Notes under the pieces: generated by a model
Seen by the model: the letters and a program-made list of their open reading frames with translations, nothing else
Databases searched by the model: none
Told to the model about the DNA's origin: nothing
Source: Streptomyces mirabilis
GTDB lineage: Bacteria; Actinomycetota; Actinomycetes; Streptomycetales; Streptomycetaceae
DNA: 64,000 bases
Assembly (NCBI RefSeq): GCF_039503195.1
Contig: NZ_JBCJKP010000001.1
Span: 7,998,001 to 8,062,000, forward strand
Reading direction: 5' to 3'
In this document: in pieces, positions 1 to 64,000 of the stretch
Numbering within the stretch: the first letter of the stretch is position 1
Layout: each line of letters starts with the position of its first letter
Made by a program: the position numbers and the translations under genes

Positions 1-438
1 ACCGACGACAGCCGCTTCTGGTCCGCGATGGACTTCCCGCACCGCCCGAAGGAATACCGCACACTCCGCACCGAAGTCCTGGTCCGTGAGGTCGGCGGCG
101 GAGGCTGGGACATCTCCTTCGACCTCTCGGGCGAGGGCTGCGCGAGCCCGCTCGCCCTCGAACTCTGCTTCCGCCCCGGCGGCACCCTGACCGGGGACGG
201 CCTCGAACCCGTCCCCGGCTCCCCGGACACCTTCCAGCTCGTCTCCGGCGAGGCCACCTACACCGTCGGCACCGACCACATCACCTTCGGCCCCGGCAAC
301 GGCAAGGGCGGCCGCCGGCCCGCGGTGGTGGACCCGGGCGAACGCTACGCCTGGCTGAACGGCTCCCTGACCCCGGACGGGGTACGGGTGCTGATCACGG
401 GGCGCTCACCGCTGACGTACCGGTTGACGCTGAGGTGA
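1..438 (+). CDS. C-terminal part of an unidentified protein (cut by the window edge)
   Basis: The frame is open from the first base, so the protein begins outside the window; 145 residues are visible. The visible part is rich in Gly, Thr and beta-strand-like patches, with a closing segment of the type GERYAWLNG...VRVLITGRSPLTYRLTL. This could be a beta-sandwich end of a carbohydrate-active or heparinase-like enzyme, but I do not recognise the family with confidence. A Met at base 28 is an internal codon rather than a convincing start, because coding quality is the same before it. The gene stops 42 bases before the MFS transporter remnant on the same strand. Confidence 0.55.
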   Translation, partial: TDDSRFWSAMDFPHRPKEYRTLRTEVLVREVGGGGWDISFDLSGEGCASPLALELCFRPGGTLTGDGLEPVPGSPDTFQLVSGEATYTVGTDHITFGPGNGKGGRRPAVVDPGERYAWLNGSLTPDGVRVLITGRSPLTYRLTLR

Positions 439-480
439 CGCTCGGGAAGCACCCTGGCCCCGCGATCGGGGAGCGAGGGA

Positions 481-1040
481 ATGCCGAGTGGACTGATCGC
501 GCTGGCACTCGGCGGGTTCGGCACAGGTCTGACCGAGTTCCTGATCGCCGGGCTGCTGCCGCAGGTGGCGTCGAGTTTCGCGGTGTCCGAGGCGGCCGCG
601 GGGCGGCTGATCTCCGGGTACGCCGTGAGTGTCGCGATCGGCGCGATCGCGCTGACCGCGGCGACGGCGCGGCTGCCCCGCAAGGCGATCCTGGTCGGCC
701 TGGTGGCGTTGTTCGTCATCGGCAACCTGTTGTCCGCTCTCGCGCCGAGCTATCCGGTGATGCTGCTCGGGCGGATCGTCGCGGCGTTGTGCCACGGCTC
801 GTTCTTCGGCATCGGCTCCCTGGTCGCCCGCAGTCTGGTCGCGCCGGAGAAGAAGTCCCGCGCGGTGGCGGTCATGTTCGCCGGGCTGACGGTCGCGAAC
901 GTGCTGGGTGTGCCGTTCGGTGCGCTGGTCGGCGAGCGCTGGGGCTGGCGAGCGGCCTTCTGGGCGGTCACCGGAATCGGCCTGCTCGCGCTGGCCGGAA
1001 TCGTCGCCCTCGTCCCCGCCGGCGCGGGAGAGAAACGGCC
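481..1040 (+). pseudogene. MFS efflux transporter, N-terminal half only
   Basis: The start is ATG 481 behind a GGGAGCGAGGGA ribosome site. The first 180 or so residues are a typical DHA1-type major facilitator half: a first helix with GLTEFLIAGLLP, then helices around residues 40-60, 75-95, 105-125, 135-155 and 160-180. A normal protein of this family has about 400 residues and 12 helices, so only the first six are left. Downstream of about base 1040 the frame continues to 1632, but it is then Arg/Pro-rich and lies antisense to the glycosyltransferase gene. The break marks the edge of the lipid cluster. A functional transporter from this fragment is unlikely. Confidence 0.8.
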
Positions 1041-1108
1041 GCCGACCCGCCGGGCCGGGACGACGGGGCCGTCGGCCGGCGGCCGGTGCTCGGTCGTGCC
1101 GTTGTCGT

Positions 1109-2305
1109 TCATGCGCCGCCTCGTGCGCGTGTCACGGCCGACCCGGCCGGCAGTGCCGCGAGGCGGGCGGCGGCGGAGGCGCTGCCGCCCGCGGCCCGGA
1201 AGGACTCCCCGACGGCCTCGGCCGCCTTCCGGTGGCCCTCGGCCGGGTCGAGGACCGTCTCGACCGCCGCGCGGATCCTGGCCGCGTCCGCGCGGCCGAA
1301 CCGCAGCCGTACACCGGCGCCCGCGTCCACGACCTGCCCGGCGACGATCGGCTGGTCGTCGCGGATCGGCGCCACGACGAGCGGGACACCGTGCCACAGC
1401 GCCTCGCACACGGTGTTGTGCCCGGCGTGGCAGACGACCGCGCCGAGCCGGGGGAGGAGGGCGAGTTGGGGTACGTGGGGGCGCAGGAGGATGTTGCCGG
1501 GAACCGGGCCCTCGACGAGGCCGCCGGGGTCGACGAGCACCGCCCGCACTCGGCCCGCCAGTCCGCCGAGCGCCAGCGTGGCCGCGTTCAGGAAACGGGC
1601 CCCGGCGTCGTTGTTGGCCGTGCCGAGACTGACCAGGACGGTGGGCAGCGGCGACGCGTCCAGCCAGTCCCAGGGGAAGTCGTCGCCGCTCGCGGGGCGG
1701 TCGGCGACGGACGGGCCCACCAGCCAGACCCGGTCGGGCAGTTCGACCGGGCCGAGCAGCGCACGGGTGGTGTACGCCAGGACGCCGTGCGGGGAGAAGC
1801 GGGGGTCCGCCGAGCCTGCCCCGTCGCAGATCCGGTTCCGCAACCGGGCCAGCAGCCCGTCCAGCCACGCCGCGACCTTCGGCATACCGGCCAGCGGGTC
1901 GACGAGTTCGGCGGAGGTGGTGGCCGAGGTCACCCAGACGCGCCCGAGGGGCTCGGCGACCAGCGCACCCGCCACCGCCTGCTGGTCGCAGACGACGACA
2001 TCGGGGTCGTACGCCTCGATCGCCGCCCGCACCCCGGGCGCCATCGCGTCCGCCAGCGGGACGAGGAAGCTCTCCCAGAGGAACTGGAACGCGGCCGGTC
2101 CCTTCAGGTCGGCGGGCCGGGAGAGTCCCTCCTCGGGGAGGGCGCAGGGGAAGACGACGGCGTCGGATCCGACGAGAGCGCGGACGAGTTCCGGGTGGCC
2201 CGCCCACGCGACCTCGTGCCCGCGCCCCGCGAGTGCCGCCGCGGTGCCCACGGCCGGGTTGACGTGCCCGACCAGCGGCGGCACCACGAACAGGAACCGG
2301 CCCAT
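1109..2305 (-). CDS. UDP/NDP-sugar glycosyltransferase (GT1/MGT type)
   Basis: The protein has 398 residues, the usual length for macrolide- and sterol-type GT1 glycosyltransferases. The N-terminal half begins with the acceptor-side Rossmann motif (VVPPLVGHVNPAVG, residues about 7-20). The C-terminal half has the nucleotide-sugar-binding signature HAGHNTVCEALWHGVP starting at His293, followed by DDQ, which usually contacts the sugar. The ATG start directly follows the TAG stop of the upstream hydrolase, so the two are probably translationally coupled. As the last gene of the lipid-synthase operon it most likely glycosylates the hydroxyl or carboxyl end of the product. The sugar cannot be predicted; no sugar-synthesis genes lie nearby. 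Confidence 0.88.
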   Translation of the reverse strand: MGRFLFVVPPLVGHVNPAVGTAAALAGRGHEVAWAGHPELVRALVGSDAVVFPCALPEEGLSRPADLKGPAAFQFLWESFLVPLADAMAPGVRAAIEAYDPDVVVCDQQAVAGALVAEPLGRVWVTSATTSAELVDPLAGMPKVAAWLDGLLARLRNRICDGAGSADPRFSPHGVLAYTTRALLGPVELPDRVWLVGPSVADRPASGDDFPWDWLDASPLPTVLVSLGTANNDAGARFLNAATLALGGLAGRVRAVLVDPGGLVEGPVPGNILLRPHVPQLALLPRLGAVVCHAGHNTVCEALWHGVPLVVAPIRDDQPIVAGQVVDAGAGVRLRFGRADAARIRAAVETVLDPAEGHRKAAEAVGESFRAAGGSASAAARLAALPAGSAVTRARGGA

Positions 2306-3112
2306 CTAGCGGGCCTCCCGCAGCGCGTGCGCCTCCTGGCCGAGCAACAGCCAGTCGCGTACGAGGGCGTACGTCTGTTGGGTGGCCTCCACCAGAACCG
2401 AGTGGCCGAGGTCCGGCAGAACGACCGTACGGCAGTGGGGGAGCGCGGCCTCCAGCATCCCGGTCTGCGCCGACAGCTTGGACGCGCCGCCGAAGATGGC
2501 GAAGACCGGGCAGCGGATCGCGGACAGGTCCTCGTCGAGGAGAGCGCTGAGCGGGATCTCCTGGGCGAGCGCGGTGTCGTCGAGCACCCGGCCCGCCGCC
2601 CGGAACGGACGGGCGTTGCGCTCGCCCGGGTTCTCCCGCAGCCACTGGGTGACCTGCTGGACCACCAGTCCGCCCTGTTCGCCGACCAGGCCTTCGTACA
2701 TGTTCCGTGCCCACGCCCGGGCCGGCGGTTCCGCCTCGATGGCGATCACGCTCGCGACCCGCTCGGGGCGGGTGGCGGCCATGGCGTACGCGACGGCGCC
2801 GCCGAAGGAGTTGCCGACGAGGTGCACCGGGCGGTCGATCACCAGCGCGTCCAGCAGTCCGTCGAGGTCGTCGACGAAGTCCTCCATCCGGTAGCCGGTC
2901 GGCGGCCGGGAGGTCTTGCCGTGCCCGCGCAGGTCGTACATGACGACGTCCAGGCCCTCCTCGGCGAGCCGCGGCGCGAGGCTGAAGTAGTAGCTGGCGA
3001 GGCTGTCGATGAGCAGGCCGTGGATGAGGACCACGACGGGGCGCGGGGAGCCGCTCTCGTGGCCCAGCCGCTGGACGTGTACGTCGATGCCGTTCACCCG
3101 CATCGTCGCCAT
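2306..3112 (-). CDS. alpha/beta hydrolase, possible chain-releasing thioesterase
   Basis: This 268-residue protein starts at the ATG one base after the ACP stop (TGACATGG). It has an oxyanion HG motif (LIHGLL, about residues 27-32), the nucleophile elbow GNSFGG with Ser102, and a late GHS with the likely catalytic His. The strand that usually carries the acid reads PVFAIFGGAS, without the expected Asp, so the acid must sit elsewhere or be lost. It lies between an ACP gene and a glycosyltransferase gene. From that context I infer hydrolysis or transfer of the finished acyl chain from the carrier protein. A tailoring esterase is the alternative. Confidence 0.8.
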   Translation of the reverse strand: MATMRVNGIDVHVQRLGHESGSPRPVVVLIHGLLIDSLASYYFSLAPRLAEEGLDVVMYDLRGHGKTSRPPTGYRMEDFVDDLDGLLDALVIDRPVHLVGNSFGGAVAYAMAATRPERVASVIAIEAEPPARAWARNMYEGLVGEQGGLVVQQVTQWLRENPGERNARPFRAAGRVLDDTALAQEIPLSALLDEDLSAIRCPVFAIFGGASKLSAQTGMLEAALPHCRTVVLPDLGHSVLVEATQQTYALVRDWLLLGQEAHALREAR

Positions 3113-3113
3113 G

Positions 3114-3461
3114 TCAGCCCACCTCCGCGACGGCCGGTGAGTCCACGACATAGCCGACGAGATCGCCGACGGTGAGCGCGATGATCTCCTCCAGCCCGCG
3201 GTCGGCGATGAACGCGGCGAAGTTGACCCGCTCGCCGTAGAACTCGCGCAGTTGGGCGGAGAGGGTGACGAGATCGATGCTCTCCAGCTCCAGGTCGTCG
3301 TGGAAGGAGGTGTCGAGGGTGATCTCGGAGTCGTCGAGCCCGTACTCCTCCAGCACGGTGCGCAGGATGGCCGAGATGTCGGCGAGCGCGGTCGCCGCGT
3401 CGGGCGCCGACGCCTGTCCCCTGTCCGACTGGCCCACGGGACGGTCGAGTTCAGTGGTCAT
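3114..3461 (-). CDS. free-standing acyl carrier protein
   Basis: The product has 115 residues. A flexible Thr/Asp/Ser-rich N-terminus of about 25 residues precedes a four-helix ACP fold. The phosphopantetheine site is DDLELESIDLV with Ser61. The LES in place of the common GxDSL is typical of some freestanding lipid and PKS carriers. The ATG overlaps the end of the upstream synthase by 11 bases (ATGACCACTGA), which argues for coupled translation. The phosphopantetheinyl transferase domain at the end of that synthase is the obvious activating enzyme. It may carry the starter, or hand the finished chain to the hydrolase or glycosyltransferase downstream. Confidence 0.88.
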   Translation of the reverse strand: MTTELDRPVGQSDRGQASAPDAATALADISAILRTVLEEYGLDDSEITLDTSFHDDLELESIDLVTLSAQLREFYGERVNFAAFIADRGLEEIIALTVGDLVGYVVDSPAVAEVG

Positions 3462-6400
3462 CTTCGTTCTCCTGATCGTTGACAGCCGTCCAGGCCACGA
3501 CGTACTCCTTGTCGCGCCCCGCGGACGGCCGGGGGGTGGTCAGCGCACAGTGCCGCACGCGGTACTCCTCGCCCGCGGTGCGGACGGTCAGCCGGTCGCC
3601 GTCGACCGAGGTGATCTCGAACCGCTTCGGCTCGCCGCCCAGTCCGGTGCCGCGCGCCTTCGCGACGGCCTCCTTGGCGGCCCAGAAGCGGGTGAACCAG
3701 AGCCGTTCGGGGGCTCCCCCGGCCGGTGGACGAGCGACGTGAGCAGCTCGCGTTCGGCGGTGGTGAGGGCCACGGCGAGGGTGCCCTCGGGGCGGTCGGT
3801 GACTTCCTCGATGTCGATGCCGCAGGGTCCGTCGACCCTGGCCATCGCCACGGCCGTCTCGCCGCGGTGGGCGATGGAGACGTGCAGTTCGGGCAGGGTC
3901 CTGCCGTAGCCGCCGGTCACGAAGGGGCGGCCGGCCGGATCGTTGCCGACCCTGACCTCGGCCGGGTAGACGGGGCCCGCCCCGGCGTCCCACATCACGT
4001 TCCGTACGGCGTCCTTGGCGGCGATCCGGCCGAGCAGCCACTGCCGCCGGCCGCGCGGGGCGTGCGCCGCGTACCGTTCGCGTTCCTCGCCCGCCAGGAT
4101 GTTGCGCATGATCAGCTCGCGGGTGGCCAGATCGGGCCACTCCTCGTGGACCAGCGCCCAGCCGCCTGGCTGCATCCGGGACAGCGTGTACCGCTCGGGC
4201 TCCCGGTCCACCTTGCGGATGCGTGGATTACTGTCGAACCGGCGGTCCTGCCAGCCGCTGAACTCCGCCCACACCCGCCCCCGATGGACCAGCTGCATCT
4301 CCGCCTCGAGGGTGGCGTCGGTGACGGAGGTGATCCGGATCAGGCACTCCAGGCGCTCGCCGGGAGCGGGGTGCGGCCCGTGGAAGCGGATCTCCTTCAT
4401 GCCGACCGGGAACACCGTCGTCCGCACCGGCTGCCGGGCCATGATCCAGTAGCCGAGGAGCTGCCCCACGTTGTCCAGCAGGGCGCCCGGAGCGGGCGGG
4501 GTGACGAGCACCCCGCGTACGTGCCGGTCGCCGACCGCGGTCAGTTCGGCCAGGCCCTGGAAGCGCGGGCCGTGGAACATCCAGCGGCGCGAGTACAGCT
4601 CCGCCGCGGTCAGCTCGGGCTTCTCCTCCCGCTCGGCGGGAAAGGTCCAGGGCTCCGGAGGTGTGAACCGGGGCCGATCCTGGGCGAGTTCGACCGTGGC
4701 GCGGGCGTAGGGGCCGAGTGAGGCGGTGACTCTGTCCGGGCCCTCGGGGACGATCCGTACGGGGATGTCGACGGCCGGAGTGGCGGTGATCCACTGGTGC
4801 AGCCGTACGTCGTGGACGGCCACCGCGCGCCGGCCCGGCGCGGCCCGCTCGGCGAACTCCATGAGATGGGCGATCACGGTCGTGCCCGGGACCACGGGCC
4901 AGCGGTCGGCGGGATCGGCCTGGGCGGGCTGCCGGAAGAAGCAGTGGTCCAGGAGGTACGGCATGGTGTCGACGGAGACGCGGAGGGTTGCTTCGAGGGG
5001 CTGGGGCTGGGGTTCGGGGGTGGCCGGCTCGGCCGTACGAAGGTCGGCGCCGTTCTTCGCAGGCGTGCCGCCCGTACGGGGGTGGGGCGGGCGCCCGGCG
5101 TCCGTACGGGGGAGGGTCGGGGCCCCGCGTCCGCGTCGCCCCGCCGTCACCACGTCCGAGGCGAGCGCCGTCGCGTCCCGCAGCAGTGCCGACAACTCCG
5201 CGCCCAGCGGGCCCTGTGCCGCCAGGTCGTCGGCCTCCTGGGGCGCGGTGTGCCGCGGCCGGGCCAGCGCGGCGCTCAGCCGCTCGCGGGTCTCCGCGTC
5301 CAGGGAGACGTTCGCGCCGCCGAGGTCCAGCCGCACGGGACGGCTCGTACGGTGGACCGTACGGGCCGCTGTGACGGTCGAGGCGCCGCCCAGCAGCGGG
5401 ACGAGGTCCGGTGCGGCCCCGTCCGCCCACAACGCGCCGGCCACACGGTGGAGTTGGGGCAGGCCCGGGCGGTGCGGGGAGTGCGCGGGGACCACGAGGT
5501 GGTCGCGGCCGTGCAGGGTGTCGTCGATGAGCGAGCCGAGCTGTCCCGCGCCGAGCTGGACGAACGCCCGGAAGCCCGCCGCGTACATCGTCTCCACCAG
5601 GGGCCGGAAGCGGACCGGCTCCAGCAGATGGCGGATGAACAGCTCGCGGATCGCGGCCGGTTCGTCCGGGTAGGGGGCGACGGTCGTCGCGGACCACAGA
5701 GGCAGCGCGGCCGGGTGCAGGGTGTAGGCCTCGGCGGCCTTCCTGATCGGGTCGAGGTAGGGCTCCAGCATCGGAGTGTGGAAGCCGGAGCGGAACGGCA
5801 GGATCTGCGAGATCACCGCCCGGGCCCTGAACACCTCGACCAGTGCGGCGACGGCGGGCTCGGGGCCGCAGATCATCGACTGGTTGGGCGCGTTGTCGTG
5901 GGAGAGGAGCACGTCACCGCGGCCGTCCAGCTCGCTCAGCACCACCTCGGAGGGGGCGCCGATCGCGGCGAAGGCCAGCCCGGGGACGCTCAGCGCGTCG
6001 GGGTCGAAGTCGGCGAGGAAGGCGTCGACCTCCTCCGGAGGGTGGATTCCGGCGGCGGCCATCGCGGTCCACTCGCCGAGGCTGTGCCCGGCGAGCGCGT
6101 CCGGGACGACGCCCAGGCGGCGCAGCGCGGCGTCGAGGAGCCGGCCGAGCTCGAAGACGCCGGTACCCTGCCGGCCCACGTCACCCACGGTGGCGTCGGT
6201 GACGGCGCGCGACCAGGGCAGCCCGAAGTGCCGGGCGACGTCCTCGGAGTTGGGCGCGAACTCGGCCTCGAGGCCGGGGAAGACGAACGCGAGCCTGCCG
6301 CCGCCGGGGCCCAGCAGGGGGCGCGGCACGAACCACACGTCGCCCCGACCGCGCCACCCCTTCCCCTTGGCGACCGCCTTGCGGGCCAGCGCAAGGCGCT

Positions 6401-8018
6401 TGGCCGTCGGCCCGACGACGGCGATCCGCACCGGATCGGTGGCGGGGGCGCGTTCGTCGAGACCGGCGCTGATGATCGCGGAGTCGGAGCGGTCGAGGAG
6501 CGCGGCCATCGCCTCGGGCGTCGGCGCGGTCAGCCGCAGCACCGGCTCCGGCTCGTACACCTCGGCCGGCCGCCGCGCGACCGCGACCTCTTCGAGCACG
6601 ACGTGCGCGTTGATGCCGCCGAACCCGAAGGCGTTGACGGCGGCCCGGCGCACCGGCTGCCGGTCGTCGGTCCGCCAGGGCAGGGCGGCGCCGATGGGGG
6701 TGAACCGGGTGCGGGCGAGCGCCGGATGCGGGTCGTCGCAGTGCAGGGTCGGCGGGAGCACCTGGTGGTGGACGGCGAGTGCGGCCTTGATCAGCCCGGC
6801 GACGCCCGCCGCGGGCATGGTGTGGCCGATCATCGACTTCACCGAGCCGATGACGGCGTCCGGCGCGTCGCCGGAGGCGTCTGCCGATGGTGGGCCGAAC
6901 ACTTCGGCGAGCGTCGTGAGTTCGGTGCCGTCGCCCGCCGGGGTGGCGGTGCCGTGTGCCTCCAGGAGGCCGATCGAGCCGGGGGCGGACGGGTCGAGCC
7001 CGGCGGCCTCCCAGGCCTGGCGGACCGCGCGGACCTGGCCGCCGGAGTCGGGCGCCATCAGACTGGTCGTACGTCCGTCGGAGGCGACGCCGGTGCCGGT
7101 GATCGCGGCGTAGATCCGGTCGCCGTCCCGCTCGGCGTCGGCGAGCCGCTTGAGGACGACGACGCCGGTGCCCTCACCGATCAGTACGCCGTCCGCGCCC
7201 CGGTCGAACGGCCGGATGCGCTCGCTCGGCGAGAGCGCGCCGAGTTGGCTGAACACGCTCCAGAAGGTGATGTCGTGGCAGTGGTGCACCCCGCCCGCCA
7301 GCATCACGTCACAGCGTCCGCTGCCGAGTTCGCGCACGGCGTGGTCGACGGCGATGAGCGAGGAGGCGCAGGCGGCGTCCACGGTGTAGGCGGGCCCGCG
7401 CAGGTCGAGCCGGCCCGCCAGCCGGGACGCGGCGAGGTTGGGCACGAGACCGATCGAGGACTCAGGTGCCTCCGGTCCGAGCCGGTCGGTGAACGCCTGC
7501 CGCACCGCCTCCAGTCGGTCGGCGCCGAGGTCCGGCAGCAGCTCGCCCAGGGTGCGCACGAGCTGGCTCGCGGTCCGCACCCGCTGGTCGAGCCGGACCA
7601 GGCCGGGGGTGAGGTAGCCGCCCCGGCCGAGTACCACACCGACCCGGTGCCGGTCGGCGGGCAGCCGGCCCTGGCCGCCCGCGTCGGCGAGGGCCGCCGC
7701 GGCCACCCGCAGCGCGATCAGCTGGTCGGGCTCGGTGGCCGGGACCGCGGCCGGCATGATCCCGAACTCGGTGACGTCCACCTCGGCCAGCTCGTCCACG
7801 AAACCGCCGCGCCGGCAGTAGACCCGGTCGGCGCGGGCCTCGGCGCCGGGCGCGTAGTACTCCTCGGCGTCCCAGCGGCCTGGCGGCACCTCGGTGATGG
7901 CGTCGACACCGGAGACCAGGTTGTGCCAGTACGTGGCGAGGTCGGGGGCGCCCGGGAAGAGCACCGACATGCCGACGATGGCGATGGGTTCGGCGCGGGG
8001 GCCGGTCACCTCGGTCAC
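3451..8018 (-). CDS. iterative PUFA/PKS-type synthase KS-AT-DH-PPTase, with one frameshift
   Basis: The GTG start at 8018 overlaps the stop of the upstream synthase by four bases (GTGA). Domains in order: ketosynthase from residue about 10 to 430 with Cys217 in DAACASSL; malonyl-type acyltransferase with GHSLGE, Ser646; a double-hotdog dehydratase with LLDHCFF, His1025, and a second half WMFHGPRFQG; a phosphopantetheinyl transferase with GIDIEE near 1398 and WAAKEA near 1442. There is no internal carrier domain. The frame breaks in the C-run/G-run pair at 3709-3720: before it the frame reads ELLTSLVHRP, after it ERLWFTRFWAAKEA continues one frame over. One extra base would give a continuous 1522-residue protein, so this is either a sequencing slip or a real mutation that removes the KEA helix of the transferase. 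Confidence 0.85.
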
Positions 8019-11000
8019 CAGCCCGACGCGGTGTAGACGACGGCGGTGTCGCCCTCGGGTCCCCAGGCCAGCTCGCGCAGCAGGCTCATGGTGCCCTCGT
8101 CGGGGTCGATGAGCTGGATACCGCGGCCCGCGTAGTGCCGCATCAGCTCGGGGGTGACCATGCCGTGGTTGCCGTCGCCGGTCGGCGCCCATGGACCCCA
8201 GTGGACGGTCAGTCCGCGGCGGCCGGTACCGGAGCCCGCCCAGCGGGCGCCGAGGGTCTCCAGGGCGTCGTTGGCGGCGGCGTAGTCGGACTGTCCGCGG
8301 TTGCCGAGGGCCGCGGCGATGCTGCCGAACAGCACGGCGAACCGGGGGCCTTCCGCGTCCGGCAACTCGCCCAGCGCGGACAGTAGTTCGCGCGCCCCGT
8401 CGACCTTCGTACGGAACACCCGGTCGTAGGACCGCGGTCTCTTCTCGGCGATCAGCTTGTCCTCGATCACACCCGCCGCGTACACGACGCCGTCGATCCC
8501 CCCGTGCTCGGCGTGGATCTCCTTCACCGCCCGGCGCACGGCGTCGCCGTCCAGCGCGTCCACGGTGCGGTAGCGGACCTCGGAGCCGAGCGCGGCGAGT
8601 GTGCGCAGGGTGGCGCGCACCTCGCGTTCGGCCTGGATCCGGCCGACCGCCCGCTCGATCTCGGCGGGGACGCGCAGCCCGCCCGCGATGAGCGCGCTCC
8701 GCAACTCACCGGCGGTGCCCGCGGCGGCGAGCGCGGGGTCCTCCGCGCCCTCGGGCAGGGCGGTGCGGCCGAACAGTTCGATCCGGCAGCGGCTCGCGGC
8801 GGCCAGCGTCGCGGCGAACCGGGCGGTGATCCCCCGGGCGCCGCCCACCAGCAGGACGACCGAGTCGGCGTCCAGGCCGAGCGCGGCGGCCTCGGCGGCA
8901 CCGTCCCCGGCCGGCCCCGCGCCCGTGCTGCCGAGCAGACCGAGCCTCTCCTCGGCCATGCGCAGTCCACGCCGTGTGCCGGGGGAGCGCAGGACGACCG
9001 GCTCGTGGTCGGGCGCGGTGAGTTCGGCGACCAGCTCCGCGGCGATGTCCTCGGGCGCGGTGCCCGGCGCGTGCTCGACGACCCGGGCGACCGTGTCGGG
9101 GTACTCCCGCGCGAGGGACCGGAAGAAGCCGCGCAGCCCGGCGGAGGCGCCCGCGGCCAGCACCCAGCGCGGGTTGCCCGCCAGCACCCGCTGGTAGGCG
9201 GGGAAGACGTCCGGCAGGACGGGCGGGGCGTCCGGCGCGACGAGGTGCACGATCCCGTCGAACTCTCCCTCGGCCGGGGGTTCTTCGGCGGTCACCGCAT
9301 GGGCGCCGTACACGGTCAGGCGGGCCGTCAGCGCCGCGGCGACCGGTCCGGAACCGAGCAGCAGGAAACTGCGACCGATCAGCAGGTCACTGGAGGGCGC
9401 CGGATCGGCGGGGGCGAGGTCGAACTCCCGCATCACGAGACGCTTGGGCGCCACGACGACGGGTTCGGGGGCGGCCGGCCCGGCTTCCGGGCCCGCGGGT
9501 TCGGCCGCCTCACCCCGGGCGCCCGCCACCAGGGCGGCGATGTTCGCGGCGGTACGGGCCTTGGTCAGTTCTTCGACGTCGGTGTCGCCGGTCGTGGTGA
9601 GGCCGAGGCGGGTGGCGAGTTGGCCGGCTATCTCGGCTCTCTTGATGGAGTCGACGCTGAGGTCGGCTTCGAGGTCGAGGTCGGGTTCGATCATGTCGAC
9701 GGGATAGCCGGTACGTTCGCCGATCACGTCGAGGACGACGGCGAGGACGGATTCGGCGGTCGGGGCGGACCCTGCGGCGGGGGCGGAAACGGGCGCCGGG
9801 GTGGCTTTCGAGCCGGTCACGCGCTCGATCAGCGCCGTGATCGCGGCGGCGGTACGGGCCTTGGTCAGTTCTTCGACGTCGGTGTCGCCGGTCGTGGTGA
9901 GGCCGAGGCGGGTGGCGAGTTCGCCGGCTATCTCGGCTCTCTTGATGGAGTCGACGCTGAGGTCGGCTTCGAGGTCGAGGTCCGGTTCGATCATGTCGAC
10001 CGGGTAGCCGGTGCGCTCGCCGATCACCTCGAGCACGACCGACAGCACCGAGCCGCCGGCCGGTACGGCCACCGCAACCGGCGCGGCGGGGGGCAGTGCG
10101 GTCACCGTCACCGAGGTGTCGGCGGGCAGCGCGGTCACCGTGACCGGAGCGTCGGTGTACGTGATCGGGGCGGCGACCGCGGGACGTATCCCCGGATCCC
10201 CTCCCAGGTACCCCAGCATCACATCCCGCTGCGCCGCGATCATCTCCCGGCTCGTGCGCAGGAACTCGCTGATCAGGGCCTCGGACCCGGTGGCCGCCGC
10301 CACCGGTCCGACCGGGCCGCTGTGGGTCACGAGGGCCTCCGGGACACGCTCGGCGGGGTGGAGTGCGGCGGCGGGGATCACGCCGTCCGCTGTACGGATC
10401 AGATGGCCGTCGACCGTCCACGCGGCGCGCCTGGGACGCGGGGCGCGGGCGTCGGCGGGGACCGCGTCCCGGCCCTGGAAGAGCCACGCGGTCCTGATGT
10501 CCGCACCGGCGACGGCAAGTTGGGCGAGCGCGGCGAGGAACCCGGCGAGACCGGCACGTCGGCCCTCCTCCAGGGCGACCGTGCGGTGCGGCCGGTCGCC
10601 GAGGACCGCACCCACCAGCCGGGTCAGCACCGAGCCGGGTCCGGCCTCGACGAAGACGCGGGCCCCGGCCTCGTACATCGCCTCGATCTGGTCGGCGAAC
10701 CGGACCGGGGAGCCGATCTGCGCGGCGAGTTCGGCCCGGATCTCCTCGGGGAGCCGCGGGTAGCGGGTGGCCGTACGGTTCGACCAGACCGGGAAGTCGG
10801 CGGGGGCGAGGGGGACTTCGGCGAGCACCTCGGCGAAGGTCTCGCCGGCCGCCGCGATCAGCGGGCTGTGGAACGCGCAGGCGACCGGGATGCGCTTGGC
10901 GCCGAGCCCCTGGGCGCGCAGTCGCTCGACGGCGGTGAGGACGTCCTCGGTGGGACCCGAAATGACCGTCTGACGGGGCGAGTTGTGGTTGGCCGTCACC

Positions 11001-14000
11001 ACCGAGTCGGCCAGGCCGGCGGCGGTGAGGGCCGCCGCGACCTCCGGTTCTCCCGCGGCGACGGCGGCCATGGTGCCGGGGTCGCCCTCGCCGGCGGCGC
11101 GCAGGATGGCGGCGGCGCGTTCGCGGCTGATGCGCAGAAGCGCGTCGGGGGTGAGGGCGCCCGCCGCGGCCAGCGCGGCCAGTTCTCCGTAGCTGTGGCC
11201 CGCGGCCATCGCCGGGCGCACGCCTGCCCTGGTCAGGAGCTGGAACGCGGCGAGCCCGGTCAGACCGAGCGCGGGCTGCGCGACGGTGGTGTCGGTGATG
11301 CGCTCCTGCTGCTCCTTGCGGCCCGTCTCGTCGAAGGCGGCCGGCGGGAAGAGAACTCGGGCCGTCGTCTCGTCGAGCCGCAGGTGGCGCTGGAGTTCGG
11401 GGAAGGCGACGAAGAGTTCGGCGAACATCCCGGGGCGCTGGCTGCCCTGCCCGGGAAAGAGCAGTGCCACGTCACCCGTCTCGTCCTCGTCGGCAGCGAA
11501 CAGGCCTTCCTTCGGGGCGTGTGCACCGGTGATCGCGCGACGCAGCAGCGTCGTCAGCTCCTCGGTGGACCCGGCGACGAAGGCGATCCAGGTCCGGGCG
11601 CCACGGGTGCCCGCGGTGCTCGCCGTGCTCGCCGTGCTCTGGGTGGTGGCGGCCTCCGCGCGCCGGGACGCGGCGAGCGCGAAGTCCCGCAGCCGCCACG
11701 GCTCGTACGGACCGGGATCCGCCTCCACGAGGGCGAGCAGTTCGCAGGCGGCCCGTACCGCCGCCGCCCGGTCCGCGCCCCGGAACGTGAAGAGCTCGGC
11801 GGGCCAGTGCTGGGCCGAGGTGGCCGGCGGCGGCCCATCCCCGTGGGCCCGCAGGACGACGTGGAAGTTGGTGCCGCCGAAGCCGAAGGCGCTGACGCCG
11901 GCCACCCGTTCGGCCGGGGCGGCGGACCAGGGGCGGGCCTCGGTGTGGAAGGCGAACGGGCTGCTCTGCGCGTCCCAGGCCGGGTTCGGCTCGGTGAGGT
12001 GCAGGGTCGGCGGCTTCACACCGGTGTGCAGGGCGAGCGAGGTCTTGATCAGTCCGGCGAGTCCGGCCGCGCACTTGGTGTGCCCGATCTGCGACTTGAC
12101 CGAGCCGAGCGCGCACGCGCCGGGTGGAGCCCCGGCCTCCTCGAACACCCGGGTGAGAGAGCCGAGTTCGGTGCGGTCACCGACCACGGTGCCGGTGCCG
12201 TGCGCCTCGACGAGCCCGACCTCGGCGGGCGAGATGCCGGCGTTGCGGTAGGCCCGGGTCAGCGCGTTGTACTGGCCCTCGGGCCGGGGCGCGGTCAGCC
12301 CGAGCGCCCGGCCGTCACTGGCGCTGCCGACGCCCTTGATCACCGCGTACACCCGGTCGCCGTCCCGCTCGGCGTCGGCGAGCCGCTTGAGGACGACACA
12401 ACCGACGCCCTCGCCGAGCGCGATGCCGTCGGCCGCGCTGTCGAAGGGCGCGGAGCGGCCGGAGGGCGAGAGGGCGTGGGCGGAGGCGAAGAGCAGGTAG
12501 TCGTTGATGCCGTTGTGCAGGTCGGCGCCGCCGCACAGCACCAGGTCGCTCGTCCCGCTCGCCAGCTCCTTGCACGCCACGTCGACGGCGGTGAGGGAGG
12601 AGGCGCAGGCGGCGTCCACGGTGTAGTTGGCGCCGCCGAGGTCGAGGCGGTTGGCGATCCGGCCCGCGATGACGTTGGCGAGGATGCCGGGGAAGGAGTC
12701 CTCGGTGAGCTTGGGCAGCTGTTCGTCCAGCGCGGGCGGCAGGCTGCCCAGGTAGGCGGGCAGGACGGAGCGCAGGGTCATCGCGTTGGACAGGTCGCTG
12801 CCCGCCTCCGCGCCGAACACGACCGACGCGCGGGTCCGGTCGAAGGACCGGCTGTCGTAGCCGGAGTCCTCCAGGGCGCGGCGCGCCGCCTCCAGGGCGA
12901 GCAGCTGCACCGGCTCGATGGCGGGCAGCGAGGCGGGCGGGATGCCGTACCGCAGCGGCTCGAAGGGGATCTCGGGTAGGAAGCCGCCCCAGCGGGAGGG
13001 GGTCTTCTCCCCGGCGCCCCGCGGATCGTGGTACAGCCCGGCGTCCCAGCGGGTCGCGGGCACCTCGGTGACGGCGTCCTCGCCCGCCAGCACGTTCGCC
13101 CAGAAGGTGGCGAGGTCGGGGGCGCCGGGGAACATGCAGGCCATGCCGATGATCGCGATGTCCAGCGGTTCGGGGGAGGGTTCGGCGGCGGGTTCCCCGA
13201 TGCCGAGGGCCTCCCGCCGCGCCGCGAGGAAGTCGGCCGCGCCGCTGGTGACGGAGGCGTGCAGCTCGGCGACGGTGGTGACGGCGGAGCGCAGCACGGC
13301 GACCTCGCCGGCCATGAACATGCCCTCCGCGAGCTGTCTGTCCTCGCCGACCGCGCTCAGCCCGCCGTCGACCCGCTCGATGCCCTTGCTGGCCAGCCGC
13401 AGCCGCCCCACGTTGAGCCGCTCCAACTGCTCCCAGGCCTCGCGGCCGAGTGTCCCGCGGGCGGCCAGGTCCTCCTTGACGGCGGCGAACTCGTCGGTGA
13501 ACGCGCTGTGGACGCAGCGGGTGGCGTGTCCGGGAGCGGTCTCCAGGAGGTCGGTGCGCTCGGCGTCGATCACCTGCCGCTGGAACAGGGGCAGCACCGC
13601 GCCCGCGCTCACGGCCTCCTCGGTGAACAGGTACGCCGTGCCCATCAGCACGCCCACGGCGGCACCCCGCGCGCTCAGCGGCGCGGCGAGCGCGGTGACC
13701 ATGGCGGCGGAGCGCTCGTCGTGCACCCCGCCCGCGAAGAACAGCTGAAGTTCGGTGGCGGTGCCGTTCTTCGCGCCCGCCAGGAAGTCGTCGAGCACGC
13801 CGAGCTGCGCCTCCCACAGCGGGAAGCTGTTGCGCGGCCCGACATGGCCGCCGCACTCGGCGCCCTCGAAGACGAACTTGCGCGCGCCCGCTTCCAGGAA
13901 CTGCTTCAGCAGCCCCGGCGACGGCACGTGCAGGAAGGTGGAGATGCCCACCTCCTCCAGCGCGGCGGCCTGCGCGGGACGCCCGCCCGCGATGATCGCG

Positions 14001-15151
14001 TGGGACGGGCGGATCTCCCGTACGACCTCCAGCTGGGCGGCTTTGATCTCCTCGGCGGCGAAGCCGAGGACGCCGACGCCCCAGGGCGCGTCGCCGAGCG
14101 CCTCCCTGGTCTGTTCCAGTACGGCACGGGTCTGGTCGGCGCCGGACAGCGCGAGCGCGATGAAGGGCAGCCCGCCGTGGCCGCTCACCTCGGCGGCGAA
14201 CGCGGCCTGGTCGCTCACCCGGGTCATCGGTCCCTGGGCGACGGGCAGTTCGCTCCCGAAGGGGCGCCCGCCCGAGGCGTCGGGGCCGAGCGAGGCACCC
14301 GCGTTCTTCGCCGGGTCGAGACCGGGACCCGCGCTCTTCAACGCGTCGAGGACGGCGTCCCGTACGCCCCGCACCGCCGCGTGGACAGTGCCCCAGCGCT
14401 CCTGGAAACGGGCGGCGAGGAAGCCGTCCTGACCGACCTCGGGGGCGGGCGTGCCCGCCTGGGCACCCCGGCGCCGTACGACTCGGCGGCCGTCCTGCAC
14501 GGTCGTCTCGGAGCCGTCGAGACCGGCGAGCAGCGCGGAGGTCCCGGCGGGCAGGTCGGCCTCGGCCTCGGCGAGCAGGGCGAGCTGGGTGTCCAGGACG
14601 ACACCGGCGCCACCGCCCGCGACGACGGCCGCCGCGGTGTGCGGGCCCGCGCCGCCGCAGGCCCAGACCGGAAGGTCCCACTCGCCGTCGTCGAGGAGCT
14701 GTTGGAGCAGTACGAAGGTGCTCAGCTCACCCACGGGACCGCCCGCCTCGTGACCCCGGGCGATCAGCCCGTGTGCCCCGGCCGCGGCGGCCCGTAACGC
14801 CTGGGCGCGGCCGGTCACCTCGACGAGTACGCGATGGCTGGGGAAGTCCGCGGGCGTGCAGGAGGCGTCGGCGGTCAGCAGCACGGTGTGGACACAGGCG
14901 GGGAGGTCCCGCGCGGGAAAGGCATCGTTGTCGCGGAGCCGTACGCCGAAACCGGCGGCCGACCATTCCTCGGCCGGCGCGAGTTCCGCCGCCGCCCGGC
15001 GCCCACCCGCGGTGAGGTCGAGCACCCCGAGGCCGCCCGCCCGTACGGCGGCCGCCGTGACCCGAGCCGAGGGGACGGCGAACGGGTTCAGGGCGATGAC
15101 GATGTCCTCTACGGCAAACAGGCCGGAAGTATCGAACTTCGACACAGGCAC
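8015..15151 (-). CDS. PUFA-synthase-like megasynthase ER-KS-AT-ACP-ACP-KR
   Basis: Chosen start is GTG 15151, seven bases after GGAG; an upstream frame extension lacks a good ribosome site. The product has about 2378 residues. Residues about 1-630 form a nitronate-monooxygenase/PfaD-like flavin enoyl reductase, with the FMN-side motif EGAECGGHVGPRNSF. Next come a ketosynthase (about 660-1100, Cys849 in DAACASSL, then VEAHGTGT and IGHTKCAAG), an acyltransferase (GHSYGE, Ser1320) and two carrier domains with Ser1735 and Ser1835 in LSVDSIKRAEI. Last is a ketoreductase (VGGARGIT near 2105; SDYAAAND near 2290). Order and motifs match bacterial polyunsaturated fatty acid synthases, except that the reductase is fused at the N-terminus. 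It probably works iteratively with the second synthase, which supplies dehydration. Confidence 0.9.
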   Translation of the reverse strand: MPVSKFDTSGLFAVEDIVIALNPFAVPSARVTAAAVRAGGLGVLDLTAGGRRAAAELAPAEEWSAAGFGVRLRDNDAFPARDLPACVHTVLLTADASCTPADFPSHRVLVEVTGRAQALRAAAAGAHGLIARGHEAGGPVGELSTFVLLQQLLDDGEWDLPVWACGGAGPHTAAAVVAGGGAGVVLDTQLALLAEAEADLPAGTSALLAGLDGSETTVQDGRRVVRRRGAQAGTPAPEVGQDGFLAARFQERWGTVHAAVRGVRDAVLDALKSAGPGLDPAKNAGASLGPDASGGRPFGSELPVAQGPMTRVSDQAAFAAEVSGHGGLPFIALALSGADQTRAVLEQTREALGDAPWGVGVLGFAAEEIKAAQLEVVREIRPSHAIIAGGRPAQAAALEEVGISTFLHVPSPGLLKQFLEAGARKFVFEGAECGGHVGPRNSFPLWEAQLGVLDDFLAGAKNGTATELQLFFAGGVHDERSAAMVTALAAPLSARGAAVGVLMGTAYLFTEEAVSAGAVLPLFQRQVIDAERTDLLETAPGHATRCVHSAFTDEFAAVKEDLAARGTLGREAWEQLERLNVGRLRLASKGIERVDGGLSAVGEDRQLAEGMFMAGEVAVLRSAVTTVAELHASVTSGAADFLAARREALGIGEPAAEPSPEPLDIAIIGMACMFPGAPDLATFWANVLAGEDAVTEVPATRWDAGLYHDPRGAGEKTPSRWGGFLPEIPFEPLRYGIPPASLPAIEPVQLLALEAARRALEDSGYDSRSFDRTRASVVFGAEAGSDLSNAMTLRSVLPAYLGSLPPALDEQLPKLTEDSFPGILANVIAGRIANRLDLGGANYTVDAACASSLTAVDVACKELASGTSDLVLCGGADLHNGINDYLLFASAHALSPSGRSAPFDSAADGIALGEGVGCVVLKRLADAERDGDRVYAVIKGVGSASDGRALGLTAPRPEGQYNALTRAYRNAGISPAEVGLVEAHGTGTVVGDRTELGSLTRVFEEAGAPPGACALGSVKSQIGHTKCAAGLAGLIKTSLALHTGVKPPTLHLTEPNPAWDAQSSPFAFHTEARPWSAAPAERVAGVSAFGFGGTNFHVVLRAHGDGPPPATSAQHWPAELFTFRGADRAAAVRAACELLALVEADPGPYEPWRLRDFALAASRRAEAATTQSTASTASTAGTRGARTWIAFVAGSTEELTTLLRRAITGAHAPKEGLFAADEDETGDVALLFPGQGSQRPGMFAELFVAFPELQRHLRLDETTARVLFPPAAFDETGRKEQQERITDTTVAQPALGLTGLAAFQLLTRAGVRPAMAAGHSYGELAALAAAGALTPDALLRISRERAAAILRAAGEGDPGTMAAVAAGEPEVAAALTAAGLADSVVTANHNSPRQTVISGPTEDVLTAVERLRAQGLGAKRIPVACAFHSPLIAAAGETFAEVLAEVPLAPADFPVWSNRTATRYPRLPEEIRAELAAQIGSPVRFADQIEAMYEAGARVFVEAGPGSVLTRLVGAVLGDRPHRTVALEEGRRAGLAGFLAALAQLAVAGADIRTAWLFQGRDAVPADARAPRPRRAAWTVDGHLIRTADGVIPAAALHPAERVPEALVTHSGPVGPVAAATGSEALISEFLRTSREMIAAQRDVMLGYLGGDPGIRPAVAAPITYTDAPVTVTALPADTSVTVTALPPAAPVAVAVPAGGSVLSVVLEVIGERTGYPVDMIEPDLDLEADLSVDSIKRAEIAGELATRLGLTTTGDTDVEELTKARTAAAITALIERVTGSKATPAPVSAPAAGSAPTAESVLAVVLDVIGERTGYPVDMIEPDLDLEADLSVDSIKRAEIAGQLATRLGLTTTGDTDVEELTKARTAANIAALVAGARGEAAEPAGPEAGPAAPEPVVVAPKRLVMREFDLAPADPAPSSDLLIGRSFLLLGSGPVAAALTARLTVYGAHAVTAEEPPAEGEFDGIVHLVAPDAPPVLPDVFPAYQRVLAGNPRWVLAAGASAGLRGFFRSLAREYPDTVARVVEHAPGTAPEDIAAELVAELTAPDHEPVVLRSPGTRRGLRMAEERLGLLGSTGAGPAGDGAAEAAALGLDADSVVLLVGGARGITARFAATLAAASRCRIELFGRTALPEGAEDPALAAAGTAGELRSALIAGGLRVPAEIERAVGRIQAEREVRATLRTLAALGSEVRYRTVDALDGDAVRRAVKEIHAEHGGIDGVVYAAGVIEDKLIAEKRPRSYDRVFRTKVDGARELLSALGELPDAEGPRFAVLFGSIAAALGNRGQSDYAAANDALETLGARWAGSGTGRRGLTVHWGPWAPTGDGNHGMVTPELMRHYAGRGIQLIDPDEGTMSLLRELAWGPEGDTAVVYTASGW
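9551..10028. repeat. tandem, nearly identical ACP-coding repeats (300-bp period)
   Basis: The two carrier domains of the first synthase lie exactly 300 bases (100 codons) apart. Bases 9551-9682 and 9851-9982 differ at a single position, including silent sites, while the linkers between them have diverged. That pattern suggests recent duplication or ongoing gene conversion of the ACP core. Both copies keep the modifiable serine. Tandem carriers are a hallmark of PUFA synthases, where extra copies raise output. Confidence 0.9.
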
Positions 15152-15479
15152 GCGAACGCTCCAAATCGCACGAGGGTGAGGATTGGCGGGGGAGAGCGGA
15201 GAGCGCTTGCGCTTCACAACAAGCCGACAGCTGATGTGAAGCACGCTCATGCTTATTGCGCATCCCCGTGAAAGTCAAACTCTCAAGGAGGCTGCCATTA
15301 CCGGACGTAACACGGTCGACACAGCCGCCGCCGAGCCAGATGCGAGCTCGCAACAGAGGCCTCGTTCCGGGGAGTTGAGGGGGTCGGTGACTGCTGGTCG
15401 GTCGGCTCCGCGCCCCCGATTCAGCCTGCGGCAATGCCTGCTGACGCAGTGTCGAACAGGGGGTCCACTTCGATCTTGC

Positions 15480-15496
15480 GGAAACGAACTGTTTCC
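15480..15496. promoter_or_regulatory. perfect 6-5-6 inverted repeat upstream of the lipid cluster
   Basis: GGAAAC-gaact-GTTTCC is an exact dyad 330 bases upstream of the megasynthase start. It sits in the only AT-richer part of a 547-base stretch (15152-15698) that I find free of convincing genes. The size fits a repressor operator of the TetR or LacI kind. The regulator is not identifiable here. Confidence 0.4.
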
Positions 15497-15632
15497 CCCG
15501 CTGTAAATTGAAACTTTCATTAGTTCCCCTCTTCATAATCAAAATTCACGGTGGGTGGAAGGGTGGGATTTCGGCACTTGAGGGTGAATGGCCACGATTC
15601 GTACTCGTCGGTAAGTTGGCTCATTTCAACAG

Positions 15633-15664
15633 CACGGCCCGGCCGCGGGAGCGGCCGGGCCGTG
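15633..15664 (-). terminator. hairpin terminator
   Basis: A 14-base-pair perfect stem (CACGGCCCGGCCGC with its complement) surrounds a GGGA loop, 35 bases downstream of the AbfB fragment stop. It lacks a long T-tract, as is usual in Streptomyces. It could also stop transcripts coming from the other side. Confidence 0.75.
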
Positions 15665-15698
15665 GCTGGATCCACAGGTGCCTGGGTGGGTCACCCGG

Positions 15699-16145
15699 CT
15701 AGAACGTCGCGTCCTCCCTGGCGGGCGCCGTGTCGGCGGGCTGGGTGTAGAGCGGGTGGTCGAAGTGCCGGAGGTAGCGGCCGGCGCCGCTGTACGACTC
15801 GAACGAGACACCGGAGTCCGTGTCGGCGAGGCCGGCTCGCCGGTAGAAGCCGGCGTCGTTCCCGAAGGCGGCGGTGCCGTCGCCCCTCTCCATCCAGACC
15901 TCGTTGTTCTTCTGGTGGAGGTAGAAGCCGGGGTGGTTGGCCGATTCGAGGGAGACGGACCCGGTCCCGGCGAGCCCGCTCACCACCCTGGACTGCGAGG
16001 CGGCCAGGTTGGTGACGTTCGGCTCGATCTTGGCGCGGAAGTCCCGGGGATGGTCATCCGACCACAGGAAGCCCCGCCGTACCGGCCCGCTCGGGATGGC
16101 GTACGCCCACCCGCCAGGGACCGCCCGCGGCCACCACGTCACCAC
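15699..16145 (-). pseudogene. AbfB (arabinose-binding) domain fragment, C-terminal end of a secreted protein
   Basis: From about base 16080 leftwards the translation matches the AbfB beta-trefoil type: VSLESANHPGFYLHQKN, AGFYRRAGLADTDSGVSFES, then GRYLRHFDHPLY. This is normally a C-terminal binding module of arabinofuranosidases and related enzymes. No catalytic domain, signal peptide or credible ribosome site precedes it, and the first 20 residues look unrelated. It is best read as the surviving end of a larger gene cut by rearrangement about 70 bases from the next remnant. The stop codon and the terminator behind it are intact. Confidence 0.7.
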
Positions 16146-16183
16146 CGGCGTTCAGGCAGAACCGCGAAGTCCCCCCACCGCTG

Positions 16184-17165
16184 AGTCCAGGTCGTCACCT
16201 TCGCGCTCGCCCTGCTCGGGCTCGTCGTGATCGGCCGGACGGTACTGCGGCGCGGGCTGAAGCCCTTCAGCGACATGGCCCACACCGCCCGCGGCATCAC
16301 CTCGCACAACCTCACCGGCTCGGCGGGGCTGGAGGCGCGGGCCGGGGGCGGGCGTGGTGGACCCGAGGTCGAGGAACTGCGCACCGCGTTCAACACCATG
16401 CTGGAGCACATCGACGACGCGCTCGCCGTCCGCACCGAGGCCGAGCAGCGACTGCGCCGGTTCGTCGCGGACGCCTCGCACGAGCTGCGTACGCCCCTGA
16501 TGTCGGTACGCGGCTACGCGGACCTCTTCCAGTACGCCGCCGCCAACGAGCCCGGGGAACGCGAGAAGCACCTGGCCCGGCTGCGCGCCGAGGCCGCCAG
16601 GATGGGCGTACTCCTCGACGACCTGCTCCTCCTCGCCCGCCTGGACGCCGCCGAGGTGGAGACACCGCTGCGGCTGGAGGACGCGGACCTGACGGAGCTG
16701 GCGCGGGAGGCCGCGGACGCCTTGCGCGCCGGGCGAGGGGAGCACGTGCTGTCCGTGACGGCCGGTCCGGACCCGGTGCGCCTGCGCCTGGACCCCCTGC
16801 GGATCCGGCAGGTCCTCGACAACCTGCTCACCAACGCCGCCATGCACACCCCGGCGGGGACGAAGGTGCGCCTGGAGGTGTCGGCCACGGGGTCGGGGCA
16901 GGCGGTGGGCGTCGGCTCGTCCGGCACGGCGGTCGTGCGGGTCTGCGACTCCGGGCCCGGGATCCCTGCCGCCGACCAGGAACGGGTCTTCGACCGGTTC
17001 TACCGCGTCGACAAGGCCCGCAGCCGCGACCGCGGCGGCAGCGGGCTGGGCCTCGCGGTCGCCCGCTCACTGGTCCGGGCACACGGCGGCACCATCGAGG
17101 TGACCAGCCGCCCCGGTTCGACGACGTTCACGATCCGGCTCCCCCTCCCGCCCGCGCTCCCGTGA
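16184..17165 (+). pseudogene. sensor histidine kinase lacking its N-terminal sensor part
   Basis: What remains begins inside the second membrane helix (FALALLGLVVIGRTVLRRGL), followed by a HAMP linker, the dimerisation helix with DASHELRTP and the ATPase domain. The phosphorylatable His is residue 85 counted from the GTG at 16227. N, G1 and G2 boxes are present as NLLTNAAMHTP, DSGPGIP and GGSGLGLAV. A stop codon lies in frame at about 16181, and no first helix, periplasmic domain or partner response regulator is found. The catalytic core is well preserved, so the truncation is probably recent. It starts almost where the AbfB remnant breaks, so one event may have cut both. Confidence 0.75.
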
Positions 17166-17216
17166 CCACGGGGGAGTACGTCCACACGGCCGCCGTCGGC
17201 TCGCTCGGCCGGTCGT

Positions 17217-17939
17217 TCAGCCGGTCGCGCGGACCGCGTCGCGGATCAGCTCGGCGACCACCTTCGGCCGGGACACCGCGACGGCGTGCGAGGCGCCCTC
17301 GACCTCCAGGATCGTCGCTCCCGCACGCTTCGCGCCGAAGCGCTCGACCTCGGGGTTGATCGCCTGGTCCGCGGCGGCGACCAGGGCCCAGGACGGCCTG
17401 GTCTTCCACGCGGCGGCGGTGGCCGTCTCCGTGAACGCCCCGGCGGCGAGCGGACGCTGGGCGACCGCCAGCACCTTGGTGACGTCGGCGGGGACGTCCG
17501 CGGCGAAGACGGCCGGGAACGCCTCGGGGACGATGGTGACCTCGACGGCCGGGTCACCGCCCTCGACCGGATACGTGGCCTGCTTCAGGCTGCTGCCCAG
17601 CGGCGAGTCGGGGAAGCGCCCCTGCAACTCGCCCAGGCTCTCGCCCTCCTCGAGGACGTACGCCGCGACGAAGACCAGGCCGACCACGTTCTCCGCGGTG
17701 CCCGCGACGGTGATGACCGCGCCGCCGTAGGAGTGGCCGACCAGCACGACGGGGCCGTCGATCTGCGCGGCCACCGAGGCGATGTACGCGGCGTCGGAGG
17801 CGAGAGAGCGCAGCGGGTTCGGCGGCGCGACGACGGGAATGCCGTGGTTCTGCAGTTCCGCGATGACGCCGGACCAGCTGGCGGCGTCGGCGAAGGCACC
17901 GTGCACGAGCAGGGCGGTGGGGGTGGTGTTCCCGGACAT
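17217..17939 (-). CDS. alpha/beta hydrolase (salicylate-esterase/EstC-like)
   Basis: The 240-residue protein starts at ATG 17939 behind AAGGAGAAAC. It has the compact plant-esterase-like layout: VHGAFADAASW at residues about 12-22, nucleophile elbow GHSYGG (Ser near 72), and a late GASHAV with the catalytic His. Members of this group hydrolyse small esters or quinone-type substrates; the substrate here cannot be told. It follows the HSL-type esterase by 33 bases and is probably cotranscribed with it, under the AraC/SARP regulators upstream. Confidence 0.82.
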   Translation of the reverse strand: MSGNTTPTALLVHGAFADAASWSGVIAELQNHGIPVVAPPNPLRSLASDAAYIASVAAQIDGPVVLVGHSYGGAVITVAGTAENVVGLVFVAAYVLEEGESLGELQGRFPDSPLGSSLKQATYPVEGGDPAVEVTIVPEAFPAVFAADVPADVTKVLAVAQRPLAAGAFTETATAAAWKTRPSWALVAAADQAINPEVERFGAKRAGATILEVEGASHAVAVSRPKVVAELIRDAVRATG

Positions 17940-17972
17940 GACTGTTTCTCCTTGTCGGTGTGGTGGACCCGG

Positions 17973-18944
17973 TCAGCCCGCGTGCAGCGCGGTGTGCAGC
18001 GTGCGGGTGGCCATCGTCAGCGCGGCCTCGGCGGCGTGGGTGCCGCGCAGGGCGTTGAGCATCACGAAGTCGTGGATGATGCCCTGGAAGCGCACGGCGG
18101 TGACGGGCACTCCGGCCGTACGCAGCTTGCCCGCGTAGGCCTCGCCCTCGTCGCGCAGGACGTCGGCCTCGCCGGTGATGACCAGGGCCGGGGGCAGGCC
18201 GGTGAGCTGCTCGGTGGTGGCGCGCAGCGGGGAGGCGGTGATCTGGGCGCGGTCGGCCTCGTCGGTCGTGTACTGGTCCCAGAACCACTGCATGCCGTCG
18301 CGGCGCAGGAAGTAGCCCTCCGCGAACTGGTGGTAGGAGCCGGTGTCGAAGTTCGCGTCGGTGACCGGGTAGAACAGGACCTGCTGGAGCAGCGGGACAT
18401 CGCCGCGCTCCTTGGCCATCAGGGTCAGCGCGGCGGTCATGTTGCCGCCGACGGAGTCGCCGGCCACCGCGAGGCGGCTGCCGTCGAGGCCCTTGGACGC
18501 GCCCTGCTGCACGACCCACTGGGCGACCGTGTAGTTCTGCTCGATGGCGACCGGGTAGCGGGCCTCGGGCGAGAGGTCGTACTCGGGGAAGACCACCGCG
18601 GCCTCGGCGCCCACGGCCAGTTCGCGGACCAGGCGGTCGTGGGTGTGGGCGTTGCCGAACACCCAGCCCGCACCGTGGATGTAGAGGATCACCGGGAGGG
18701 TGCCGGTGACGCCGGCGGGCTTGACGATCCGGGCCCGGACGCTGCCCGTCGGACCGCCCGGGACGGTGACCCACTCCTCGTCGATGTCCGGCATCTCGAT
18801 CTCGCCGGACTGCACCTCGTCGACGGCCTTGCGACCCTCCGCCGGGGCGAGGTCGAACAGGTACGGCGGATTGGCGGTGGCCTCCGCGAAAGCGGCGGCC
18901 GCCGGTTCCAGTACGGGCTTGACCGGCTCTATGGCGTCGGACAT
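17973..18944 (-). CDS. alpha/beta hydrolase of the hormone-sensitive-lipase family (esterase)
   Basis: The start at ATG 18944 has a clear AGGAG eight bases upstream and gives 323 residues, normal for family IV esterases. The oxyanion motif is HGAGW (a variant of HGGG), the nucleophile elbow is GDSVGG instead of GDSAGG, and the acid/His pair is seen in ITGEADVLRDEG and GIIHDFVM. No signal peptide is visible, so it is likely cytoplasmic. It lies between an AraC regulator and a second hydrolase on the same strand. The two hydrolases may act in one degradative or detoxifying route. Confidence 0.87.
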   Translation of the reverse strand: MSDAIEPVKPVLEPAAAAFAEATANPPYLFDLAPAEGRKAVDEVQSGEIEMPDIDEEWVTVPGGPTGSVRARIVKPAGVTGTLPVILYIHGAGWVFGNAHTHDRLVRELAVGAEAAVVFPEYDLSPEARYPVAIEQNYTVAQWVVQQGASKGLDGSRLAVAGDSVGGNMTAALTLMAKERGDVPLLQQVLFYPVTDANFDTGSYHQFAEGYFLRRDGMQWFWDQYTTDEADRAQITASPLRATTEQLTGLPPALVITGEADVLRDEGEAYAGKLRTAGVPVTAVRFQGIIHDFVMLNALRGTHAAEAALTMATRTLHTALHAG

Positions 18945-19082
18945 GGGGATCTCCTGAAGCGTTGTTCCTGGGTACGCCGGGCAGTGCTCCGGCCTCGCAG
19001 CCACGCTAGAGGCGCGGTGCGGGCGTGAATGGTCCGTCAGCGCACCGGCGTTGAACTCACAGCGCCCAACGCGTCGACCACC

Positions 19083-20054
19083 TCAGCGGCGGCCGGCGGG
19101 CGCGCCGCGGCCGACGGTGTCCCGCCATTCGCTGGGCGACATGCCGTACGCGGCCCGGAAGACCCGGCTGAAGTGGGTGGCGCTCATGAACCCCCAGCGG
19201 TTGGCCACCGCCGCGATGGTCCTACCGCCCCTGGCCCGGATCATCAGGTCCCGGCGGCACTCCTCGAGCCGGCGCCGCTGGATCCACCGGCCGACCGAGG
19301 TGCCCTCGTCCTGGAAGAGCCGGTGCAGATAGCGCGCCGAGATGTGATGGGCCTCGGCGATCGTCTCGGGGGACAGGTCCTCGTCGGTCAGATGCAGGTC
19401 GATGAACTCCAGGATCCGGGCCCTCAGCGGTGTCCGGGCGTCGGGCGCCGCGGTGGCGCCCCGGCCCAGCCGCTCGGTGGCGAGGGTGGCCAGCACGTTC
19501 ACGGCGTTCCAGGCGAGCAGCTCGCCGACCGGCGGCCGGGACGAGGAGGCCGTGTCGGCGAGTTCCGACAGGAACGGCGACAGCAGGCTGCCCAGCCGGG
19601 ACACACGGGGTACCGGTGTCCCCGCGAGCCGGGCCACATCGGCCGCGTCGAGCCCGAGCGACTCGTACGGCACGAGGAACACCTTCATGCGGAAACGCTC
19701 GGGGAAGTCGAGCGTCGCCGGACCGTTGGCGTCGTAGAAGCAGATGTCGCCCGGCCCGAGGAAGACGTCCTCGGGCTGCCGCGGAGCGTGCGCGCCGCTC
19801 CCGCCTCGTACGCCTGCCGCACCTCGTACGCCCGCCGCGCCCCTTATGCCTACGAAGAGGTACTCGCCGCTGTCCCGGGCGACCAACCGGTGTGCCCGCC
19901 GGGTCGGGTAGGGCCGGCCCGCCCCGGGCAGCTCCGCGGGCGCCGTGCCCGAGACGACGATGTCGAGGCCCATGGGCATGCGGCACCTACCGGTCTCACC
20001 CGTCTCGTCCGTCTCACCGAGGTCGGTCCGAATGGTGCTGAAACTGGACGTCAT
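19083..20054 (-). CDS. AraC-family transcriptional regulator 1
   Basis: ATG 20054 with GGAGG eight bases upstream gives 323 residues. The N-terminal 180 residues resemble the cupin-like ligand domain of the AraC_binding_2 group. The C-terminal 100 residues hold two helix-turn-helix units, with ISARYLHRLFQDEGTSVGRWI and the closing RVFRAAYGMSPSEWR. A low-complexity GVRGAAGVRGG insert lies near residue 80. The DNA-binding half is closely similar to the second AraC regulator at 22.0-22.8 kb, so they are paralogues. It ends 138 bases before the esterase gene, which it may control. Confidence 0.88.
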   Translation of the reverse strand: MTSSFSTIRTDLGETDETGETGRCRMPMGLDIVVSGTAPAELPGAGRPYPTRRAHRLVARDSGEYLFVGIRGAAGVRGAAGVRGGSGAHAPRQPEDVFLGPGDICFYDANGPATLDFPERFRMKVFLVPYESLGLDAADVARLAGTPVPRVSRLGSLLSPFLSELADTASSSRPPVGELLAWNAVNVLATLATERLGRGATAAPDARTPLRARILEFIDLHLTDEDLSPETIAEAHHISARYLHRLFQDEGTSVGRWIQRRRLEECRRDLMIRARGGRTIAAVANRWGFMSATHFSRVFRAAYGMSPSEWRDTVGRGAPAGRR

Positions 20055-20151
20055 CCGCCGTTGCCTCCGAGTCCTGCCGAACTGTCGAGAGGAGCGACGA
20101 CGCCTCGTGGGACGGTCGTCCACTCCGCTCGGAGCGTAGGTCGGGGCGAGT

Positions 20152-22029
20152 TCAAAAAGAGTGACGCGGGAGTGACAGGGACTCCGTCGCGGCGGCCTCG
20201 GCGGCCTGCGCCAGCTCGGCGGCGAACGCGCGCAGCAGAAGGTGTGCGGTGTAGTGGCCCGGTGCGTCCTCGCGCACGAGATGGGCGTCGGCGAGACGGC
20301 CGAGGATCGGCCGGGCCTCGCCGGGCGTCAGACCGGCGAGGCGGGCGGCGGTGTCCGCCGCGATGCCGGGGCCGGGGTGCAGCGCCACGAGGCGGAAGAG
20401 CCGGGCGTCGGCGGGCGGCAGCGACCGGTGGGACGCGGCGAACGCGGCGCGGGCGTCGGCCGTCCCGTCGACGCCCGCGAAGGCGTCGAGGCTCCCGTGC
20501 GCGGCGCGGAGTTCGGCGGCGAGGGCGGCCAGCGGGAAGTCGGGGCGGCTGATGGCGCGCGCGGCCACGATGGCCAGGGCCAGCGGCAGCCGGCCGCAGC
20601 GGTCGACGATCTCCTCGGTCGCCCCGGGCTCGGCGGCCGACCGCCGTCGGCCGACGCGCAGCGCCAGTGCGGCGCGGGCGTCGGCGGCGGACGGCAGTTC
20701 CAGAGGCAGCGGCCGGGCCCCGGAGGCGATCAGACCGGGCAGCCGGTCACGGCTGGTGACCACGGCCAGACAGCCCGGGGCGGTGGGCAGCAGCGGACGT
20801 ACGTGCTCGGTGCGGGCAGCGTCGTCGAGCACGACGAGGACCCGGCGGTCCGCCAGCAGCTCGCGGTAGAGGTACCTGAGCGCGGCCAGGTCGTCCGGGA
20901 GGTGCCGGGGCGGCGCTCCGAGTGCCACCACCAACCCGCGCAGCGCCTCCACGGGTTCCGGCGCGGGCCCGGCGGCCGCATCGTGGCCGCGCAGCTCCAC
21001 GTAGAGCTGACCGTCCGGGAACCGATGCGCGACCTCATGGGCCCAGTGCACGACCGACGCGGTCTTCCCGACGCCCGCCATTCCGCTGACCAGGATCGTC
21101 CCGGGCGCCCCGGAGGACGCCGCCGCCCCGGCGAGGGCGGTCAGCTCCGCGAGTTCCTCGCTCCGACCGGCGAAGGCCGTGAGGCCGGGCGGCAACTGGG
21201 CGGGTCTGGCGAGGAGTTTCACCGGTTCGGACAGCGCCGTCCCGACCGGTCGGTGCACCGGGGGCGCGGACGCGCGCACCTCCTGACGGAGGACCCGGGT
21301 GTGGGCCTGGCTCAGCTCGGCGCCCGGGGCGACCCGCAACTCCGCTGCCAGCCGGCGCCGTACCTCCTCGTACGCCGTCAGGGCCTCGGCCTGCAGTCCG
21401 CAGGACGCCAGCACCATCACGAGCCGGGCGTGCAGCGACTCGTCCAGGGGTTCGAGGTCGATGGCCCGGCGCAGGCTCGGCAGCACGAGGCCCGCCGTGC
21501 CGCACAGCAGGGCCGCGTCGGCCGCCATCCGGGTGGTGAGCACGAGTTCGTGCTCCACGGCGCGGAACAGGGCGTGCTCGCGAGCCGACGCGGGGAGCCC
21601 CATCGCCACCGGCCCGCGCCACTCGCCGAGGGCCCCGACGAACTGCCGTACCGCCACCTCGGGCCGACCGGTGGCGACCGCCCGCTTGCCCCGCAGGGTG
21701 AGCTCGCGGAACCGCAGCAGATCGATCTCGTCCGGCTCCGCGTCCAGGAGGTAGGCACCGGTGCGGCGCGGCAGACGACGGCCGGGCGCCCGGGGCGGCA
21801 GCCCCGGTTCGAGCAGCCGCCGCAGCGCACCGACGTACCGGCGCACCACGTTCGGGGCGCTGGCCGGCGGACGGCTCGCCCACAGCACATCCACGATCTC
21901 GCTCACCTGCACCGGCCGCCCCGCCCGCACCATGAGCAGCCCCAGGAGGGCGCGTTGCTGCGGGAACCCCAGATCGAGTTCCCGCTCGGCCCGCCGGACC
22001 CGCAACGGACCCAGCACCTCGAACCGCAT
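20152..22029 (-). CDS. SARP/AfsR-type regulator with NB-ARC ATPase domain
   Basis: The start ATG overlaps the stop of the upstream AraC gene (TGATG), giving 625 residues. The layout is an OmpR-like winged helix with MRFEVLGPLRV and LLGLLMVRAGRPVQVSEI, a bacterial transcriptional activation domain to about residue 250, then an NB-ARC ATPase with Walker A SGMAGVGKT. LVVLDDA and TSRDRLPGL follow. It stops after the winged-helix region of the ATPase and lacks the TPR repeats of full AfsR. Such proteins activate secondary-metabolism or development genes by binding heptameric direct repeats. It is translationally coupled to an AraC regulator, which is unusual. Confidence 0.88.
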   Translation of the reverse strand: MRFEVLGPLRVRRAERELDLGFPQQRALLGLLMVRAGRPVQVSEIVDVLWASRPPASAPNVVRRYVGALRRLLEPGLPPRAPGRRLPRRTGAYLLDAEPDEIDLLRFRELTLRGKRAVATGRPEVAVRQFVGALGEWRGPVAMGLPASAREHALFRAVEHELVLTTRMAADAALLCGTAGLVLPSLRRAIDLEPLDESLHARLVMVLASCGLQAEALTAYEEVRRRLAAELRVAPGAELSQAHTRVLRQEVRASAPPVHRPVGTALSEPVKLLARPAQLPPGLTAFAGRSEELAELTALAGAAASSGAPGTILVSGMAGVGKTASVVHWAHEVAHRFPDGQLYVELRGHDAAAGPAPEPVEALRGLVVALGAPPRHLPDDLAALRYLYRELLADRRVLVVLDDAARTEHVRPLLPTAPGCLAVVTSRDRLPGLIASGARPLPLELPSAADARAALALRVGRRRSAAEPGATEEIVDRCGRLPLALAIVAARAISRPDFPLAALAAELRAAHGSLDAFAGVDGTADARAAFAASHRSLPPADARLFRLVALHPGPGIAADTAARLAGLTPGEARPILGRLADAHLVREDAPGHYTAHLLLRAFAAELAQAAEAAATESLSLPRHSF

Positions 22030-22826
22030 CACCTCGTCGAACTCTGCCATTCGCTGGGGGACATGCCGTAGGCGTCCCGGAAGGCGCGGCTGAAGTGCGA
22101 CGGGCTGCTGAACCCCCAGCGCTGCGCCACGGCGGCCACGCTCGGCCTGCGGTTCGCGCCCCGGCCCAGCTCGCGCCGGCACGCGTCCAGCCTGCGCCGC
22201 CGTATCCACTGGCCCACCGTGGTGCCCTCCTGCTGGAAGAGTTTGTGCAGGTAGCGGACGGAGATGTGGTGGGCGAGCGCGATCGACTCCGGTGACAGAT
22301 CCGGATCGGTCAGATGCTCTTCGATGAAGGCCTGGATCCGCGACACCGTCTCGGTACCGACGTCCGACGCGTCGGGGGTTTCCTCCCCGAGGAGTTGCAT
22401 GACGAGCACGGCGACGAGGTCGACGGCGGAGCGGGCGAGCCGGTGGCCCGTCCTCGACCTGCGGAAGTCCGTCTCGGCGGCGAGCGCCGAGAGGAAGTGG
22501 GACACCAGCGCGCCGACACCCTCGTCGCCCCGCACGCGCAGGCCCATGACCCGGTGCAGGTCCGAGGACGACACCCCCAGGTGACCGCGGGGCACCCGGA
22601 AGACCGTCAGCCGGCAAGGGCCGCTGAAACGCAGGTGGTCACGCCGGGCCGGATCGTGGAACACCAGGTCGCCGGGGGCCAGGAACACCTGGGTGCCGCC
22701 CCGTGTCACCGAGACCGAGCCCTGGACGTGCAGTCCCAGGTGCAGGAACGCGTCGTCGGTCGTGTCCGGCAGCCGGAAGAGACGACGGACCGGTGCGGTG
22801 TCGCGTGACGTCACCGAGTCGATCAT
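22029..22826 (-). CDS. AraC-family transcriptional regulator 2
   Basis: The chosen ATG 22826 has GGGAG eight bases before it and yields 265 residues. A sensor-like N-terminal half (VTRGGTQVFLAPGDLVFHDP) precedes a two-HTH domain with ISVRYLHKLFQQEGTTVGQWI and RAFRDAYGMSPSEWQ. The C-terminal half is close to regulator 1 at 19.1 kb. Its stop overlaps the start of the SARP gene by one base. Together with the second SARP upstream, this makes a repeated AraC/SARP arrangement. Confidence 0.88.
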   Translation of the reverse strand: MIDSVTSRDTAPVRRLFRLPDTTDDAFLHLGLHVQGSVSVTRGGTQVFLAPGDLVFHDPARRDHLRFSGPCRLTVFRVPRGHLGVSSSDLHRVMGLRVRGDEGVGALVSHFLSALAAETDFRRSRTGHRLARSAVDLVAVLVMQLLGEETPDASDVGTETVSRIQAFIEEHLTDPDLSPESIALAHHISVRYLHKLFQQEGTTVGQWIRRRRLDACRRELGRGANRRPSVAAVAQRWGFSSPSHFSRAFRDAYGMSPSEWQSSTR

Positions 22827-22957
22827 GAGGACTCCCGAGGTGAGATGTCGGGCCCAGGGCCCTGACTGAGGAAATTCTCGACGTCCATGCTCGCCCTTGT
22901 GGATCGCCGGTGTCCGCGCGGTCCGGGTGTCCGCGCGGTCCGGGCGTTCGCGCGCGT

Positions 22958-25852
22958 TCATGCGGAGCCGAGTCGCTCGGCGCGTTCACGCAGTCGGGCG
23001 CGGACCTGTTCGGCGTCGGGGTGGCCGAGTGCGGTGAACAGGACGAGGGCCGCTCGCCAGGAGTCGCGGGCGCTCGCGTGGTTGCCCATCGCGAGATGGG
23101 TGTCGCCGAGGCGGGTGAGGGTCTCGGCCTCCGGATACGGCACCCCGAGCTCCCGGTAGAGGGAGAGCGCGTTGCGGTAGCCGAGCAGGGCGTGCGGATG
23201 GCGGCCCAGGTGCTGGTAGGCGTAGGCGATGCTGTCCCAGGTGCCCGCCTGGCCGTAGCGGTCCCCCAGGTCCTGAAGCATGGTCAGGGCCTCGAAACAG
23301 TGGCTCAGCGCCTGCCGGTGCTCGCCGAGCAGGGCGTGGTACCAGCCCACGGAGTTGAGGACGCTGGCCTGTGCGGCTCGCAGGCCGGCGCTCCGGAACA
23401 GCTCCAGGGCCAGCTGGTTGTGGCGCAGGGCACCGGGCAGGTCGCCCAGCTGCTCGCTCTCCCAGCCCAGACTCCGGTGGGTGTCGGCCCGTCCGACCGC
23501 GTCTCCCAGTCCGGTGAAGAGCTCCAGAGCGCGTTCGAGACGCGGGCGCGAGCGGTCGTGCAGGCCCAGCCTGCCCTCCGCGCGGGCCAGTGCCCGCAGG
23601 CCGCGGGCCTTCATCGCCGGGTCCCCGAGCCGCTGGGCGGCATCGAGCGCGGTCTGCTCGACGACCGCCCAGTCGTGCCAGGCTCCGCGCCGGTCGAAGA
23701 AGGGCTCGAGGGACCAGGCGAGCAGACAGGCGAGCCGGTCGTGACCGGAGCCCGCGGCCGCGTCGACGACGGCGAGCAGCCCCGCGTGTTCGGCCGTGAG
23801 CCAGGCCAGCGCGGCGGTGTCGTCGGCGAGCGGCTCGGGGACGCTCTCGGGAGCGGGCGGCTCCAGCGGCATCGGGTCGTCGTGCGGGGCGAGCAGCAGA
23901 CCGGCCGCGCGGGCGGTGTGCAGACAGTGCTCGAACAGCCGCCGCACGGCCGCGCCGCGGTCCTCCTCGGAGTCCTGGGTGTGGACGAGTTCGGTGGCGT
24001 GGGCACGCAGCAGGTCGTGGAAGGCGTACCGGCCGGGAGCGTGTTCGTCGAGGAGGTGGACGCCGGTCAGTTCGCTCAACAGCCGCCGGGTTTCGCGCAC
24101 CGGACGTCCGGCGAGGGCGGCCGCGGCCGGTACGGAGAGGTCGGGGCCGGGATGCAGGGCGAGCAGCCGGAAGAGCCGGGCGGCCGGGGCAGAGACGGCG
24201 GCCAGGGACCAGGAGAAGACCGCGGCGACGTCCGCCGAGGTGTCGGGGCGGGCGAAGGCCTCCAGACTGCCGTGCGCCGCGTGCAGTTCGGCGGCGATCG
24301 CCGACAGCGTGAAGTCGGGGTGGGTGGCCGCGCGGGCGGAGACGCAGGCCAGGGCGAGCGGCAGTCCGGCGCACAGAGTGGTGATCTCGGCCACGGCCCA
24401 GGGCTCGGCGTCGATGCGCGCGACGCCCAGCCGCCGGGCGAGGAAGGCGCGGGCCTGGTCGGCGTCGAAGGGACGCAGGGTCAGTGAGCGGGCTCCGTGC
24501 GCGGCCACCAGCCCGGACAGCTGGTTGCGGCTGGTGACGATGGTGAGACACCCGGGGGTGCCGGGCAGCAGCGGTTTCACCTGGTCGGTGTCGCGGGCGT
24601 TGTCCAGCAGGACGAGGAAGCGGCGCCCGGCCAACAGGCTTCGGTAGAGCGCTGCCTGGGCGTCCACGCCGTGCGGGACGCGCTCGGGCGGCACGCCCAG
24701 CGTGTCCAGGAACCCGCGCACGGCCTCGGCCGGATTCATGACGGCGCCCGACGGGTCGAACCCCCGCAGATTGACGTAGAGCTGCCCGTCGGGGAACTGG
24801 TCGGCGACCTGATGGGCCCAGTGCACGGCCAGCGTGGTCTTCCCGATTCCGGCCATGCCGCCGATGGCGCTGATCACCACCGTCTCCGCGGGCGCCCGCT
24901 CACCGGTGAGCGGCCCCAGCACCTCGTCCAGTTCGGGTCCCCGACCGGTGAACGTCGGGAGGTCGTGGGGAAGTTGGGCGGGGGCCGGCATCGGGGGCGT
25001 CCGTGGATCGGCGGTACCCGGGCCCGTTTCATCGGCCTCGGAGGTGACCGCGCCCGTCTCGGCCAGGTCCGTCCGGGACACGTCCGTCGCCGCCGTGCCG
25101 GGGTCGTTCAGCAGCACCGTCCGGTGGGCTTCGCGCAGCTGAGGGCCCGCGTCGATGCCCAGCTCACCGGCGAGCCGGGCACAGGCCTCCCGGTAGGTGC
25201 TCAGCGCCTCGGCACGACGAGTGTCGGCCGCCAGCGTGAGAATCAGCCGTGACAGCAGGGGTTCGTCCAAGGGATGCTCGGCGGCGGCCCTCCGCAATGC
25301 GGGCAGGACCGTGCCCGGGAGACCGGCGAGCAGCGCCGCGTCGGCCGCCTCCCGTACGGCGGTGACGTACTCGCGGCTGAGCAGGCCGAACGCCGCGTGC
25401 GCCCGTACCTCCGCGCCGATCCCGGTGGCGACCGGCCCCTGCCACAGGGACAGCGCCTCGGCGAAAAGCTTCACGCTGCGTGCGGGCGCCCCCTCCGCGG
25501 CGGCCCGCCGGGCCTGGTCCCGCAGTTCACGGAAGCGCAGGAGGTCCAGGGAGCCGCTGTCGGTGAGCAGCCGGTAGCCGCCCGCGTCCCGTACCAGCCA
25601 GCGGCCCGTCGCCCGTGCGGGCAGTCCGGGCTCCAGCAGCCGGCGCAGCGCACCGACGAGACGGTGCACCACGTTGACGGCGCTGTGCGGCGGGCGGTGC
25701 CCCCACAGCGCGCTCACGATCTCGTCCATGCCGACCGGTTGGTCGGCCCGCACCAGCAGCAGCGCCAGCAGTGCCCTCTCCTGAGGACGCCCCAGGTCCA
25801 GTTCGGTTCCCGCCCGCCAGGCACGGACCGGCCCCAGAACCGAGAACCGCAC
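22958..25852 (-). CDS. SARP/AfsR-type regulator with NB-ARC and TPR domains
   Basis: The preferred start is GTG 25852, directly after GCCGGAGCC; a GTG 51 bases further out is possible. The product of about 964 residues has the full AfsR layout: OmpR-like winged helix (VRFSVLGPVRAW), activation domain to about 250, NB-ARC with GGMAGIGKTTL and VLLDNARD, and some six TPR units from about residue 690 to the end (for example LGWESEQLGDLPGALRHNQLAL). It is paralogous to the shorter SARP at 20.2 kb. Its promoter region carries three 14-base direct repeats, possible sites for autoregulation. Confidence 0.9.
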   Translation of the reverse strand: MRFSVLGPVRAWRAGTELDLGRPQERALLALLLVRADQPVGMDEIVSALWGHRPPHSAVNVVHRLVGALRRLLEPGLPARATGRWLVRDAGGYRLLTDSGSLDLLRFRELRDQARRAAAEGAPARSVKLFAEALSLWQGPVATGIGAEVRAHAAFGLLSREYVTAVREAADAALLAGLPGTVLPALRRAAAEHPLDEPLLSRLILTLAADTRRAEALSTYREACARLAGELGIDAGPQLREAHRTVLLNDPGTAATDVSRTDLAETGAVTSEADETGPGTADPRTPPMPAPAQLPHDLPTFTGRGPELDEVLGPLTGERAPAETVVISAIGGMAGIGKTTLAVHWAHQVADQFPDGQLYVNLRGFDPSGAVMNPAEAVRGFLDTLGVPPERVPHGVDAQAALYRSLLAGRRFLVLLDNARDTDQVKPLLPGTPGCLTIVTSRNQLSGLVAAHGARSLTLRPFDADQARAFLARRLGVARIDAEPWAVAEITTLCAGLPLALACVSARAATHPDFTLSAIAAELHAAHGSLEAFARPDTSADVAAVFSWSLAAVSAPAARLFRLLALHPGPDLSVPAAAALAGRPVRETRRLLSELTGVHLLDEHAPGRYAFHDLLRAHATELVHTQDSEEDRGAAVRRLFEHCLHTARAAGLLLAPHDDPMPLEPPAPESVPEPLADDTAALAWLTAEHAGLLAVVDAAAGSGHDRLACLLAWSLEPFFDRRGAWHDWAVVEQTALDAAQRLGDPAMKARGLRALARAEGRLGLHDRSRPRLERALELFTGLGDAVGRADTHRSLGWESEQLGDLPGALRHNQLALELFRSAGLRAAQASVLNSVGWYHALLGEHRQALSHCFEALTMLQDLGDRYGQAGTWDSIAYAYQHLGRHPHALLGYRNALSLYRELGVPYPEAETLTRLGDTHLAMGNHASARDSWRAALVLFTALGHPDAEQVRARLRERAERLGSA

Positions 25853-25890
25853 CGGCTCCGGCCCAATTCGCCCCCTCCTCGAAGAATCCC

Positions 25891-25932
25891 CCAGGGATTC
25901 CACCCCAGGAATTCCACCCCAGGGATTGACCC
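25891..25932. promoter_or_regulatory. three 14-bp direct repeats upstream of the larger SARP gene
   Basis: CCAGGRATTCCACC begins at 25891, 25905 and 25919; the third copy diverges in its last bases. They lie 40-80 bases upstream of the GTG start at 25852, where an activator or the RNA polymerase would bind. Direct repeats are the usual SARP target form, but the published SARP spacing is near one helical turn (11 bases) or a multiple of it, not 14. Confidence 0.55.
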
Positions 25933-26136
25933 TACGTCACAGAGTGTGTTACCGCGCGTCACAGCCCGCCCGGACCTCACGGACGGCTCCAGGCCGCGTT
26001 CTGACCGCCCGGGAACTGAACGGGGTCAGCGTCCGACTCGTGAAGGGGAGCAGGTCTGACCAGGTAGGACGTGGCGGTGGTGCGGATGCGCGGTGAAGGG
26101 AAGAGATTCTCCGGCTGCCTGGCGGCATCGGGTGAC

Positions 26137-26577
26137 GTGAACGTGTCCCTGACGGTACGGAGTCCGCGCGCGGCCGTGTTCGCCGTGCTGTGTGTGCTGC
26201 TCGCCGCCGGGGGACATGTGCCGGCCATGGGCGCGGCGCCCCCCGTGCGGGTGCAGGTCGTCGGCGCTCTGCCGGTCTTCGTGGTCGGCTGTCTGCTGGG
26301 CGGGCGGGAGCGTTCGCTGGTCGGTATCGGCGCTGGGACGCTCGCGGCCCAGGGAGGGCTGCACCTGGCGCTCGACGCCGGTCAGCCGCACGCCGTGATG
26401 GCCCTGCACGGGCTGCGCATGTCCCATACGCACCCCCACTCCCCTGCGCTGACACCGCACGCCACCGCCGTCCATGGCGTGGCGGCCCTGGTGCTGGCCT
26501 GGTGGCTGCGGCGCGGCGAGGCCGCGCTGTGGTCGCTGCTGCGGGCGGCCGGCTGCCCGACGACACCGACCAGTTGA
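26137..26577 (+). CDS. small polytopic membrane protein of unknown function
   Basis: From GTG 26137 the product has 146 residues: a short basic start, then hydrophobic segments around residues 10-30, 43-58, 60-85 and 110-130. A His-rich loop between them reads MSHTHPHSPALTPHATAVHG. Upstream in-frame GTG 26071 and ATG 26086 are also possible; none has a strong ribosome site. Similar His-rich small membrane proteins occur next to copper-handling genes in Streptomyces, but no such gene is adjacent here. Function unknown; metal binding by the loop is only a guess. Confidence 0.6.
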   Translation: MNVSLTVRSPRAAVFAVLCVLLAAGGHVPAMGAAPPVRVQVVGALPVFVVGCLLGGRERSLVGIGAGTLAAQGGLHLALDAGQPHAVMALHGLRMSHTHPHSPALTPHATAVHGVAALVLAWWLRRGEAALWSLLRAAGCPTTPTS

Positions 26578-26679
26578 CCTTCAAGACCCTGCGGACGCTG
26601 GCCGCGGCGGTGTTCGCGGTCCCGCGCAGCCGCTCCGCGGGATCCCGGGCCGAGTAGGCCGGCCGGGACACCGTCCGCG

Positions 26680-27651
26680 TCAGCGTTGCCGGTCGTCGTT
26701 CGGGTCGGTGCGGGGCCGTGAGCGGAAAGTGCGGCGGTAGGTGTCCGGAGGCACGCCGACCGTCCGGTTGAAGTGGCGCCGCAGCGTTGTGGCGGTTCCC
26801 ATGCCGGTGGCTGTCGCGATGGCGTCGACGACGTCGTCGGTGGTCTCCAGCAACTCCTGTGCGCGGCGGATCCGTTGTGTCAGCAGCCATTGCAGCGGAG
26901 TGGTGCCGGTCACCGCCCTGAAGTGGCGGCCCAGATGGCGCGAACTCATCCGGGCCTGGCGCGCCAGGTCCTCCACGGTGAGCGGCCGGTCGAGGCGTTC
27001 GATCACCCAGGGGAGCAGCGCGGCGAGCGGGTGGTCGTCCCGGGTGGGCACCGGGGCGGCGACGAACTGGGCCTGGCCGCCGGCTCGGTGCGGCGGCACG
27101 ACCAGGCGGCGGGCGACGGCGTTGGCGACGGACGAGCCGTGGTCGAGACGGACGAGGTGCAGGCACAGGTCCATCGCGGCGGCCTTGCCGGCGGAGGTGA
27201 GCACGCTGCCGTTGTCCACGTAGAGCACGTCCGGATCGACCTCCACCCGCGGGTAGCGGGCGGCCAGGGCCCCGGTGTGCGCCCAATGGGTGGTCGCGCG
27301 CCTTCCGTCCAGCAGTCCGGCGGCGGCCAGCACGAACGCGCCCGTGCACAGGGAGGCCACGCGCGCCCCCGCCTCGTGGGCCGCACGCACCGCGCCGACG
27401 AGATCGGCGGGCGGGTCCTCGTCGGCGTCCGCCCAGCCGGGAACGATCACGGTGTCGGCATGCCGGAGCCGGTCGAGCCCCTGGTCGGGCTCCAGCCGGA
27501 ACCGGCCGAGCCGTACGGCGTCCGACCCGCAGACCTCGACGTCGTACCAGGGGACGGCCACGTCGACCGGAGCGGCGCCGAACACCTCGTACGCCATGGA
27601 CAGTTCGAACTGCAGCATCCCCTGGGTGACGGCCAGCGCGACGGTAACCAT
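26680..27651 (-). CDS. GlxA-family regulator (DJ-1/PfpI domain plus AraC HTH)
   Basis: ATG 27651 gives 323 residues; a GTG 39 bases upstream is an alternative. The N-terminal 170 residues form a class-I glutamine-amidotransferase-like DJ-1/PfpI fold with the Cys elbow SLCTGAFVLAAAGLL. The C-terminal 110 residues are an AraC-type pair of helix-turn-helix motifs (MSSRHLGRHFRAVTGTTPLQWL). It is divergently arranged to the reductase-ferredoxin-P450 genes with about 100 bases between the starts. It is therefore the likely regulator of that set. Confidence 0.87.
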   Translation of the reverse strand: MVTVALAVTQGMLQFELSMAYEVFGAAPVDVAVPWYDVEVCGSDAVRLGRFRLEPDQGLDRLRHADTVIVPGWADADEDPPADLVGAVRAAHEAGARVASLCTGAFVLAAAGLLDGRRATTHWAHTGALAARYPRVEVDPDVLYVDNGSVLTSAGKAAAMDLCLHLVRLDHGSSVANAVARRLVVPPHRAGGQAQFVAAPVPTRDDHPLAALLPWVIERLDRPLTVEDLARQARMSSRHLGRHFRAVTGTTPLQWLLTQRIRRAQELLETTDDVVDAIATATGMGTATTLRRHFNRTVGVPPDTYRRTFRSRPRTDPNDDRQR

Positions 27652-27752
27652 GTCCGGAATTGTATGGGGGACGTCGTTCCGGACACTCACGACGTGGTGC
27701 CCGCCCCCGCCAGGATGTTCTCAGCGGATCATTCGAGCACGGGGGAGAACCC

Positions 27753-28784
27753 ATGGGATCGGGACAGACGGTGACGGTGTTCGGCGCGTACGGACACACC
27801 GGACGCTTTGTGGTGGCACATCTGCGGGAGCGCGGGTTCGTGCCGGTGCTCTCCGGCCGCGACGCCGGCAAGCTGCGGGCGCTGGCGGCATCCGTCCCCG
27901 GACTCGAGGTCCGGCCGGCGTCCGTCGACGACCCTGCCTCGCTCGACCGTGCCCTGGACGGTGCGGACGCCGTGATCAACTGCGCCGGGCCCTTCGCCGT
28001 GACCGCTGCTTCCGTGATCGAGGCGGCACTGCGCGCCGGGATCCCGTACGTCGATGTGGCGGCCGAGATCGAGGCCAACCTCGACACGTTCACGGACTTC
28101 GCGGACCGCGCCCGCGCGGCGGGAGCGGTGATCGTCCCCGCGATGGCCTTCTACGGCGGCCTCGGCGACCTGCTGGCCACCGCCGCGATGGGGGACTGGA
28201 CGGTGGCCGACGAAGCGAACATCGCGTACGGACTGAGCAGTTGGCACCCCACCTCCGGGACACGCACCGCGGGCACGGTCTCCCAGGAGCGGCGAGGCGG
28301 CCGGCGCGTCCGCCACACGGACGGACGGTTGGAGTACCACGACGACAAGCCGACGCTCCTGAAGTGGCCCTTCCCCGACCCCATGGGCACCAGGGAGGTC
28401 GTCGCGGAGTTCACGATGGCCGACGTGGTCACCATCCCCAGCCACCTCTCCATCCCCGAGGTGCGCACCCACATGACGACCGAAGCGGCCAGGGACCTCT
28501 TTGCCGCGGACACACCGGCGCCGACCGCGGCCGACGAGGACGGGCGGTCCGACCAGACCTTCGTCGTCGACGTCGTCGTACGCTCCGGTGGCACCGAACG
28601 GCGCGCCGTGGCACGCGGCCGGGACATCTACGCCGTCAGCGCGCCGCTCGCGGTGGAGGCGGTCCACCGCATCCTCACCGGCCGGACCCGTACGGTCGGT
28701 GTCGCCTCCGCCGGTGAGCTCTTCGACGCGTCCGACTTCCTGCGCGCCCTGTCCCCGCACATCTCGCTCGAACTGCCCGGGTAG
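27753..28784 (+). CDS. saccharopine-dehydrogenase-like NAD(P)-binding reductase
   Basis: ATG 27753 follows GGGGGAGAACCC and gives 343 residues. The Rossmann motif is VFGAYGHTGRFV (residues 8-19), followed by ADAVINCAGPF and YVDVAAE, the usual marks of the saccharopine dehydrogenase/trans-enoyl reductase family in which many members reduce lipid or metabolite substrates of unknown identity. The C-terminal half is shorter than that of true saccharopine dehydrogenases (about 400 residues or more). It is first in a rightward run with ferredoxin, ferredoxin reductase and P450, so its substrate may be a P450 product or precursor. Confidence 0.8.
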   Translation: MGSGQTVTVFGAYGHTGRFVVAHLRERGFVPVLSGRDAGKLRALAASVPGLEVRPASVDDPASLDRALDGADAVINCAGPFAVTAASVIEAALRAGIPYVDVAAEIEANLDTFTDFADRARAAGAVIVPAMAFYGGLGDLLATAAMGDWTVADEANIAYGLSSWHPTSGTRTAGTVSQERRGGRRVRHTDGRLEYHDDKPTLLKWPFPDPMGTREVVAEFTMADVVTIPSHLSIPEVRTHMTTEAARDLFAADTPAPTAADEDGRSDQTFVVDVVVRSGGTERRAVARGRDIYAVSAPLAVEAVHRILTGRTRTVGVASAGELFDASDFLRALSPHISLELPG

Positions 28785-28891
28785 GGCGGAAGCCGCAGCG
28801 GCGCGACGGCGGCGAGCGGTGGCCGTGCGGGCCTCCGGATCTCCCCCCATGCTGGACATGACGGGGTGAGGCCACGGAGGAGGTGGTGAGG

Positions 28892-29101
28892 ATGCAGACC
28901 GTTGTGGATCTCACGCGCTGCCAGGGCTATGCGCAGTGCGTGTTCCTCGCACCGGAGGTGTTCGAGCTGCACGGCGAGGAAGGGTTGCTGTACGCCACGG
29001 CCGTCCCGGACGACCAGGTCGAGCACGTGCGCCAGGCCGCGGCGGCGTGCCCGGTCCAGGCCATCATCCTCGGTGAAGGGGTGAGCGCCGGTGCCCGGTG
29101 A
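28892..29101 (+). CDS. [3Fe-4S]-type ferredoxin for the P450
   Basis: From ATG 28892, behind GGAGGAGG, the protein has 69 residues. Only three cluster cysteines are present: Cys10 and Cys16 in CQGYAQC, and Cys53 in AACP. The position of a fourth ligand holds Tyr13, the pattern of P450-partner ferredoxins with a 3Fe-4S cluster. Upstream GTG codons at 28883 and 28886 are possible alternative starts. The stop overlaps the start of the reductase gene by 11 bases, so the two are probably made in step. Confidence 0.88.
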   Translation: MQTVVDLTRCQGYAQCVFLAPEVFELHGEEGLLYATAVPDDQVEHVRQAAAACPVQAIILGEGVSAGAR

Positions 29102-30464
29102 TCTGACCGACGGCCGCATCGTGATCGTCGGCGCGTCGCTGGCCGGGCTCAGGGCCGCGGAGACACTGCGCGAGGAGGGTTTCACCGGCTCACTGACCGT
29201 GGTGGGGGACGAGCCCCGTGCGCCTTACGACCGGCCACCGCTGTCCAAGCAGGTGCTGCTCGGCAAGACGCCTGCGGACACCACGGCGTTGCCGATGCGC
29301 CGGGACCCGGAGGCCGACTGGCGACTGGGAGTGGCCGCCACCGGCATGGACCCCTTGGAGAAACGGGTGATGCTGGCCGACGGCGAGTCGCTGCCGTACG
29401 ACCGGCTGCTGATCGCCACCGGGACCCGGTCGCGCCCCTGGCCGAACCCGGACGAGGCCTCCCTGGACGGCGTGTTCACCCTGCGCACCAGTGACGAGGC
29501 CGGGAAGCTGGCCGAGCGGCTGGCCGCCGGGCCGGAGCGGGTGCTGGTGATCGGTGCCGGTTTCACCGGTTCGGAGATCGCCTCTGCCTGCCGGGAGCGG
29601 GGTATCGAGGTCACGGTCGCAGAACGCGGCCCCGCACCCCTGGTGGGCGCGCTCGGCGGCACCCTGGCGAAACTCGCGGCGGCCATGCACCGCAACCACG
29701 GCGTGGACCTGCGCACCGGAGTGACGGTCACCGCTCTGCGCGGGGACGGGAACGGCCGGTTCACCGGCGCGGACCTGTCCGACGGCAGCCGTGTCGAGGC
29801 GGATGTGTGCGTGGTGGCGTTGGGGGCGGTCCGCAACGTCGAGTGGCTGGCGGAGTCCGGGCTGGCGGCGGGTCCGCGCGGGATCGCCTGCGACGCCGGG
29901 TGCCGGGCCTTCAACATGTACGGGATAGTGACCGACGACGTCTTCGTCGCCGGTGACGTCTCCCGGTTCCCGCACCCGCTGTTCGGGTACCAGATGCTCT
30001 CCCTGGAGCACTGGGGCAACGCGGTCGAACAGGCCGAGGTGGCGGCCCACAACATGGTCAGCCCCGGTCCCCTGCGGCGCCCGCACCTCGCCGTCCCGAC
30101 GTTCTGGTCGACCCAGTTCGGGCTCAACATCAAGTCGGTCGGCGTGCCCACCTACTCCGACCACGTCGTCATCGCCCAGGGCTCTCTGGAGGCGCGCCGT
30201 CTGGCGGTGGTCTACGGCTACCAGGGACGGATCACCGCCGCGGTCACCGTCGACATGGCCAAGTCGCTCGACTACTACAAGCACCTGATCGAGACGGCAG
30301 CTCCGTTCCCGCCCCCGCCCGGCGCGGCGGACCGCGCGATCGCGGCCGACGTCACGATTCCGTCCGACGTGCCCGACCCGAGCGGGCTGTCGCACGGTCC
30401 CACCGTGGCGCTCACCGGTCACCTGCCCGATCGACGACTGACCGTGGTGCAGCCCACGCGCTGA
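29091..30464 (+). CDS. FAD-dependent NAD(P)H-ferredoxin reductase
   Basis: GTG 29091 overlaps the ferredoxin gene; the product has 457 residues. Two dinucleotide-binding folds are evident: FAD near the N-terminus (IVIVGASLAGLRAAETLREEG) and NAD(P)H near residue 145 (VLVIGAGFTGSEIASA). DRPPLSKQ and the FAD-closing VFVAGDVSRFP are typical of the putidaredoxin/rhodocoxin reductase group. The tail after about 400 is longer than usual and Pro-rich. It should pass electrons from NAD(P)H to the ferredoxin encoded before it, for use by the P450 behind it. Confidence 0.9.
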   Translation: MPGDLTDGRIVIVGASLAGLRAAETLREEGFTGSLTVVGDEPRAPYDRPPLSKQVLLGKTPADTTALPMRRDPEADWRLGVAATGMDPLEKRVMLADGESLPYDRLLIATGTRSRPWPNPDEASLDGVFTLRTSDEAGKLAERLAAGPERVLVIGAGFTGSEIASACRERGIEVTVAERGPAPLVGALGGTLAKLAAAMHRNHGVDLRTGVTVTALRGDGNGRFTGADLSDGSRVEADVCVVALGAVRNVEWLAESGLAAGPRGIACDAGCRAFNMYGIVTDDVFVAGDVSRFPHPLFGYQMLSLEHWGNAVEQAEVAAHNMVSPGPLRRPHLAVPTFWSTQFGLNIKSVGVPTYSDHVVIAQGSLEARRLAVVYGYQGRITAAVTVDMAKSLDYYKHLIETAAPFPPPPGAADRAIAADVTIPSDVPDPSGLSHGPTVALTGHLPDRRLTVVQPTR

Positions 30465-30495
30465 CCCACGTCCCGCCCGACGACGAGGAGCCACC

Positions 30496-31695
30496 ATGGC
30501 CTCCGAGACCTTGCTGGCACGGATCTCCGACTACGCGAACCGCCCCGACCCCTACCCGCTGTACGCGGAACTCCGCGAGGCCGGTCCCGTGGTGCGGCAG
30601 GCCGACGGCAGCTGTCTGGTCGGCACCTACCACGAAATCGCCGCTCTGCTCCACGACCCGCGGATGAGTGCCGAACCGCGCAGCCGCACCGACTCGTCGT
30701 CGTCCGAGGAGACGAGACGGCCGCCGTTCCTGCGGCTCGACGACCCCGAGCACCACAGACTGCGCACCCTGGCCATGCGGCCGTTCGGGCCGCCGCACAG
30801 CCCTCGCCGGGTCGATGCCATGCGCGGCGAGATCGCCCACATCACCGGCGAACTGATCGAGGCGCTCCGGGACCGCGAGCAGATCGACGTCGTCGACGAC
30901 TTCGCCTACCCCCTGCCCATCACCGTCATCTGCCGGCTGATGGGCGTCCCGCGCGAGGACGAGACACTGTTCCAGGGATGGACCGACGTGATCGTCGCGT
31001 CCGCCGACATCGGGCCCGAAGAGGACACCACCGAACGGGACAAGGCGGGCCTGCAGGCCCGGCAGGAGATGGGCCGGTACCTGGTCGACCTCGCCGAACA
31101 GCGCCGCGGCCGTCCCACCGGCGACATGCTCTCCGACTTCATCAACGAACCGGACCCCGCCCTGCGGCTCACCGTCGAGGAACTGGCGGAAACCACCATC
31201 CTGTTGTTCATCGCCGGACACGAGACCACGGTCAACCTGATCACCAACGGCGTCCTCACCCTGCTGCGCCGGCCCGAGGAGCTGGACCGGCTGCGCCGCG
31301 AACCCGGCCTGCTGCCGCGCGCGGTGGAGGAGCTGCTGCGCTACGAACCCCCGGTCCACATGCGCGAGAGGATCCCACTCGCCGACATCGACGTCGCCGG
31401 CACCACGATCCCCGAGGGCACGTCCGTCATCCTGGCGCTGGCCTCGGGCAGCCGCGACCCCAAGCGGTTCCACGAGCCCGACCGGTTCGACCCCACCCGG
31501 CCGGACAACGAACACTTCGGCTTCGGCAGCGGGATCCATCTCTGCTACGGCGCACCACTCGCCCGCATCGAAGCCGAGACCGCGCTCGGCGCGCTGCTTC
31601 CCCGCCTCGGCACGGCCCGCCTGGTCCAGGATCCGCCCCCCTACCGGCAGAACGCCATGCTCCGCGGACCCCGCCACCTGCCCATCCACCTGTGA
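30496..31695 (+). CDS. cytochrome P450 monooxygenase
   Basis: ATG 30496 lies behind GAGGAGCC; 399 residues is standard for soluble bacterial P450s. The I-helix oxygen-activation motif is AGHETT (240-245), and the K-helix ExxR lies in EELLRYEPP. The haem loop is [17 protein letters not shown] with the axial Cys350. No membrane anchor is seen. It follows the reductase by 31 bases, so one operon can supply the complete electron chain. The substrate is unknown; the pairing with a saccharopine-dehydrogenase-like reductase suggests a small hydrophobic metabolite. Confidence 0.93.
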
Positions 31696-31747
31696 GCCCC
31701 CCGCCGGCGGTCGACGCCGCCCGCCCGGCGTGCTCCTGACGTACCGC

Positions 31748-32203
31748 CTATGCGGTGAGGTGGTCGTGCCGCGCGGGACTTCCGGTCACGTAGTGCACGT
31801 ACTCGCGCTCCAGTCGGAAACCGGCGGTCCAGGCGAGCAGGCGGCCGGGGCGGTTGTCGCGGGAGCAGGACCAGCTCGCGGTGTGGCCGCGGGCCGCGAT
31901 GTCCGTGCACGGGGCGGTGACGCAGGCGAGGGCGAGGTGCTCGCGTCGGTGCTCGGGGACCGTGAGGCAGGCGATGTCCTCGTGTGTGCTGCTCAGGAGG
32001 TGGGCACAGGCGACGGCGAGGATGCGGTCCTTGTGGAGGGCGGCCCAGCCGAGACCGGAGGCCGCGAGCGCGGTCGTCCGCCCCCATGTGCCGTGGCTCC
32101 AGGCCGCGTCGGTGCCGAGTCCGGCGAGGGCCGGGGCGTGCCCGGGTGTCAGCCGCCGCACCGTCACGCCCCACGGGAGACGGGGTCTCGAGGAGGGCGG
32201 CAT
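31748..32203 (-). CDS. GNAT-like acetyltransferase, probably N-terminally shortened
   Basis: The frame gives 151 residues. The C-terminal two thirds look like a GNAT fold of the GCN5 type: [18 protein letters not shown] marks the acetyl-CoA region, although the usual Gly-rich loop is altered. The segment [20 protein letters not shown] matches strand 5/helix 4. The first 45 residues match poorly and may be a fusion with unrelated sequence, since the kdpB remnant begins only about 60 bases further on. It is either a short acetyltransferase or the end of a longer one. Confidence 0.5.
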
Positions 32204-32269
32204 GCGGATTCGGGGCGACCCCGGTGTTCGACGGCCGGGTCGCAGAGCCGGGCTGCGACGTCAGGCCCG

Positions 32270-33260
32270 GGTGGGCGCCCGCGAACATCGCCGGGATGAT
32301 CGCGAAGTACTTCGCCACGTCGTTCGTGAGGGAGAACGTCGTCAGCGCGCCCCGCGTGATCAGCAGTTGTTTCCCGATCTCGACGATCTTCGTCGGCTCG
32401 GAGTCCAGGTCGACCATGTTCCCGGCCTCCTCGGCGGCCGCGGTGCCGGTGTTCATGGCCACGCCGACGTCGGCCCGTGCCAGCGCCGGCGCGTCGTTCG
32501 TGCCGTCCCCGGTCATGGCGACGAGCTTGCCGCCTCCCTGCTCCCGTTTGATCAGCGCGAGCTTGTCCTCGGGGCTCGCCTCGGCCAAGTAGTCGTCCAC
32601 ACCCGCCTCTTCGGCGATGGCGCGGGCGGTGAGAGGGTGGTCGCCGGTGATCATCACCGTGCGGATGCCCATGCGGCGCAGCTCGGCGAAGCGCGCGCGG
32701 ATGCCGTCCTTGACGACGTCGTTCACATGGATCAGGCCCAGTACCCGCGGCCCGTCCCGGTCGTGCACGGCCACCAGGAGCGGAGTGCCGCCCGATCCGG
32801 CCACGGAGACCGCCGACGACCGTGCCTCGGGCGGGACGTGGCCGCCGTACGTCCGAACCCACTCGATGACCTCCTGGGCGGCCCCCTTGCGGATCGCGCA
32901 CACCGCACCGTTGCCCCAGCGCAGATCGACGCCGCTCATCCGCGTCCGGGCAGTGAACCTCACCCACCGGGCATGGCTCAGGTCGCCCTCGGCGGGCGCC
33001 CGTAGTCCGTACCGTTCCTTCGCCAGTACGACGACGGAGCGGCCCTCCGGTGTCTCGCCGGCCAGGGACGACAGCTGGGCGGCGTCGGAGAGTTGGCCTT
33101 CCGTGACGCCGGGCAGCGGCACGAACGCGGCGGTCTCGCGGTTGCCGAGGCTCTGCGCAGCGACTCGGCCTGTGCTGTGCCGCGGCCCTCGGTGACGGCC
33201 TCCGCGAGGTTGGCGAAGAACAGCCCGCTCGGTGCCCGGCGTTTCGCCCCTCCGTCCGGT
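32270..33260 (-). pseudogene. kdpB: kdpB remnant (potassium P-type ATPase) with internal deletion
   Basis: An early KdpB segment ([17 protein letters not shown], about 33190-33240) is joined out of frame to sequence that starts just after the phosphorylation site ([30 protein letters not shown]). The stretch that should hold three membrane helices and DKTGT is gone. The nucleotide-binding KGAA, the hinge [31 protein letters not shown] and the Mg-binding [12 protein letters not shown] are well kept. The C-terminus is lost after [18 protein letters not shown]. No kdpA, kdpC or kdpD/E is near. The fragment cannot be an active pump. Confidence 0.85.
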
Positions 33261-33269
33261 CCGGGCCGG

Positions 33270-33934
33270 GCGGTGCGCCGAGGGCGGGACGGCGGGGCTT
33301 GCTGAGGAGCGGCGGAGAACAGGGAGACCTTCGTGCCTCGGTGGGGAGCCGGACCCACGCGCACGGAGGCACGTCGGCGACCGGTCGGGCTGACAGAGCG
33401 TGTGGTGGCCGCCGGGCTCCGCGGTGCCGGGGTCACGGCACCGCGGAGCTGCGCACGGGCGTCGGTGGCGCGATGACGACGAGAACGCCGCCGCGTGCTC
33501 GGCCGCCGGGAGGCCATGCGGATGCCTTCGGGTGAGGAAGGCGGCCGAGGGTGCTTCCGGGGTGAAACCGTCAGTCACCGACGTCCGAGGCCTCTCCGGC
33601 GGCCGAGGGGAAATCCAGCCCGGCCACCCCTTCGAACCGCACGGCCGAGCAGGGAATCCGCGCCTCTCTTACGCCCGGTCAAAGGGCGACATCAAGGCCC
33701 CGCCAAGGTCACCCGAGAAAGCGTCAGGAGACCATCAACGGACGACGTCGGCGACCGAAACCGGTTCCAGACTGACCGACACGGGGGCACGACGACCGTC
33801 CGCGGCGTGACGTCGGAGGGCCCTGTCCGTCTGGCCCCACTCCGCCCGCCCCGAGACCTCCGTCGAACTCCCCCTCGGCGGAGGGCCGACGACGTGGTCG
33901 GAGAGCGCCCGAGTGCCGCCCCTCGTTGTCCGGT
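33270..33934. other. no gene seen
   Basis: This 665-base stretch has open frames in several directions but none with recognisable motifs, a good ribosome site and Streptomyces-like codon bias together. It separates the kdpB remnant from the formamidase remnant and is probably decayed or foreign DNA. Confidence 0.5.
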
Positions 33935-34231
33935 TCAGGCCGTGGCCAACGCGCACTGACCGCGGTCGGCCTTCATCGGGCCGGCGGCGGTCGGCCGGAC
34001 GTCGAAGTCGAACATGGCGGTGGGTACGTACAGCGAGCAGCAGGCGTTGGGGATGTCGACGATGCCGCTGATGCGTCCCTCTATCGGAGAGGAGCCGAGC
34101 AGCAGGTAGGCCTGCTCTCCGCTGTAGCCGAACCTCTTGAAGTACTCGACGGCGTTGAGGCAGGCCCGGCGGTAGGCCAGCGTCGCGTCCGGGTAGTAGT
34201 TCGTGTCCGTGTCGTGGTCGACCGAGATCCC
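33935..34231 (-). pseudogene. fmdA: fmdA (formamidase) C-terminal remnant, fused to amiS
   Basis: The frame reads the last quarter of an acetamidase/formamidase: a GISVDHD start, DATLAYRRACLNAVEYFKRFGYSGEQAYLLLG, then RISGIVDIPNACCSLYVPT and FDFDVRP. The full enzyme has about 415 residues; only about 98 are left. It continues in frame from the amide-transporter remnant upstream, so the two genes were joined by a deletion that removed three quarters of fmdA. The metal-binding N-terminal part is missing, so no activity is expected. Confidence 0.85.
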
Positions 34232-34616
34232 GAACAGCGCCGCGCACACGACGACGCCGAAGGCTCCGAGGGCGAGGGCGATCTCCGCAGTGTGCTTTGA
34301 GTAACCGGAAAGCAGCAGCGCCGCGGGAATGACGCCCGTGACCCAGCCCTCGATCGCCGTCACCCGGCCCACGTAGTCGGACAACCCCGTCTTCTTGAGA
34401 CCGCGCAGCAGGAAGAACAGGAACCACAGGAAGGCCCAGTAGAACCAGATGGCTCCGAACGGGTAATCCTTGAAGAGGTGGAAATTGGCGAACGAATACC
34501 CATGGGCCACGATCGCCACGAAGAGGGAGTAATAGCCGACACAGATTTTGTCGATTCCGGCGAGCAGGACAGATAGATTCCGGATGCCGCCAGAATTTCT
34601 GCCTTGTCGACCACCG
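34232..34616 (-). pseudogene. amiS: amiS/UreI-type amide transporter remnant
   Basis: Two frames carry parts of an AmiS/UreI six-helix amide/urea channel. A short piece (KAEILAASGIYL) lies near 34590. After a one-base shift the remaining helices follow: YYSLFVAIVAHGYSFANFHLFKDYPFGAIWFYWAFLWFLFF, EGWVTGVIPAALLLSGY and ALGAFGVVVCAALF. The first two or three helices are missing, and the C-terminus runs directly into fmdA sequence. The FmdB gene ends only a few bases upstream, so the old order was fmdB-amiS-fmdA. Confidence 0.82.
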
Positions 34617-34619
34617 TCC

Positions 34620-34898
34620 TCAGGGACGCGGCAGCCGCGGGAGTGCGGGGTGCGGGTGCCGTGGCACCCTTCTGCGTGGCGGCACTTGGGAGACTACTGC
34701 CGGGGCCTCACGCGCCTGCTCCTCCCGGACATGGAGGGCGGCGACCGTGTTCGGGGTCAGCGAGAGACCGGGCGAGGAATACACACGTCTCGCAGCGCCT
34801 GCGCAAACAGGGCAGCCATAAGCCTTGGGCGCCGTCCCGATTTCCAACTTCACATCGAAGGGCCCACAGCGGCTGCATAGATATTCATAGGTTGCCAT
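34620..34898 (-). CDS. fmdB: FmdB-family zinc-ribbon protein
   Basis: ATG 34898 is preceded by GGAGGCTGCTG and yields 92 residues. The N-terminus is a CxxC-CxxC ribbon (CSRC near residues 8-11, CPVC near 31-34) with the family opening MATYEYLC. The tail is Arg/Pro-rich. FmdB proteins accompany formamidase genes and are thought to act as regulators or assembly factors. Here the partners downstream are broken, so the protein may have lost its role, although the gene itself appears intact. Confidence 0.82.
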   Translation of the reverse strand: MATYEYLCSRCGPFDVKLEIGTAPKAYGCPVCAGAARRVYSSPGLSLTPNTVAALHVREEQAREAPAVVSQVPPRRRVPRHPHPALPRLPRP

Positions 34899-35294
34899 CA
34901 GCAGCCTCCGGATGTCGGTGGACGCTGGCCAACCTGATCGTGTACGGCGTGCCCAAATGGGCCTACGCCACAGCGCTTTTCCTACCTTCAAAGAGACGTC
35001 TCGTGACAGACCCACCGCGAGGGCTCGAAGCGCCGTACATCAGGGACTTTTCTGACCTGTCACTTCGCGCGCACATGGACCAACTCGTAACTGAATGTGG
35101 AGAACGTTGGTGTGGAGAACGTTGTTATAGGCGTCTCGGAATCCGACGCCGGCCATGGGTGCGGGCTGCTCCGGCAGCCCGAGCAGCCGTGCGCCGGGGC
35201 CCAGCACAACGCCCCGCACGCGTGATGATCACCGGACCCACCGGCCGTACCGCTAGGTGCGGCCGTGCCGCGCGGTGAGCCGCACCCGCCGGGC

Positions 35295-35475
35295 CAGGGC
35301 CATCTGCCGATCGCCAGGCCCAGACCGAGGGCGGCCAGGCCGGCGAACAGGCTGCCGAAGACGTTGAACGCGTCAACCAAAACGTCCCCCGGGGTGTGGG
35401 AAACGTCAGTCCCAGTACGTAACGGGCCGACCCGCCCAGAACGCCGTCGAGCGCGACCGCCGCGAGGGTCTCGGA
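35295..35475 (-). pseudogene. crcB: crcB/fluc fluoride channel remnant
   Basis: One frame reads LDGVLGGSARYVLGLTFPTPRGTF, the first helix and loop of a CrcB (Fluc) fluoride channel. The next frame continues with DAFNVFGSLFAGLAALGLGLAI, the position of the NVLGSF motif and second helix. The shift lies near 35390. The remaining helices and any partner crcB gene are absent. The match is short and made by eye. Confidence 0.6.
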
Positions 35476-35518
35476 TTTCCTCTCGGGCCCGGATTCGTTC
35501 GCCCGCATCAGAAGTCTC

Positions 35519-35561
35519 CGTACGGAACACGGATCGGTCCCCGTACAGAACACGGATCGGT
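35519..35561. repeat. two 20-bp direct repeats upstream of formate dehydrogenase
   Basis: CGTACRGAACACGGATCGGT occurs at 35519-35538 and 35542-35561 with one mismatch and a 23-base period, about two helical turns. It lies roughly 180 bases upstream of the formate dehydrogenase start. It could be a double operator; no regulator gene is adjacent. Confidence 0.5.
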
Positions 35562-35739
35562 GCGCACTGCCGCCCGAACTCCCGCCGCGGACCTCACCGA
35601 ATATCCGCATCGTTATCCACTGGCCCACCGCGATGATATCCGTGGGGATTGCAGCGTCGACGCGCGCTCAACTAAGATTCAAGATCATCGGTATCCGACC
35701 GGTTCGCCGGAGCGGCGGGCCCACCGATGGAGGACGGCC

Positions 35740-36903
35740 ATGGCAAAGATCCTTGCGGTGCTCTATCCCGACCCCGTGGGCGGTTATCCTCCCGACTACG
35801 CCCGCGACGAGATTCCGGCCATCACCGGATATCCGGGCGGTCAGACCACGCCGACCCCACAAACCATAGATTTCACCCCGGGGCAGCTCCTCGGCTGCGT
35901 CTCGGGAGAGCTCGGACTACGCCGGTTCCTGGAGGAGCGGGGCAACACCTATGTCGTCACCAGCGACAAGGAAGCGCCGGACTCCACCCTGGACCGCGAG
36001 CTGCCCGACGCGGACGTGGTGATCTCGCAGCCCTTCTGGCCCGCCTATCTCACCCCCGAGCGGATCGCCTCCGCTCCCCGGCTCAAACTCGCGATCACAG
36101 CCGGGATCGGGTCGGACCACGTCGACCTGCCGAGCGCCATCACCCACGGCATGACGGTGGCGGAGGTGACCTACAGCAACAGCATCAGCGTGTCCGAGCA
36201 CGCCGTCATGCAGATCCTCACTCTGGTGCACAACTACATGCCGGCCCACGACTGGGTGACCGCCAAGAAGGGCTGGAACATCGCCGACAGCGTCTCGCGC
36301 GCCTACGACCTCGAAGGCATGGATGTCGGCGTCCTCGGCTCCGGCCGCATCGGCCAGGCGGTACTGCGCCGCCTCAAGCCGTTCGACGTCACACTGCACT
36401 ACTGCGACGCGCACCGGCTGCCCAAGGAGGTCGAGGGGGAACTGGGGCTGACCTGGCATCCCGACGCTCGTTCGCTGGTCTCCTCGGTCGACGTGCTGTC
36501 GATCCACACCCCGCTGCATCCGCAGACACAGAACCTCTTCGACGACGACCTGATCGGGGCCATGAAGCGCGGTTCGTACATCGTCAACACCGCACGTGCG
36601 CTCATCGTCAACCGGGATGCCGTGGTGCGGGCCCTCAACAGTGGCCAACTGGCCGGTTACGCCGGTGACGTCTGGTATCCGCAGCCACCACCGCCCGACC
36701 ACCCCTGGCGCACCATGCCGTACGAGGCGATGACGCCGCACGTGTCCGGCTCGACCCTCTCGGCGCAGGCCCGCTACGCCGCCGGTACCCGGGAGATCCT
36801 GGAATGCTGGTTCGACGGGCGCCCCATCCGCCCGGAGTACCTGATCGTCGACGGCGGTGGGCTCGCCGGGACGGGAGCGCGCTCCTACACGGTCGCCGGA
36901 TAA
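35740..36903 (+). CDS. fdh: NAD-dependent formate dehydrogenase
   Basis: This enzyme oxidises formate to CO2 with NAD+. ATG 35740 follows GGAGGACGGCC and gives 387 residues. The sequence is close to the well-studied Pseudomonas/Moraxella type: YPGGQTTPTPQTIDFTPG, SQPFWPAYLTPERIA, ITAGIGSDHVDL and SISVSEHAVM. Arg286 in NTARALI and His334 in TPHVSG are the catalytic pair, and Asp223 in HYCDAHR supports NAD over NADP. The C-terminus stops at GTGARSYTVAG, shorter than the Pseudomonas enzyme. It is metal-free and cytosolic. Formamidase relics a kilobase upstream suggest a former formamide-to-formate-to-CO2 route. Confidence 0.93.
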   Translation: MAKILAVLYPDPVGGYPPDYARDEIPAITGYPGGQTTPTPQTIDFTPGQLLGCVSGELGLRRFLEERGNTYVVTSDKEAPDSTLDRELPDADVVISQPFWPAYLTPERIASAPRLKLAITAGIGSDHVDLPSAITHGMTVAEVTYSNSISVSEHAVMQILTLVHNYMPAHDWVTAKKGWNIADSVSRAYDLEGMDVGVLGSGRIGQAVLRRLKPFDVTLHYCDAHRLPKEVEGELGLTWHPDARSLVSSVDVLSIHTPLHPQTQNLFDDDLIGAMKRGSYIVNTARALIVNRDAVVRALNSGQLAGYAGDVWYPQPPPPDHPWRTMPYEAMTPHVSGSTLSAQARYAAGTREILECWFDGRPIRPEYLIVDGGGLAGTGARSYTVAG

Positions 36904-37262
36904 CGCGTATTGAGCCGGAACGGCACGGTTGCCGCCGAGTGAGGCGACACCTCTGGACGGCGCCTTACCGGCAGGCAACCTGATAATTCCCGCTCATTAA
37001 CAGACGGCGGGCAAGAAATCAGCAGAAGATCAATTGGACGATGCAGCCGAAGATCCACCACATGAGTGGACAATGGACCTTCGGCTATGTCGCGCCTGTG
37101 GTGAGCCCATACCCCCGTGATCCGATTCACCCCGAATCTGTTGGCGGGGTGCGGTCGCTACCCTTAGTTTGCTGAATAGGCAGACTTTTTCTCTGCGTAG
37201 GCGCGAGCGCCGCGCATACTGTTTCGCAAGATAGCCAAGACGAACGTCGGGAAGGTGGATCA
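36904..37262. other. intergenic stretch, no gene seen
   Basis: These 359 bases are less GC-rich than their surroundings. The last 120 bases hold AT-richer patches (for example near 37165-37195, with TTAGTTTGCTGAATAGG and TTTTTCTC) that could contain the promoter of the small gene at 37263. I see no clear terminator or further gene. Confidence 0.5.
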
Positions 37263-37694
37263 GTGAGCAGCATGGACGCCGTGTGGGTCCGGGGCGTGAA
37301 CGGCATCCAGTTGCATCACGTGACCGACCTTCAGGATGCCGGCCCGTTTTTGGGCAACGCGGCGATGGCATTGCGGGCCGCCCACGTAAGGACCGGCGCC
37401 GACCGGTACTCCAGCATCGCCGCCGAGCTGAAGAGCCTGGTGCGGCGAGTGCGAGAACTGGAGGACGAGGCGCGGTCGAGCATGCACGACCTGCACTCCA
37501 CCGACCCCGAGCGGTTCGCCCGCTGCCGGGACGGTCACGAGCCCTGGCCTGGTGGGATGCCGGCGGGATTCATCCCGCGCCACACCTGCAAGGACGAGTG
37601 CCTCTACCACGATCGTGACGTCCTCGACGCCGTCACGCAGTGCACCTGTGGCCGGCCGCCGTGCCGGGCATGCGAGATCGGCGGGAAGCTCTGA
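37263..37694 (+). CDS. hypothetical protein with Cys/His-rich C-terminus
   Basis: GTG 37263 lies behind GGAAGGTGGATCA and gives 143 residues. The middle (residues about 45-85) is a charged, probably coiled helix (AAELKSLVRRVRELEDEARSS). The end carries HTCKDECLYHDRDVLDAVTQCTCGRPPCRACEIG, seven Cys and two His in 40 residues, most likely a zinc or Fe-S site. No signal peptide. The family is not one I can name. It has its own AT-rich upstream region and no cotranscribed neighbour. Confidence 0.65.
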   Translation: MSSMDAVWVRGVNGIQLHHVTDLQDAGPFLGNAAMALRAAHVRTGADRYSSIAAELKSLVRRVRELEDEARSSMHDLHSTDPERFARCRDGHEPWPGGMPAGFIPRHTCKDECLYHDRDVLDAVTQCTCGRPPCRACEIGGKL

Positions 37695-37835
37695 GAACGC
37701 TGGTCGGGTGCCACCACGCGGTAGCCGTGCGCGGCCCACGCTGAGATCTACCGGCGCCACGCCGACCTCGTCCGGGGGAAACCGCGTGGCAGCAGTACCG
37801 GGCGGCCCTCGGACGGACTCGCGCACTCATCATCC

Positions 37836-37861
37836 TGACGTGTGACGTGTGACGTGTGACG
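37836..37861. repeat. tandem TGACGTG heptamers
   Basis: Three full copies of TGACGTG and a partial fourth run head to tail, directly at the edge of the oxidoreductase remnant that follows. This looks like a slippage product at a junction. Confidence 0.7.
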
Positions 37862-38211
37862 GCGGGTGCCCCGGGACCCGGTCTGCGCGTCACCGGGACC
37901 ACGGGCACCTTCGTCGTCGACCACCGGGACGGTCAGGACCGCGCGCTGATGCGCGGTGCGACCCCGCGATCCGAGGGCGACAGCTGGGGTACGAGCCCGA
38001 ACACCTCTGGGGCCGGGTGCGGCGCGGAGACACCGTCGAGCCCGTCGCCTCGGCTCGCGGCGGGTGGGACCTGTTCCACACCGCCTTCGCCGCCGCGGTC
38101 CGCGGCAAGGGGCCCGTTCCCGTCGACCCCTGGGACGCGGTGTCCACCGCCACCGTCCTGGACGCCGCGCGGTCCAGCGCCCGCGATGGCCAGGTGGTCC
38201 GACTGCCTTGA
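37862..38211 (+). pseudogene. Gfo/Idh/MocA oxidoreductase, C-terminal fragment with frameshift
   Basis: One frame gives GLRVTGTTGTFVVDHRDGQDRAL, a typical strand pair of the substrate domain in Gfo/Idh/MocA dehydrogenases. After a shift near 37985 another frame continues with YEPEHLWGRVRRGDTVEPVASARGGWDLFHTAFAAAVRGKGPVPVDP and ends in WDAVSTATVLDAARSSARDGQVVRLP, a normal end for the family. The NAD-binding half is missing. The terminator at 38231 lies just behind the stop, so the end of the original transcript seems preserved. Confidence 0.78.
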
Positions 38212-38230
38212 CCGTGCCTGACCGCAGAAT

Positions 38231-38268
38231 GCGAAGGGGGCCGCTCCAACTGGAGCGGCCCCCTTCGC
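38231..38268. terminator. strong bidirectional hairpin terminator
   Basis: An 18-base perfect inverted repeat (GCGAAGGGGGCCGCTCCA and its complement) with only two bases between the arms lies between the convergent ends of the oxidoreductase remnant and the aldo/keto reductase gene. It can serve both strands. Confidence 0.85.
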
Positions 38269-38303
38269 GGGACAGGGTCCGAAGTGCGTCAGACGCGGCC
38301 CGC

Positions 38304-39275
38304 CTAGGCGGCGTCGCGCACCACCACCGGGTCGAGGACCGTGTCGATGGCCTGCATGAGGTCGGCCTCCAGCTTGACCCCCGCCGCCTTGACGTTCTCG
38401 GTGACCTGTTCGGGCCGGGAGGCGCCGATGATGGCGGCGGAGACGTTGGAGTTCTGCAGAACCCAGGCCACGGCCAGCTGGGCCAGGGACAGCCCGGCCT
38501 GCTCGGCGAGCGGCTTCAGCTGCTGGACCCGTTCCAGAACGTCGTCCCGCAGGAAGCGGCCGACGAAGGTCGCGCCGCCCTTCTCGTCGGTGGCGCGGCT
38601 GCCGGCCGGCAGCGGGGCGCCCGGCGCGTACTTGCCGGTGAGGACACCCTGGGCGATGGGGGACCAGACGATCTGCCCGAGGCCGAGTTCCTCGCAGGTC
38701 GGCACGATCTCGTCCTCGATCACCCGCCACAGCATCGAATACTGCGGCTGGCTGGAGACCAGCGGGATGCGCAGCTCCCGGGCGAGCGCGTGGGCGCTGC
38801 GGATCTGGTCGGCGGTCCACTCGGACACGCCGATGTAGTGGGCCTTGCCGGAGTGGACCACGTCGGCGAACGCCTCCATGGTTTCCTCCAGCGGCACCGA
38901 GGGGTCGTAGCGGTGCGCCTGGTACAGGTCGACGTAGTCGGTCTGCAGCCGCCGCAACGAGTTGTCGATGGACTCCATGATGTGCTTGCGGCCCAGGCCC
39001 CGGTCGTTGGGGCCCGGGCCCGTCGGGAAGAAGACCTTGGTGAAGATCTCCAGGCCCTCCCGTCGCTCGTCCTTCAGCGCCCGGCCGAGAACGGACTCGG
39101 CCCGGGTCTGCGCATAGACGTCGGCGGTGTCGAAGGTGGTGATCCCCGCGTCGAGAGCGGCGCGCACACAGGCGAGCGCCGCGTCCTCCTCGACCTGGGA
39201 ACCGTGGGTGAGCCAGTTGCCGTACGCGATCTCACTGATCGTCAGACCGCTGCGGCCGAGCTTGCGGAATTCCAT
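38304..39275 (-). CDS. aldo/keto reductase
   Basis: ATG 39275 gives 323 residues with the TIM-barrel pattern of the potassium-channel-beta-like group. MEFRKLGRSGLTISEIAYGNW opens the protein, then GITTFDTADVYA with the catalytic Asp/Tyr, FTKVFF with the Lys, and DLYQAHRYD with the His. The NADPH site follows as SPIAQGVLTGKY and IIGASRPEQV. Enzymes of this group reduce carbonyls on varied small substrates. The gene stands alone on its strand, ending at the shared terminator. No cofactor or substrate clue comes from the neighbours. Confidence 0.9.
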   Translation of the reverse strand: MEFRKLGRSGLTISEIAYGNWLTHGSQVEEDAALACVRAALDAGITTFDTADVYAQTRAESVLGRALKDERREGLEIFTKVFFPTGPGPNDRGLGRKHIMESIDNSLRRLQTDYVDLYQAHRYDPSVPLEETMEAFADVVHSGKAHYIGVSEWTADQIRSAHALARELRIPLVSSQPQYSMLWRVIEDEIVPTCEELGLGQIVWSPIAQGVLTGKYAPGAPLPAGSRATDEKGGATFVGRFLRDDVLERVQQLKPLAEQAGLSLAQLAVAWVLQNSNVSAAIIGASRPEQVTENVKAAGVKLEADLMQAIDTVLDPVVVRDAA

Positions 39276-39450
39276 GGTGCGACCTTACTTTCGGTCCGGG
39301 CGGGCGGGCTTCAGCGGGATCACGGGGAACAGGTGGCGATGTCACGGGGGACGCTGCGGGGTGCCGCCCTTGGAGGCCGCGATCGCGCGGACGCCGCCGC
39401 GTTCGACGCGGACCAGGGAGCTTTGCGCAGCTTTCGCCTCCCGTAACGGG

Positions 39451-39693
39451 TCAGTTCGGCGGCGGCTGGATGGTCATGGTCTTGGAGACGGTGACCTGGT
39501 CGATCCCGGTCACGCGCACCGTGACGTTCACCGTCCAGGTGCCAGGCAACGGAATCCGTAGGCGATCGGCGGCCCAGTAGCCCTTCCGGTCGGCGAGTTC
39601 GGCATCGAGCGGGCCGATCTTCGGGGCGCGATGAGTGAGGGTGAGCCGGAGTTCCGGGACGGTGGGGATGCCCGCGTCGGGCCCGTACATCAC
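39451..39693 (-). pseudogene. C-terminal fragment of a copper-resistance (CopC-CopD/YcnJ-like) protein
   Basis: The 80 codons end with ADRLRIPLPGTWTVNVTVRVTGIDQVTVSKTMTI, the typical close of the extracellular FixH-like domain at the end of actinobacterial CopD/YcnJ fusions. Before it, LRLTLTHRAPKIGPLDAELADRKGYW also fits. The membrane helices and the CopC part are missing, and the sequence breaks near 39700. There is no ribosome site. Identification is by pattern only. Confidence 0.5.
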
Positions 39694-39830
39694 GCCCTGG
39701 CACCGACGCGCCGCGCCACCGGTACGCGCTGAGGTGCGGCCACGGTGGCTTCCGCCTGCTGCGGCCTATGGCTGAGCCGCGCGGTCCAGCGGCGGGAGAA
39801 GACCGCCGCAGTCAGGACCAGGACGACAGG

Positions 39831-40000
39831 ACGGGCCACTTCCTCGGCGCGGGCGGCGCCGTGGAGGCGGCCCTCACCGTGCTGACGCTCCAGCACCGAC
39901 TGGTCCCGCCGACGGCCGACCTGGACACGGGCGACCCGGACTTCTAGCTGGATCTGGTCCACAAGGCCGCGCGCGACCGGGAGGTCGGCCTGGAGCCCGT
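39831..40000 (+). pseudogene. beta-ketoacyl synthase (KAS II/FabF-like) fragment with stop codon
   Basis: The frame from 39831 reads TGHFLGAGGAVEAALTVLTLQ then HRLVPPTADLDTGDPDF. It reaches a TAG at 39945-39947 and goes on with LDLVHKAAR. This is the region around the second active-site His (in TGH) of KAS II-type synthases and the strand after it. About 55 of 410 codons survive. No other fatty-acid or polyketide gene is near, so the fragment was probably carried in. Confidence 0.7.
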
Positions 40001-40034
40001 CCTATGGGTCGTGGTGCGGTCGATGAGTCCCAGG

Positions 40035-40823
40035 TCAGTGCAGGTCCACCTGGAAGGCGTGACGGTGGTCTGCGGGGCAGGAGAAGATGCGCAGGTCTCC
40101 CCACCGGCCGACGACAACCCCTGTCTCGTCGTCGCTGGCCACGGTGAACAGGAGTGTCATGGCGGTGCCACAGGCATCGCAGGGAAAGACCGCGGGGTGC
40201 GTGAGGTGCCAGGTTGGCCAGCCGCCGAGTTTCCAGCCGGCGAGGCGGGTGATGACGTCACCGCCGTCGCAGGTCTCGCGGACCAGTTGCTCCAGCCGCG
40301 GACGGAGTTCCGCAGGCAGCTCCTCACGGAAGGGGAAATCGGTCACGTGCTCAGCGGTGATGGCGCACGCCTGGGGCAGGTAGCCGTCCTCGTCATACCG
40401 CGAGGGTGACGGCGGGGTCGTCGATGGGCTGATCACGTCAGCGGCCCGACGCCATCGCACCTCGAGCACAGGGCTGATGTCGGCCTGCTGGGCCGGAGGA
40501 TCCCAGTGTTCGTTGGGGCACCAAAGGATCTGCAAGAGGTCGATGCCGGCGGGCCACCAGGGTCCCGGCGCGTCACGCCGGAAGATCTGTGCGACCGGCA
40601 CCATGGCCGTGGCGGGTACGCCGACAGGGCTGTTCTCGTCGGGCAAGGAGCACTCGGGCCACGGTTCGTCACTCGGCCACAGCAGTGGTCCGCCGATCGA
40701 ACTGTCCCGGCAGTCCGGCTCCGCCCGCTCGGGATGGAGTACGACCGCGTCGCGCGCGTGGGGAGCGAGTTCCGGAAGCACGGCGAGTATCGCTTCGGTT
40801 GGTGGTCTGGAGGTGCGCGTCAT
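40035..40823 (-). CDS. DUF1963 family protein
   Basis: ATG 40823 gives 262 residues. The layout matches DUF1963/YwqG-like proteins: IGGPLLWPSDEPWPEC near residue 43, VPVAQIFRRD, a central DLLQILWCPN and a late GGWPTW. Near the end, CDACGTAM and FSCPADHRH suggest a small metal site, seen in some members. The role of the family is unknown; many members sit next to toxin, immunity or stress genes. Here it stands between relics and has no evident operon partner. Confidence 0.78.
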   Translation of the reverse strand: MTRTSRPPTEAILAVLPELAPHARDAVVLHPERAEPDCRDSSIGGPLLWPSDEPWPECSLPDENSPVGVPATAMVPVAQIFRRDAPGPWWPAGIDLLQILWCPNEHWDPPAQQADISPVLEVRWRRAADVISPSTTPPSPSRYDEDGYLPQACAITAEHVTDFPFREELPAELRPRLEQLVRETCDGGDVITRLAGWKLGGWPTWHLTHPAVFPCDACGTAMTLLFTVASDDETGVVVGRWGDLRIFSCPADHRHAFQVDLH

Positions 40824-40879
40824 CGTGCCTTCCGGTCCGCTGGTCGTAGAGCGCTCGCAGCGTATAGGGCGGCTGTGAC

Positions 40880-41034
40880 AGCGGTTCCCGCTCGCGGATC
40901 ATGAGGAGGCACCGCCGGATCGCGGCAGCGGTGACCGTGCCGTGAAAGACGTACGCCCGCTTTCCGTACCTGGTCGACACGGCCCGGAAGCCCTCGACCG
41001 CCAGGATGGTCCGCTCCACTTCATTTCGATGAAC
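40880..41034 (-). mobile_element. IS5-family transposase, C-terminal fragment
   Basis: Reading leftwards, HRNEVERTILAVEGFRAVSTRYGKRAYVFHGTVTAAAIR is the end of a DDE transposase of the IS5 type; the Glu of RNEVERTI is the last catalytic residue. Only about 45 codons remain and the end is degenerate. A middle piece of the same type of transposase lies just to the right, on the opposite strand. Confidence 0.7.
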
Positions 41035-41099
41035 ATCTCGTCCGCGGTCGAAGCGGGAAGGTCGGCCGTCGGCACTTCCGCGACGTGAGTACGTCGCCG

Positions 41100-41300
41100 C
41101 ACTGGCCCGGTGCGATCAGCCCAGATGATCCCGGCCCTGGACCGTATGCGCGTCCCCTCGATGCAGCGGCGGCCACCCACGTCGACCGTCTTGGCGGGGA
41201 CAGGGCGTACTCATCCCGCAGGAACCGCCGTTACCTGCACAAGTACCAGATCAAGCACACCATTCCCGAACCGAGGACCCAGCAGGCCAACCGCCGAGCT
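41100..41300 (+). mobile_element. IS5-family transposase, middle fragment with frameshift
   Basis: One frame shows SAQMIPALDRMRVPS; after a shift near 41195, GDRAYSSRRNRRYLHKYQIKHTIPEPRTQQANRR follows in another frame. This is the block around the second catalytic Asp (GDRAYSSRRNR) of IS5-type DDE transposases. It should be followed by the RNEVERT block, which instead lies to the left and inverted. No terminal inverted repeats could be identified. Confidence 0.72.
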
Positions 41301-41306
41301 CAACGC

Positions 41307-41331
41307 TTGACCTTCGAGTCGGGTGGAAGGT
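41307..41331 (+). promoter_or_regulatory. MerR-type promoter/operator
   Basis: TTGACC at 41307 is followed by the dyad ACCTTC(10 bases)GAAGGT at 41310-41331. A -35 box with an embedded dyad is the standard form of MerR-family promoters. The merR-like relic begins 16 bases downstream. Confidence 0.5.
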
Positions 41332-41346
41332 TCACCGTCGCCGGCG

Positions 41347-41433
41347 TGAAGACCTGTCGCATCTCGCAGTTGGCCGAGGGTTGCGGCGTGGGCCACGACG
41401 CTGCGTTACTTTGCGGGGCCTTCCTCTGGGTTG
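41347..41433 (+). pseudogene. MerR-family regulator, N-terminal scrap
   Basis: From GTG 41347 the frame reads VKTCRISQLAEGCGV, the first helix-turn-helix of a MerR protein. One frame over it continues as ATTLRYF, the second half of the motif. The NRAMP gene end follows on the other strand. About 30 of 130 codons are left. Confidence 0.6.
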
Positions 41434-41436
41434 GGG

Positions 41437-42726
41437 TCAGCCGAGGCCGAACCAGCCCAGGACGGTTTGCACGAGCAGGATGGTGGACATGCCCGCGACA
41501 CCGACGACGACGGTGGCCGCGGCGACGCGGTGGCGCGGGCTGTTGGCCGCACCGCCGAGCAGGGAGCGGCGGTTGGTGAGGACCAGCAGGTAGACCAGGA
41601 CGATGGGGCTGATCAGGCCCTGCAGGACCTGCGTGCCGATGAGCAGCTGGATGACGTCGACCGGGGTCATCGCGACGACCGCGCCGAGCACGATCTGGGC
41701 GGTGAACAGGCCCAGGAACAGGGGCGCGTCGCGGAAGCTGCGGGAGACGGAGCGTTCCACGCCGGCGGCCTCGCCGATGGCGTAGCTGGCGGACAGCGGG
41801 ACGACCGCGCCCGCGAGGGCGGACGCGCCGATCAGGCCGAGGGCGAAGAGGAGTTCGGCGTTCTGTCCGGCGACCGGTCTGAGGGCTTCGGCGGCTTGGG
41901 CGGCGGAGTTGAGCGGGCCGGTGCCGCCGATGACTGCGGCGGTGGCGATGATGATGGTCAGGCTGATGATGCAGGCGAACACCGCGCCCAGCACCGCGTC
42001 CAGTTTGATCAGCCGGTAGTCCTCAGGCTTGGCGCCGCGGTCGACGACGCCTGCAGCGGCGTAGAACTGCATGTACGGGCTGACCGTGGTGCCGATCAGG
42101 GCGACCGCGAGCAGGATGAAGTCCTTGCTGGGCTCCATGTGCGGAACGATCAGGTGCTTGCCGACCTCGCCCCAGTGCGGGTGGCCGAGGATCATCGCGA
42201 CGGGGTAGGCGAAGAACGCCAGCGACATGAGCAGGAAGATGCGTTCGGCCCACCGGTAGGAGCCGAACAGGACGAGAGACCACAGCAGGATCGCGGCCGG
42301 CGGGACAACCGCCCACTTCGGCACGCCGAGCAGCTCGAAGGCGGCGCCGATGCCCGCGAACTCCGAGACCACCAGACCGGTGTTGGCCAGCAACAGGCAG
42401 AACACGGCGAGCGCGGTCAGCCGCAGGCTGAACTGCTCGCGGATCAGGGCGCCGAGTCCTTTTCCGGTGTGTGCGCCGAGGCGTACGGCCATCTCCTGAA
42501 CCATGACCAGGGCGATGGTGACCAGCACCATGAAGAACAGCGTGCCGTAGGTGAATTGGGATCCGGCGGAGGCGTAGGTGGCGATGCCGGCGGCGTCGTT
42601 GCCCGCGTTCGCGGCGACCAGGCCGGGCCCGGCGACCGCGGCGATCACCGCGAGGCGCCCCAGGCCGCGTCGCCGCGTGAGGGGGACGGCGGACTGGGCC
42701 GGAGTGGTGTCCAGCTCGGGGGTCAC
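41437..42726 (-). CDS. NRAMP-like divalent metal transporter
   Basis: The GTG start overlaps the stop of the upstream regulator-like gene by four bases. The product has 429 residues and 10-11 membrane helices. Helix 1 has the NRAMP motif as ANAGNDAAGIAT. The helix-6 motif, normally MPH, reads SPYM (216-219), so the sulphur ligand for Mn/Fe is not in its usual place. That departure is known from NRAMP-related proteins that carry Mg or other ions. Coupling to a protein with MgtE sensing domains also suggests Mg (or Mn) traffic across the plasma membrane. The exact ion is uncertain. Confidence 0.85.
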   Translation of the reverse strand: MTPELDTTPAQSAVPLTRRRGLGRLAVIAAVAGPGLVAANAGNDAAGIATYASAGSQFTYGTLFFMVLVTIALVMVQEMAVRLGAHTGKGLGALIREQFSLRLTALAVFCLLLANTGLVVSEFAGIGAAFELLGVPKWAVVPPAAILLWSLVLFGSYRWAERIFLLMSLAFFAYPVAMILGHPHWGEVGKHLIVPHMEPSKDFILLAVALIGTTVSPYMQFYAAAGVVDRGAKPEDYRLIKLDAVLGAVFACIISLTIIIATAAVIGGTGPLNSAAQAAEALRPVAGQNAELLFALGLIGASALAGAVVPLSASYAIGEAAGVERSVSRSFRDAPLFLGLFTAQIVLGAVVAMTPVDVIQLLIGTQVLQGLISPIVLVYLLVLTNRRSLLGGAANSPRHRVAAATVVVGVAGMSTILLVQTVLGWFGLG

Positions 42727-44090
42727 TGCAGGAACCTCCGAAAGTGCAGGCGCCCGCTCTCGGGCAGCAGCGTGTCCAGGACGTCGTCGGCGAGGATGCG
42801 GCCCAATGGGCGGTCCTCGTCGTCGACGACGAGGAGGGAGGAGACGCGGGCGGCGACCAACTGCTCGGCCGCCTCCGTCAGGCGGGTGTCCGGGTGGACG
42901 GTCGCCGGCGGCCCGAACTGGGCCAGCCAGCCGGTCAGATCGGCCACCTTGGTGGCGTCCTCGGCCACCGCCAGATCGAACAGGGCGACGTCGGCGACCA
43001 GGCGGCCGTCGTCGTCCAGCACGGCGATCGCATCGATCTCCGTGCGGTGCTCGGCCTGCGCGGCCAGTACCGCGCGCACCTCGGCGACGCTCTGCTTGCG
43101 ACGGGCGGTGACCAGCAGCGTGGTCATCGCACCGCCGGCCGTGTCCTCGGGGTAGGCCAGCAGGCGGCGCAGGTGCCCGGCCCCAGCGGCGGGCATACGC
43201 TCCAGCAGGCGCTCCCGCTCGTCCTCGTGCAGGTCGCGCAGCGCGTCCACGGCCTCGTCCGGCTCCATCTCCTCCACCAGCCGGGCGGCATGCTCCGGTT
43301 CGGCCTCGCGCAGCAGGTTCTCCAGCTCGGCCGGTTCCATCTCCTCCAGCGCGTCCGCCGCGGCGGCGGGTTCCAGCATGTGGAGCAACTGCTGCCGCTC
43401 GGCCCGGCCCAGGTCTTCAAGCAGGTCGGCCAGGTCCGCGGGGCGCAGCCGGTGCAACGCGCCCCGGGAGGCGCGCAGTTGGACCTGGGCGGGTCCGTCG
43501 GTGGCGTGCTCGGCGAACGGCGCCATGGCCTGCCAGTCCAGCACCCGCTCCGGGGTCGGCCGGGACTGCCAGCGGCGCGGACCGAGCCGACGCAGCAGGG
43601 TCGGCAGCGACACGTCCACCCCGACCAGCACCACGCGGTCGGCGAGCGGGGCCAGATAGAGGTCGGCGGCGCGGGTGACCTGCACTCCATCGACGTCGAC
43701 GAGTTGGTGGTCGAGTACGTCGCGGGCGAGCAGCACCTCGCCGGGGCGGCGCTCGTACTCGCGCAGGTCCAGGCGCGCGGTGCGCAGCGCGACCCGCCCG
43801 GAGTGCACCTTCTCGACGGTGTCGGCGGGCAGGAAGGCGTGACGGCGGCCGACCCGTACGACCAGGCCGGTCACCGGCGGGTAGGGCTCGGTGCCGTAGA
43901 GCCGGGCGACGACATCGACGACCCGGCCGACCTCCTCGCCGGCCTGGTTGGTGACCGGTCCACCGATCAGTCCGGCCAGCGAGACCAGGGACGCGCGCAC
44001 CGACTTGGAAGCGGTGGCGCGGCGTTCCAGCTGGACGCGGCGGCCGCGCAGGCGGGCGCTGGTGGACATGAGCAGAGTGTTGGTGGCCAA
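42723..44090 (-). CDS. PRC-barrel / MgtE N-domain / CBS-pair protein without channel domain
   Basis: The likely start is TTG 44090 (AAGGAGG seven bases upstream); ATG 44069 is the alternative. The product has about 455 residues. It shows a PRC-barrel-like module in the first 100 residues (GGPVTNQAGEEVGRVVDVV) and an MgtE intracellular N-domain of helical repeats at about 190-310 (LADLLEDLGRAERQQLLHML, EEMEPDEAVDALRDL). A CBS pair fills the rest. The membrane channel of MgtE is absent. In MgtE these domains sense cytosolic Mg. Because translation is coupled to the NRAMP-like gene, I infer that it is that transporter's regulatory subunit. Confidence 0.85.
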   Translation of the reverse strand: MATNTLLMSTSARLRGRRVQLERRATASKSVRASLVSLAGLIGGPVTNQAGEEVGRVVDVVARLYGTEPYPPVTGLVVRVGRRHAFLPADTVEKVHSGRVALRTARLDLREYERRPGEVLLARDVLDHQLVDVDGVQVTRAADLYLAPLADRVVLVGVDVSLPTLLRRLGPRRWQSRPTPERVLDWQAMAPFAEHATDGPAQVQLRASRGALHRLRPADLADLLEDLGRAERQQLLHMLEPAAAADALEEMEPAELENLLREAEPEHAARLVEEMEPDEAVDALRDLHEDERERLLERMPAAGAGHLRRLLAYPEDTAGGAMTTLLVTARRKQSVAEVRAVLAAQAEHRTEIDAIAVLDDDGRLVADVALFDLAVAEDATKVADLTGWLAQFGPPATVHPDTRLTEAAEQLVAARVSSLLVVDDEDRPLGRILADDVLDTLLPESGRLHFRRFLQ

Positions 44091-44399
44091 GGTGAACACC
44101 TCCTTGCCCCGACGAGACGGCGGGGCGCCGGGCGGCACCAGACAGCGCAGGCGCCCCTGGCCAGGGAAATCACGCGAGCGTGCTCGGGAGCGGGCAGGCG
44201 TGAGCGGGCGGCCGACGGCGGTGCCGGACGGCGGTCAGGGAGCGATCGGCTGCCTCGTGCCGCGGCAGGACGGCAAGGACGAGGACAACGCGGAAGAGGG
44301 CCGACTATGGCCGGGACTACTGTCCATCACTCGCCTCCCTCCGGCCGGGACACCCAAGGCGTCACATCGACTCGGCGAGGAGCGACCAGGACGCGATGC

Positions 44400-44505
44400 T
44401 CCTGGTACACCCCAACTCGTCAGAGCTTTGGCACTCCACGGCGTAATCCCGCCCTCCGGGCGGGAAGCCACTTGGCCTCACCCCTTAGGCCGGGGAGAGG
44501 TGTCC
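44400..44505 (+). other. possible right end of an IS200/IS605-type (TnpB) element
   Basis: CCCGCCC-TCC-GGGCGGG (44448-44464) is followed by AAGCCACTT, a GGCCT...AGGCC stem (44474-44492) and GGGGAGAGGTGTC. This run of two hairpins ending in GGGGAGGTGTC resembles the guide-RNA scaffold and right end of TnpB elements. No TnpB coding sequence is recognisable upstream, so it would be a relic. The match is from memory. Confidence 0.35.
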
Positions 44506-45160
44506 TGAACCTGGGCGTCTCTCGACGTCGTCGGGTCAGTGGCCTGTGTCCGTGAAGACGCCTCACCGAACGAGGTGCCTGTTCAAACCGCGCACAGCAT
44601 ACGCCCGCCGCGGTCACCGTGACCAACGCGCCGGTCACCATCGGTAAGAGCGGCCACACAACGAGGAAGAGCGCGAGACCTGTAGAAGGAGCCCAACAGA
44701 ACGACCACCACAGTGCGGGCACGTCCCGCTGCCACGAGGAGGACAGCCCTCTCATGGCGAGCTCCGGCAGACTGCCCGTCGCTCCCTTTTCTCACGGCAA
44801 CCGGACACCGGCCCGTCGAGGCGGCCTGCGCCGCCTGCTCCTTGGGCCGGTCGTGCCTACCGCACCGGTGCCGTCGTCATACCGGACTCACACCACGCTC
44901 CTACCAGGATCAGGAGCGGCGCACCTGGCTCGGTCCCCATTCTCCGTGCGTGCGCCGCCATCACCGCCGTCGTACGCCACCGCACGCGCCGCGATACGTG
45001 CCGCGCGCCCACACACTCGATCCCGCTCCGGCGCAGACAGCGCACCCACACCTCCCCGGCCGCCGACGCGGGCACCGCGCCGGAAGACAGTCACAGCAGC
45101 GACGCCGGGCCACGGCCCCCCGTGCACCGCTGCACCGAAAGCCGCGCTGACCCAGTGGCC
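44506..45160. other. no gene seen
   Basis: These 655 bases have open frames on both strands but no recognised motif. A short hydrophobic patch reads leftwards near 44620-44720 (LALFLVVWPLLPMVTGALVTVTAA) without a plausible gene around it. Probably decayed DNA. Confidence 0.4.
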
Positions 45161-45164
45161 TCCA

Positions 45165-45305
45165 ACAAGCGAGTCGGCCCCGGGAAGCGGCGGACATCGG
45201 CGCGGCTCATGACACAGACGGTGACGCCGTCGAAGGCCTCGGCGAAGTTGTCGTACATCCGCTGCCCGAGTGCGGCAAGGCCATCTATCGGCTCGCGTTG
45301 CCGGA
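45165..45305 (-). pseudogene. Crp/Fnr-family regulator fragment
   Basis: The frame reads GLAALGQRMYDNFAEAFDGVTVCVMSRADVRRF, the end of the cyclic-nucleotide-type sensor domain of actinobacterial Crp/Fnr regulators, just before the long dimer helix. About 35 codons match; the HTH domain and the first part of the sensor are missing. It lies directly behind the end of the ZIP transporter gene on the same strand. Confidence 0.65.
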
Positions 45306-45309
45306 CCGG

Positions 45310-46137
45310 TCAGGCTCCGGCCGCCGTGACGACGGCGTCCGTGGCGAAGCCGAGGAGGAGGCCGAGCAGGATGCACCAGGTGGTGAGTGTCTTCAGCCCG
45401 GTCCGGCGGGCGACGGCCAGCAGTTCGATGACCACGTAGAGGATCGAACCGGCGGCGAGACCCAGGAAAGCGATCGACAGGGTGTCGTTGACCAGGTGCT
45501 GGCCGACGAGCGTGCCCAGGAAGGTGGGGCCGCCGCCGATCAGGCCGAGCCGCAGGAGGGTGAGCCAGGACGGGCGTTCGCCTTCCGCCGCCAGTGGGGC
45601 GACGATGCCGAAGCCCTCGGTGGCGTTGTGCAGGCCGAAACCGATGATGAGCAGGACGGCGAGGGAGAGTTCGCCCTGAGCGGCGGAGTTTCCGATGGCC
45701 AGGCCCTCGGCGAAGTTGTGCAGGCCGATACCGGTGGCGATCATCAGCGCCAGGGACCCTGCCTGGCTGCGGACCTTCGGGGTCAGCTCGGCGGTGGCGG
45801 CGGCGCCGGGGCCCGACGGGCGGTCGGCGGACGCCCGGCGGCGGCTGATCCAGCTGTCGTAATGCACAAGACCGGCCAGACCGATCGTCAGGCCCACGGC
45901 CAGGGTGCCGCCCCCGGAAGCGACCGTTCCCCACTCGTGCTTGCTGAGCGCCGCGTCGACCGGCTCCCACGCGTGGGTCAGCACGTCCCACACGAGAAAG
46001 ACGAGGATGCCGATGGCCACGGCGTTCAGGCCCGCCTTGAGGCGGGGGGTGGGTGAGCGAAGTCGGCCGATCGGGAGGCCGAGGTAGATGGTGAAGCCGG
46101 CGATGGCGCCGAGCAGGGTGATGTTCGCGCTGGACAT
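45310..46137 (-). CDS. ZIP-family divalent metal transporter (GufA/ZupT-like)
   Basis: ATG 46137 gives 275 residues and about eight membrane helices. The two metal-site helices are clear: MIATGIGLHNFAEGLAIG (helix 4) and GFGLHNATEGFGI (helix 5), both with the HNxxEG pattern. A cytoplasmic loop of some 35 residues follows helix 3. ZIP proteins of this group import Zn, Fe or Mn. A DtxR-type box 45 bases upstream suggests control by Fe or Mn. No efflux or uptake partner is cotranscribed. Confidence 0.88.
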   Translation of the reverse strand: MSSANITLLGAIAGFTIYLGLPIGRLRSPTPRLKAGLNAVAIGILVFLVWDVLTHAWEPVDAALSKHEWGTVASGGGTLAVGLTIGLAGLVHYDSWISRRRASADRPSGPGAAATAELTPKVRSQAGSLALMIATGIGLHNFAEGLAIGNSAAQGELSLAVLLIIGFGLHNATEGFGIVAPLAAEGERPSWLTLLRLGLIGGGPTFLGTLVGQHLVNDTLSIAFLGLAAGSILYVVIELLAVARRTGLKTLTTWCILLGLLLGFATDAVVTAAGA

Positions 46138-46180
46138 GGGGACTCCGGTCTGACATGCGGGGACGCGGAGTGAGTAAAGG

Positions 46181-46199
46181 TTAGACAAGGCTTGCCTAA
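46181..46199 (-). promoter_or_regulatory. DtxR/IdeR-type metal box
   Basis: TTAGRCAAGSCTTGYCTAA is a 19-base dyad with one mismatched pair. Its TTAGG...CCTAA ends and spacing follow the DtxR/IdeR/DmdR consensus. It lies 44-62 bases upstream of the ZIP transporter start, in the expected promoter position. Confidence 0.72.
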
Positions 46200-46435
46200 C
46201 AACCCCTGAAGTGCCATTTCGCGCAAGCTTGGTGAAGTCATTACGCGAGGGCGAAGCCAGCCCCGACGGCCGCTCCTGGGCCGGGCAGTCATCTCGGGGT
46301 GGGTGAACGCCGCACCAATCAATCCGTCGAGCGTCGTTACTCGTATGGATGGAGAGGATGCAACTCACATGAAACCGGAGTGAATGAGGAATTTCAGCCG
46401 AAAATGGTCGATGTACTGACCCACTGGTCCTGGAT

Positions 46436-46660
46436 CACAGCTCACTGACCACCGCGGCCGCCCTCGGCGACGCCTTGCGCCGCCGTACGTTCGAGGACTT
46501 CGGTTTCGAGTCGGAGCACGCCGCGCCCGGCTTGGTGCGGATGCGCAACTGTCCCTTCCACCCCATGACGGCCAAGACTCCGGAACTGGTCTGCAGCGTC
46601 AACCAGGCTTTCCTGGCCGGGTGTCTGGAAGGACACCGTCTGAAGCACCTCGGAGGCAGG
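46436..46660 (+). pseudogene. C-terminal fragment of a winged-helix (ArsR/DeoR-like) regulator
   Basis: The frame runs LTTAAALGDALRRRTFEDFGFE, then GLVRMRNCPFHPMTAKTPELVCSVNQAFLAGCLEG. The NCPFHxxxxxxPELVC pattern closes a family of actinobacterial HTH regulators with a Cys/His sensor end. The HTH part is missing and the end is lost after GHRLKHLGG. No start signal is present. Confidence 0.65.
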
Positions 46661-46952
46661 AGCCACCCGCGGGCGGTGAGTCACATCCTGCTGCGCCTCG
46701 CAGGCGTCGGCGACTCCCCGGTGCCGGCCCATCCATACATGAACAGCTGGAGTCACCCTGAACTCCGCCCATGCTGCCGAAGGTCTGCCTGTTCGCGGAC
46801 CACTCATGCCTACGCTGGAGCCGACGAAGGGCGGCTTGGCCATCGCCGCCGGCCCGTTGCAATGCATCGGGCCCTCGGACCACAACCCCACCCACCATCC
46901 GGACACCGGCCCGTTCCCGTGTCATCGCAAGCCGGCCCCGTGCCATCGATGG

Positions 46953-47588
46953 TTGAGTGAGATCGTGGGCAGTTTCGAGATCAATGAGAACTTGGTGCGC
47001 TCTCTGGTGCATGAGCAGCATCCGGACTTTGCAGGACTGGACCTGTGTGTGGTGGCCGACGGTTGGGACAACCAACTGTGGCCTCTCGCGGACGAGTTGG
47101 CCGTGCGCATGCCTCGCACGGAGCGTGCGCCGTCCCTCCTGCGCAAAGAGCACCAGTGGCTGCCCGCCCTGACCCCGCGTCTACCACTTCCGGTCCCGAC
47201 CCCCCTGCGGATCGGTGAACCGTCCGCACGCTTCCCGCGGCCATGGACCATCGCGACATGGGTTCCCGGCGAACCGGCCGACCGCGCTCCAATCAGCAAC
47301 GACAGCGCGGCCGACACTTTGGCGGACGAGGCCGTTGCGGCTCCCGATGGGGAGGACCCGCCGGTGTGGCTGCACGGCGACCTTCATCCGGCGCATGTCG
47401 TCGTCTCGGATGGCGCACTCGCGGGCGTGATCGACTTCGGTGACATGTGCGCCGGTGATCCGGCGGTCGATCTCGCCGCTGCCCGGGTGCTCGTCGGGCC
47501 CACCCGCCACCGGTTACGAGGTAGTGACAACCGGAGGCCAACTTCTTGGCGCGCGGACTGCTCTTCTTCGGTGAAACCGCGCCAATGA
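46953..47588 (+). pseudogene. aminoglycoside phosphotransferase-like gene with internal deletion
   Basis: The frame from about TTG 46953 opens like an APH/CHK kinase: SFEINENLVRSLVHEQHPDFAGLDLCVVADGWDNQLWPLADELAVRMPRT, then SLLRKEHQWLPALTPRLPLPVPTP. After ISNDSAADTLADE about 60 residues are missing and the catalytic loop follows at once (VWLHGDLHPAHVVV, IDFGD). The loop normally ends in Asn; here it is His. The C-terminal third is lost in a frameshifted tail. Related intact proteins have about 295 residues. It is almost certainly inactive. Confidence 0.75.
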
Positions 47589-47646
47589 GGCAGCTACGAA
47601 CCTTAGTTGGTGCCAAGGGAACGAAGAAATCCAAGGAGACCTGAGC

Positions 47647-48045
47647 ATGAGGCTCGGTATGAAGCGGCTCGCGGTAGTCGGCGCGCTGGGTGTGACCTCA
47701 GCGGCACTGGCGGTATCCCCGGCGTTCGCGAAGAGCGACATCTCGATTCAGGCCACCCCCCACACCGCGCATGTTGGCCACGTGGTGAAGGTGCACGGCC
47801 AGGGTGACGACGACGCCGAGCGATACACCGTGCTCGTCATACAGGAGCGGTCCGGCAAACCCGGCCACTGGGGCCACTGGCACGCCGTCACGCGGAGCTT
47901 CAACGGCGATGCGCGCGCCAACGTCAAGGCCACGCACACGGGCGAGCTGCAGTTCCGTTCAGTGCTGTACTCGACCGACGAACACCACCAGCACGCGAAG
48001 ACGGACCGCATCTCCACGCCAGTGACGGTCCAGGTCGTCCGCTAG
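47647..48045 (+). CDS. small secreted protein of unknown function
   Basis: ATG 47647 follows AAGGAGACCTGAGC, an excellent ribosome site, and yields 132 residues. A signal peptide is clear: MRLGMKRLAV, a hydrophobic core, and AFA-KS as the likely cleavage site near residue 28. The mature part of about 100 residues looks like a single immunoglobulin-like beta domain (GHVVKVHGQGDDD, YTVLVIQERSG, LQFRSVLYSTDEHHQ) with many His. There is no anchor, so it is probably released. Family not recognised. Confidence 0.75.
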   Translation: MRLGMKRLAVVGALGVTSAALAVSPAFAKSDISIQATPHTAHVGHVVKVHGQGDDDAERYTVLVIQERSGKPGHWGHWHAVTRSFNGDARANVKATHTGELQFRSVLYSTDEHHQHAKTDRISTPVTVQVVR

Positions 48046-48342
48046 GGTCGTGACCACGAACGTTCACGGAGTTGGCTGCCACGGCGTGGGCTGCTCCGGG
48101 CGCACGGCGTTGGCTGCCATCCGCAGCGTGGCCGGTCGCGTACCGGGTTGACAGTGGAGGTGGTGCAGATGCCGGCACGTCTGGTGCGCAGACCGGGGTA
48201 GGACGACGTCGATTGCTGCCTGTGCTGTGGAGGGACTGTCACCTTCCTGCGCTCGATCCTCGATGGTGGAGCTACCCCCGGGTGTGCGAGGCCGACGACG
48301 CCAAGAACCGCAAGCACTGGTCCGCGACCCCTGGCAGGGGCG

Positions 48343-48759
48343 CTATGTGCGCCGTTTCGCTGGTTGACCTCGGCCTGCGGCGTGGAGGAACCAGCCAAGT
48401 GCGGCTCCGACGGCGTACCAGAACAGGTCGGGCGTATGGAAAGTGGAGCCCAGAACGAGGCGGGCGACGACGCTCCGCCCGGACAGCTCCGCGGGCACCC
48501 CGCTGAGCTGGAGGAACTCGACCGCCCAGCTGATCCCCAGGGCGACCCCGGCAGCCGTCAGGGGCTTCGCCCGGGGCGCGGCCAGGACAACAAGGGCGTA
48601 GACGAGGGTGGCGTAGAGCGCGTCCCCGGCGTACTTGGCGATGTCTCCTTCCATCCCGGCCCTGGCCCCAAGCCCCACGACAACCGTCAGCACGGCCGCC
48701 CCGGCCGCCATGAGGCGGGTGCGCACCGGGCCGCCGCCGGTCACCGGTGGATCTGTCAT
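48343..48759 (-). CDS. DUF2809 family membrane protein
   Basis: ATG 48759 gives 138 residues with four hydrophobic helices. The patterns GDIAKYAGDALYATLVYALVV and ISWAVEFLQLSGVPAELSG, then PDLFWYAVGAALGW, are those of DUF2809 (VanZ-like small membrane proteins). The function of the family is unknown. The 297 bases on each side contain no gene I can support. Confidence 0.8.
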   Translation of the reverse strand: MTDPPVTGGGPVRTRLMAAGAAVLTVVVGLGARAGMEGDIAKYAGDALYATLVYALVVLAAPRAKPLTAAGVALGISWAVEFLQLSGVPAELSGRSVVARLVLGSTFHTPDLFWYAVGAALGWFLHAAGRGQPAKRRT

Positions 48760-49056
48760 GCGGACACTTTCTCATCCGGCTGCGTCGGGGCTCAGCCGCT
48801 CTAGTCGTGCTCGGGCGAGCGCCGGCGCTGGGGCCGGGGATGGATCGGTGGTAGAGAGCCGGGCAGGACGTGGCCACCATCAGCCCGGGCACGAGGGCCG
48901 ACGCGGCCCTACCATCCCGGGGGTGGCGGCGTGTTCGGTGAATGACGCCCCGGCATGGCACCACAGCAGCCCATTGCCGAGTCTGTCGGCCCATCGGCGC
49001 ATCCGCTTCCCCAGCACGAGTCCTAGAAATACGAGAGAGAAGCAGTCGGAGCGCCC

Positions 49057-49776
49057 ATGGCGAAAGAACGAGTGACGGTGTGCCTTCCCGCCTGCGACAG
49101 AGGGGAGGTCCACGAGGCCATCGGCGCGGCCCTGGCCCCCTACGACTACAACCGCGAGGACGTACCCGATGACCCTGAGTGGATGGGTGAGTGGGACCAC
49201 TGGCAGATCGACGGCCGTGGATGTGAGTTCCCCGTGCTCCCCAGATCCGAGGACGACCCGCGCCTCATCAGGGGCGAGCTGGACCTACGAGGCGTACCCC
49301 GTGTCTTCCCGCCCGGCACCTGCGACGGCGGCCCGCGAGGGCTCCTGGACTTCGACGCCGCCCGTCGGCCCGTGGCCGCCGAGGCCGCCCGGTTCCACGA
49401 CTGGCACGACTTCGCAGCCCGCCACCCAGCCGCCCACCCGCTGGAATTCTTCTGGGAGAAGCACCAGGGAGACCCCGCCTGGCCGCCCCGCCGCGTTCAC
49501 GAGGAGTATCTCGGCCAGGCCGTCCTCAAGGCTCTCCATGACGAACGGCCCGATCTGCGTGATCGGATCGGAAGCTACCCGGTGGGAGGCTTCGGCGACG
49601 ACCTCGCCGCCTACGTGGAGGAGCGGGCCGTGGCGGTCCTGCCCACCAACGCCCTGCTCACCCTGGACGGCCAATGGCGCGGCATCGCGGGCCTGGAGCT
49701 GCGCCGCTATGTCAACGCCTACCTCGATGAGCTGCCGGCCGACGCGATCGTCGTCCGCGTCCTGTACCACGGGTAG
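49057..49776 (+). CDS. hypothetical protein
   Basis: ATG 49057 lies behind GGAGCGCCC and gives 239 residues, acidic and without membrane segments or signal peptide. Recognisable features are aromatic and acidic patches (PEWMGEWDHWQID near residue 40; HPLEFFWEKHQGDPAWPP near 128). I cannot assign a family. Codon use is normal for the genome, so it is a real gene. It stands alone between the DUF2809 gene and corA. Similar single-gene proteins of this length in Streptomyces have no assigned role that I know of. Confidence 0.7.
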   Translation: MAKERVTVCLPACDRGEVHEAIGAALAPYDYNREDVPDDPEWMGEWDHWQIDGRGCEFPVLPRSEDDPRLIRGELDLRGVPRVFPPGTCDGGPRGLLDFDAARRPVAAEAARFHDWHDFAARHPAAHPLEFFWEKHQGDPAWPPRRVHEEYLGQAVLKALHDERPDLRDRIGSYPVGGFGDDLAAYVEERAVAVLPTNALLTLDGQWRGIAGLELRRYVNAYLDELPADAIVVRVLYHG

Positions 49777-50053
49777 TCGGCGCGAAGGTCTACGGTTGCC
49801 CACGAGTTGAGACAGGTGCCCCAGTCGGCGTTTCGGTGCTTCACTGTGCAAGCCCGCTACTCTCCGTGCTGGCCTGCGCTCCCAGATTGCGCCACAGCGG
49901 CGTGGCTCTCGCAGGTCAACGCCCGCGATCGCAAGAGTCCGCGAGGTCGGTGCGCTGCTGATTCTCCCCGGATTCTCCCCAGCGGCCTCAGCCCCGTCGG
50001 CACCTGCGATCGAGGCCGCACCTCCTCACGGCGGCGCCACTCGCGGCGATTGC

Positions 50054-51211
50054 TCAGAGCCAGTCCTTCCGCTTGAAGATGACGTACAGACTGGTGCATA
50101 CGACCGCCATCAGGACGATCGCGAAGGGGTATCCGAGCGCCCAGTGCAACTCCGGCATGCTGTCGAAGTTCATGCCGTAGATCGTGCCGACCAGGGTCGG
50201 GGCGAACAGGATGGCCGCCCAGGACGAGATCTTCTTGATCTCCTCGTTCTGTTCGAAGCCCGCCTCCGCCAGTGCGCGCATCTCGGCGTTCTGTTGTTGG
50301 GTGACGAGGGTGGCGTTGACGGTGAGGATGTCGGTGAGGGCCTGGCGGAAGCCGTCGACGCGTTCGCTGGTGTGGGTGACGTGGTCGGCGACGTCGCGGA
50401 GGTAGCGCTGGAGTTCCTCCTCGGTGCCGTACTTGGCGAAACCCGCCATCAGGCCGTGCAGCATGCCGACCAGCGGGCGGGTGGCGCGCTGGAACTCGAC
50501 CATTTCGCGGGAGAGTTCGTAGATGCGGCGGGACACCTCGGGGTCGCCACGGAAGACCTCGGTCTCGATCTCGTCGATGTCGTTCTGGACGCCGGCGACG
50601 ACGGGGACGTAGCCGTCGACCACGGAGTCGAGAATCGCGTAGAGGACGGCCTCGGGACCGAGTTTCAGCAGCTCCGGGGTGTCCTCCATGCGTCGGCGCA
50701 CCGCCGAGAGGTCCGGCGCCGCGCCGTGCCGGACGGTGATCACGAAGTCGGGGCCCACGAAGACGTGCAGTTCGCCGAAATAGACCTCCTCGGCCGCGTC
50801 CAGATAGCGGGCCGCGCTCAGGACGACGAAGAGTGTGTCGCCGTAGCGCTCCAGCTTCGGACGCTGGTGTGCCTCCATCGCGTCCTCGACGGCGAGCGGA
50901 TGCAGGTCGAACTCGGCCGCCAGGGAGAGGAGTTCGGCCTCCGTGGGGCGGGCGAGGCCGATCCATGCCATGCCGGAGGGCTGGTCGCGCAGCTCTCGGA
51001 AGGTGTCGGCGAGGGAGGCGGGGGTCGAGACCCGTACGCCGTCGCGGTACAGGGCCGCCTGTACGACGCTGTCAGCGGCGGGTTCCGGCTCCGGAGGGTC
51101 GGCGCGCGGCGCCGGGGGCGTCACGCCGGTCGCGGCCGGCGGGTTCAGGGCGCGTCGCCAGACGGGCTTTCTGCCGTTCTTGGCGGTCGGACGGGGGCGT
51201 CGCTCGGACAT
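50054..51211 (-). CDS. corA: CorA-type magnesium/cobalt channel
   Basis: ATG 51211 gives 385 residues. The first 60 are Pro/Arg-rich and probably disordered. The cytoplasmic funnel follows with a long helix, and two membrane helices close the protein. The signature YGMNF is at Gly346-Met347-Asn348 at the end of helix 1. The last residues FKRKDWL form the usual basic tail. It forms a pentameric channel for Mg in the plasma membrane. A start at 51280 is possible, but the ATG at 51211 fits better. Confidence 0.92.
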   Translation of the reverse strand: MSERRPRPTAKNGRKPVWRRALNPPAATGVTPPAPRADPPEPEPAADSVVQAALYRDGVRVSTPASLADTFRELRDQPSGMAWIGLARPTEAELLSLAAEFDLHPLAVEDAMEAHQRPKLERYGDTLFVVLSAARYLDAAEEVYFGELHVFVGPDFVITVRHGAAPDLSAVRRRMEDTPELLKLGPEAVLYAILDSVVDGYVPVVAGVQNDIDEIETEVFRGDPEVSRRIYELSREMVEFQRATRPLVGMLHGLMAGFAKYGTEEELQRYLRDVADHVTHTSERVDGFRQALTDILTVNATLVTQQQNAEMRALAEAGFEQNEEIKKISSWAAILFAPTLVGTIYGMNFDSMPELHWALGYPFAIVLMAVVCTSLYVIFKRKDWL

Positions 51212-51378
51212 TGCGGCTGCCTCCCAAGTCGCTGGTACATCGCTGTGATCACGGAGAAGGATATACGGGTCAAATGTCACGGGCGGGCAGTGGGCGTACC
51301 GTCCGGGCGGGCGTGCCCGTGAAGGGACTCACGGCTTGCGGACAGAAGGTGTCCGCAAGCCCCGTTAGCGTGCACACC

Positions 51379-52563
51379 ATGACGACGAAGCCGAAGACGA
51401 CGACGAGCGGCGTGGACGGGAGCAGGAAGGGGGGCGGGGGTGGGAACAGGGGGCGCGGCGTCGGCGCCCACTCCGCACCCCTACTCGAACCCCGCGCCCT
51501 CAACCGCGCGACCCTCGCCCGCCAGCTCCTCCTGCGCCGCTCCGCCGGTCGTGGCGTCACGGACGCCGTCCGGCACCTCGTGGGTCTTCAGGCGCAGAAC
51601 GTGAAGCCGCCGTACTACGCCCTCGCCGCCCGACTCGAAGGGTTCCGGCCCGAGGAGTTGTCGACGGCCATGGAGGACCGTGCCGTCGTCCGCATCGTGA
51701 CCCTGCGCTCCACCATCCACAGCCACACCGCCGACGACGCCCTCACCCTGCGACCTCTCGTGCAGGGCGCCCGCGACCGGGAGCTGAACAACTTCCGCAG
51801 GGGGCTCGCGGGTGTCGACCTGGACCGGCTCGCCGTGATCGCTCGGGAGCTGGTGGAAGCCGAGCCGCACACGATGAAACAGCTGCGTGAGGAACTGCTC
51901 GTCCACTGGCCGGACGCCGACCCCTTCGCGCTCTCGGTCGCCGCCCGCTGCCGACTGCCGCTCGTCCAGGTCACCCCGCGCGGGCTGTGGGGCCGCAGCG
52001 GCCAGGTCGCGCTGACCACCGCCGAACACTGGCTGGGCCGTCCCACCGAGCCCTCCCCGGGCCCCGACGCGGCCGTCCTGCGCTACCTCGCCGCGTTCGG
52101 GCCCGCCTCCGTGAAGGACATGCAGACCTGGGCGGGACTGACCCGGCTGCGCGAGGCCTTCGAACGCCTCCGCCCGCGACTGCTCACCTTCCGTGACGAG
52201 AACGGCGTCGAACTCTTCGACCTCCCGGACGCGCCCCGCCCCGATGCCGACACCCCGGCCCCGCCCCGTTTCCTGCCCGAGTTCGACAACCTGCTCCTCT
52301 CGCACGCCGACCGCTCCCGGGTGGTGCCCGCCGGTCTCAAAGGGCGTACCTGGGCGGGCAACCAGGCGTACTGCACGCTGCTCGTCGACGGCTTCCTGGC
52401 GGGCTTGTGGCGACAGGAGGGGGACGTGCTCACCATCGAACCGTTCGTCCGGCTCACGAAGGTCCAGCGGGAGGAGGTGGTGGCGGAGGCCGAGGGGCTG
52501 CTCCGGACACTGGCCGGCGCGTCGGCGTCGTACGACATCCGCTTCGGGACCGTGGCCGCGTAA
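51379..52563 (+). CDS. winged-helix DNA-binding-domain protein (HTH_42/YcaQ-like)
   Basis: ATG 51379 gives 394 residues; a Gly-rich stretch (RKGGGGGNRGRG) near residue 20 precedes the domain. The core begins with LNRATLARQLLLRR, then VRHLVGLQAQNVKPPYYALAARLEGF and VRIVTLRSTIHSHTADD. LPEFDNLLLSHADRSRV follows near residue 310. This is the pattern of the winged-helix DNA-binding-domain family (DUF1006), related to YcaQ/AlkX glycosylases that unhook DNA crosslinks. A DNA-repair role is plausible but not shown. It ends immediately before the 18-base repeat array. Confidence 0.85.
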   Translation: MTTKPKTTTSGVDGSRKGGGGGNRGRGVGAHSAPLLEPRALNRATLARQLLLRRSAGRGVTDAVRHLVGLQAQNVKPPYYALAARLEGFRPEELSTAMEDRAVVRIVTLRSTIHSHTADDALTLRPLVQGARDRELNNFRRGLAGVDLDRLAVIARELVEAEPHTMKQLREELLVHWPDADPFALSVAARCRLPLVQVTPRGLWGRSGQVALTTAEHWLGRPTEPSPGPDAAVLRYLAAFGPASVKDMQTWAGLTRLREAFERLRPRLLTFRDENGVELFDLPDAPRPDADTPAPPRFLPEFDNLLLSHADRSRVVPAGLKGRTWAGNQAYCTLLVDGFLAGLWRQEGDVLTIEPFVRLTKVQREEVVAEAEGLLRTLAGASASYDIRFGTVAA

Positions 52564-52707
52564 GCCACGTACGTCTCCCGAGCCATGTACGTCTCCCCAG
52601 CCATGTACGTCACTTAAGTCGCGTACATCATCCGAGCCACGTACGTAGCCCGATGCACGTACGTCACCCGAACCACATACATCACCCGAGCCACGCACGT
52701 CACTGAA
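52564..52707. repeat. eight tandem 18-bp repeats between convergent genes
   Basis: Starting at the base after the stop codon, eight units of 18 bases run without gaps, with the consensus GCCACGTACGTCACCCGA; a decayed ninth follows. Every unit holds a near-palindromic ACGTACGT-like core, and units 4 and a part of 9 share GTCGCGTA. Since 18 is a multiple of three, all frames stay open, but neither neighbour gene includes it in its protein. The array fills most of the gap to the lysE end at 52740. Confidence 0.9.
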
Positions 52708-52739
52708 GTCGCGTAGCGCCCGTACGACCGTCCGGGGAC

Positions 52740-53387
52740 TCACTCCGCGCGACCCGTCACCGCCACCGTCACCCCGAGCCCGATCAGGGTGCAGCCGCCC
52801 GCGCCCCCGATCAGCGACAGCCGACGGTCCGAGCCCGCGAACCAGGAGCGGGCCGCCGACGCCGTCAGCCCCCACAGGGTGTCGGTGACCAGCCCGATGG
52901 AGATCGGGATCAGACCGAGCACCAGCATCTGCACGGGCACCCGCCCCGCCGAGTGGTCCACGAACTGCGGCAGCACCGCCGCGAAGAAGACCAGCCCCTT
53001 GGGGTTGGTGAGGCCGACGAGGCCGCCGTCCAGGACGGTCCGCAGATCGCCGCGCGCCGCGCCCGCGGGCTCCTGTCGCAACGCCGAGGCCTTCATCTCC
53101 TTGCGGTGCCGGAACGCCCGCACCCCCAGCAGGACCAGATACGCGGCACCCGCCAGCTTCACCACCAGGAAGACGGTCAGCGAGCGCTCCACCAGCGAGC
53201 CGATCCCGAAGGCGACCGCGGCCACCAGCAGATACGAGCCGACGACATTGCCCAGCGCGGTCATCACCGCCGTGCGCCGGCCGTGCGCGAGCGCCCGACC
53301 GATCACGAACAGCACACTCGGCCCGGGAATCACGATCACCAGCAGCGACATCGCCGCGAACGCCAGGAACCGGTCCGTGGACACCAT
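52740..53387 (-). CDS. LysE/RhtB-family amino-acid exporter
   Basis: The preferred start is ATG 53387 behind GGGGGTGATGGAC; ATG 53393 is two codons out. The product has 215 residues and six membrane helices. IPGPSVLFVIGRALAHGRRTA near the N-terminus is the family motif, followed by KLAGAAYLVLLGVRAFRHRK and GLTNPKGLVFFAAVLPQFVD. It exports amino acids or similar small molecules. It is divergent from a LysR regulator with 52 bases between the starts, the classical arrangement for regulated exporters. Confidence 0.9.
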   Translation of the reverse strand: MVSTDRFLAFAAMSLLVIVIPGPSVLFVIGRALAHGRRTAVMTALGNVVGSYLLVAAVAFGIGSLVERSLTVFLVVKLAGAAYLVLLGVRAFRHRKEMKASALRQEPAGAARGDLRTVLDGGLVGLTNPKGLVFFAAVLPQFVDHSAGRVPVQMLVLGLIPISIGLVTDTLWGLTASAARSWFAGSDRRLSLIGGAGGCTLIGLGVTVAVTGRAE

Positions 53388-53439
53388 GTCCATCACCCCC
53401 AACGGCCGCCATTCAAACAGGGGCCCTACAGTCCCGGAC

Positions 53440-54306
53440 ATGGAACTGCGGCAACTCGTCTACTTCGTCACGGTCGCCGAGGAGTTGCACTTCGGGCGGG
53501 CGGCGGAGCGTCTGCACATCGTGCAGTCGGCCGTCAGCCAGCAGATACGGCGGCTGGAGCGGGAGCTGGGCGCCGAACTGTTCGACCGTTCACCGCGGCA
53601 CGTACGGCTGACGGGGGCGGGGGAGCGGCTGCTGCCCGAGGCGCGGACGGTGCTCGCCGCCGTGGACCGGGCCCGCGCTGCGGTCGCCCCGGCCGAGGTG
53701 CTGCGTCTGGGCACCAGTACCGGACTCGGCGCTCACCTGGACCGGGTGCTCGCGGGCTTCGCCGAGCGGAAGCCCGCGGTCCAGGTCGAGCTGGTCTCGC
53801 TTCCCGCGCAGGAGCGGCTCGCGCGGGTCGTGGACGGTCGCCTCGACGCCGCGTTCGTACGGGGAGCGGAGCCCCTGGCGGGCGTACGTGTGCTGCCGTT
53901 GTGGCCCGATCCGCTGGTGGTCGCGCTGCCCGCCGGGCACCCCCTGGCCGCCCGCGACGGGATCGACCTCGCCGAACTGGCCCCACTCCCGCTGAGCATC
54001 ACCGCGCGCCGGACCAACCCCGACCTGGTCGACCTGGTCGTCGGGGCCTGTCACGACGCCGGCTTCGAACCACTGCCCGGACCGGTGAGCGGCTCCCTGC
54101 AGGACACCCTCGCCAGCATCGGGACCCGGCCGCTGTGGACGGTCGTCTACGCCTCGCACGCCCGCGTCCTGCACAGCCCCCGGGTCGCCTTCGTCCCCTT
54201 CCGGGCACCGGGACTCGCGCTCACCACGGGACTCGCCGTGCACGGCGCGACGCCGACGCCTCACCTGGACGCCCTGCTCGCGGCCTGCGGCGATCACGAG
54301 AACTGA
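53440..54306 (+). CDS. LysR-family transcriptional regulator
   Basis: ATG 53440 gives 288 residues. The N-terminal winged helix is typical: MELRQLVYFVTVAEELHFGRAAERLHIVQSAVSQQIRRLE, then GAELFDRS. The rest is a two-lobed substrate-binding domain (LRLGTSTGLGAHL, PLVVALPAGHPLAARDGIDL). It most likely controls the divergent lysE gene and itself from the 52-base gap. The effector is unknown. Confidence 0.92.
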   Translation: MELRQLVYFVTVAEELHFGRAAERLHIVQSAVSQQIRRLERELGAELFDRSPRHVRLTGAGERLLPEARTVLAAVDRARAAVAPAEVLRLGTSTGLGAHLDRVLAGFAERKPAVQVELVSLPAQERLARVVDGRLDAAFVRGAEPLAGVRVLPLWPDPLVVALPAGHPLAARDGIDLAELAPLPLSITARRTNPDLVDLVVGACHDAGFEPLPGPVSGSLQDTLASIGTRPLWTVVYASHARVLHSPRVAFVPFRAPGLALTTGLAVHGATPTPHLDALLAACGDHEN

Positions 54307-54410
54307 TCGCTGCGGTCGCGGTCCGCTTCTTGGTCGACGAGCCCCCGCGCGATGAACTGGACCCGTACCCGGAAAGCGGCCGGAGCCGCCCCAGGAGAGG
54401 GAGTTCAGCC

Positions 54411-54593
54411 ATGCCCATCGTCACCATCCAGCAGGGTCCGCGCGACGTCGAGCTCAAGCGGGACCTCGTCAAACGCGTGACCGACGCCTTCGTCGACGCG
54501 TACAGGATCCCCGCCGAGAGCGTGCACGTCTGGATCCACGAGGTGCCGGCGGACAGCTGGGGCAGTGCGGGGAAGCTGACCGCCGACAAGTAG
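54411..54593 (+). CDS. 4-oxalocrotonate tautomerase-family protein
   Basis: ATG 54411 lies behind CAGGAGAGGG; 60 residues is the normal length of a 4-OT subunit. Pro2 (the catalytic Pro1 after Met removal) and the motif MPIVTIQQGP are present. The usual Arg near position 11 may be replaced by Asp or Lys (PRDVELK), and VHVWIHEVPADSWG fits the family. It may tautomerise small enols. A hexamer is expected. Linked weakly to the LysR gene before it (104 bases). Confidence 0.85.
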   Translation: MPIVTIQQGPRDVELKRDLVKRVTDAFVDAYRIPAESVHVWIHEVPADSWGSAGKLTADK

Positions 54594-54646
54594 AGGGGGA
54601 GAGCCGACAAAAGGAGGGGGAAACGGGGGAAGGGGGGAAATGGATA

Positions 54647-54687
54647 GGGGGCGTTGCGGGCCGCTCGTGGAGGCCCGCAACGCCCCC
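54647..54687. terminator. hairpin terminator between convergent genes
   Basis: A 16-base-pair perfect stem (GGGGGCGTTGCGGGCC) with a nine-base loop lies between the tautomerase and trypsin genes, which end towards each other. It probably serves both. Confidence 0.8.
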
Positions 54688-54769
54688 TGGCTTTCACCTG
54701 AGGGGTGCTCAGGAGTCTGGGGGTCCGTCGGCCGCCGGTGACGGACGAACCGTCACCGGCGACTGGTGG

Positions 54770-55561
54770 CTACGAGTTGATCTGCGTCTTCACCAGGCTC
54801 GAGAAGGTCGTCAGACGGGTGTAGACGCCCGGGTAGCCGGCCTCGGCGCAGCCGTTGCCCCAGGAGGTGATGCCCGCGAGGACGCCGCCGATGAGCAGCG
54901 GACCGCCGCTGTCGCCCTGGCAGGTGTCGGTACCGCCGTTGGTGTAACCGGCGCAGACCATGTCGCTGGCCACGAATTCGGAGCCGTAGGAGCCGGCGCA
55001 GCTGGAGTTGGACACGATCGGGACGGTCGCGGTGCGCAGTTGGTTGGAGGAGCTGCCGCTCTCCGAGGTGGTGCCCCAGCCGATGATGCGGGCGGTGGCG
55101 CCGGTGGCGTACACGCCGGTGTCCGTGGAGGCGACGTACGACGCCGGGGTGTACGACATCGACGTCGACAGGGTCAGTACGGCCACGTCGTCGCCGTTGG
55201 TGGCGTCGGTGTAGTCGGGGTTGATCCAGATCTTGCTGACCTTGCTGACGGTGCCGTTGGTGCCGTTGAGGTACGTTCTGCCGCCGACGACGCGGACGCT
55301 GCTCGTGGTCTCGCCGACCACGCAGTGGGCGGCGGTGACCACCTTGTTCGCCGCGACCAGGGTGCCACCGCAGAACTGGTTCTGCGAGGCGTCCGTGATC
55401 TGCATCATGAACGGGTACGCGGTGGTGGTCGTCGTCGTGCCGCCGACGATCGGCTGGGGGGCGGCGACGGCGCCGGGCGCGCCGAGGAGAGCGGTCGCGG
55501 CGGCGGCAGCGGTGGCCACGCAGAGAGCGGCGGTCCTCTTGGCACAGTTGAGCCCGAACAT
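54770..55561 (-). CDS. secreted trypsin-like serine protease (S1 family)
   Basis: ATG 55561 follows GAGGAGATCC; the product has 263 residues. A signal peptide is followed by a very short propeptide (APQP), and the mature enzyme begins at IVGG (38-41). The triad is His79 (TAAHC), Asp125 (DDVAVL) and Ser218 (GDSGGP). Asp212, six residues before the serine, sets trypsin-like cleavage after Lys/Arg. Six Cys (64/80, 188/203, 214/238) can form the three usual disulphides. It is close in layout to Streptomyces griseus trypsin. It would be secreted and self-activating, or activated by another protease. Confidence 0.95.
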   Translation of the reverse strand: MFGLNCAKRTAALCVATAAAAATALLGAPGAVAAPQPIVGGTTTTTTAYPFMMQITDASQNQFCGGTLVAANKVVTAAHCVVGETTSSVRVVGGRTYLNGTNGTVSKVSKIWINPDYTDATNGDDVAVLTLSTSMSYTPASYVASTDTGVYATGATARIIGWGTTSESGSSSNQLRTATVPIVSNSSCAGSYGSEFVASDMVCAGYTNGGTDTCQGDSGGPLLIGGVLAGITSWGNGCAEAGYPGVYTRLTTFSSLVKTQINS

Positions 55562-55803
55562 GGATCTCCTCAGAAGTTGCCGGTGGGGGGACGCGCGGGT
55601 GTGGGGGGTGAGGCACGGCGTCCGTGGGCTGACGCCGTGTGCCCGAGCGAGCGGCACGACGCTCACGCTAGAAGGCGGAAGGTGCCGCATCCAAGAGGGG
55701 AACCCCCTAGGCGAGTTGCGGGAGGGAAAACCCTTGCTCGAGAGGCACGGCGTTTAGTCACCGGTCGTTCGGCCGTGGGCTGTTGGGGGTTGCTCGCCCA
55801 GGT

Positions 55804-55829
55804 CCCCGCGCCCGTGAAGGGGCGCGGGG
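55804..55829 (-). terminator. hairpin terminator behind the LAL regulator
   Basis: CCCCGCGCCC and its complement surround a six-base loop, five bases after the stop codon of the large LuxR-type gene. It is a GC-rich stem without T-tract. Confidence 0.65.
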
Positions 55830-55833
55830 AAAT

Positions 55834-58650
55834 TCACCCGCTCCGGCGCCCCGCAGCCAGCCGAACGATGTCCACCCGCGACCGTATCCCCAGCTTCCGG
55901 TACACCCGCGTCAGCGTCGCCTCGACGGTCTTCACGCTGATGAACAGCCGCGCGGCTATCTCCCGGTTGGTGGCGCCCTCCATGACCAGCGCCGCGACCT
56001 GACGCTCCGTCGCGGCGAGGCTGTCGAGCGCGGCGGGAGCGAGCGGTGTCGTGGCCGAGGCCGCCGTCGGCCCGGCCGCACTCGCGGACTCCACCTGCCG
56101 CAGCCACGGCAGCGCCCGGCAGCGGCGGAACAGCCGCGTCGCCTCGTCGTAGGAGGTCGGCCCCGGCCGGTGGGTGCGCAGTCCGGCGAGGGCGTACGCC
56201 GCCCGGGCCTCCTCCAGGCCGTAGCCCAGCTTGCCCAGCCGGTCCTGAGCGGCCGTCAGCTGACGTACCGCGGGCCCCTGTTCACCGCGCGCGGCCCGCA
56301 CCAGCGCCTCCGCCCGGTCGAGCACGGCGAGCACGCTCTCCCGCCCGAGCCGCAGCGCCTGCGCCCGCGTGGCGTCGATGACGTCCTGCGCCTCGACCGG
56401 CTCACCGATCCGCACCAGCGCCTCGGCGAGGTCGCCGTGCCAGCGTCCCCGGGCCGGGTCCGTGACCCCGAGCCGTTCCTCCAGCTCCCGTACGCGCCGC
56501 AGGGACTGCACGACCGCGAGCGAGTCCCCGGCCACCAGCTGGGCGTGCCCGAGGGCGCCCAGGGCTCGCGAGAGGTAGACCAGGTCGCCGTCCTCCTCGG
56601 CGCGGTCCACGGCCTCCCGGGCCAGCGCCAGCGCCCGGTCGACGTCGCCGCCCGCGGCCTCGGCGAGCGAGGTGAACATGGCGGTGGCCGCCTCGCCGAT
56701 TCCCGTGTCGCGGGCCAGCCGCAGGCTCTCCCGGGCCAGGTCGAGCGCCCGCCCGCAGTGCCCGGAGCGCAGCTCGGTCTCGGCGAGCCCGCGCAGGAAG
56801 TGCACCTCGCTCTCGACCATCCCGCGCCGCCGCACCTCGCGCAGCAGGGCGGTGATCGTGGTGCGGGCCTCGGCGAGCTGGTCGCCCATGATCAGCCAGC
56901 GGAAGCGGGCGGCGCCGGCGCCGTTGTGGTCGCACGCCACCCGGGGGTCCTGCGGCTCGCGCATCGCCCGCTGGATGGTGGCGGGTGCGCCCGGGTGGCC
57001 CATCAGGGTCTCCATCTGGGCCTGGAAGCCGAGCGCGAGGAGTTCGGTGGGCCGGTCCCCGGCGCGGGCGGCGAGCTGGGCGGCGATCGCGGCCTCCTCG
57101 CGGCCCTTGGCCATCTCGCCCTCCACCAGCAGGGCCCGCCAGGCGAGTTGGTAGCGCACGAGCGCGAGCAGCCGGGGATCCTCCCCGGCGTCGGCGAGGG
57201 CCTGCGGGAAGACCGCGTCGACCTCGGCCATGGCCTGCCCCGCCGCGTCGATGACGACCATCCAGGCGCGGACGCGGTCCGCCGGCGCCGTGACCCGGCG
57301 GAGCGCGTCGCGGGCGATGTCCCGTGCGAGGTCCGACTCCCCGGCGGTCAGCGCGTCCTCGGCGGCCTGCAACCGCCGCTCGTCCGGGCCGGGAACGGTC
57401 TCCGGTGGAGTGTGCCGGGCCGCGAGCAGCCCGAGCCCGGCCGCGACCGAGGGCGCGCCCCGGTCCCTGGCCGCGGCCGCCGCCTCCCCGAGCCGGGCGG
57501 CGACCTGCGGATCGGTACCGGTGCTGGCCAGGGCGAGGTGCCGGGCCCGTTCGATGGGGTCGGAGGCGGCCGTGGAGAGCGCGGCATGGGCGGCGCGGCG
57601 TTCCTGGGCGCTCGCCTCCGCGTACAGGGCGGCCGAGATCATCGGGTGCGCGAACCGGATGCCCGGTGTCTCGCGCTCGGTAGCCAGCAGTCCGAGGGAG
57701 GCGGCGTGCGCGGTCTCGGCCTCGGCGTTGTCGCGCCCGGCCGCGTGCAGCAGCGTCAGCGTGGGGCGGGCGCCCGCGCTCGCGACGAGCAGGGTGCGAC
57801 GGGCTTCGGCCGAGAGCATCTCCAGACGACTGAGGACGAGCGCGCGCAACGAGGTCGGCACGGGCAGGGGTTCGCCGGGGCTCGGCCGGGCGGGATTCTC
57901 GGCGAGCGCGCGGCCGAGTTCCAGCGCGAAGAGCGGGTTGCCGCCGCTGGTGCGGTGGATGTCGCGGACGGTCGTGCGGGGCAGCCCGGTGTAGCCGCGG
58001 TGGCCGAGGAGTTCGGCGACCTGCGCGCGGGAGAGCGGGTTGAGCCGCACGGCCAGGGTGTCCGGCGGGGACGCGCGTAGATGGCGGTCGTGCTGTTGGT
58101 CCCGTGGCTCGGTGTCGGTGCGCACCGCGGACAGCATCCGTACGGGCATCTCGCCGAGCCTGCGGGCGGCGAAGCCGAGCAGTTCTGCGCTGGCCGGATC
58201 CAGCCACTGGAGGTCGTCGGCGACGATCAGGACCGGGCCCTGGGCGGCCAGCGCGCGCAGCACGGAGAGGACCGCGAGGCGCAGGGCGAGGCCGTCGCGT
58301 TGCAGGGTCGATTCTCCGCGGCCGGTGAGGGCCGATTCGAGGGCGGTGCGCTGCGGGGCGGGCAGCCGGTCGGAGACCTGGTCCACCACCAGGCCGAGGA
58401 GGTCGGCCAGGGCGAGGAAGGGCAGATGGGATTCGGACTCGGTCGCCGAGCAGCGCAAGACGGTGCGTGCCGATTCGGCGCATTCCGCGGCCAGCGCACG
58501 CAGAACGGTGGACTTTCCTATTCCGGCGGGGCCGTGCACCAGCACGCTGCCTCCGTCGGAGAGCTGCTCGCGCGCGCTCGCGAAGAGCTCCTCCCGTCCG
58601 ATGACCAGGTCGGGGCGGGGTCTCGCAGGCTCCTTGAAGTCCCCTCGCAC
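55834..58650 (-). CDS. LAL-type (large ATP-binding) LuxR-family regulator
   Basis: The preferred start is GTG 58650 behind GAGGGGAGCGGTGACC; a TTG at 58695 opens the frame further out. The product has about 938 residues. The N-terminal AAA-type ATPase has Walker A GPAGIGKS (40-47), Walker B VLIVADDLQWLD and DSxP-like parts. The middle consists of helical repeats (about 450-850). The C-terminal 65 residues are a LuxR HTH (LAATERQVAALVMEGATNREIAARL, VKTVEATLTRVYRKLGI). LAL proteins are pathway activators for polyketides or sugar use. Here the adjacent GAF-LuxR and acyl-CoA synthetase genes are possible targets. Confidence 0.9.
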   Translation of the reverse strand: MRGDFKEPARPRPDLVIGREELFASAREQLSDGGSVLVHGPAGIGKSTVLRALAAECAESARTVLRCSATESESHLPFLALADLLGLVVDQVSDRLPAPQRTALESALTGRGESTLQRDGLALRLAVLSVLRALAAQGPVLIVADDLQWLDPASAELLGFAARRLGEMPVRMLSAVRTDTEPRDQQHDRHLRASPPDTLAVRLNPLSRAQVAELLGHRGYTGLPRTTVRDIHRTSGGNPLFALELGRALAENPARPSPGEPLPVPTSLRALVLSRLEMLSAEARRTLLVASAGARPTLTLLHAAGRDNAEAETAHAASLGLLATERETPGIRFAHPMISAALYAEASAQERRAAHAALSTAASDPIERARHLALASTGTDPQVAARLGEAAAAARDRGAPSVAAGLGLLAARHTPPETVPGPDERRLQAAEDALTAGESDLARDIARDALRRVTAPADRVRAWMVVIDAAGQAMAEVDAVFPQALADAGEDPRLLALVRYQLAWRALLVEGEMAKGREEAAIAAQLAARAGDRPTELLALGFQAQMETLMGHPGAPATIQRAMREPQDPRVACDHNGAGAARFRWLIMGDQLAEARTTITALLREVRRRGMVESEVHFLRGLAETELRSGHCGRALDLARESLRLARDTGIGEAATAMFTSLAEAAGGDVDRALALAREAVDRAEEDGDLVYLSRALGALGHAQLVAGDSLAVVQSLRRVRELEERLGVTDPARGRWHGDLAEALVRIGEPVEAQDVIDATRAQALRLGRESVLAVLDRAEALVRAARGEQGPAVRQLTAAQDRLGKLGYGLEEARAAYALAGLRTHRPGPTSYDEATRLFRRCRALPWLRQVESASAAGPTAASATTPLAPAALDSLAATERQVAALVMEGATNREIAARLFISVKTVEATLTRVYRKLGIRSRVDIVRLAAGRRSG

Positions 58651-58863
58651 GGTCACCGCTCCCCTCGCTGTCGTGTCCGAGCCAATATTAGGCAACGACT
58701 CTTTGAATTTCGGAGTCTCGGGGTGGTGAGGGAAATAACAAGAGTGTTGGCATAACGTATTTCAGTGCGTCGCCGTCTGAATGGAGAACGCCAGGAGGAG
58801 GCCGCGGAGCGGCTGGTGACGGGGGTCGCGGAGCGGGCATAGGGGGCGGATGGGTCGGAAACC

Positions 58864-58920
58864 GCCGCGGAGCGACGGGGAAGAGGCCGCGGAGCGACGG
58901 GGAAGAGGCCGCGGAGCGGC
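58864..58920. repeat. tandem 22-bp repeats
   Basis: GCCGCGGAGCGACGGGGAAGAG occurs twice head to tail (58864-58885, 58886-58907), with a 13-base third partial copy. Related GCCGCGGAGCGG bits lie at 58801 and just after. The array is immediately downstream of the GAF-LuxR gene. Confidence 0.75.
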
Positions 58921-58942
58921 CAAAGCCGGGGGAGCCGGAAAG

Positions 58943-59782
58943 CTACGGGAGCAAACCGGCTCGGCGCGCGGCGACCACGGCCTCCCACCGGGTGCGCGCG
59001 CCGAGCTTGCGCATGGCCGAGCGCAGATACCCCTTGACCGTCTCGGGCCGCAGCCCCAACCGCTCGGCGGCAACCCCGTTGGTGGCTCCCGCCGCGACGC
59101 AGGCGAGAACGTCCACCTCGCGCGGGGCGAGGTCGACGCGGGGCGTCCGGGCGTCGGACACCGCCGCACCCGCCAGCCGCCCGCACGCCTCCAGCAGTTC
59201 GGCCCGCAGCGCCGGGTCGACGATGCGCGGCGCCAGTGCCCGCAGCGCCCCGTGCGCCTCGCGGACCTCTTCCCACGCGGGGCTCCCGACCGCCGGTTCG
59301 GGCTCCCGGGCGACGGTCAGCAGCCCCTGCGCCTCGTCCCGTACGACCAGCGCCTGCTCCACGTCCCGGGCCGCCGCCACCGCCGCGCCGAGCGTGCGGT
59401 CACCCAGGGGCTGGGCCGTGCGCAGGGCGCCGTACAACACCCCGCGCACCCGGCGGCGTACGACGACGGGTACGGCGATCACGGAGCACAGGCCCTCCGT
59501 GGCGACCGCCACGTCGTACTCGTGGCTGATCTGCCGGGAGGCGGAGTAGTCCGTCACCGCGCAGGGCCGGGCCAACGCGACCGCCTTGCCGCCCAGGCCG
59601 TTGCCCGAGGACACGGCGAGGGCGCTGAGCGCGGGCGTCGCCGTACCGCTGAGTTCGCTGATACGTACCTGGGCGCGACCGGGTTCGACGAGGCCGCCGA
59701 AGGCGACCGGCAGCCCCGTGGCGCGCCGCAGTCGTACCAGCGCACCACGCATCTCCACCGCCTCGGCCGTGTCTGCTGCCAC
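58943..59782 (-). CDS. GAF-domain LuxR-family regulator
   Basis: The chosen start is GTG 59782, seven bases behind AAGGGGCG; ATG 59836 is an alternative. The product has 279 residues. A GAF-like sensor fills residues about 15-165 (LRRATGLPVAFGGLVEPGRAQ, SVIAVPVVVRRRVRGVLYGALR). The last 65 residues are a LuxR HTH (LAPREVDVLACVAAGATNGVAAERLGLRPETVKGYLRSAM). The gene is divergent from the acyl-CoA synthetase pair with 115 bases between, and so is its likely regulator. The GAF ligand is unknown. Confidence 0.87.
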   Translation of the reverse strand: MAADTAEAVEMRGALVRLRRATGLPVAFGGLVEPGRAQVRISELSGTATPALSALAVSSGNGLGGKAVALARPCAVTDYSASRQISHEYDVAVATEGLCSVIAVPVVVRRRVRGVLYGALRTAQPLGDRTLGAAVAAARDVEQALVVRDEAQGLLTVAREPEPAVGSPAWEEVREAHGALRALAPRIVDPALRAELLEACGRLAGAAVSDARTPRVDLAPREVDVLACVAAGATNGVAAERLGLRPETVKGYLRSAMRKLGARTRWEAVVAARRAGLLP

Positions 59783-59897
59783 GTGTTCGCCCCTTCGTCG
59801 CGGCGTACCCCCGTTCGGGGGTGGTGAGACGTCCATCACGGAATACACGATGCTAGGGCCTTTGTCGAAGGCGGCTGTGCGGCAACGAGGAGGACAC

Positions 59898-61577
59898 ATG
59901 ACGGTGACGAACGGTGCGACGGACGAGTTCCGCGCCGCGCGGGACTTCCTGCTGGAGCACCGTGCGGACTACACCACGGCGTACGAGGGCTTCGACTGGC
60001 CCCGCCCGGACGCCTTCAACTGGGCGCTCGACTGGTTCGACGTCATCGCACGGGGCAACGACCGCACCGCCCTGCACATCGTCGAGGAGGACGGCGAGCG
60101 CGCCGAGTTCTCCTTCGCCGCCCTCTCCGAGCGTTCGAACCGGGTGGCCAACTGGCTGCGCGCGCGGGGCGTACGCGCCGAGGACCGCGTGCTGGTCATG
60201 CTCGGCAACCAGGTCGAACTGTGGGAGACGGCCCTCGCCGCGATGAAACTGCGCGCCGTCGTCATCCCCGCGACCACCCTGCTCGGCCCCGCCGACCTGC
60301 GCGACCGGGTCGAGCGCGGCCGCGTCCGGCATGTGATCGTGCGCGCCGAGGACGCCGAGAAGTTCGACGAGGTGCCCGGTCGCCACACCCGGATCACGGT
60401 GGGGGGAGCGCGGCCCGGCTGGCAGTCGTACGAGGAGGCGTACGCCGCCGACGCGAGCTTCGAGCCCGAGGGCGTCACCCACTCGGACGACCCCCTGATG
60501 CTCTACTTCACCTCCGGCACCACCGCCCGCCCCAAGCTCGTCGAACACACCCACGCCTCCTACCCGATCGGTCATCTGTCGACGATGTACTGGATCGGGC
60601 TCAAGCCCGGCGACGTGCATCTGAACATCTCCTCGCCCGGCTGGGCCAAGCACGCCTGGTCCAACCTCTTCGCGCCCTGGAACGCGGAGGCGACCGTCTT
60701 CATCCACAACTACACGCGCTTCGACCCGGGCCGGCTGATGGCGGAGATGGACCGGGCGGGCGTCACCACCTTCTGCGCCCCGCCCACGGTCTGGCGGATG
60801 CTCATCCAGGCCGACCTGACGCAGCTGCGCACCCCGCCACGCGAGGCCGTCGCCGCCGGTGAGCCGCTGAACCCGGAGGTCATCGAGCAGGTGCGGCGCG
60901 CCTGGGGCGTCACCATCCGGGACGGCTTCGGGCAGACCGAGACGGCCGTCCAGGTCTCCAACAGCCCCGGGCAGCAGCTCAAGACGGGCTCCATGGGACG
61001 GCCGAGTCCCGGCTTCCGTGTCGAACTCCTCGACCCGGTCACGGGTGCGCCCGGGGCGGTGGAGGGGGAGATCGCGCTCGATCTGTCGGCGCGACCGGTG
61101 GGCGTGATGACCGGCTACCACGGCGACGCCGACCGCACGGCGGAGGCGATGGCGGGAGGCTACTACCGCACCGGTGACATCGGCGCCCGGGACGAGGACG
61201 GATACATCACCTACGTCGGCCGCGCCGACGACGTGTTCAAGGCCTCCGACTACAAGATCTCGCCCTTCGAGCTGGAGAGCGCCCTCCTGGAGCACGAGGC
61301 GGTGGCGGAGGCGGCCGTCGTCCCGGCCCCCGACGAACTGCGGCTCGCCGTCCCGAAGGCGTACATCGTCCTCGCCACCGGCCACGCACCGGGCCCCGAC
61401 CTGGCGAAGGTGCTCTTCGAACACTCGCGGACGGTCCTCGCGCCGTACAAGCGCATCCGCCGTCTGGAGTTCGGCACACTTCCCAAGACCATCTCCGGCA
61501 AGATCCGCCGGATCGAGCTGCGCGAGGCCACGGCCGCCGGCTCGGACGCCGAGTACCGCGAGGAGGACTTCCGGTGA
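59898..61577 (+). CDS. acyl-CoA synthetase (AMP-binding), medium-chain type
   Basis: ATG 59898 follows GAGGAGGACAC; 559 residues. The ATP-loop motif is YFTSGTTARPKLVEHTH (P-loop near 203-219), then the adenylate site GFGQTE (near residue 350), YRTGDIGARDEDGYITYVGRADDVFK and the C-terminal Lys of LPKTISGKIRR. It activates carboxylic acids to acyl-CoA via the adenylate. The sequence is closest to the medium-chain/acetoacetyl-like group (FDWPRPDAFNWALDWFD at the start). It overlaps the next synthetase gene by four bases, so both are made together. Confidence 0.92.
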   Translation: MTVTNGATDEFRAARDFLLEHRADYTTAYEGFDWPRPDAFNWALDWFDVIARGNDRTALHIVEEDGERAEFSFAALSERSNRVANWLRARGVRAEDRVLVMLGNQVELWETALAAMKLRAVVIPATTLLGPADLRDRVERGRVRHVIVRAEDAEKFDEVPGRHTRITVGGARPGWQSYEEAYAADASFEPEGVTHSDDPLMLYFTSGTTARPKLVEHTHASYPIGHLSTMYWIGLKPGDVHLNISSPGWAKHAWSNLFAPWNAEATVFIHNYTRFDPGRLMAEMDRAGVTTFCAPPTVWRMLIQADLTQLRTPPREAVAAGEPLNPEVIEQVRRAWGVTIRDGFGQTETAVQVSNSPGQQLKTGSMGRPSPGFRVELLDPVTGAPGAVEGEIALDLSARPVGVMTGYHGDADRTAEAMAGGYYRTGDIGARDEDGYITYVGRADDVFKASDYKISPFELESALLEHEAVAEAAVVPAPDELRLAVPKAYIVLATGHAPGPDLAKVLFEHSRTVLAPYKRIRRLEFGTLPKTISGKIRRIELREATAAGSDAEYREEDFR

Positions 61578-63181
61578 GCACACTCTCCTACGCGCACGGG
61601 ACCAGCGCGACGGCCCTGCTCGGCGACACCATCGGGGCCAACCTGGACCGGGCGGTCGCGGCCTGGCCGGACCGGGAGGCGCTCGTCGACGTGCCGTCCG
61701 GGCGGCGCTGGACGTACGCCCAGTTCTCCGCGGGCGTCGACGAGTTGGCGTACGCGCTGCTGGCCACCGGCATCGCCAGGGGCGACCGGGTGGGCATCTG
61801 GGCGGTCAACTGCCCGGAGTGGGTGCTCGTCCAGTACGCCACCGCCCGCGTCGGCGCGATCATGGTGAACATCAACCCGGCCTACCGTACCCACGAGGTC
61901 GAGTACGTCCTCCAGCAGGCCGGCATCTCGCTGCTCTTCGCCTCCCTCAGCCACAAGACCAGCGACTACCGGGCGATGGTCGAGCAAGTGCGCGGCAGAT
62001 GCCCGCAGTTGCGGGAGACCGTCTACATCGGCGACCCGAGCTGGGACGCCCTGATCGGGCGTGGGACCCCCGATCTGTACGAGGACTTCCGGGTCCGTGG
62101 GAGCGAGCTGTCCTGCGACGACCCCATCAACATCCAGTACACCTCGGGCACGACGGGCTTTCCCAAGGGGGCGACCCTCTCCCACCACAACATCCTCAAC
62201 AACGGCTATTTCGTGGGCGAGTCGATCGCCTACAGCGAGCAGGACCGGATCTGCATCCCCGTGCCCTTCTACCACTGCTTCGGCATGGTGATGGGCAACC
62301 TCGCCGCGACCTCGCACGGCGCCTGCATGGTCATCCCCGCGCCCTCCTTCGATCCGGCGGCGACGCTCTGCGCGGTCCAGGAGGAGCGCTGCACCTCGCT
62401 GTACGGCGTACCGACCATGTTCATCGCGGAGTTGAACCTCCCCGGCTTCGCGACGTACGACCTGTCCTCGCTGCGCACCGGCATCATGGCGGGCTCGCCG
62501 TGCCCGGTCGAGGTGATGAAGCGCGTGGTCGCCGAGATGCACATGGCGGAGGTCTCCATCTGCTACGGCATGACCGAGACCTCGCCCGTGTCCCTGCAGA
62601 CCCGCAGGGACGACGATCTGGAGCACCGCACCGGCACCGTCGGCCGGGTGCTCCCGCACCTGGAGGTGAAGGTCGTCGACCCGGCGGACGGGGTGACGCA
62701 GCCCCGCGGCACCGCCGGAGAGCTGTGCACCCGCGGCTACAGCGTGATGCTCGGCTACTGGAACGAGCCCGAGAAGACCGCCGAGGCCGTCGACGCGGGG
62801 CGCTGGATGCACACGGGCGACCTCGCCGTGATGCGTGAGGACGGGTACGTCGAGATCGTCGGCCGCATCAAGGACATGATCATCCGCGGCGGCGAGAACA
62901 TCTACCCGCGCGAGATCGAGGAGTTCCTCTACGCCCATCCGAAGATCGCCGACGTCCAGGTGGTCGGGGTGCCCCACGAGCGCTACGGCGAGGAGGTGCT
63001 CGCCTGCGTCATCCCGCTGGACCCGGCCGACCCCCTGACGCTGGAGGAACTGCGCGCCTTCTGCGAGGGCCGGTTGGCCCACTACAAGATCCCCAGCCGC
63101 CTGCAGGTCCTGGAGTCCTTCCCGATGACGGTGTCGGGGAAGGTCCGCAAGATCGAACTGCGGCAGACCTACGCCGAATAG
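61574..63181 (+). CDS. acyl-CoA synthetase (AMP-binding), FadD-like
   Basis: The GTG start overlaps the first synthetase by four bases. The product has 535 residues: P-loop IQYTSGTTGFPKGATLSH, adenylate motif CYGMTET, TGDLAVMREDGYVEIVGRIKDMIIRGGENIYPREIE and the Lys of MTVSGKVRK. It resembles the FadD3/FadD35 group that activates long or ring-derived acids. A pair of different synthetases in one operon suggests the use of two acid substrates, or one catabolic route with two activation steps. No beta-oxidation gene is visible in the window; the operon may end here. Confidence 0.92.
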   Translation: MSTLSYAHGTSATALLGDTIGANLDRAVAAWPDREALVDVPSGRRWTYAQFSAGVDELAYALLATGIARGDRVGIWAVNCPEWVLVQYATARVGAIMVNINPAYRTHEVEYVLQQAGISLLFASLSHKTSDYRAMVEQVRGRCPQLRETVYIGDPSWDALIGRGTPDLYEDFRVRGSELSCDDPINIQYTSGTTGFPKGATLSHHNILNNGYFVGESIAYSEQDRICIPVPFYHCFGMVMGNLAATSHGACMVIPAPSFDPAATLCAVQEERCTSLYGVPTMFIAELNLPGFATYDLSSLRTGIMAGSPCPVEVMKRVVAEMHMAEVSICYGMTETSPVSLQTRRDDDLEHRTGTVGRVLPHLEVKVVDPADGVTQPRGTAGELCTRGYSVMLGYWNEPEKTAEAVDAGRWMHTGDLAVMREDGYVEIVGRIKDMIIRGGENIYPREIEEFLYAHPKIADVQVVGVPHERYGEEVLACVIPLDPADPLTLEELRAFCEGRLAHYKIPSRLQVLESFPMTVSGKVRKIELRQTYAE

Positions 63182-63202
63182 AGCGCTCCCCGCTGCCGGG
63201 GT

Positions 63203-64000
63203 TCAGGCCCCGGTGGCGAGGAGTTCGTCGGCGTGGGTGTTCACCGGCTGGGGGGTGCCCGTGAGGTCGAGCGCGAAGAGGGGGATCCCGAGGGCGTCGG
63301 CGCGGCCGCGGGCGTCGTCCGCGTACCCGGCCAGGGAGAAGTAGACGCATCCCGTGGACTCCGACATGGCCGTCAGCCACAGGCACTCCACGTCGCGCAG
63401 TGTGGCCGGACGGACGGTGGGGTCCACCTGTGCCAGCATGCCGCGGGCGGCGAGTCCGATGCCCGAGGGCGGGCGCTGGTCCGCCCTGCGGATGTCGCGG
63501 TAGCCGAGCCACCGCAGATACAGCGCGGCCGCCGTGACGGCGTCCCGGGCGGTGCGGATGGTCACCGGCTGGAACACCGGGCGAGGTGTCGGAGTGGTGC
63601 GGGGCAGTGGCAGGTGGTCGGGGATGAGGGGGCTTCCCGGCGTGGTGGCTGCCGTACCGGGGGGCGGTGGCTCGGGGGTGTGCGGTGCCGCCTCCGGTTC
63701 CGTCTCCAGGTCCGCGGGGGCACCGGTGCCCGGCACGACCTCCGCGCGCAGGGGGCGCCGTACCCCTCGTACCGGAATCCGCAGCATGACCCCGCAGGGG
63801 CAGCCCAGTTCCGGATGGGGCCACTGGTCCGCGCGCCCGCAGGTGTCGCAGGGGACCGTGACCCAGTCCTCGTCCCAGGTGCGGTGGGTGACCGGCGCGG
63901 GATCGGCGAGGCGGTCGAGCGGAGGCGTGACGGGGGCGCCGCACACGCACGGGTACGACGGCGCGGCAAAGAGATGCTCGCGACGGCAGGCCGGACACCG
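63203..64000 (-). CDS. zinc-ribbon protein of unknown function (cut by the window edge)
   Basis: The frame is open to the last base, so the N-terminus is outside. The visible 265 residues begin with CPACRREHLF, then CVCGAPV, CDTCGR and CPCGVM: four Cys pairs, most likely two zinc ribbons. A Pro-rich linker (about 85-125) is followed by a domain with PVTIRTARDAVTAAALYLRWLGYRDIRRAD and LWLTAMSESTGCVYFSLAGYADDARGRAD. The latter resembles a restriction-endonuclease-like or nucleotide-binding fold of uncharacterised actinobacterial proteins. I cannot name it. It converges on the synthetase operon with 21 bases between the stops. Confidence 0.65.
   Translation of the reverse strand, partial: RCPACRREHLFAAPSYPCVCGAPVTPPLDRLADPAPVTHRTWDEDWVTVPCDTCGRADQWPHPELGCPCGVMLRIPVRGVRRPLRAEVVPGTGAPADLETEPEAAPHTPEPPPPGTAATTPGSPLIPDHLPLPRTTPTPRPVFQPVTIRTARDAVTAAALYLRWLGYRDIRRADQRPPSGIGLAARGMLAQVDPTVRPATLRDVECLWLTAMSESTGCVYFSLAGYADDARGRADALGIPLFALDLTGTPQPVNTHADELLATGA

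Follow-up and report, generated by a model that had tools for sequence, protein, structure and literature searches.

What is made by an operon that couples an iterative synthase to a glycosyltransferase? The question is raised by five genes of Streptomyces mirabilis that lie in the stretch of 64,000 nucleotides analyzed here (the window). The operon belongs to a family that is widespread in actinomycetes but chemically uncharacterized. A preliminary description of the window attributed to it the domain set of the Pfa polyunsaturated fatty acid (PUFA) synthases. Judged by the domains found, the operon is not a Pfa synthase. On balance, it belongs among the Type M secondary lipid synthases and most likely makes a glycosylated, largely reduced long-chain lipid.

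Organization of the operon

The five genes are co-directional on the minus strand at 1109-15151 (to 15250 with the longest ORF of the first gene), overlap or abut as the preliminary description had it, and carry the domains it noted. In order, they encode S1 (8015..15250), an iterative synthase subunit of 2411 aa recognized by domain profiles and by homology to an ArsA-like protein of Beijerinckia (its start could be GTG 15151), with the layout tandem FabK-like ER-KS-AT-ACP-ACP-KR; S2 (3451..8018), with the layout KS-AT-DH-PPTase; a free acyl carrier protein (ACP; 3114..3461; PF00550); an alpha/beta hydrolase (2306..3112, longest ORF to 3151; PF00561/PF12697); and a GT1-type glycosyltransferase (GT) that is MGT/YjiC-like by profile matches (1109..2305). 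The S1 stop (8017-8015) and the S2 GTG start (8018-8016) overlap in GTGA, the hydrolase ATG at 3112 is one base past the ACP stop, and the hydrolase stop at 2306 is directly followed by the GT ATG at 2305. This gene order is not due to chance, as it is found again in relatives with identities as low as approximately 40%. A six-gene run of mostly overlapping genes is annotated on two named plasmids.

Domains and catalytic residues

Profiles confirmed the domains assigned previously, except that the single ER of S1 is two tandem FabK/NMO-like stretches. The first (S1 residues ~40-300; 14351..15133) matches PF03060 at 28.4 bits against a cut-off of 28 when the first 330 aa are used, and an alignment profile of the ER region matches FabK structures over this stretch (5gvj, E 5e-25). 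The second (residues 334-674; 13229..14251) matches TIGR03151 and PF03060, and His469 of its GGH motif is kept in 109/109 relatives. Equally conserved (109/109) are Cys882, His1017 and His1057 of KS1, which was identified by profile (residues 697-1134; 11849..13162), and Ser1353, His1461 and the carboxylate-binding Arg1378 of AT1 (residues 1261-1551; 10598..11470). Two stretches matching PF00550, each with an LSVDSIKR motif, mark tandem ACP domains (9530..10039, outer limits approximate). This motif is found once in 67, twice in 26 and three times in 2 of 105 long S1 proteins; the remaining 10 have none, owing to a motif variant. The KR (residues 2131-2355; 8186..8860; PF08659) has Tyr2323 in 105/109 and Asn2327 in 104/109 relatives, and one locus (L077) gave no ACP-KR match.

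In S2, the catalytic Cys and each His of KS2 (6738..7991) are kept in 118/119 relatives, and Ser704 and His805 of AT2 (5547..6131) in all 119. At the position 25 residues after the AT2 serine, the counterpart of the AT1 arginine, Arg is found in 0/119 and Phe in 100/119; Arg sits in neighboring columns in a few rows (+23 in 13/119, +26 in 4/119), so a shifted Arg is possible in those. The absence of the malonyl-binding Arg from 119/119 proteins suggests a non-malonyl role for AT2. The DH (4233..5003) is a PKS/FAS-type double hot dog by profile and predicted fold, with His1083 and Asp1240 in 119/119. Among the smaller proteins, Ser61 of the free ACP is present in 120/120 relatives, His14 and Asp107 of the GT in 119/119, and the hydrolase His in 119/119, with a nucleophile that is Ser in 108/119 and Cys in 11/119. 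Across 109-120 relatives, KS1, AT1, AT2, DH, free ACP and GT show no variation at the catalytic residues that were checked.

The nearest enzymes to the GT are of the macrolide/YjiC type, which glycosylate many different acceptors. Its matches to the MGT (TIGR01426), OleI and Mgt models (152, 71 and 62 bits) raise the possibility that the GT, and perhaps the hydrolase, protects the producer by inactivating a toxic product in the cell, as in oleandomycin-type self-immunity. Such a role is very unlikely. The matches are weak, all scores being far under the cut-offs (260, 700 and 700), no glycosidase for reactivation is present among the five genes, and the GT closes a tightly packed operon and is kept in distant members.

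Comparison with known synthases

The best NCBIfam match of S1 is PfaA (TIGR02813), and its KS lies near PfaA-like KS domains, as would be expected if a glycosylated polyunsaturated fatty acid were made by the Pfa mechanism. However, the score of 934.3 bits is under the curated cut-off of 1010.1, and a non-PUFA Type P protein of Beijerinckia passes it (1156.1 bits; Streptomyces globosus control, 2080.8), so TIGR02813 is not PUFA-specific. The control, the canonical PUFA-like gene set of S. globosus, has three features not found here. S2 has one KS only and thus no KS-CLF, whereas the control has two KS in one protein. A FabA-like DH/isomerase (PF07977; 268.5 bits in the control) was not detected in S1 or S2 at E 0.001 or, with E relaxed to 0.1, in the tail of S2, the DH being PKS-type. 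No match to the PfaD-family ER (TIGR02814; 659.6 bits in the control) was obtained in the ER region at E up to 1, where FabK matched instead. Pfa synthases of Types A and B also have 4-6 tandem ACPs, compared with two here and one in most relatives. A Pfa-derived product is highly improbable.

The preliminary description also mentioned a distantly comparable EPA-like gene set in Streptomyces coelicolor, which points to another type; S. coelicolor has Type L (KS-CLF-DH2-AT) and Streptomyces avermitilis Type M in the available text of Shulse and Allen (PMC3098273). The operon resembles Type L and the Pfa synthases in its iterative KS-AT-ACP-KR core, its ER and DH, and its secondary lipid logic, but differs by being without KS-CLF, FabA-like DH/isomerase and PfaD-type ER.

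Several features support assignment to Type M. Members listed in 2011 in the available text of Shulse and Allen are Actinosynnema mirum, Frankia, Renibacterium salmoninarum and S. avermitilis (PMC3098273). The R. salmoninarum system is described as consisting of pfaDA-like and pfaBC-like fusion proteins that include a C-terminal PPTase (PMC13291983), and the same arrangement of an ER-KS-AT-ACP-KR fusion and a second KS-AT-DH-PPTase protein is present here in an actinomycete host, the PPTase being frameshifted. The Type M PPTase is defined by motifs P1a, x(G/D)xP, and P1b', hShxH, without P0, hRxhLS (PMC3098273); by eye, the S2 translation contains AGRP and VSIAH, which fit P1a and P1b', and no P0 was seen. 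Kinship to S. avermitilis is indicated by identities of 83% for S2 and 88-89% for the GT to proteins so named. The KS1 rows of relatives form one clade (99/99) in a tree that does not include the 2011 Type M reference strains. Type M is among the types with uncharacterized products in that list (PMC3098273), and no product of any member was found in the literature searched. In the available text the description of Type M covers the synthase only, the main text having 0 occurrences of "glycosyl" (PMC3098273); the ACP-hydrolase-GT tail and the split between methyltransferase and ABC exporter are added by the present analysis.

Among relatives whose kind of product is known, the nearest is Type P (ArsA/ArsD of Azotobacter; Beijerinckia plasmid pBIND02), which supplies the long alkyl chains of phenolic lipids. 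S1 shares its layout with the ArsA-like NMO-KS-AT-ACP-KR protein of Beijerinckia, to which it is 38% identical over 2168 columns, and residues 1070-1487 of S2 match the ArsD-like DH-PPTase protein (29%, E 4e-41; profile probability 100%). ArsA is reported to make C23-C25 fatty acids (PMC4824345), and chains such as behenic acid are given for Type P (PMC3098273, Table 1). Type P differs in that its Beijerinckia operon has two KAS III-like genes, whereas no type III PKS is among the five genes here; in place of type III PKS genes are a free ACP, a hydrolase and a GT1-type GT, and S2 has an extra KS-AT. The heterocyst glycolipid system (Hgl, Type F) is alike in outline, its iterative synthase making the alkyl part of a product classed as a glycolipid (PMC3098273, Table 1). 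The enediyne PKS SgcE likewise combines KS, AT, KR and a PKS-type DH in one iterative system, but as a single KS-AT-ACP-KR-DH-PPTase protein rather than two proteins with an ER; its KS falls outside both KS clades, but its branch is so long (3.3 changes per site) that the placement is unsure. A modular type I PKS was rejected, since KS1 and KS2, which has its own clade (100/100), are each apart from the clade of three modular/hybrid KS (100/98). Placement of the KS domains inside modular clades had been named as a refutation of the preliminary description and was not seen.

Distribution and gene neighborhood

Homologous loci (n = 120, of which 80 were named and 40 came from a class-wide sample) contain the ACP in 120/120, the hydrolase in 119/120 and the GT in 119/120, with only L083 lacking a hydrolase match and L126 a GT match; general absence of these two genes, a further check that had been proposed, was not observed. 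Within the genus, the GT is present in 20/20 S2-positive genomes and 1/20 S2-negative genomes. The gene after the GT is a methyltransferase in 68/120 loci and an ABC exporter in 21/120, never both and largely by lineage, with 2 changes on the S2 tree for these 89/120 loci. Flanking ORFs of the 80 named loci (~3 kb on the upstream and 7 kb on the downstream side) were clustered into unannotated families, none of which recurred in more than 11 loci, so a larger conserved cluster is not apparent. The methyltransferase escaped this clustering through an antisense artefact, and a directed search found it in 44/80 named loci.

A different reading is a secreted, glycosylated polyketide-like specialized metabolite that serves as an antibiotic or signal rather than as a membrane lipid; it would be unsaturated in part or bear a head group added by KS2-AT2. 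The operon is patchy in the genus (85/295 genomes) and is carried by two linear plasmids beside IS3 elements, exporters follow the GT in the 21 loci above, an MFS-like family (named by eye) lies in the flanks of 10/80 named loci, and the GT is MGT-like. Nevertheless, this reading is unlikely, given that the closest characterized kin make long alkyl chains, the full reductive set is present with conserved residues, and the flanks of the 80 named loci reveal no larger cluster.

The copy in this strain appears damaged. The PPTase domain (3451..4034; PF01648) is frameshifted near 3719, where the main frame of S2 turns to nonsense and consequently ends at 3588; the PF01648 match (3496-3717) sits in a different frame, that of an ORF ending at 3451, where the original frame would end. 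The operon had been credited with its own carrier-activating enzyme, which is intact in close relatives (the indel is absent from L007, L008 and L010) but not here. In addition, this copy nests in an ABC-exporter group, and its three nearest relatives have the exporter after the GT, whereas this strain has a truncated MFS gene on the opposite strand (440..1048, plus strand; PF07690 profile positions 1-183 of 347), of which no second close copy was found in the genome. Whatever the product of the family, it is quite possible that this operon is decaying and yields hardly any of it or none. However, the break may be a real frameshift or, being a one-base indel in a G/C run, an assembly error; 20/119 relatives lack the PPTase Asp, the Glu or both; five other PF01648 matches occur elsewhere in this genome; 14/31 rows of the same clade also have neither exporter nor methyltransferase after the GT; and the remaining catalytic residues match the family. 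With a frameshifted PPTase and a lost exporter, the copy may work only with a PPTase in trans and another transporter, or not at all.

Proposed pathway and significance

From the gene content and order, catalytic residues, homology and co-occurrence observed, we infer the chemistry of each step, the length of the chain and the nature of the product. AT1 would load malonyl units onto the S1 ACPs, and KS1 and KR of S1, DH of S2 acting in trans, and the tandem FabK-like ER would iterate to give a saturated or nearly saturated chain, as modeled on the homologous ArsA/ArsD pair in phenolic lipid synthesis. KS2-AT2 may carry out a different condensation or transfer step, using a special starter or delivering the completed chain to the free ACP. 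The hydrolase would then release or transfer the chain from the free ACP, the GT would add a sugar, and the product would be methylated in some groups or moved by the ABC exporter in others. The coupling of the synthase to a free ACP, a hydrolase and a glycosyltransferase makes a sugar-bearing long-chain lipid likelier than an omega-3-type fatty acid. The genes are best read as specifying a long-chain lipid, glycosylated and for the most part reduced, that would be either exported or incorporated into the envelope, and the product class proposed in the preliminary description is to this extent supported. Iterative programming is unreadable from sequence. Alternatively, the free ACP, hydrolase and KS2-AT2 could serve to make a head group of the polyketide type or a chain that stays unsaturated in part.

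Finally, the results have implications for the family. Such loci should not be annotated as PUFA synthases. We tentatively propose that Type M operons specify a widespread class of actinomycete glycolipids, in which a saturated chain from an ArsA/ArsD-type synthase would be elaborated by a non-malonate KS2-AT2, carried by a dedicated ACP, released by the hydrolase, glycosylated, and methylated or exported depending on lineage. These would be made by approximately 29% of sampled Streptomyces species and by Frankia-like genomes. The latter carry the operon both with and without nifH; if both make the glycolipid, it may have a general envelope or developmental role, and not one in nitrogen-fixing vesicles. 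The free ACP, hydrolase and GT as core genes, together with a sixth gene that largely follows lineage, lead to a testable prediction, for which strains with intact clusters have been named: the product should be a long-chain lipid that bears a sugar and, in some groups, is methylated as well.

Results

The window (G000:C1:7998001-8062000) lies in a genome of 11.1 Mb, identified as Streptomyces by the named proteins and loci closest to it (S. mirabilis and S. olivochromogenes). It contains a real, conserved glycolipid-type operon from an established class that has no assigned product. Five minus-strand genes, from 15250 to 1109, overlap or abut, in agreement with the single operon suggested in the preliminary description. 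Profile matches give the domain order of the first synthase (S1) as two FabK/NMO-like stretches followed by KS-AT-ACP-ACP-KR, and that of the second (S2) as KS-AT-DH followed by a PPTase. Genes for a free ACP, an alpha/beta hydrolase and a GT1-type glycosyltransferase (GT) lie 3' of S2. The promoter scan returned 0 sites and the terminator scan 3, neither above shuffled sequence. Upstream of the operon is a histidine-kinase ORF (HisKA and HATPase_c; 16227-17165), listed as the kinase part only, and DNA resembling this region is found at the edge of L008, a locus from a close relative. An AraC-family regulator overlaps a SARP-type regulator (BTAD, NB-ARC and TPR) at 22029-25903, and a cytochrome P450 adjoins a pyridine-nucleotide oxidoreductase at 29091-31695.

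Comparison with the canonical PUFA-like set of a Streptomyces globosus plasmid led to rejection of a PUFA product made by the Pfa mechanism and of a PfaD-family ER. In S. globosus (L170/L182), the PfaA-, PfaC- and PfaD-like genes adjoin two acyl-CoA dehydrogenases and a SARP regulator. The KS tree was built without HglE, Shewanella and Moritella references, which cover Hgl and classical Pfa. The Type P (phenolic lipid) operon of Beijerinckia also includes a glycosyltransferase (L181 967-2343), but that enzyme is GT4-like and thus belongs to another family; an ABC permease lies beside it. The matches listed from open-licence PMC literature contained no product for Type M, the secondary lipid synthase class of Shulse and Allen (2011).

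The genes downstream of S2 are retained across the family. A search seeded with an alignment of 24 S2 relatives confirmed at least 275 relatives in named genomes, and among the best 80 of these the free ACP and GT are each present in 80, the hydrolase in 79 (the exception is L083) and S1 in 75, the five loci without S1 being cut at contig ends. S2 is present in 54 of 394 genomes of a class-wide sample, the window's own included, spanning 12 of 137 genera. Forty of the 70 match rows from other genomes were taken as loci, picked for having room around the match, and one of these (L120) duplicates the named locus L024. The ACP and hydrolase are found at all 40, GT at 39 (not at L126) and S1 at 36, with four loci cut at contig ends. 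Genus-wide, 85 of 295 genomes encode S2, again counting the window's own. GT orthologues were found in 20/20 S2-positive genomes, drawn from the more similar S2 tier, versus 1/20 S2-negative genomes, the first listed (hypergeometric 1.5e-10, with related genomes treated as independent). Each orthologue in the S2-positive genomes is a few kilobases from S2, and one (in G470) has an internal stop. The S2-negative exception, G395, has a lone GT orthologue without a synthase (L183 14414-15580, 56%) and an MFS-like gene match nearby.

The catalytic residues are likewise conserved. The checked residues of KS1 and AT1 are present in 109/109 proteins, as are those of AT2 and DH in 119/119, the KS2 Cys in 118/119 and the carrier Ser of the free ACP in 120/120; the KR has Tyr in 105/109 and Asn in 104/109. 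All 119 GTs contain His14 and Asp107, which we take to be the His/Asp dyad of the enzyme. The hydrolase His is also invariant (119/119), and the nucleophile is Ser in 108/119 and Cys in 11/119 (L067, L074, L065, L050, L073, L072, L048, L078, L054, L124 and L125). The two AT domains differ at the position of the malonyl-binding Arg of FabD and PKS ATs: Arg occupies it in 109/109 AT1 versus 0/119 AT2 sequences, a few AT2 rows having Arg in nearby columns. The ATs of ArsA-like, SgcE and S. globosus PfaA-like proteins also have Arg at this position. The GHSxG match was absent from two AT controls, E. coli FabD (one end of the sequence only) and an S. globosus PfaBC-like protein.

The preliminary description had credited the operon with its own carrier-activating enzyme. 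This does not hold for the window's sequence, in which the PPTase frame is broken near 3719. The S2 frame stops at 3588, and the PF01648 match (3496-3717) is in a different frame that would end at 3451. Alignment places a one-base indel near 3719 that distinguishes the window from its close relatives L007, L008 and L010; either a real mutation or a mis-assembly could account for it. L007, from Streptomyces olivochromogenes DSM 40451, has an intact cluster and tail, as does S. avermitilis. Among the S2 proteins, 99/119 have both the catalytic Asp and the catalytic Glu, whereas the other 20/119, from several lineages, do not have the pair. Judged from these residues, the PPTase domain seems to be dispensable over evolution. 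The window's genome has five other PF01648 matches. Two PPTase-family matches on its 170-kb second contig (L001 and L002, G000:C2) lie inside open reading frames of 559 and 584 aa, which is large for a PPTase.

Of the 80 named loci, 44 encode a methyltransferase and 15 an ABC exporter within 1.2 kb after GT; no locus has both. Across all 120 loci, with the methyltransferase limit widened to 2.6 kb, the counts are 68 methyltransferase, 21 exporter, 30 neither and one without GT. ORF family F0 from the flank clustering was left out; it appears to be an antisense reading of the methyltransferase. On the S2 tree (FastTree), methyltransferase versus exporter requires only 2 changes across 89 rows, and the exporter loci split into a group from family f18 and a second group in which the window sits with loci of Streptomyces and Pseudonocardiaceae. 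Adding "none" as a third state raises the count to 16 changes, indicating that losses of the sixth gene are common. Three f18 genomes (G100, G132 and G038) have both kinds as separate operon copies. The six-gene operon can also move, since two large linear Streptomyces plasmids (L166, 869 kb; L167, 846 kb) have this version with IS3 transposases nearby. The six genes of L166, from Streptomyces sp. NBC_01243, span 10991-25965.

The exporter is replaced in the window. Positions 1-439 align with L007 18891-19329 and 1049-2400 with L007 15605-16954; between these blocks L007 has the ABC exporter and the window has ~610 bases of an MFS transporter gene. This 5' gene fragment (440-1048) ends halfway along the family profile and has no close second genomic copy, the best other match being 69% identical over most of the fragment. 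Relocation of the exporter elsewhere in the genome was considered, but the best match to the L007 exporter shows 49% identity and is interrupted by a stop. The genome therefore seems to lack the exporter of its own lineage. As read from its sequence, the window's copy of the operon is damaged.

Discussion

Given Arg in AT1 and none at the AT2 position, AT1 is likely the malonyl loader, and AT2 probably acts on another acyl group. S1 would build a reduced chain, the KS2-AT2 step would act next, and the chain would be handed over to the free ACP. The hydrolase may then release the chain for glycosylation, with methylation or export as the last step.

The presence of nifH in two of the six f18 genomes tested suggests that this family is Frankia-like. 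The cluster is present in all six; nifH is above the cut-off in G038 and G088, but not in G100, G132, G111 and G324. On these six genomes, a link to nitrogen-fixing vesicles as the general role was rejected.

What is new here is the evidence that the ACP, hydrolase and GT belong to the Type M core, and that the sixth gene varies by lineage.
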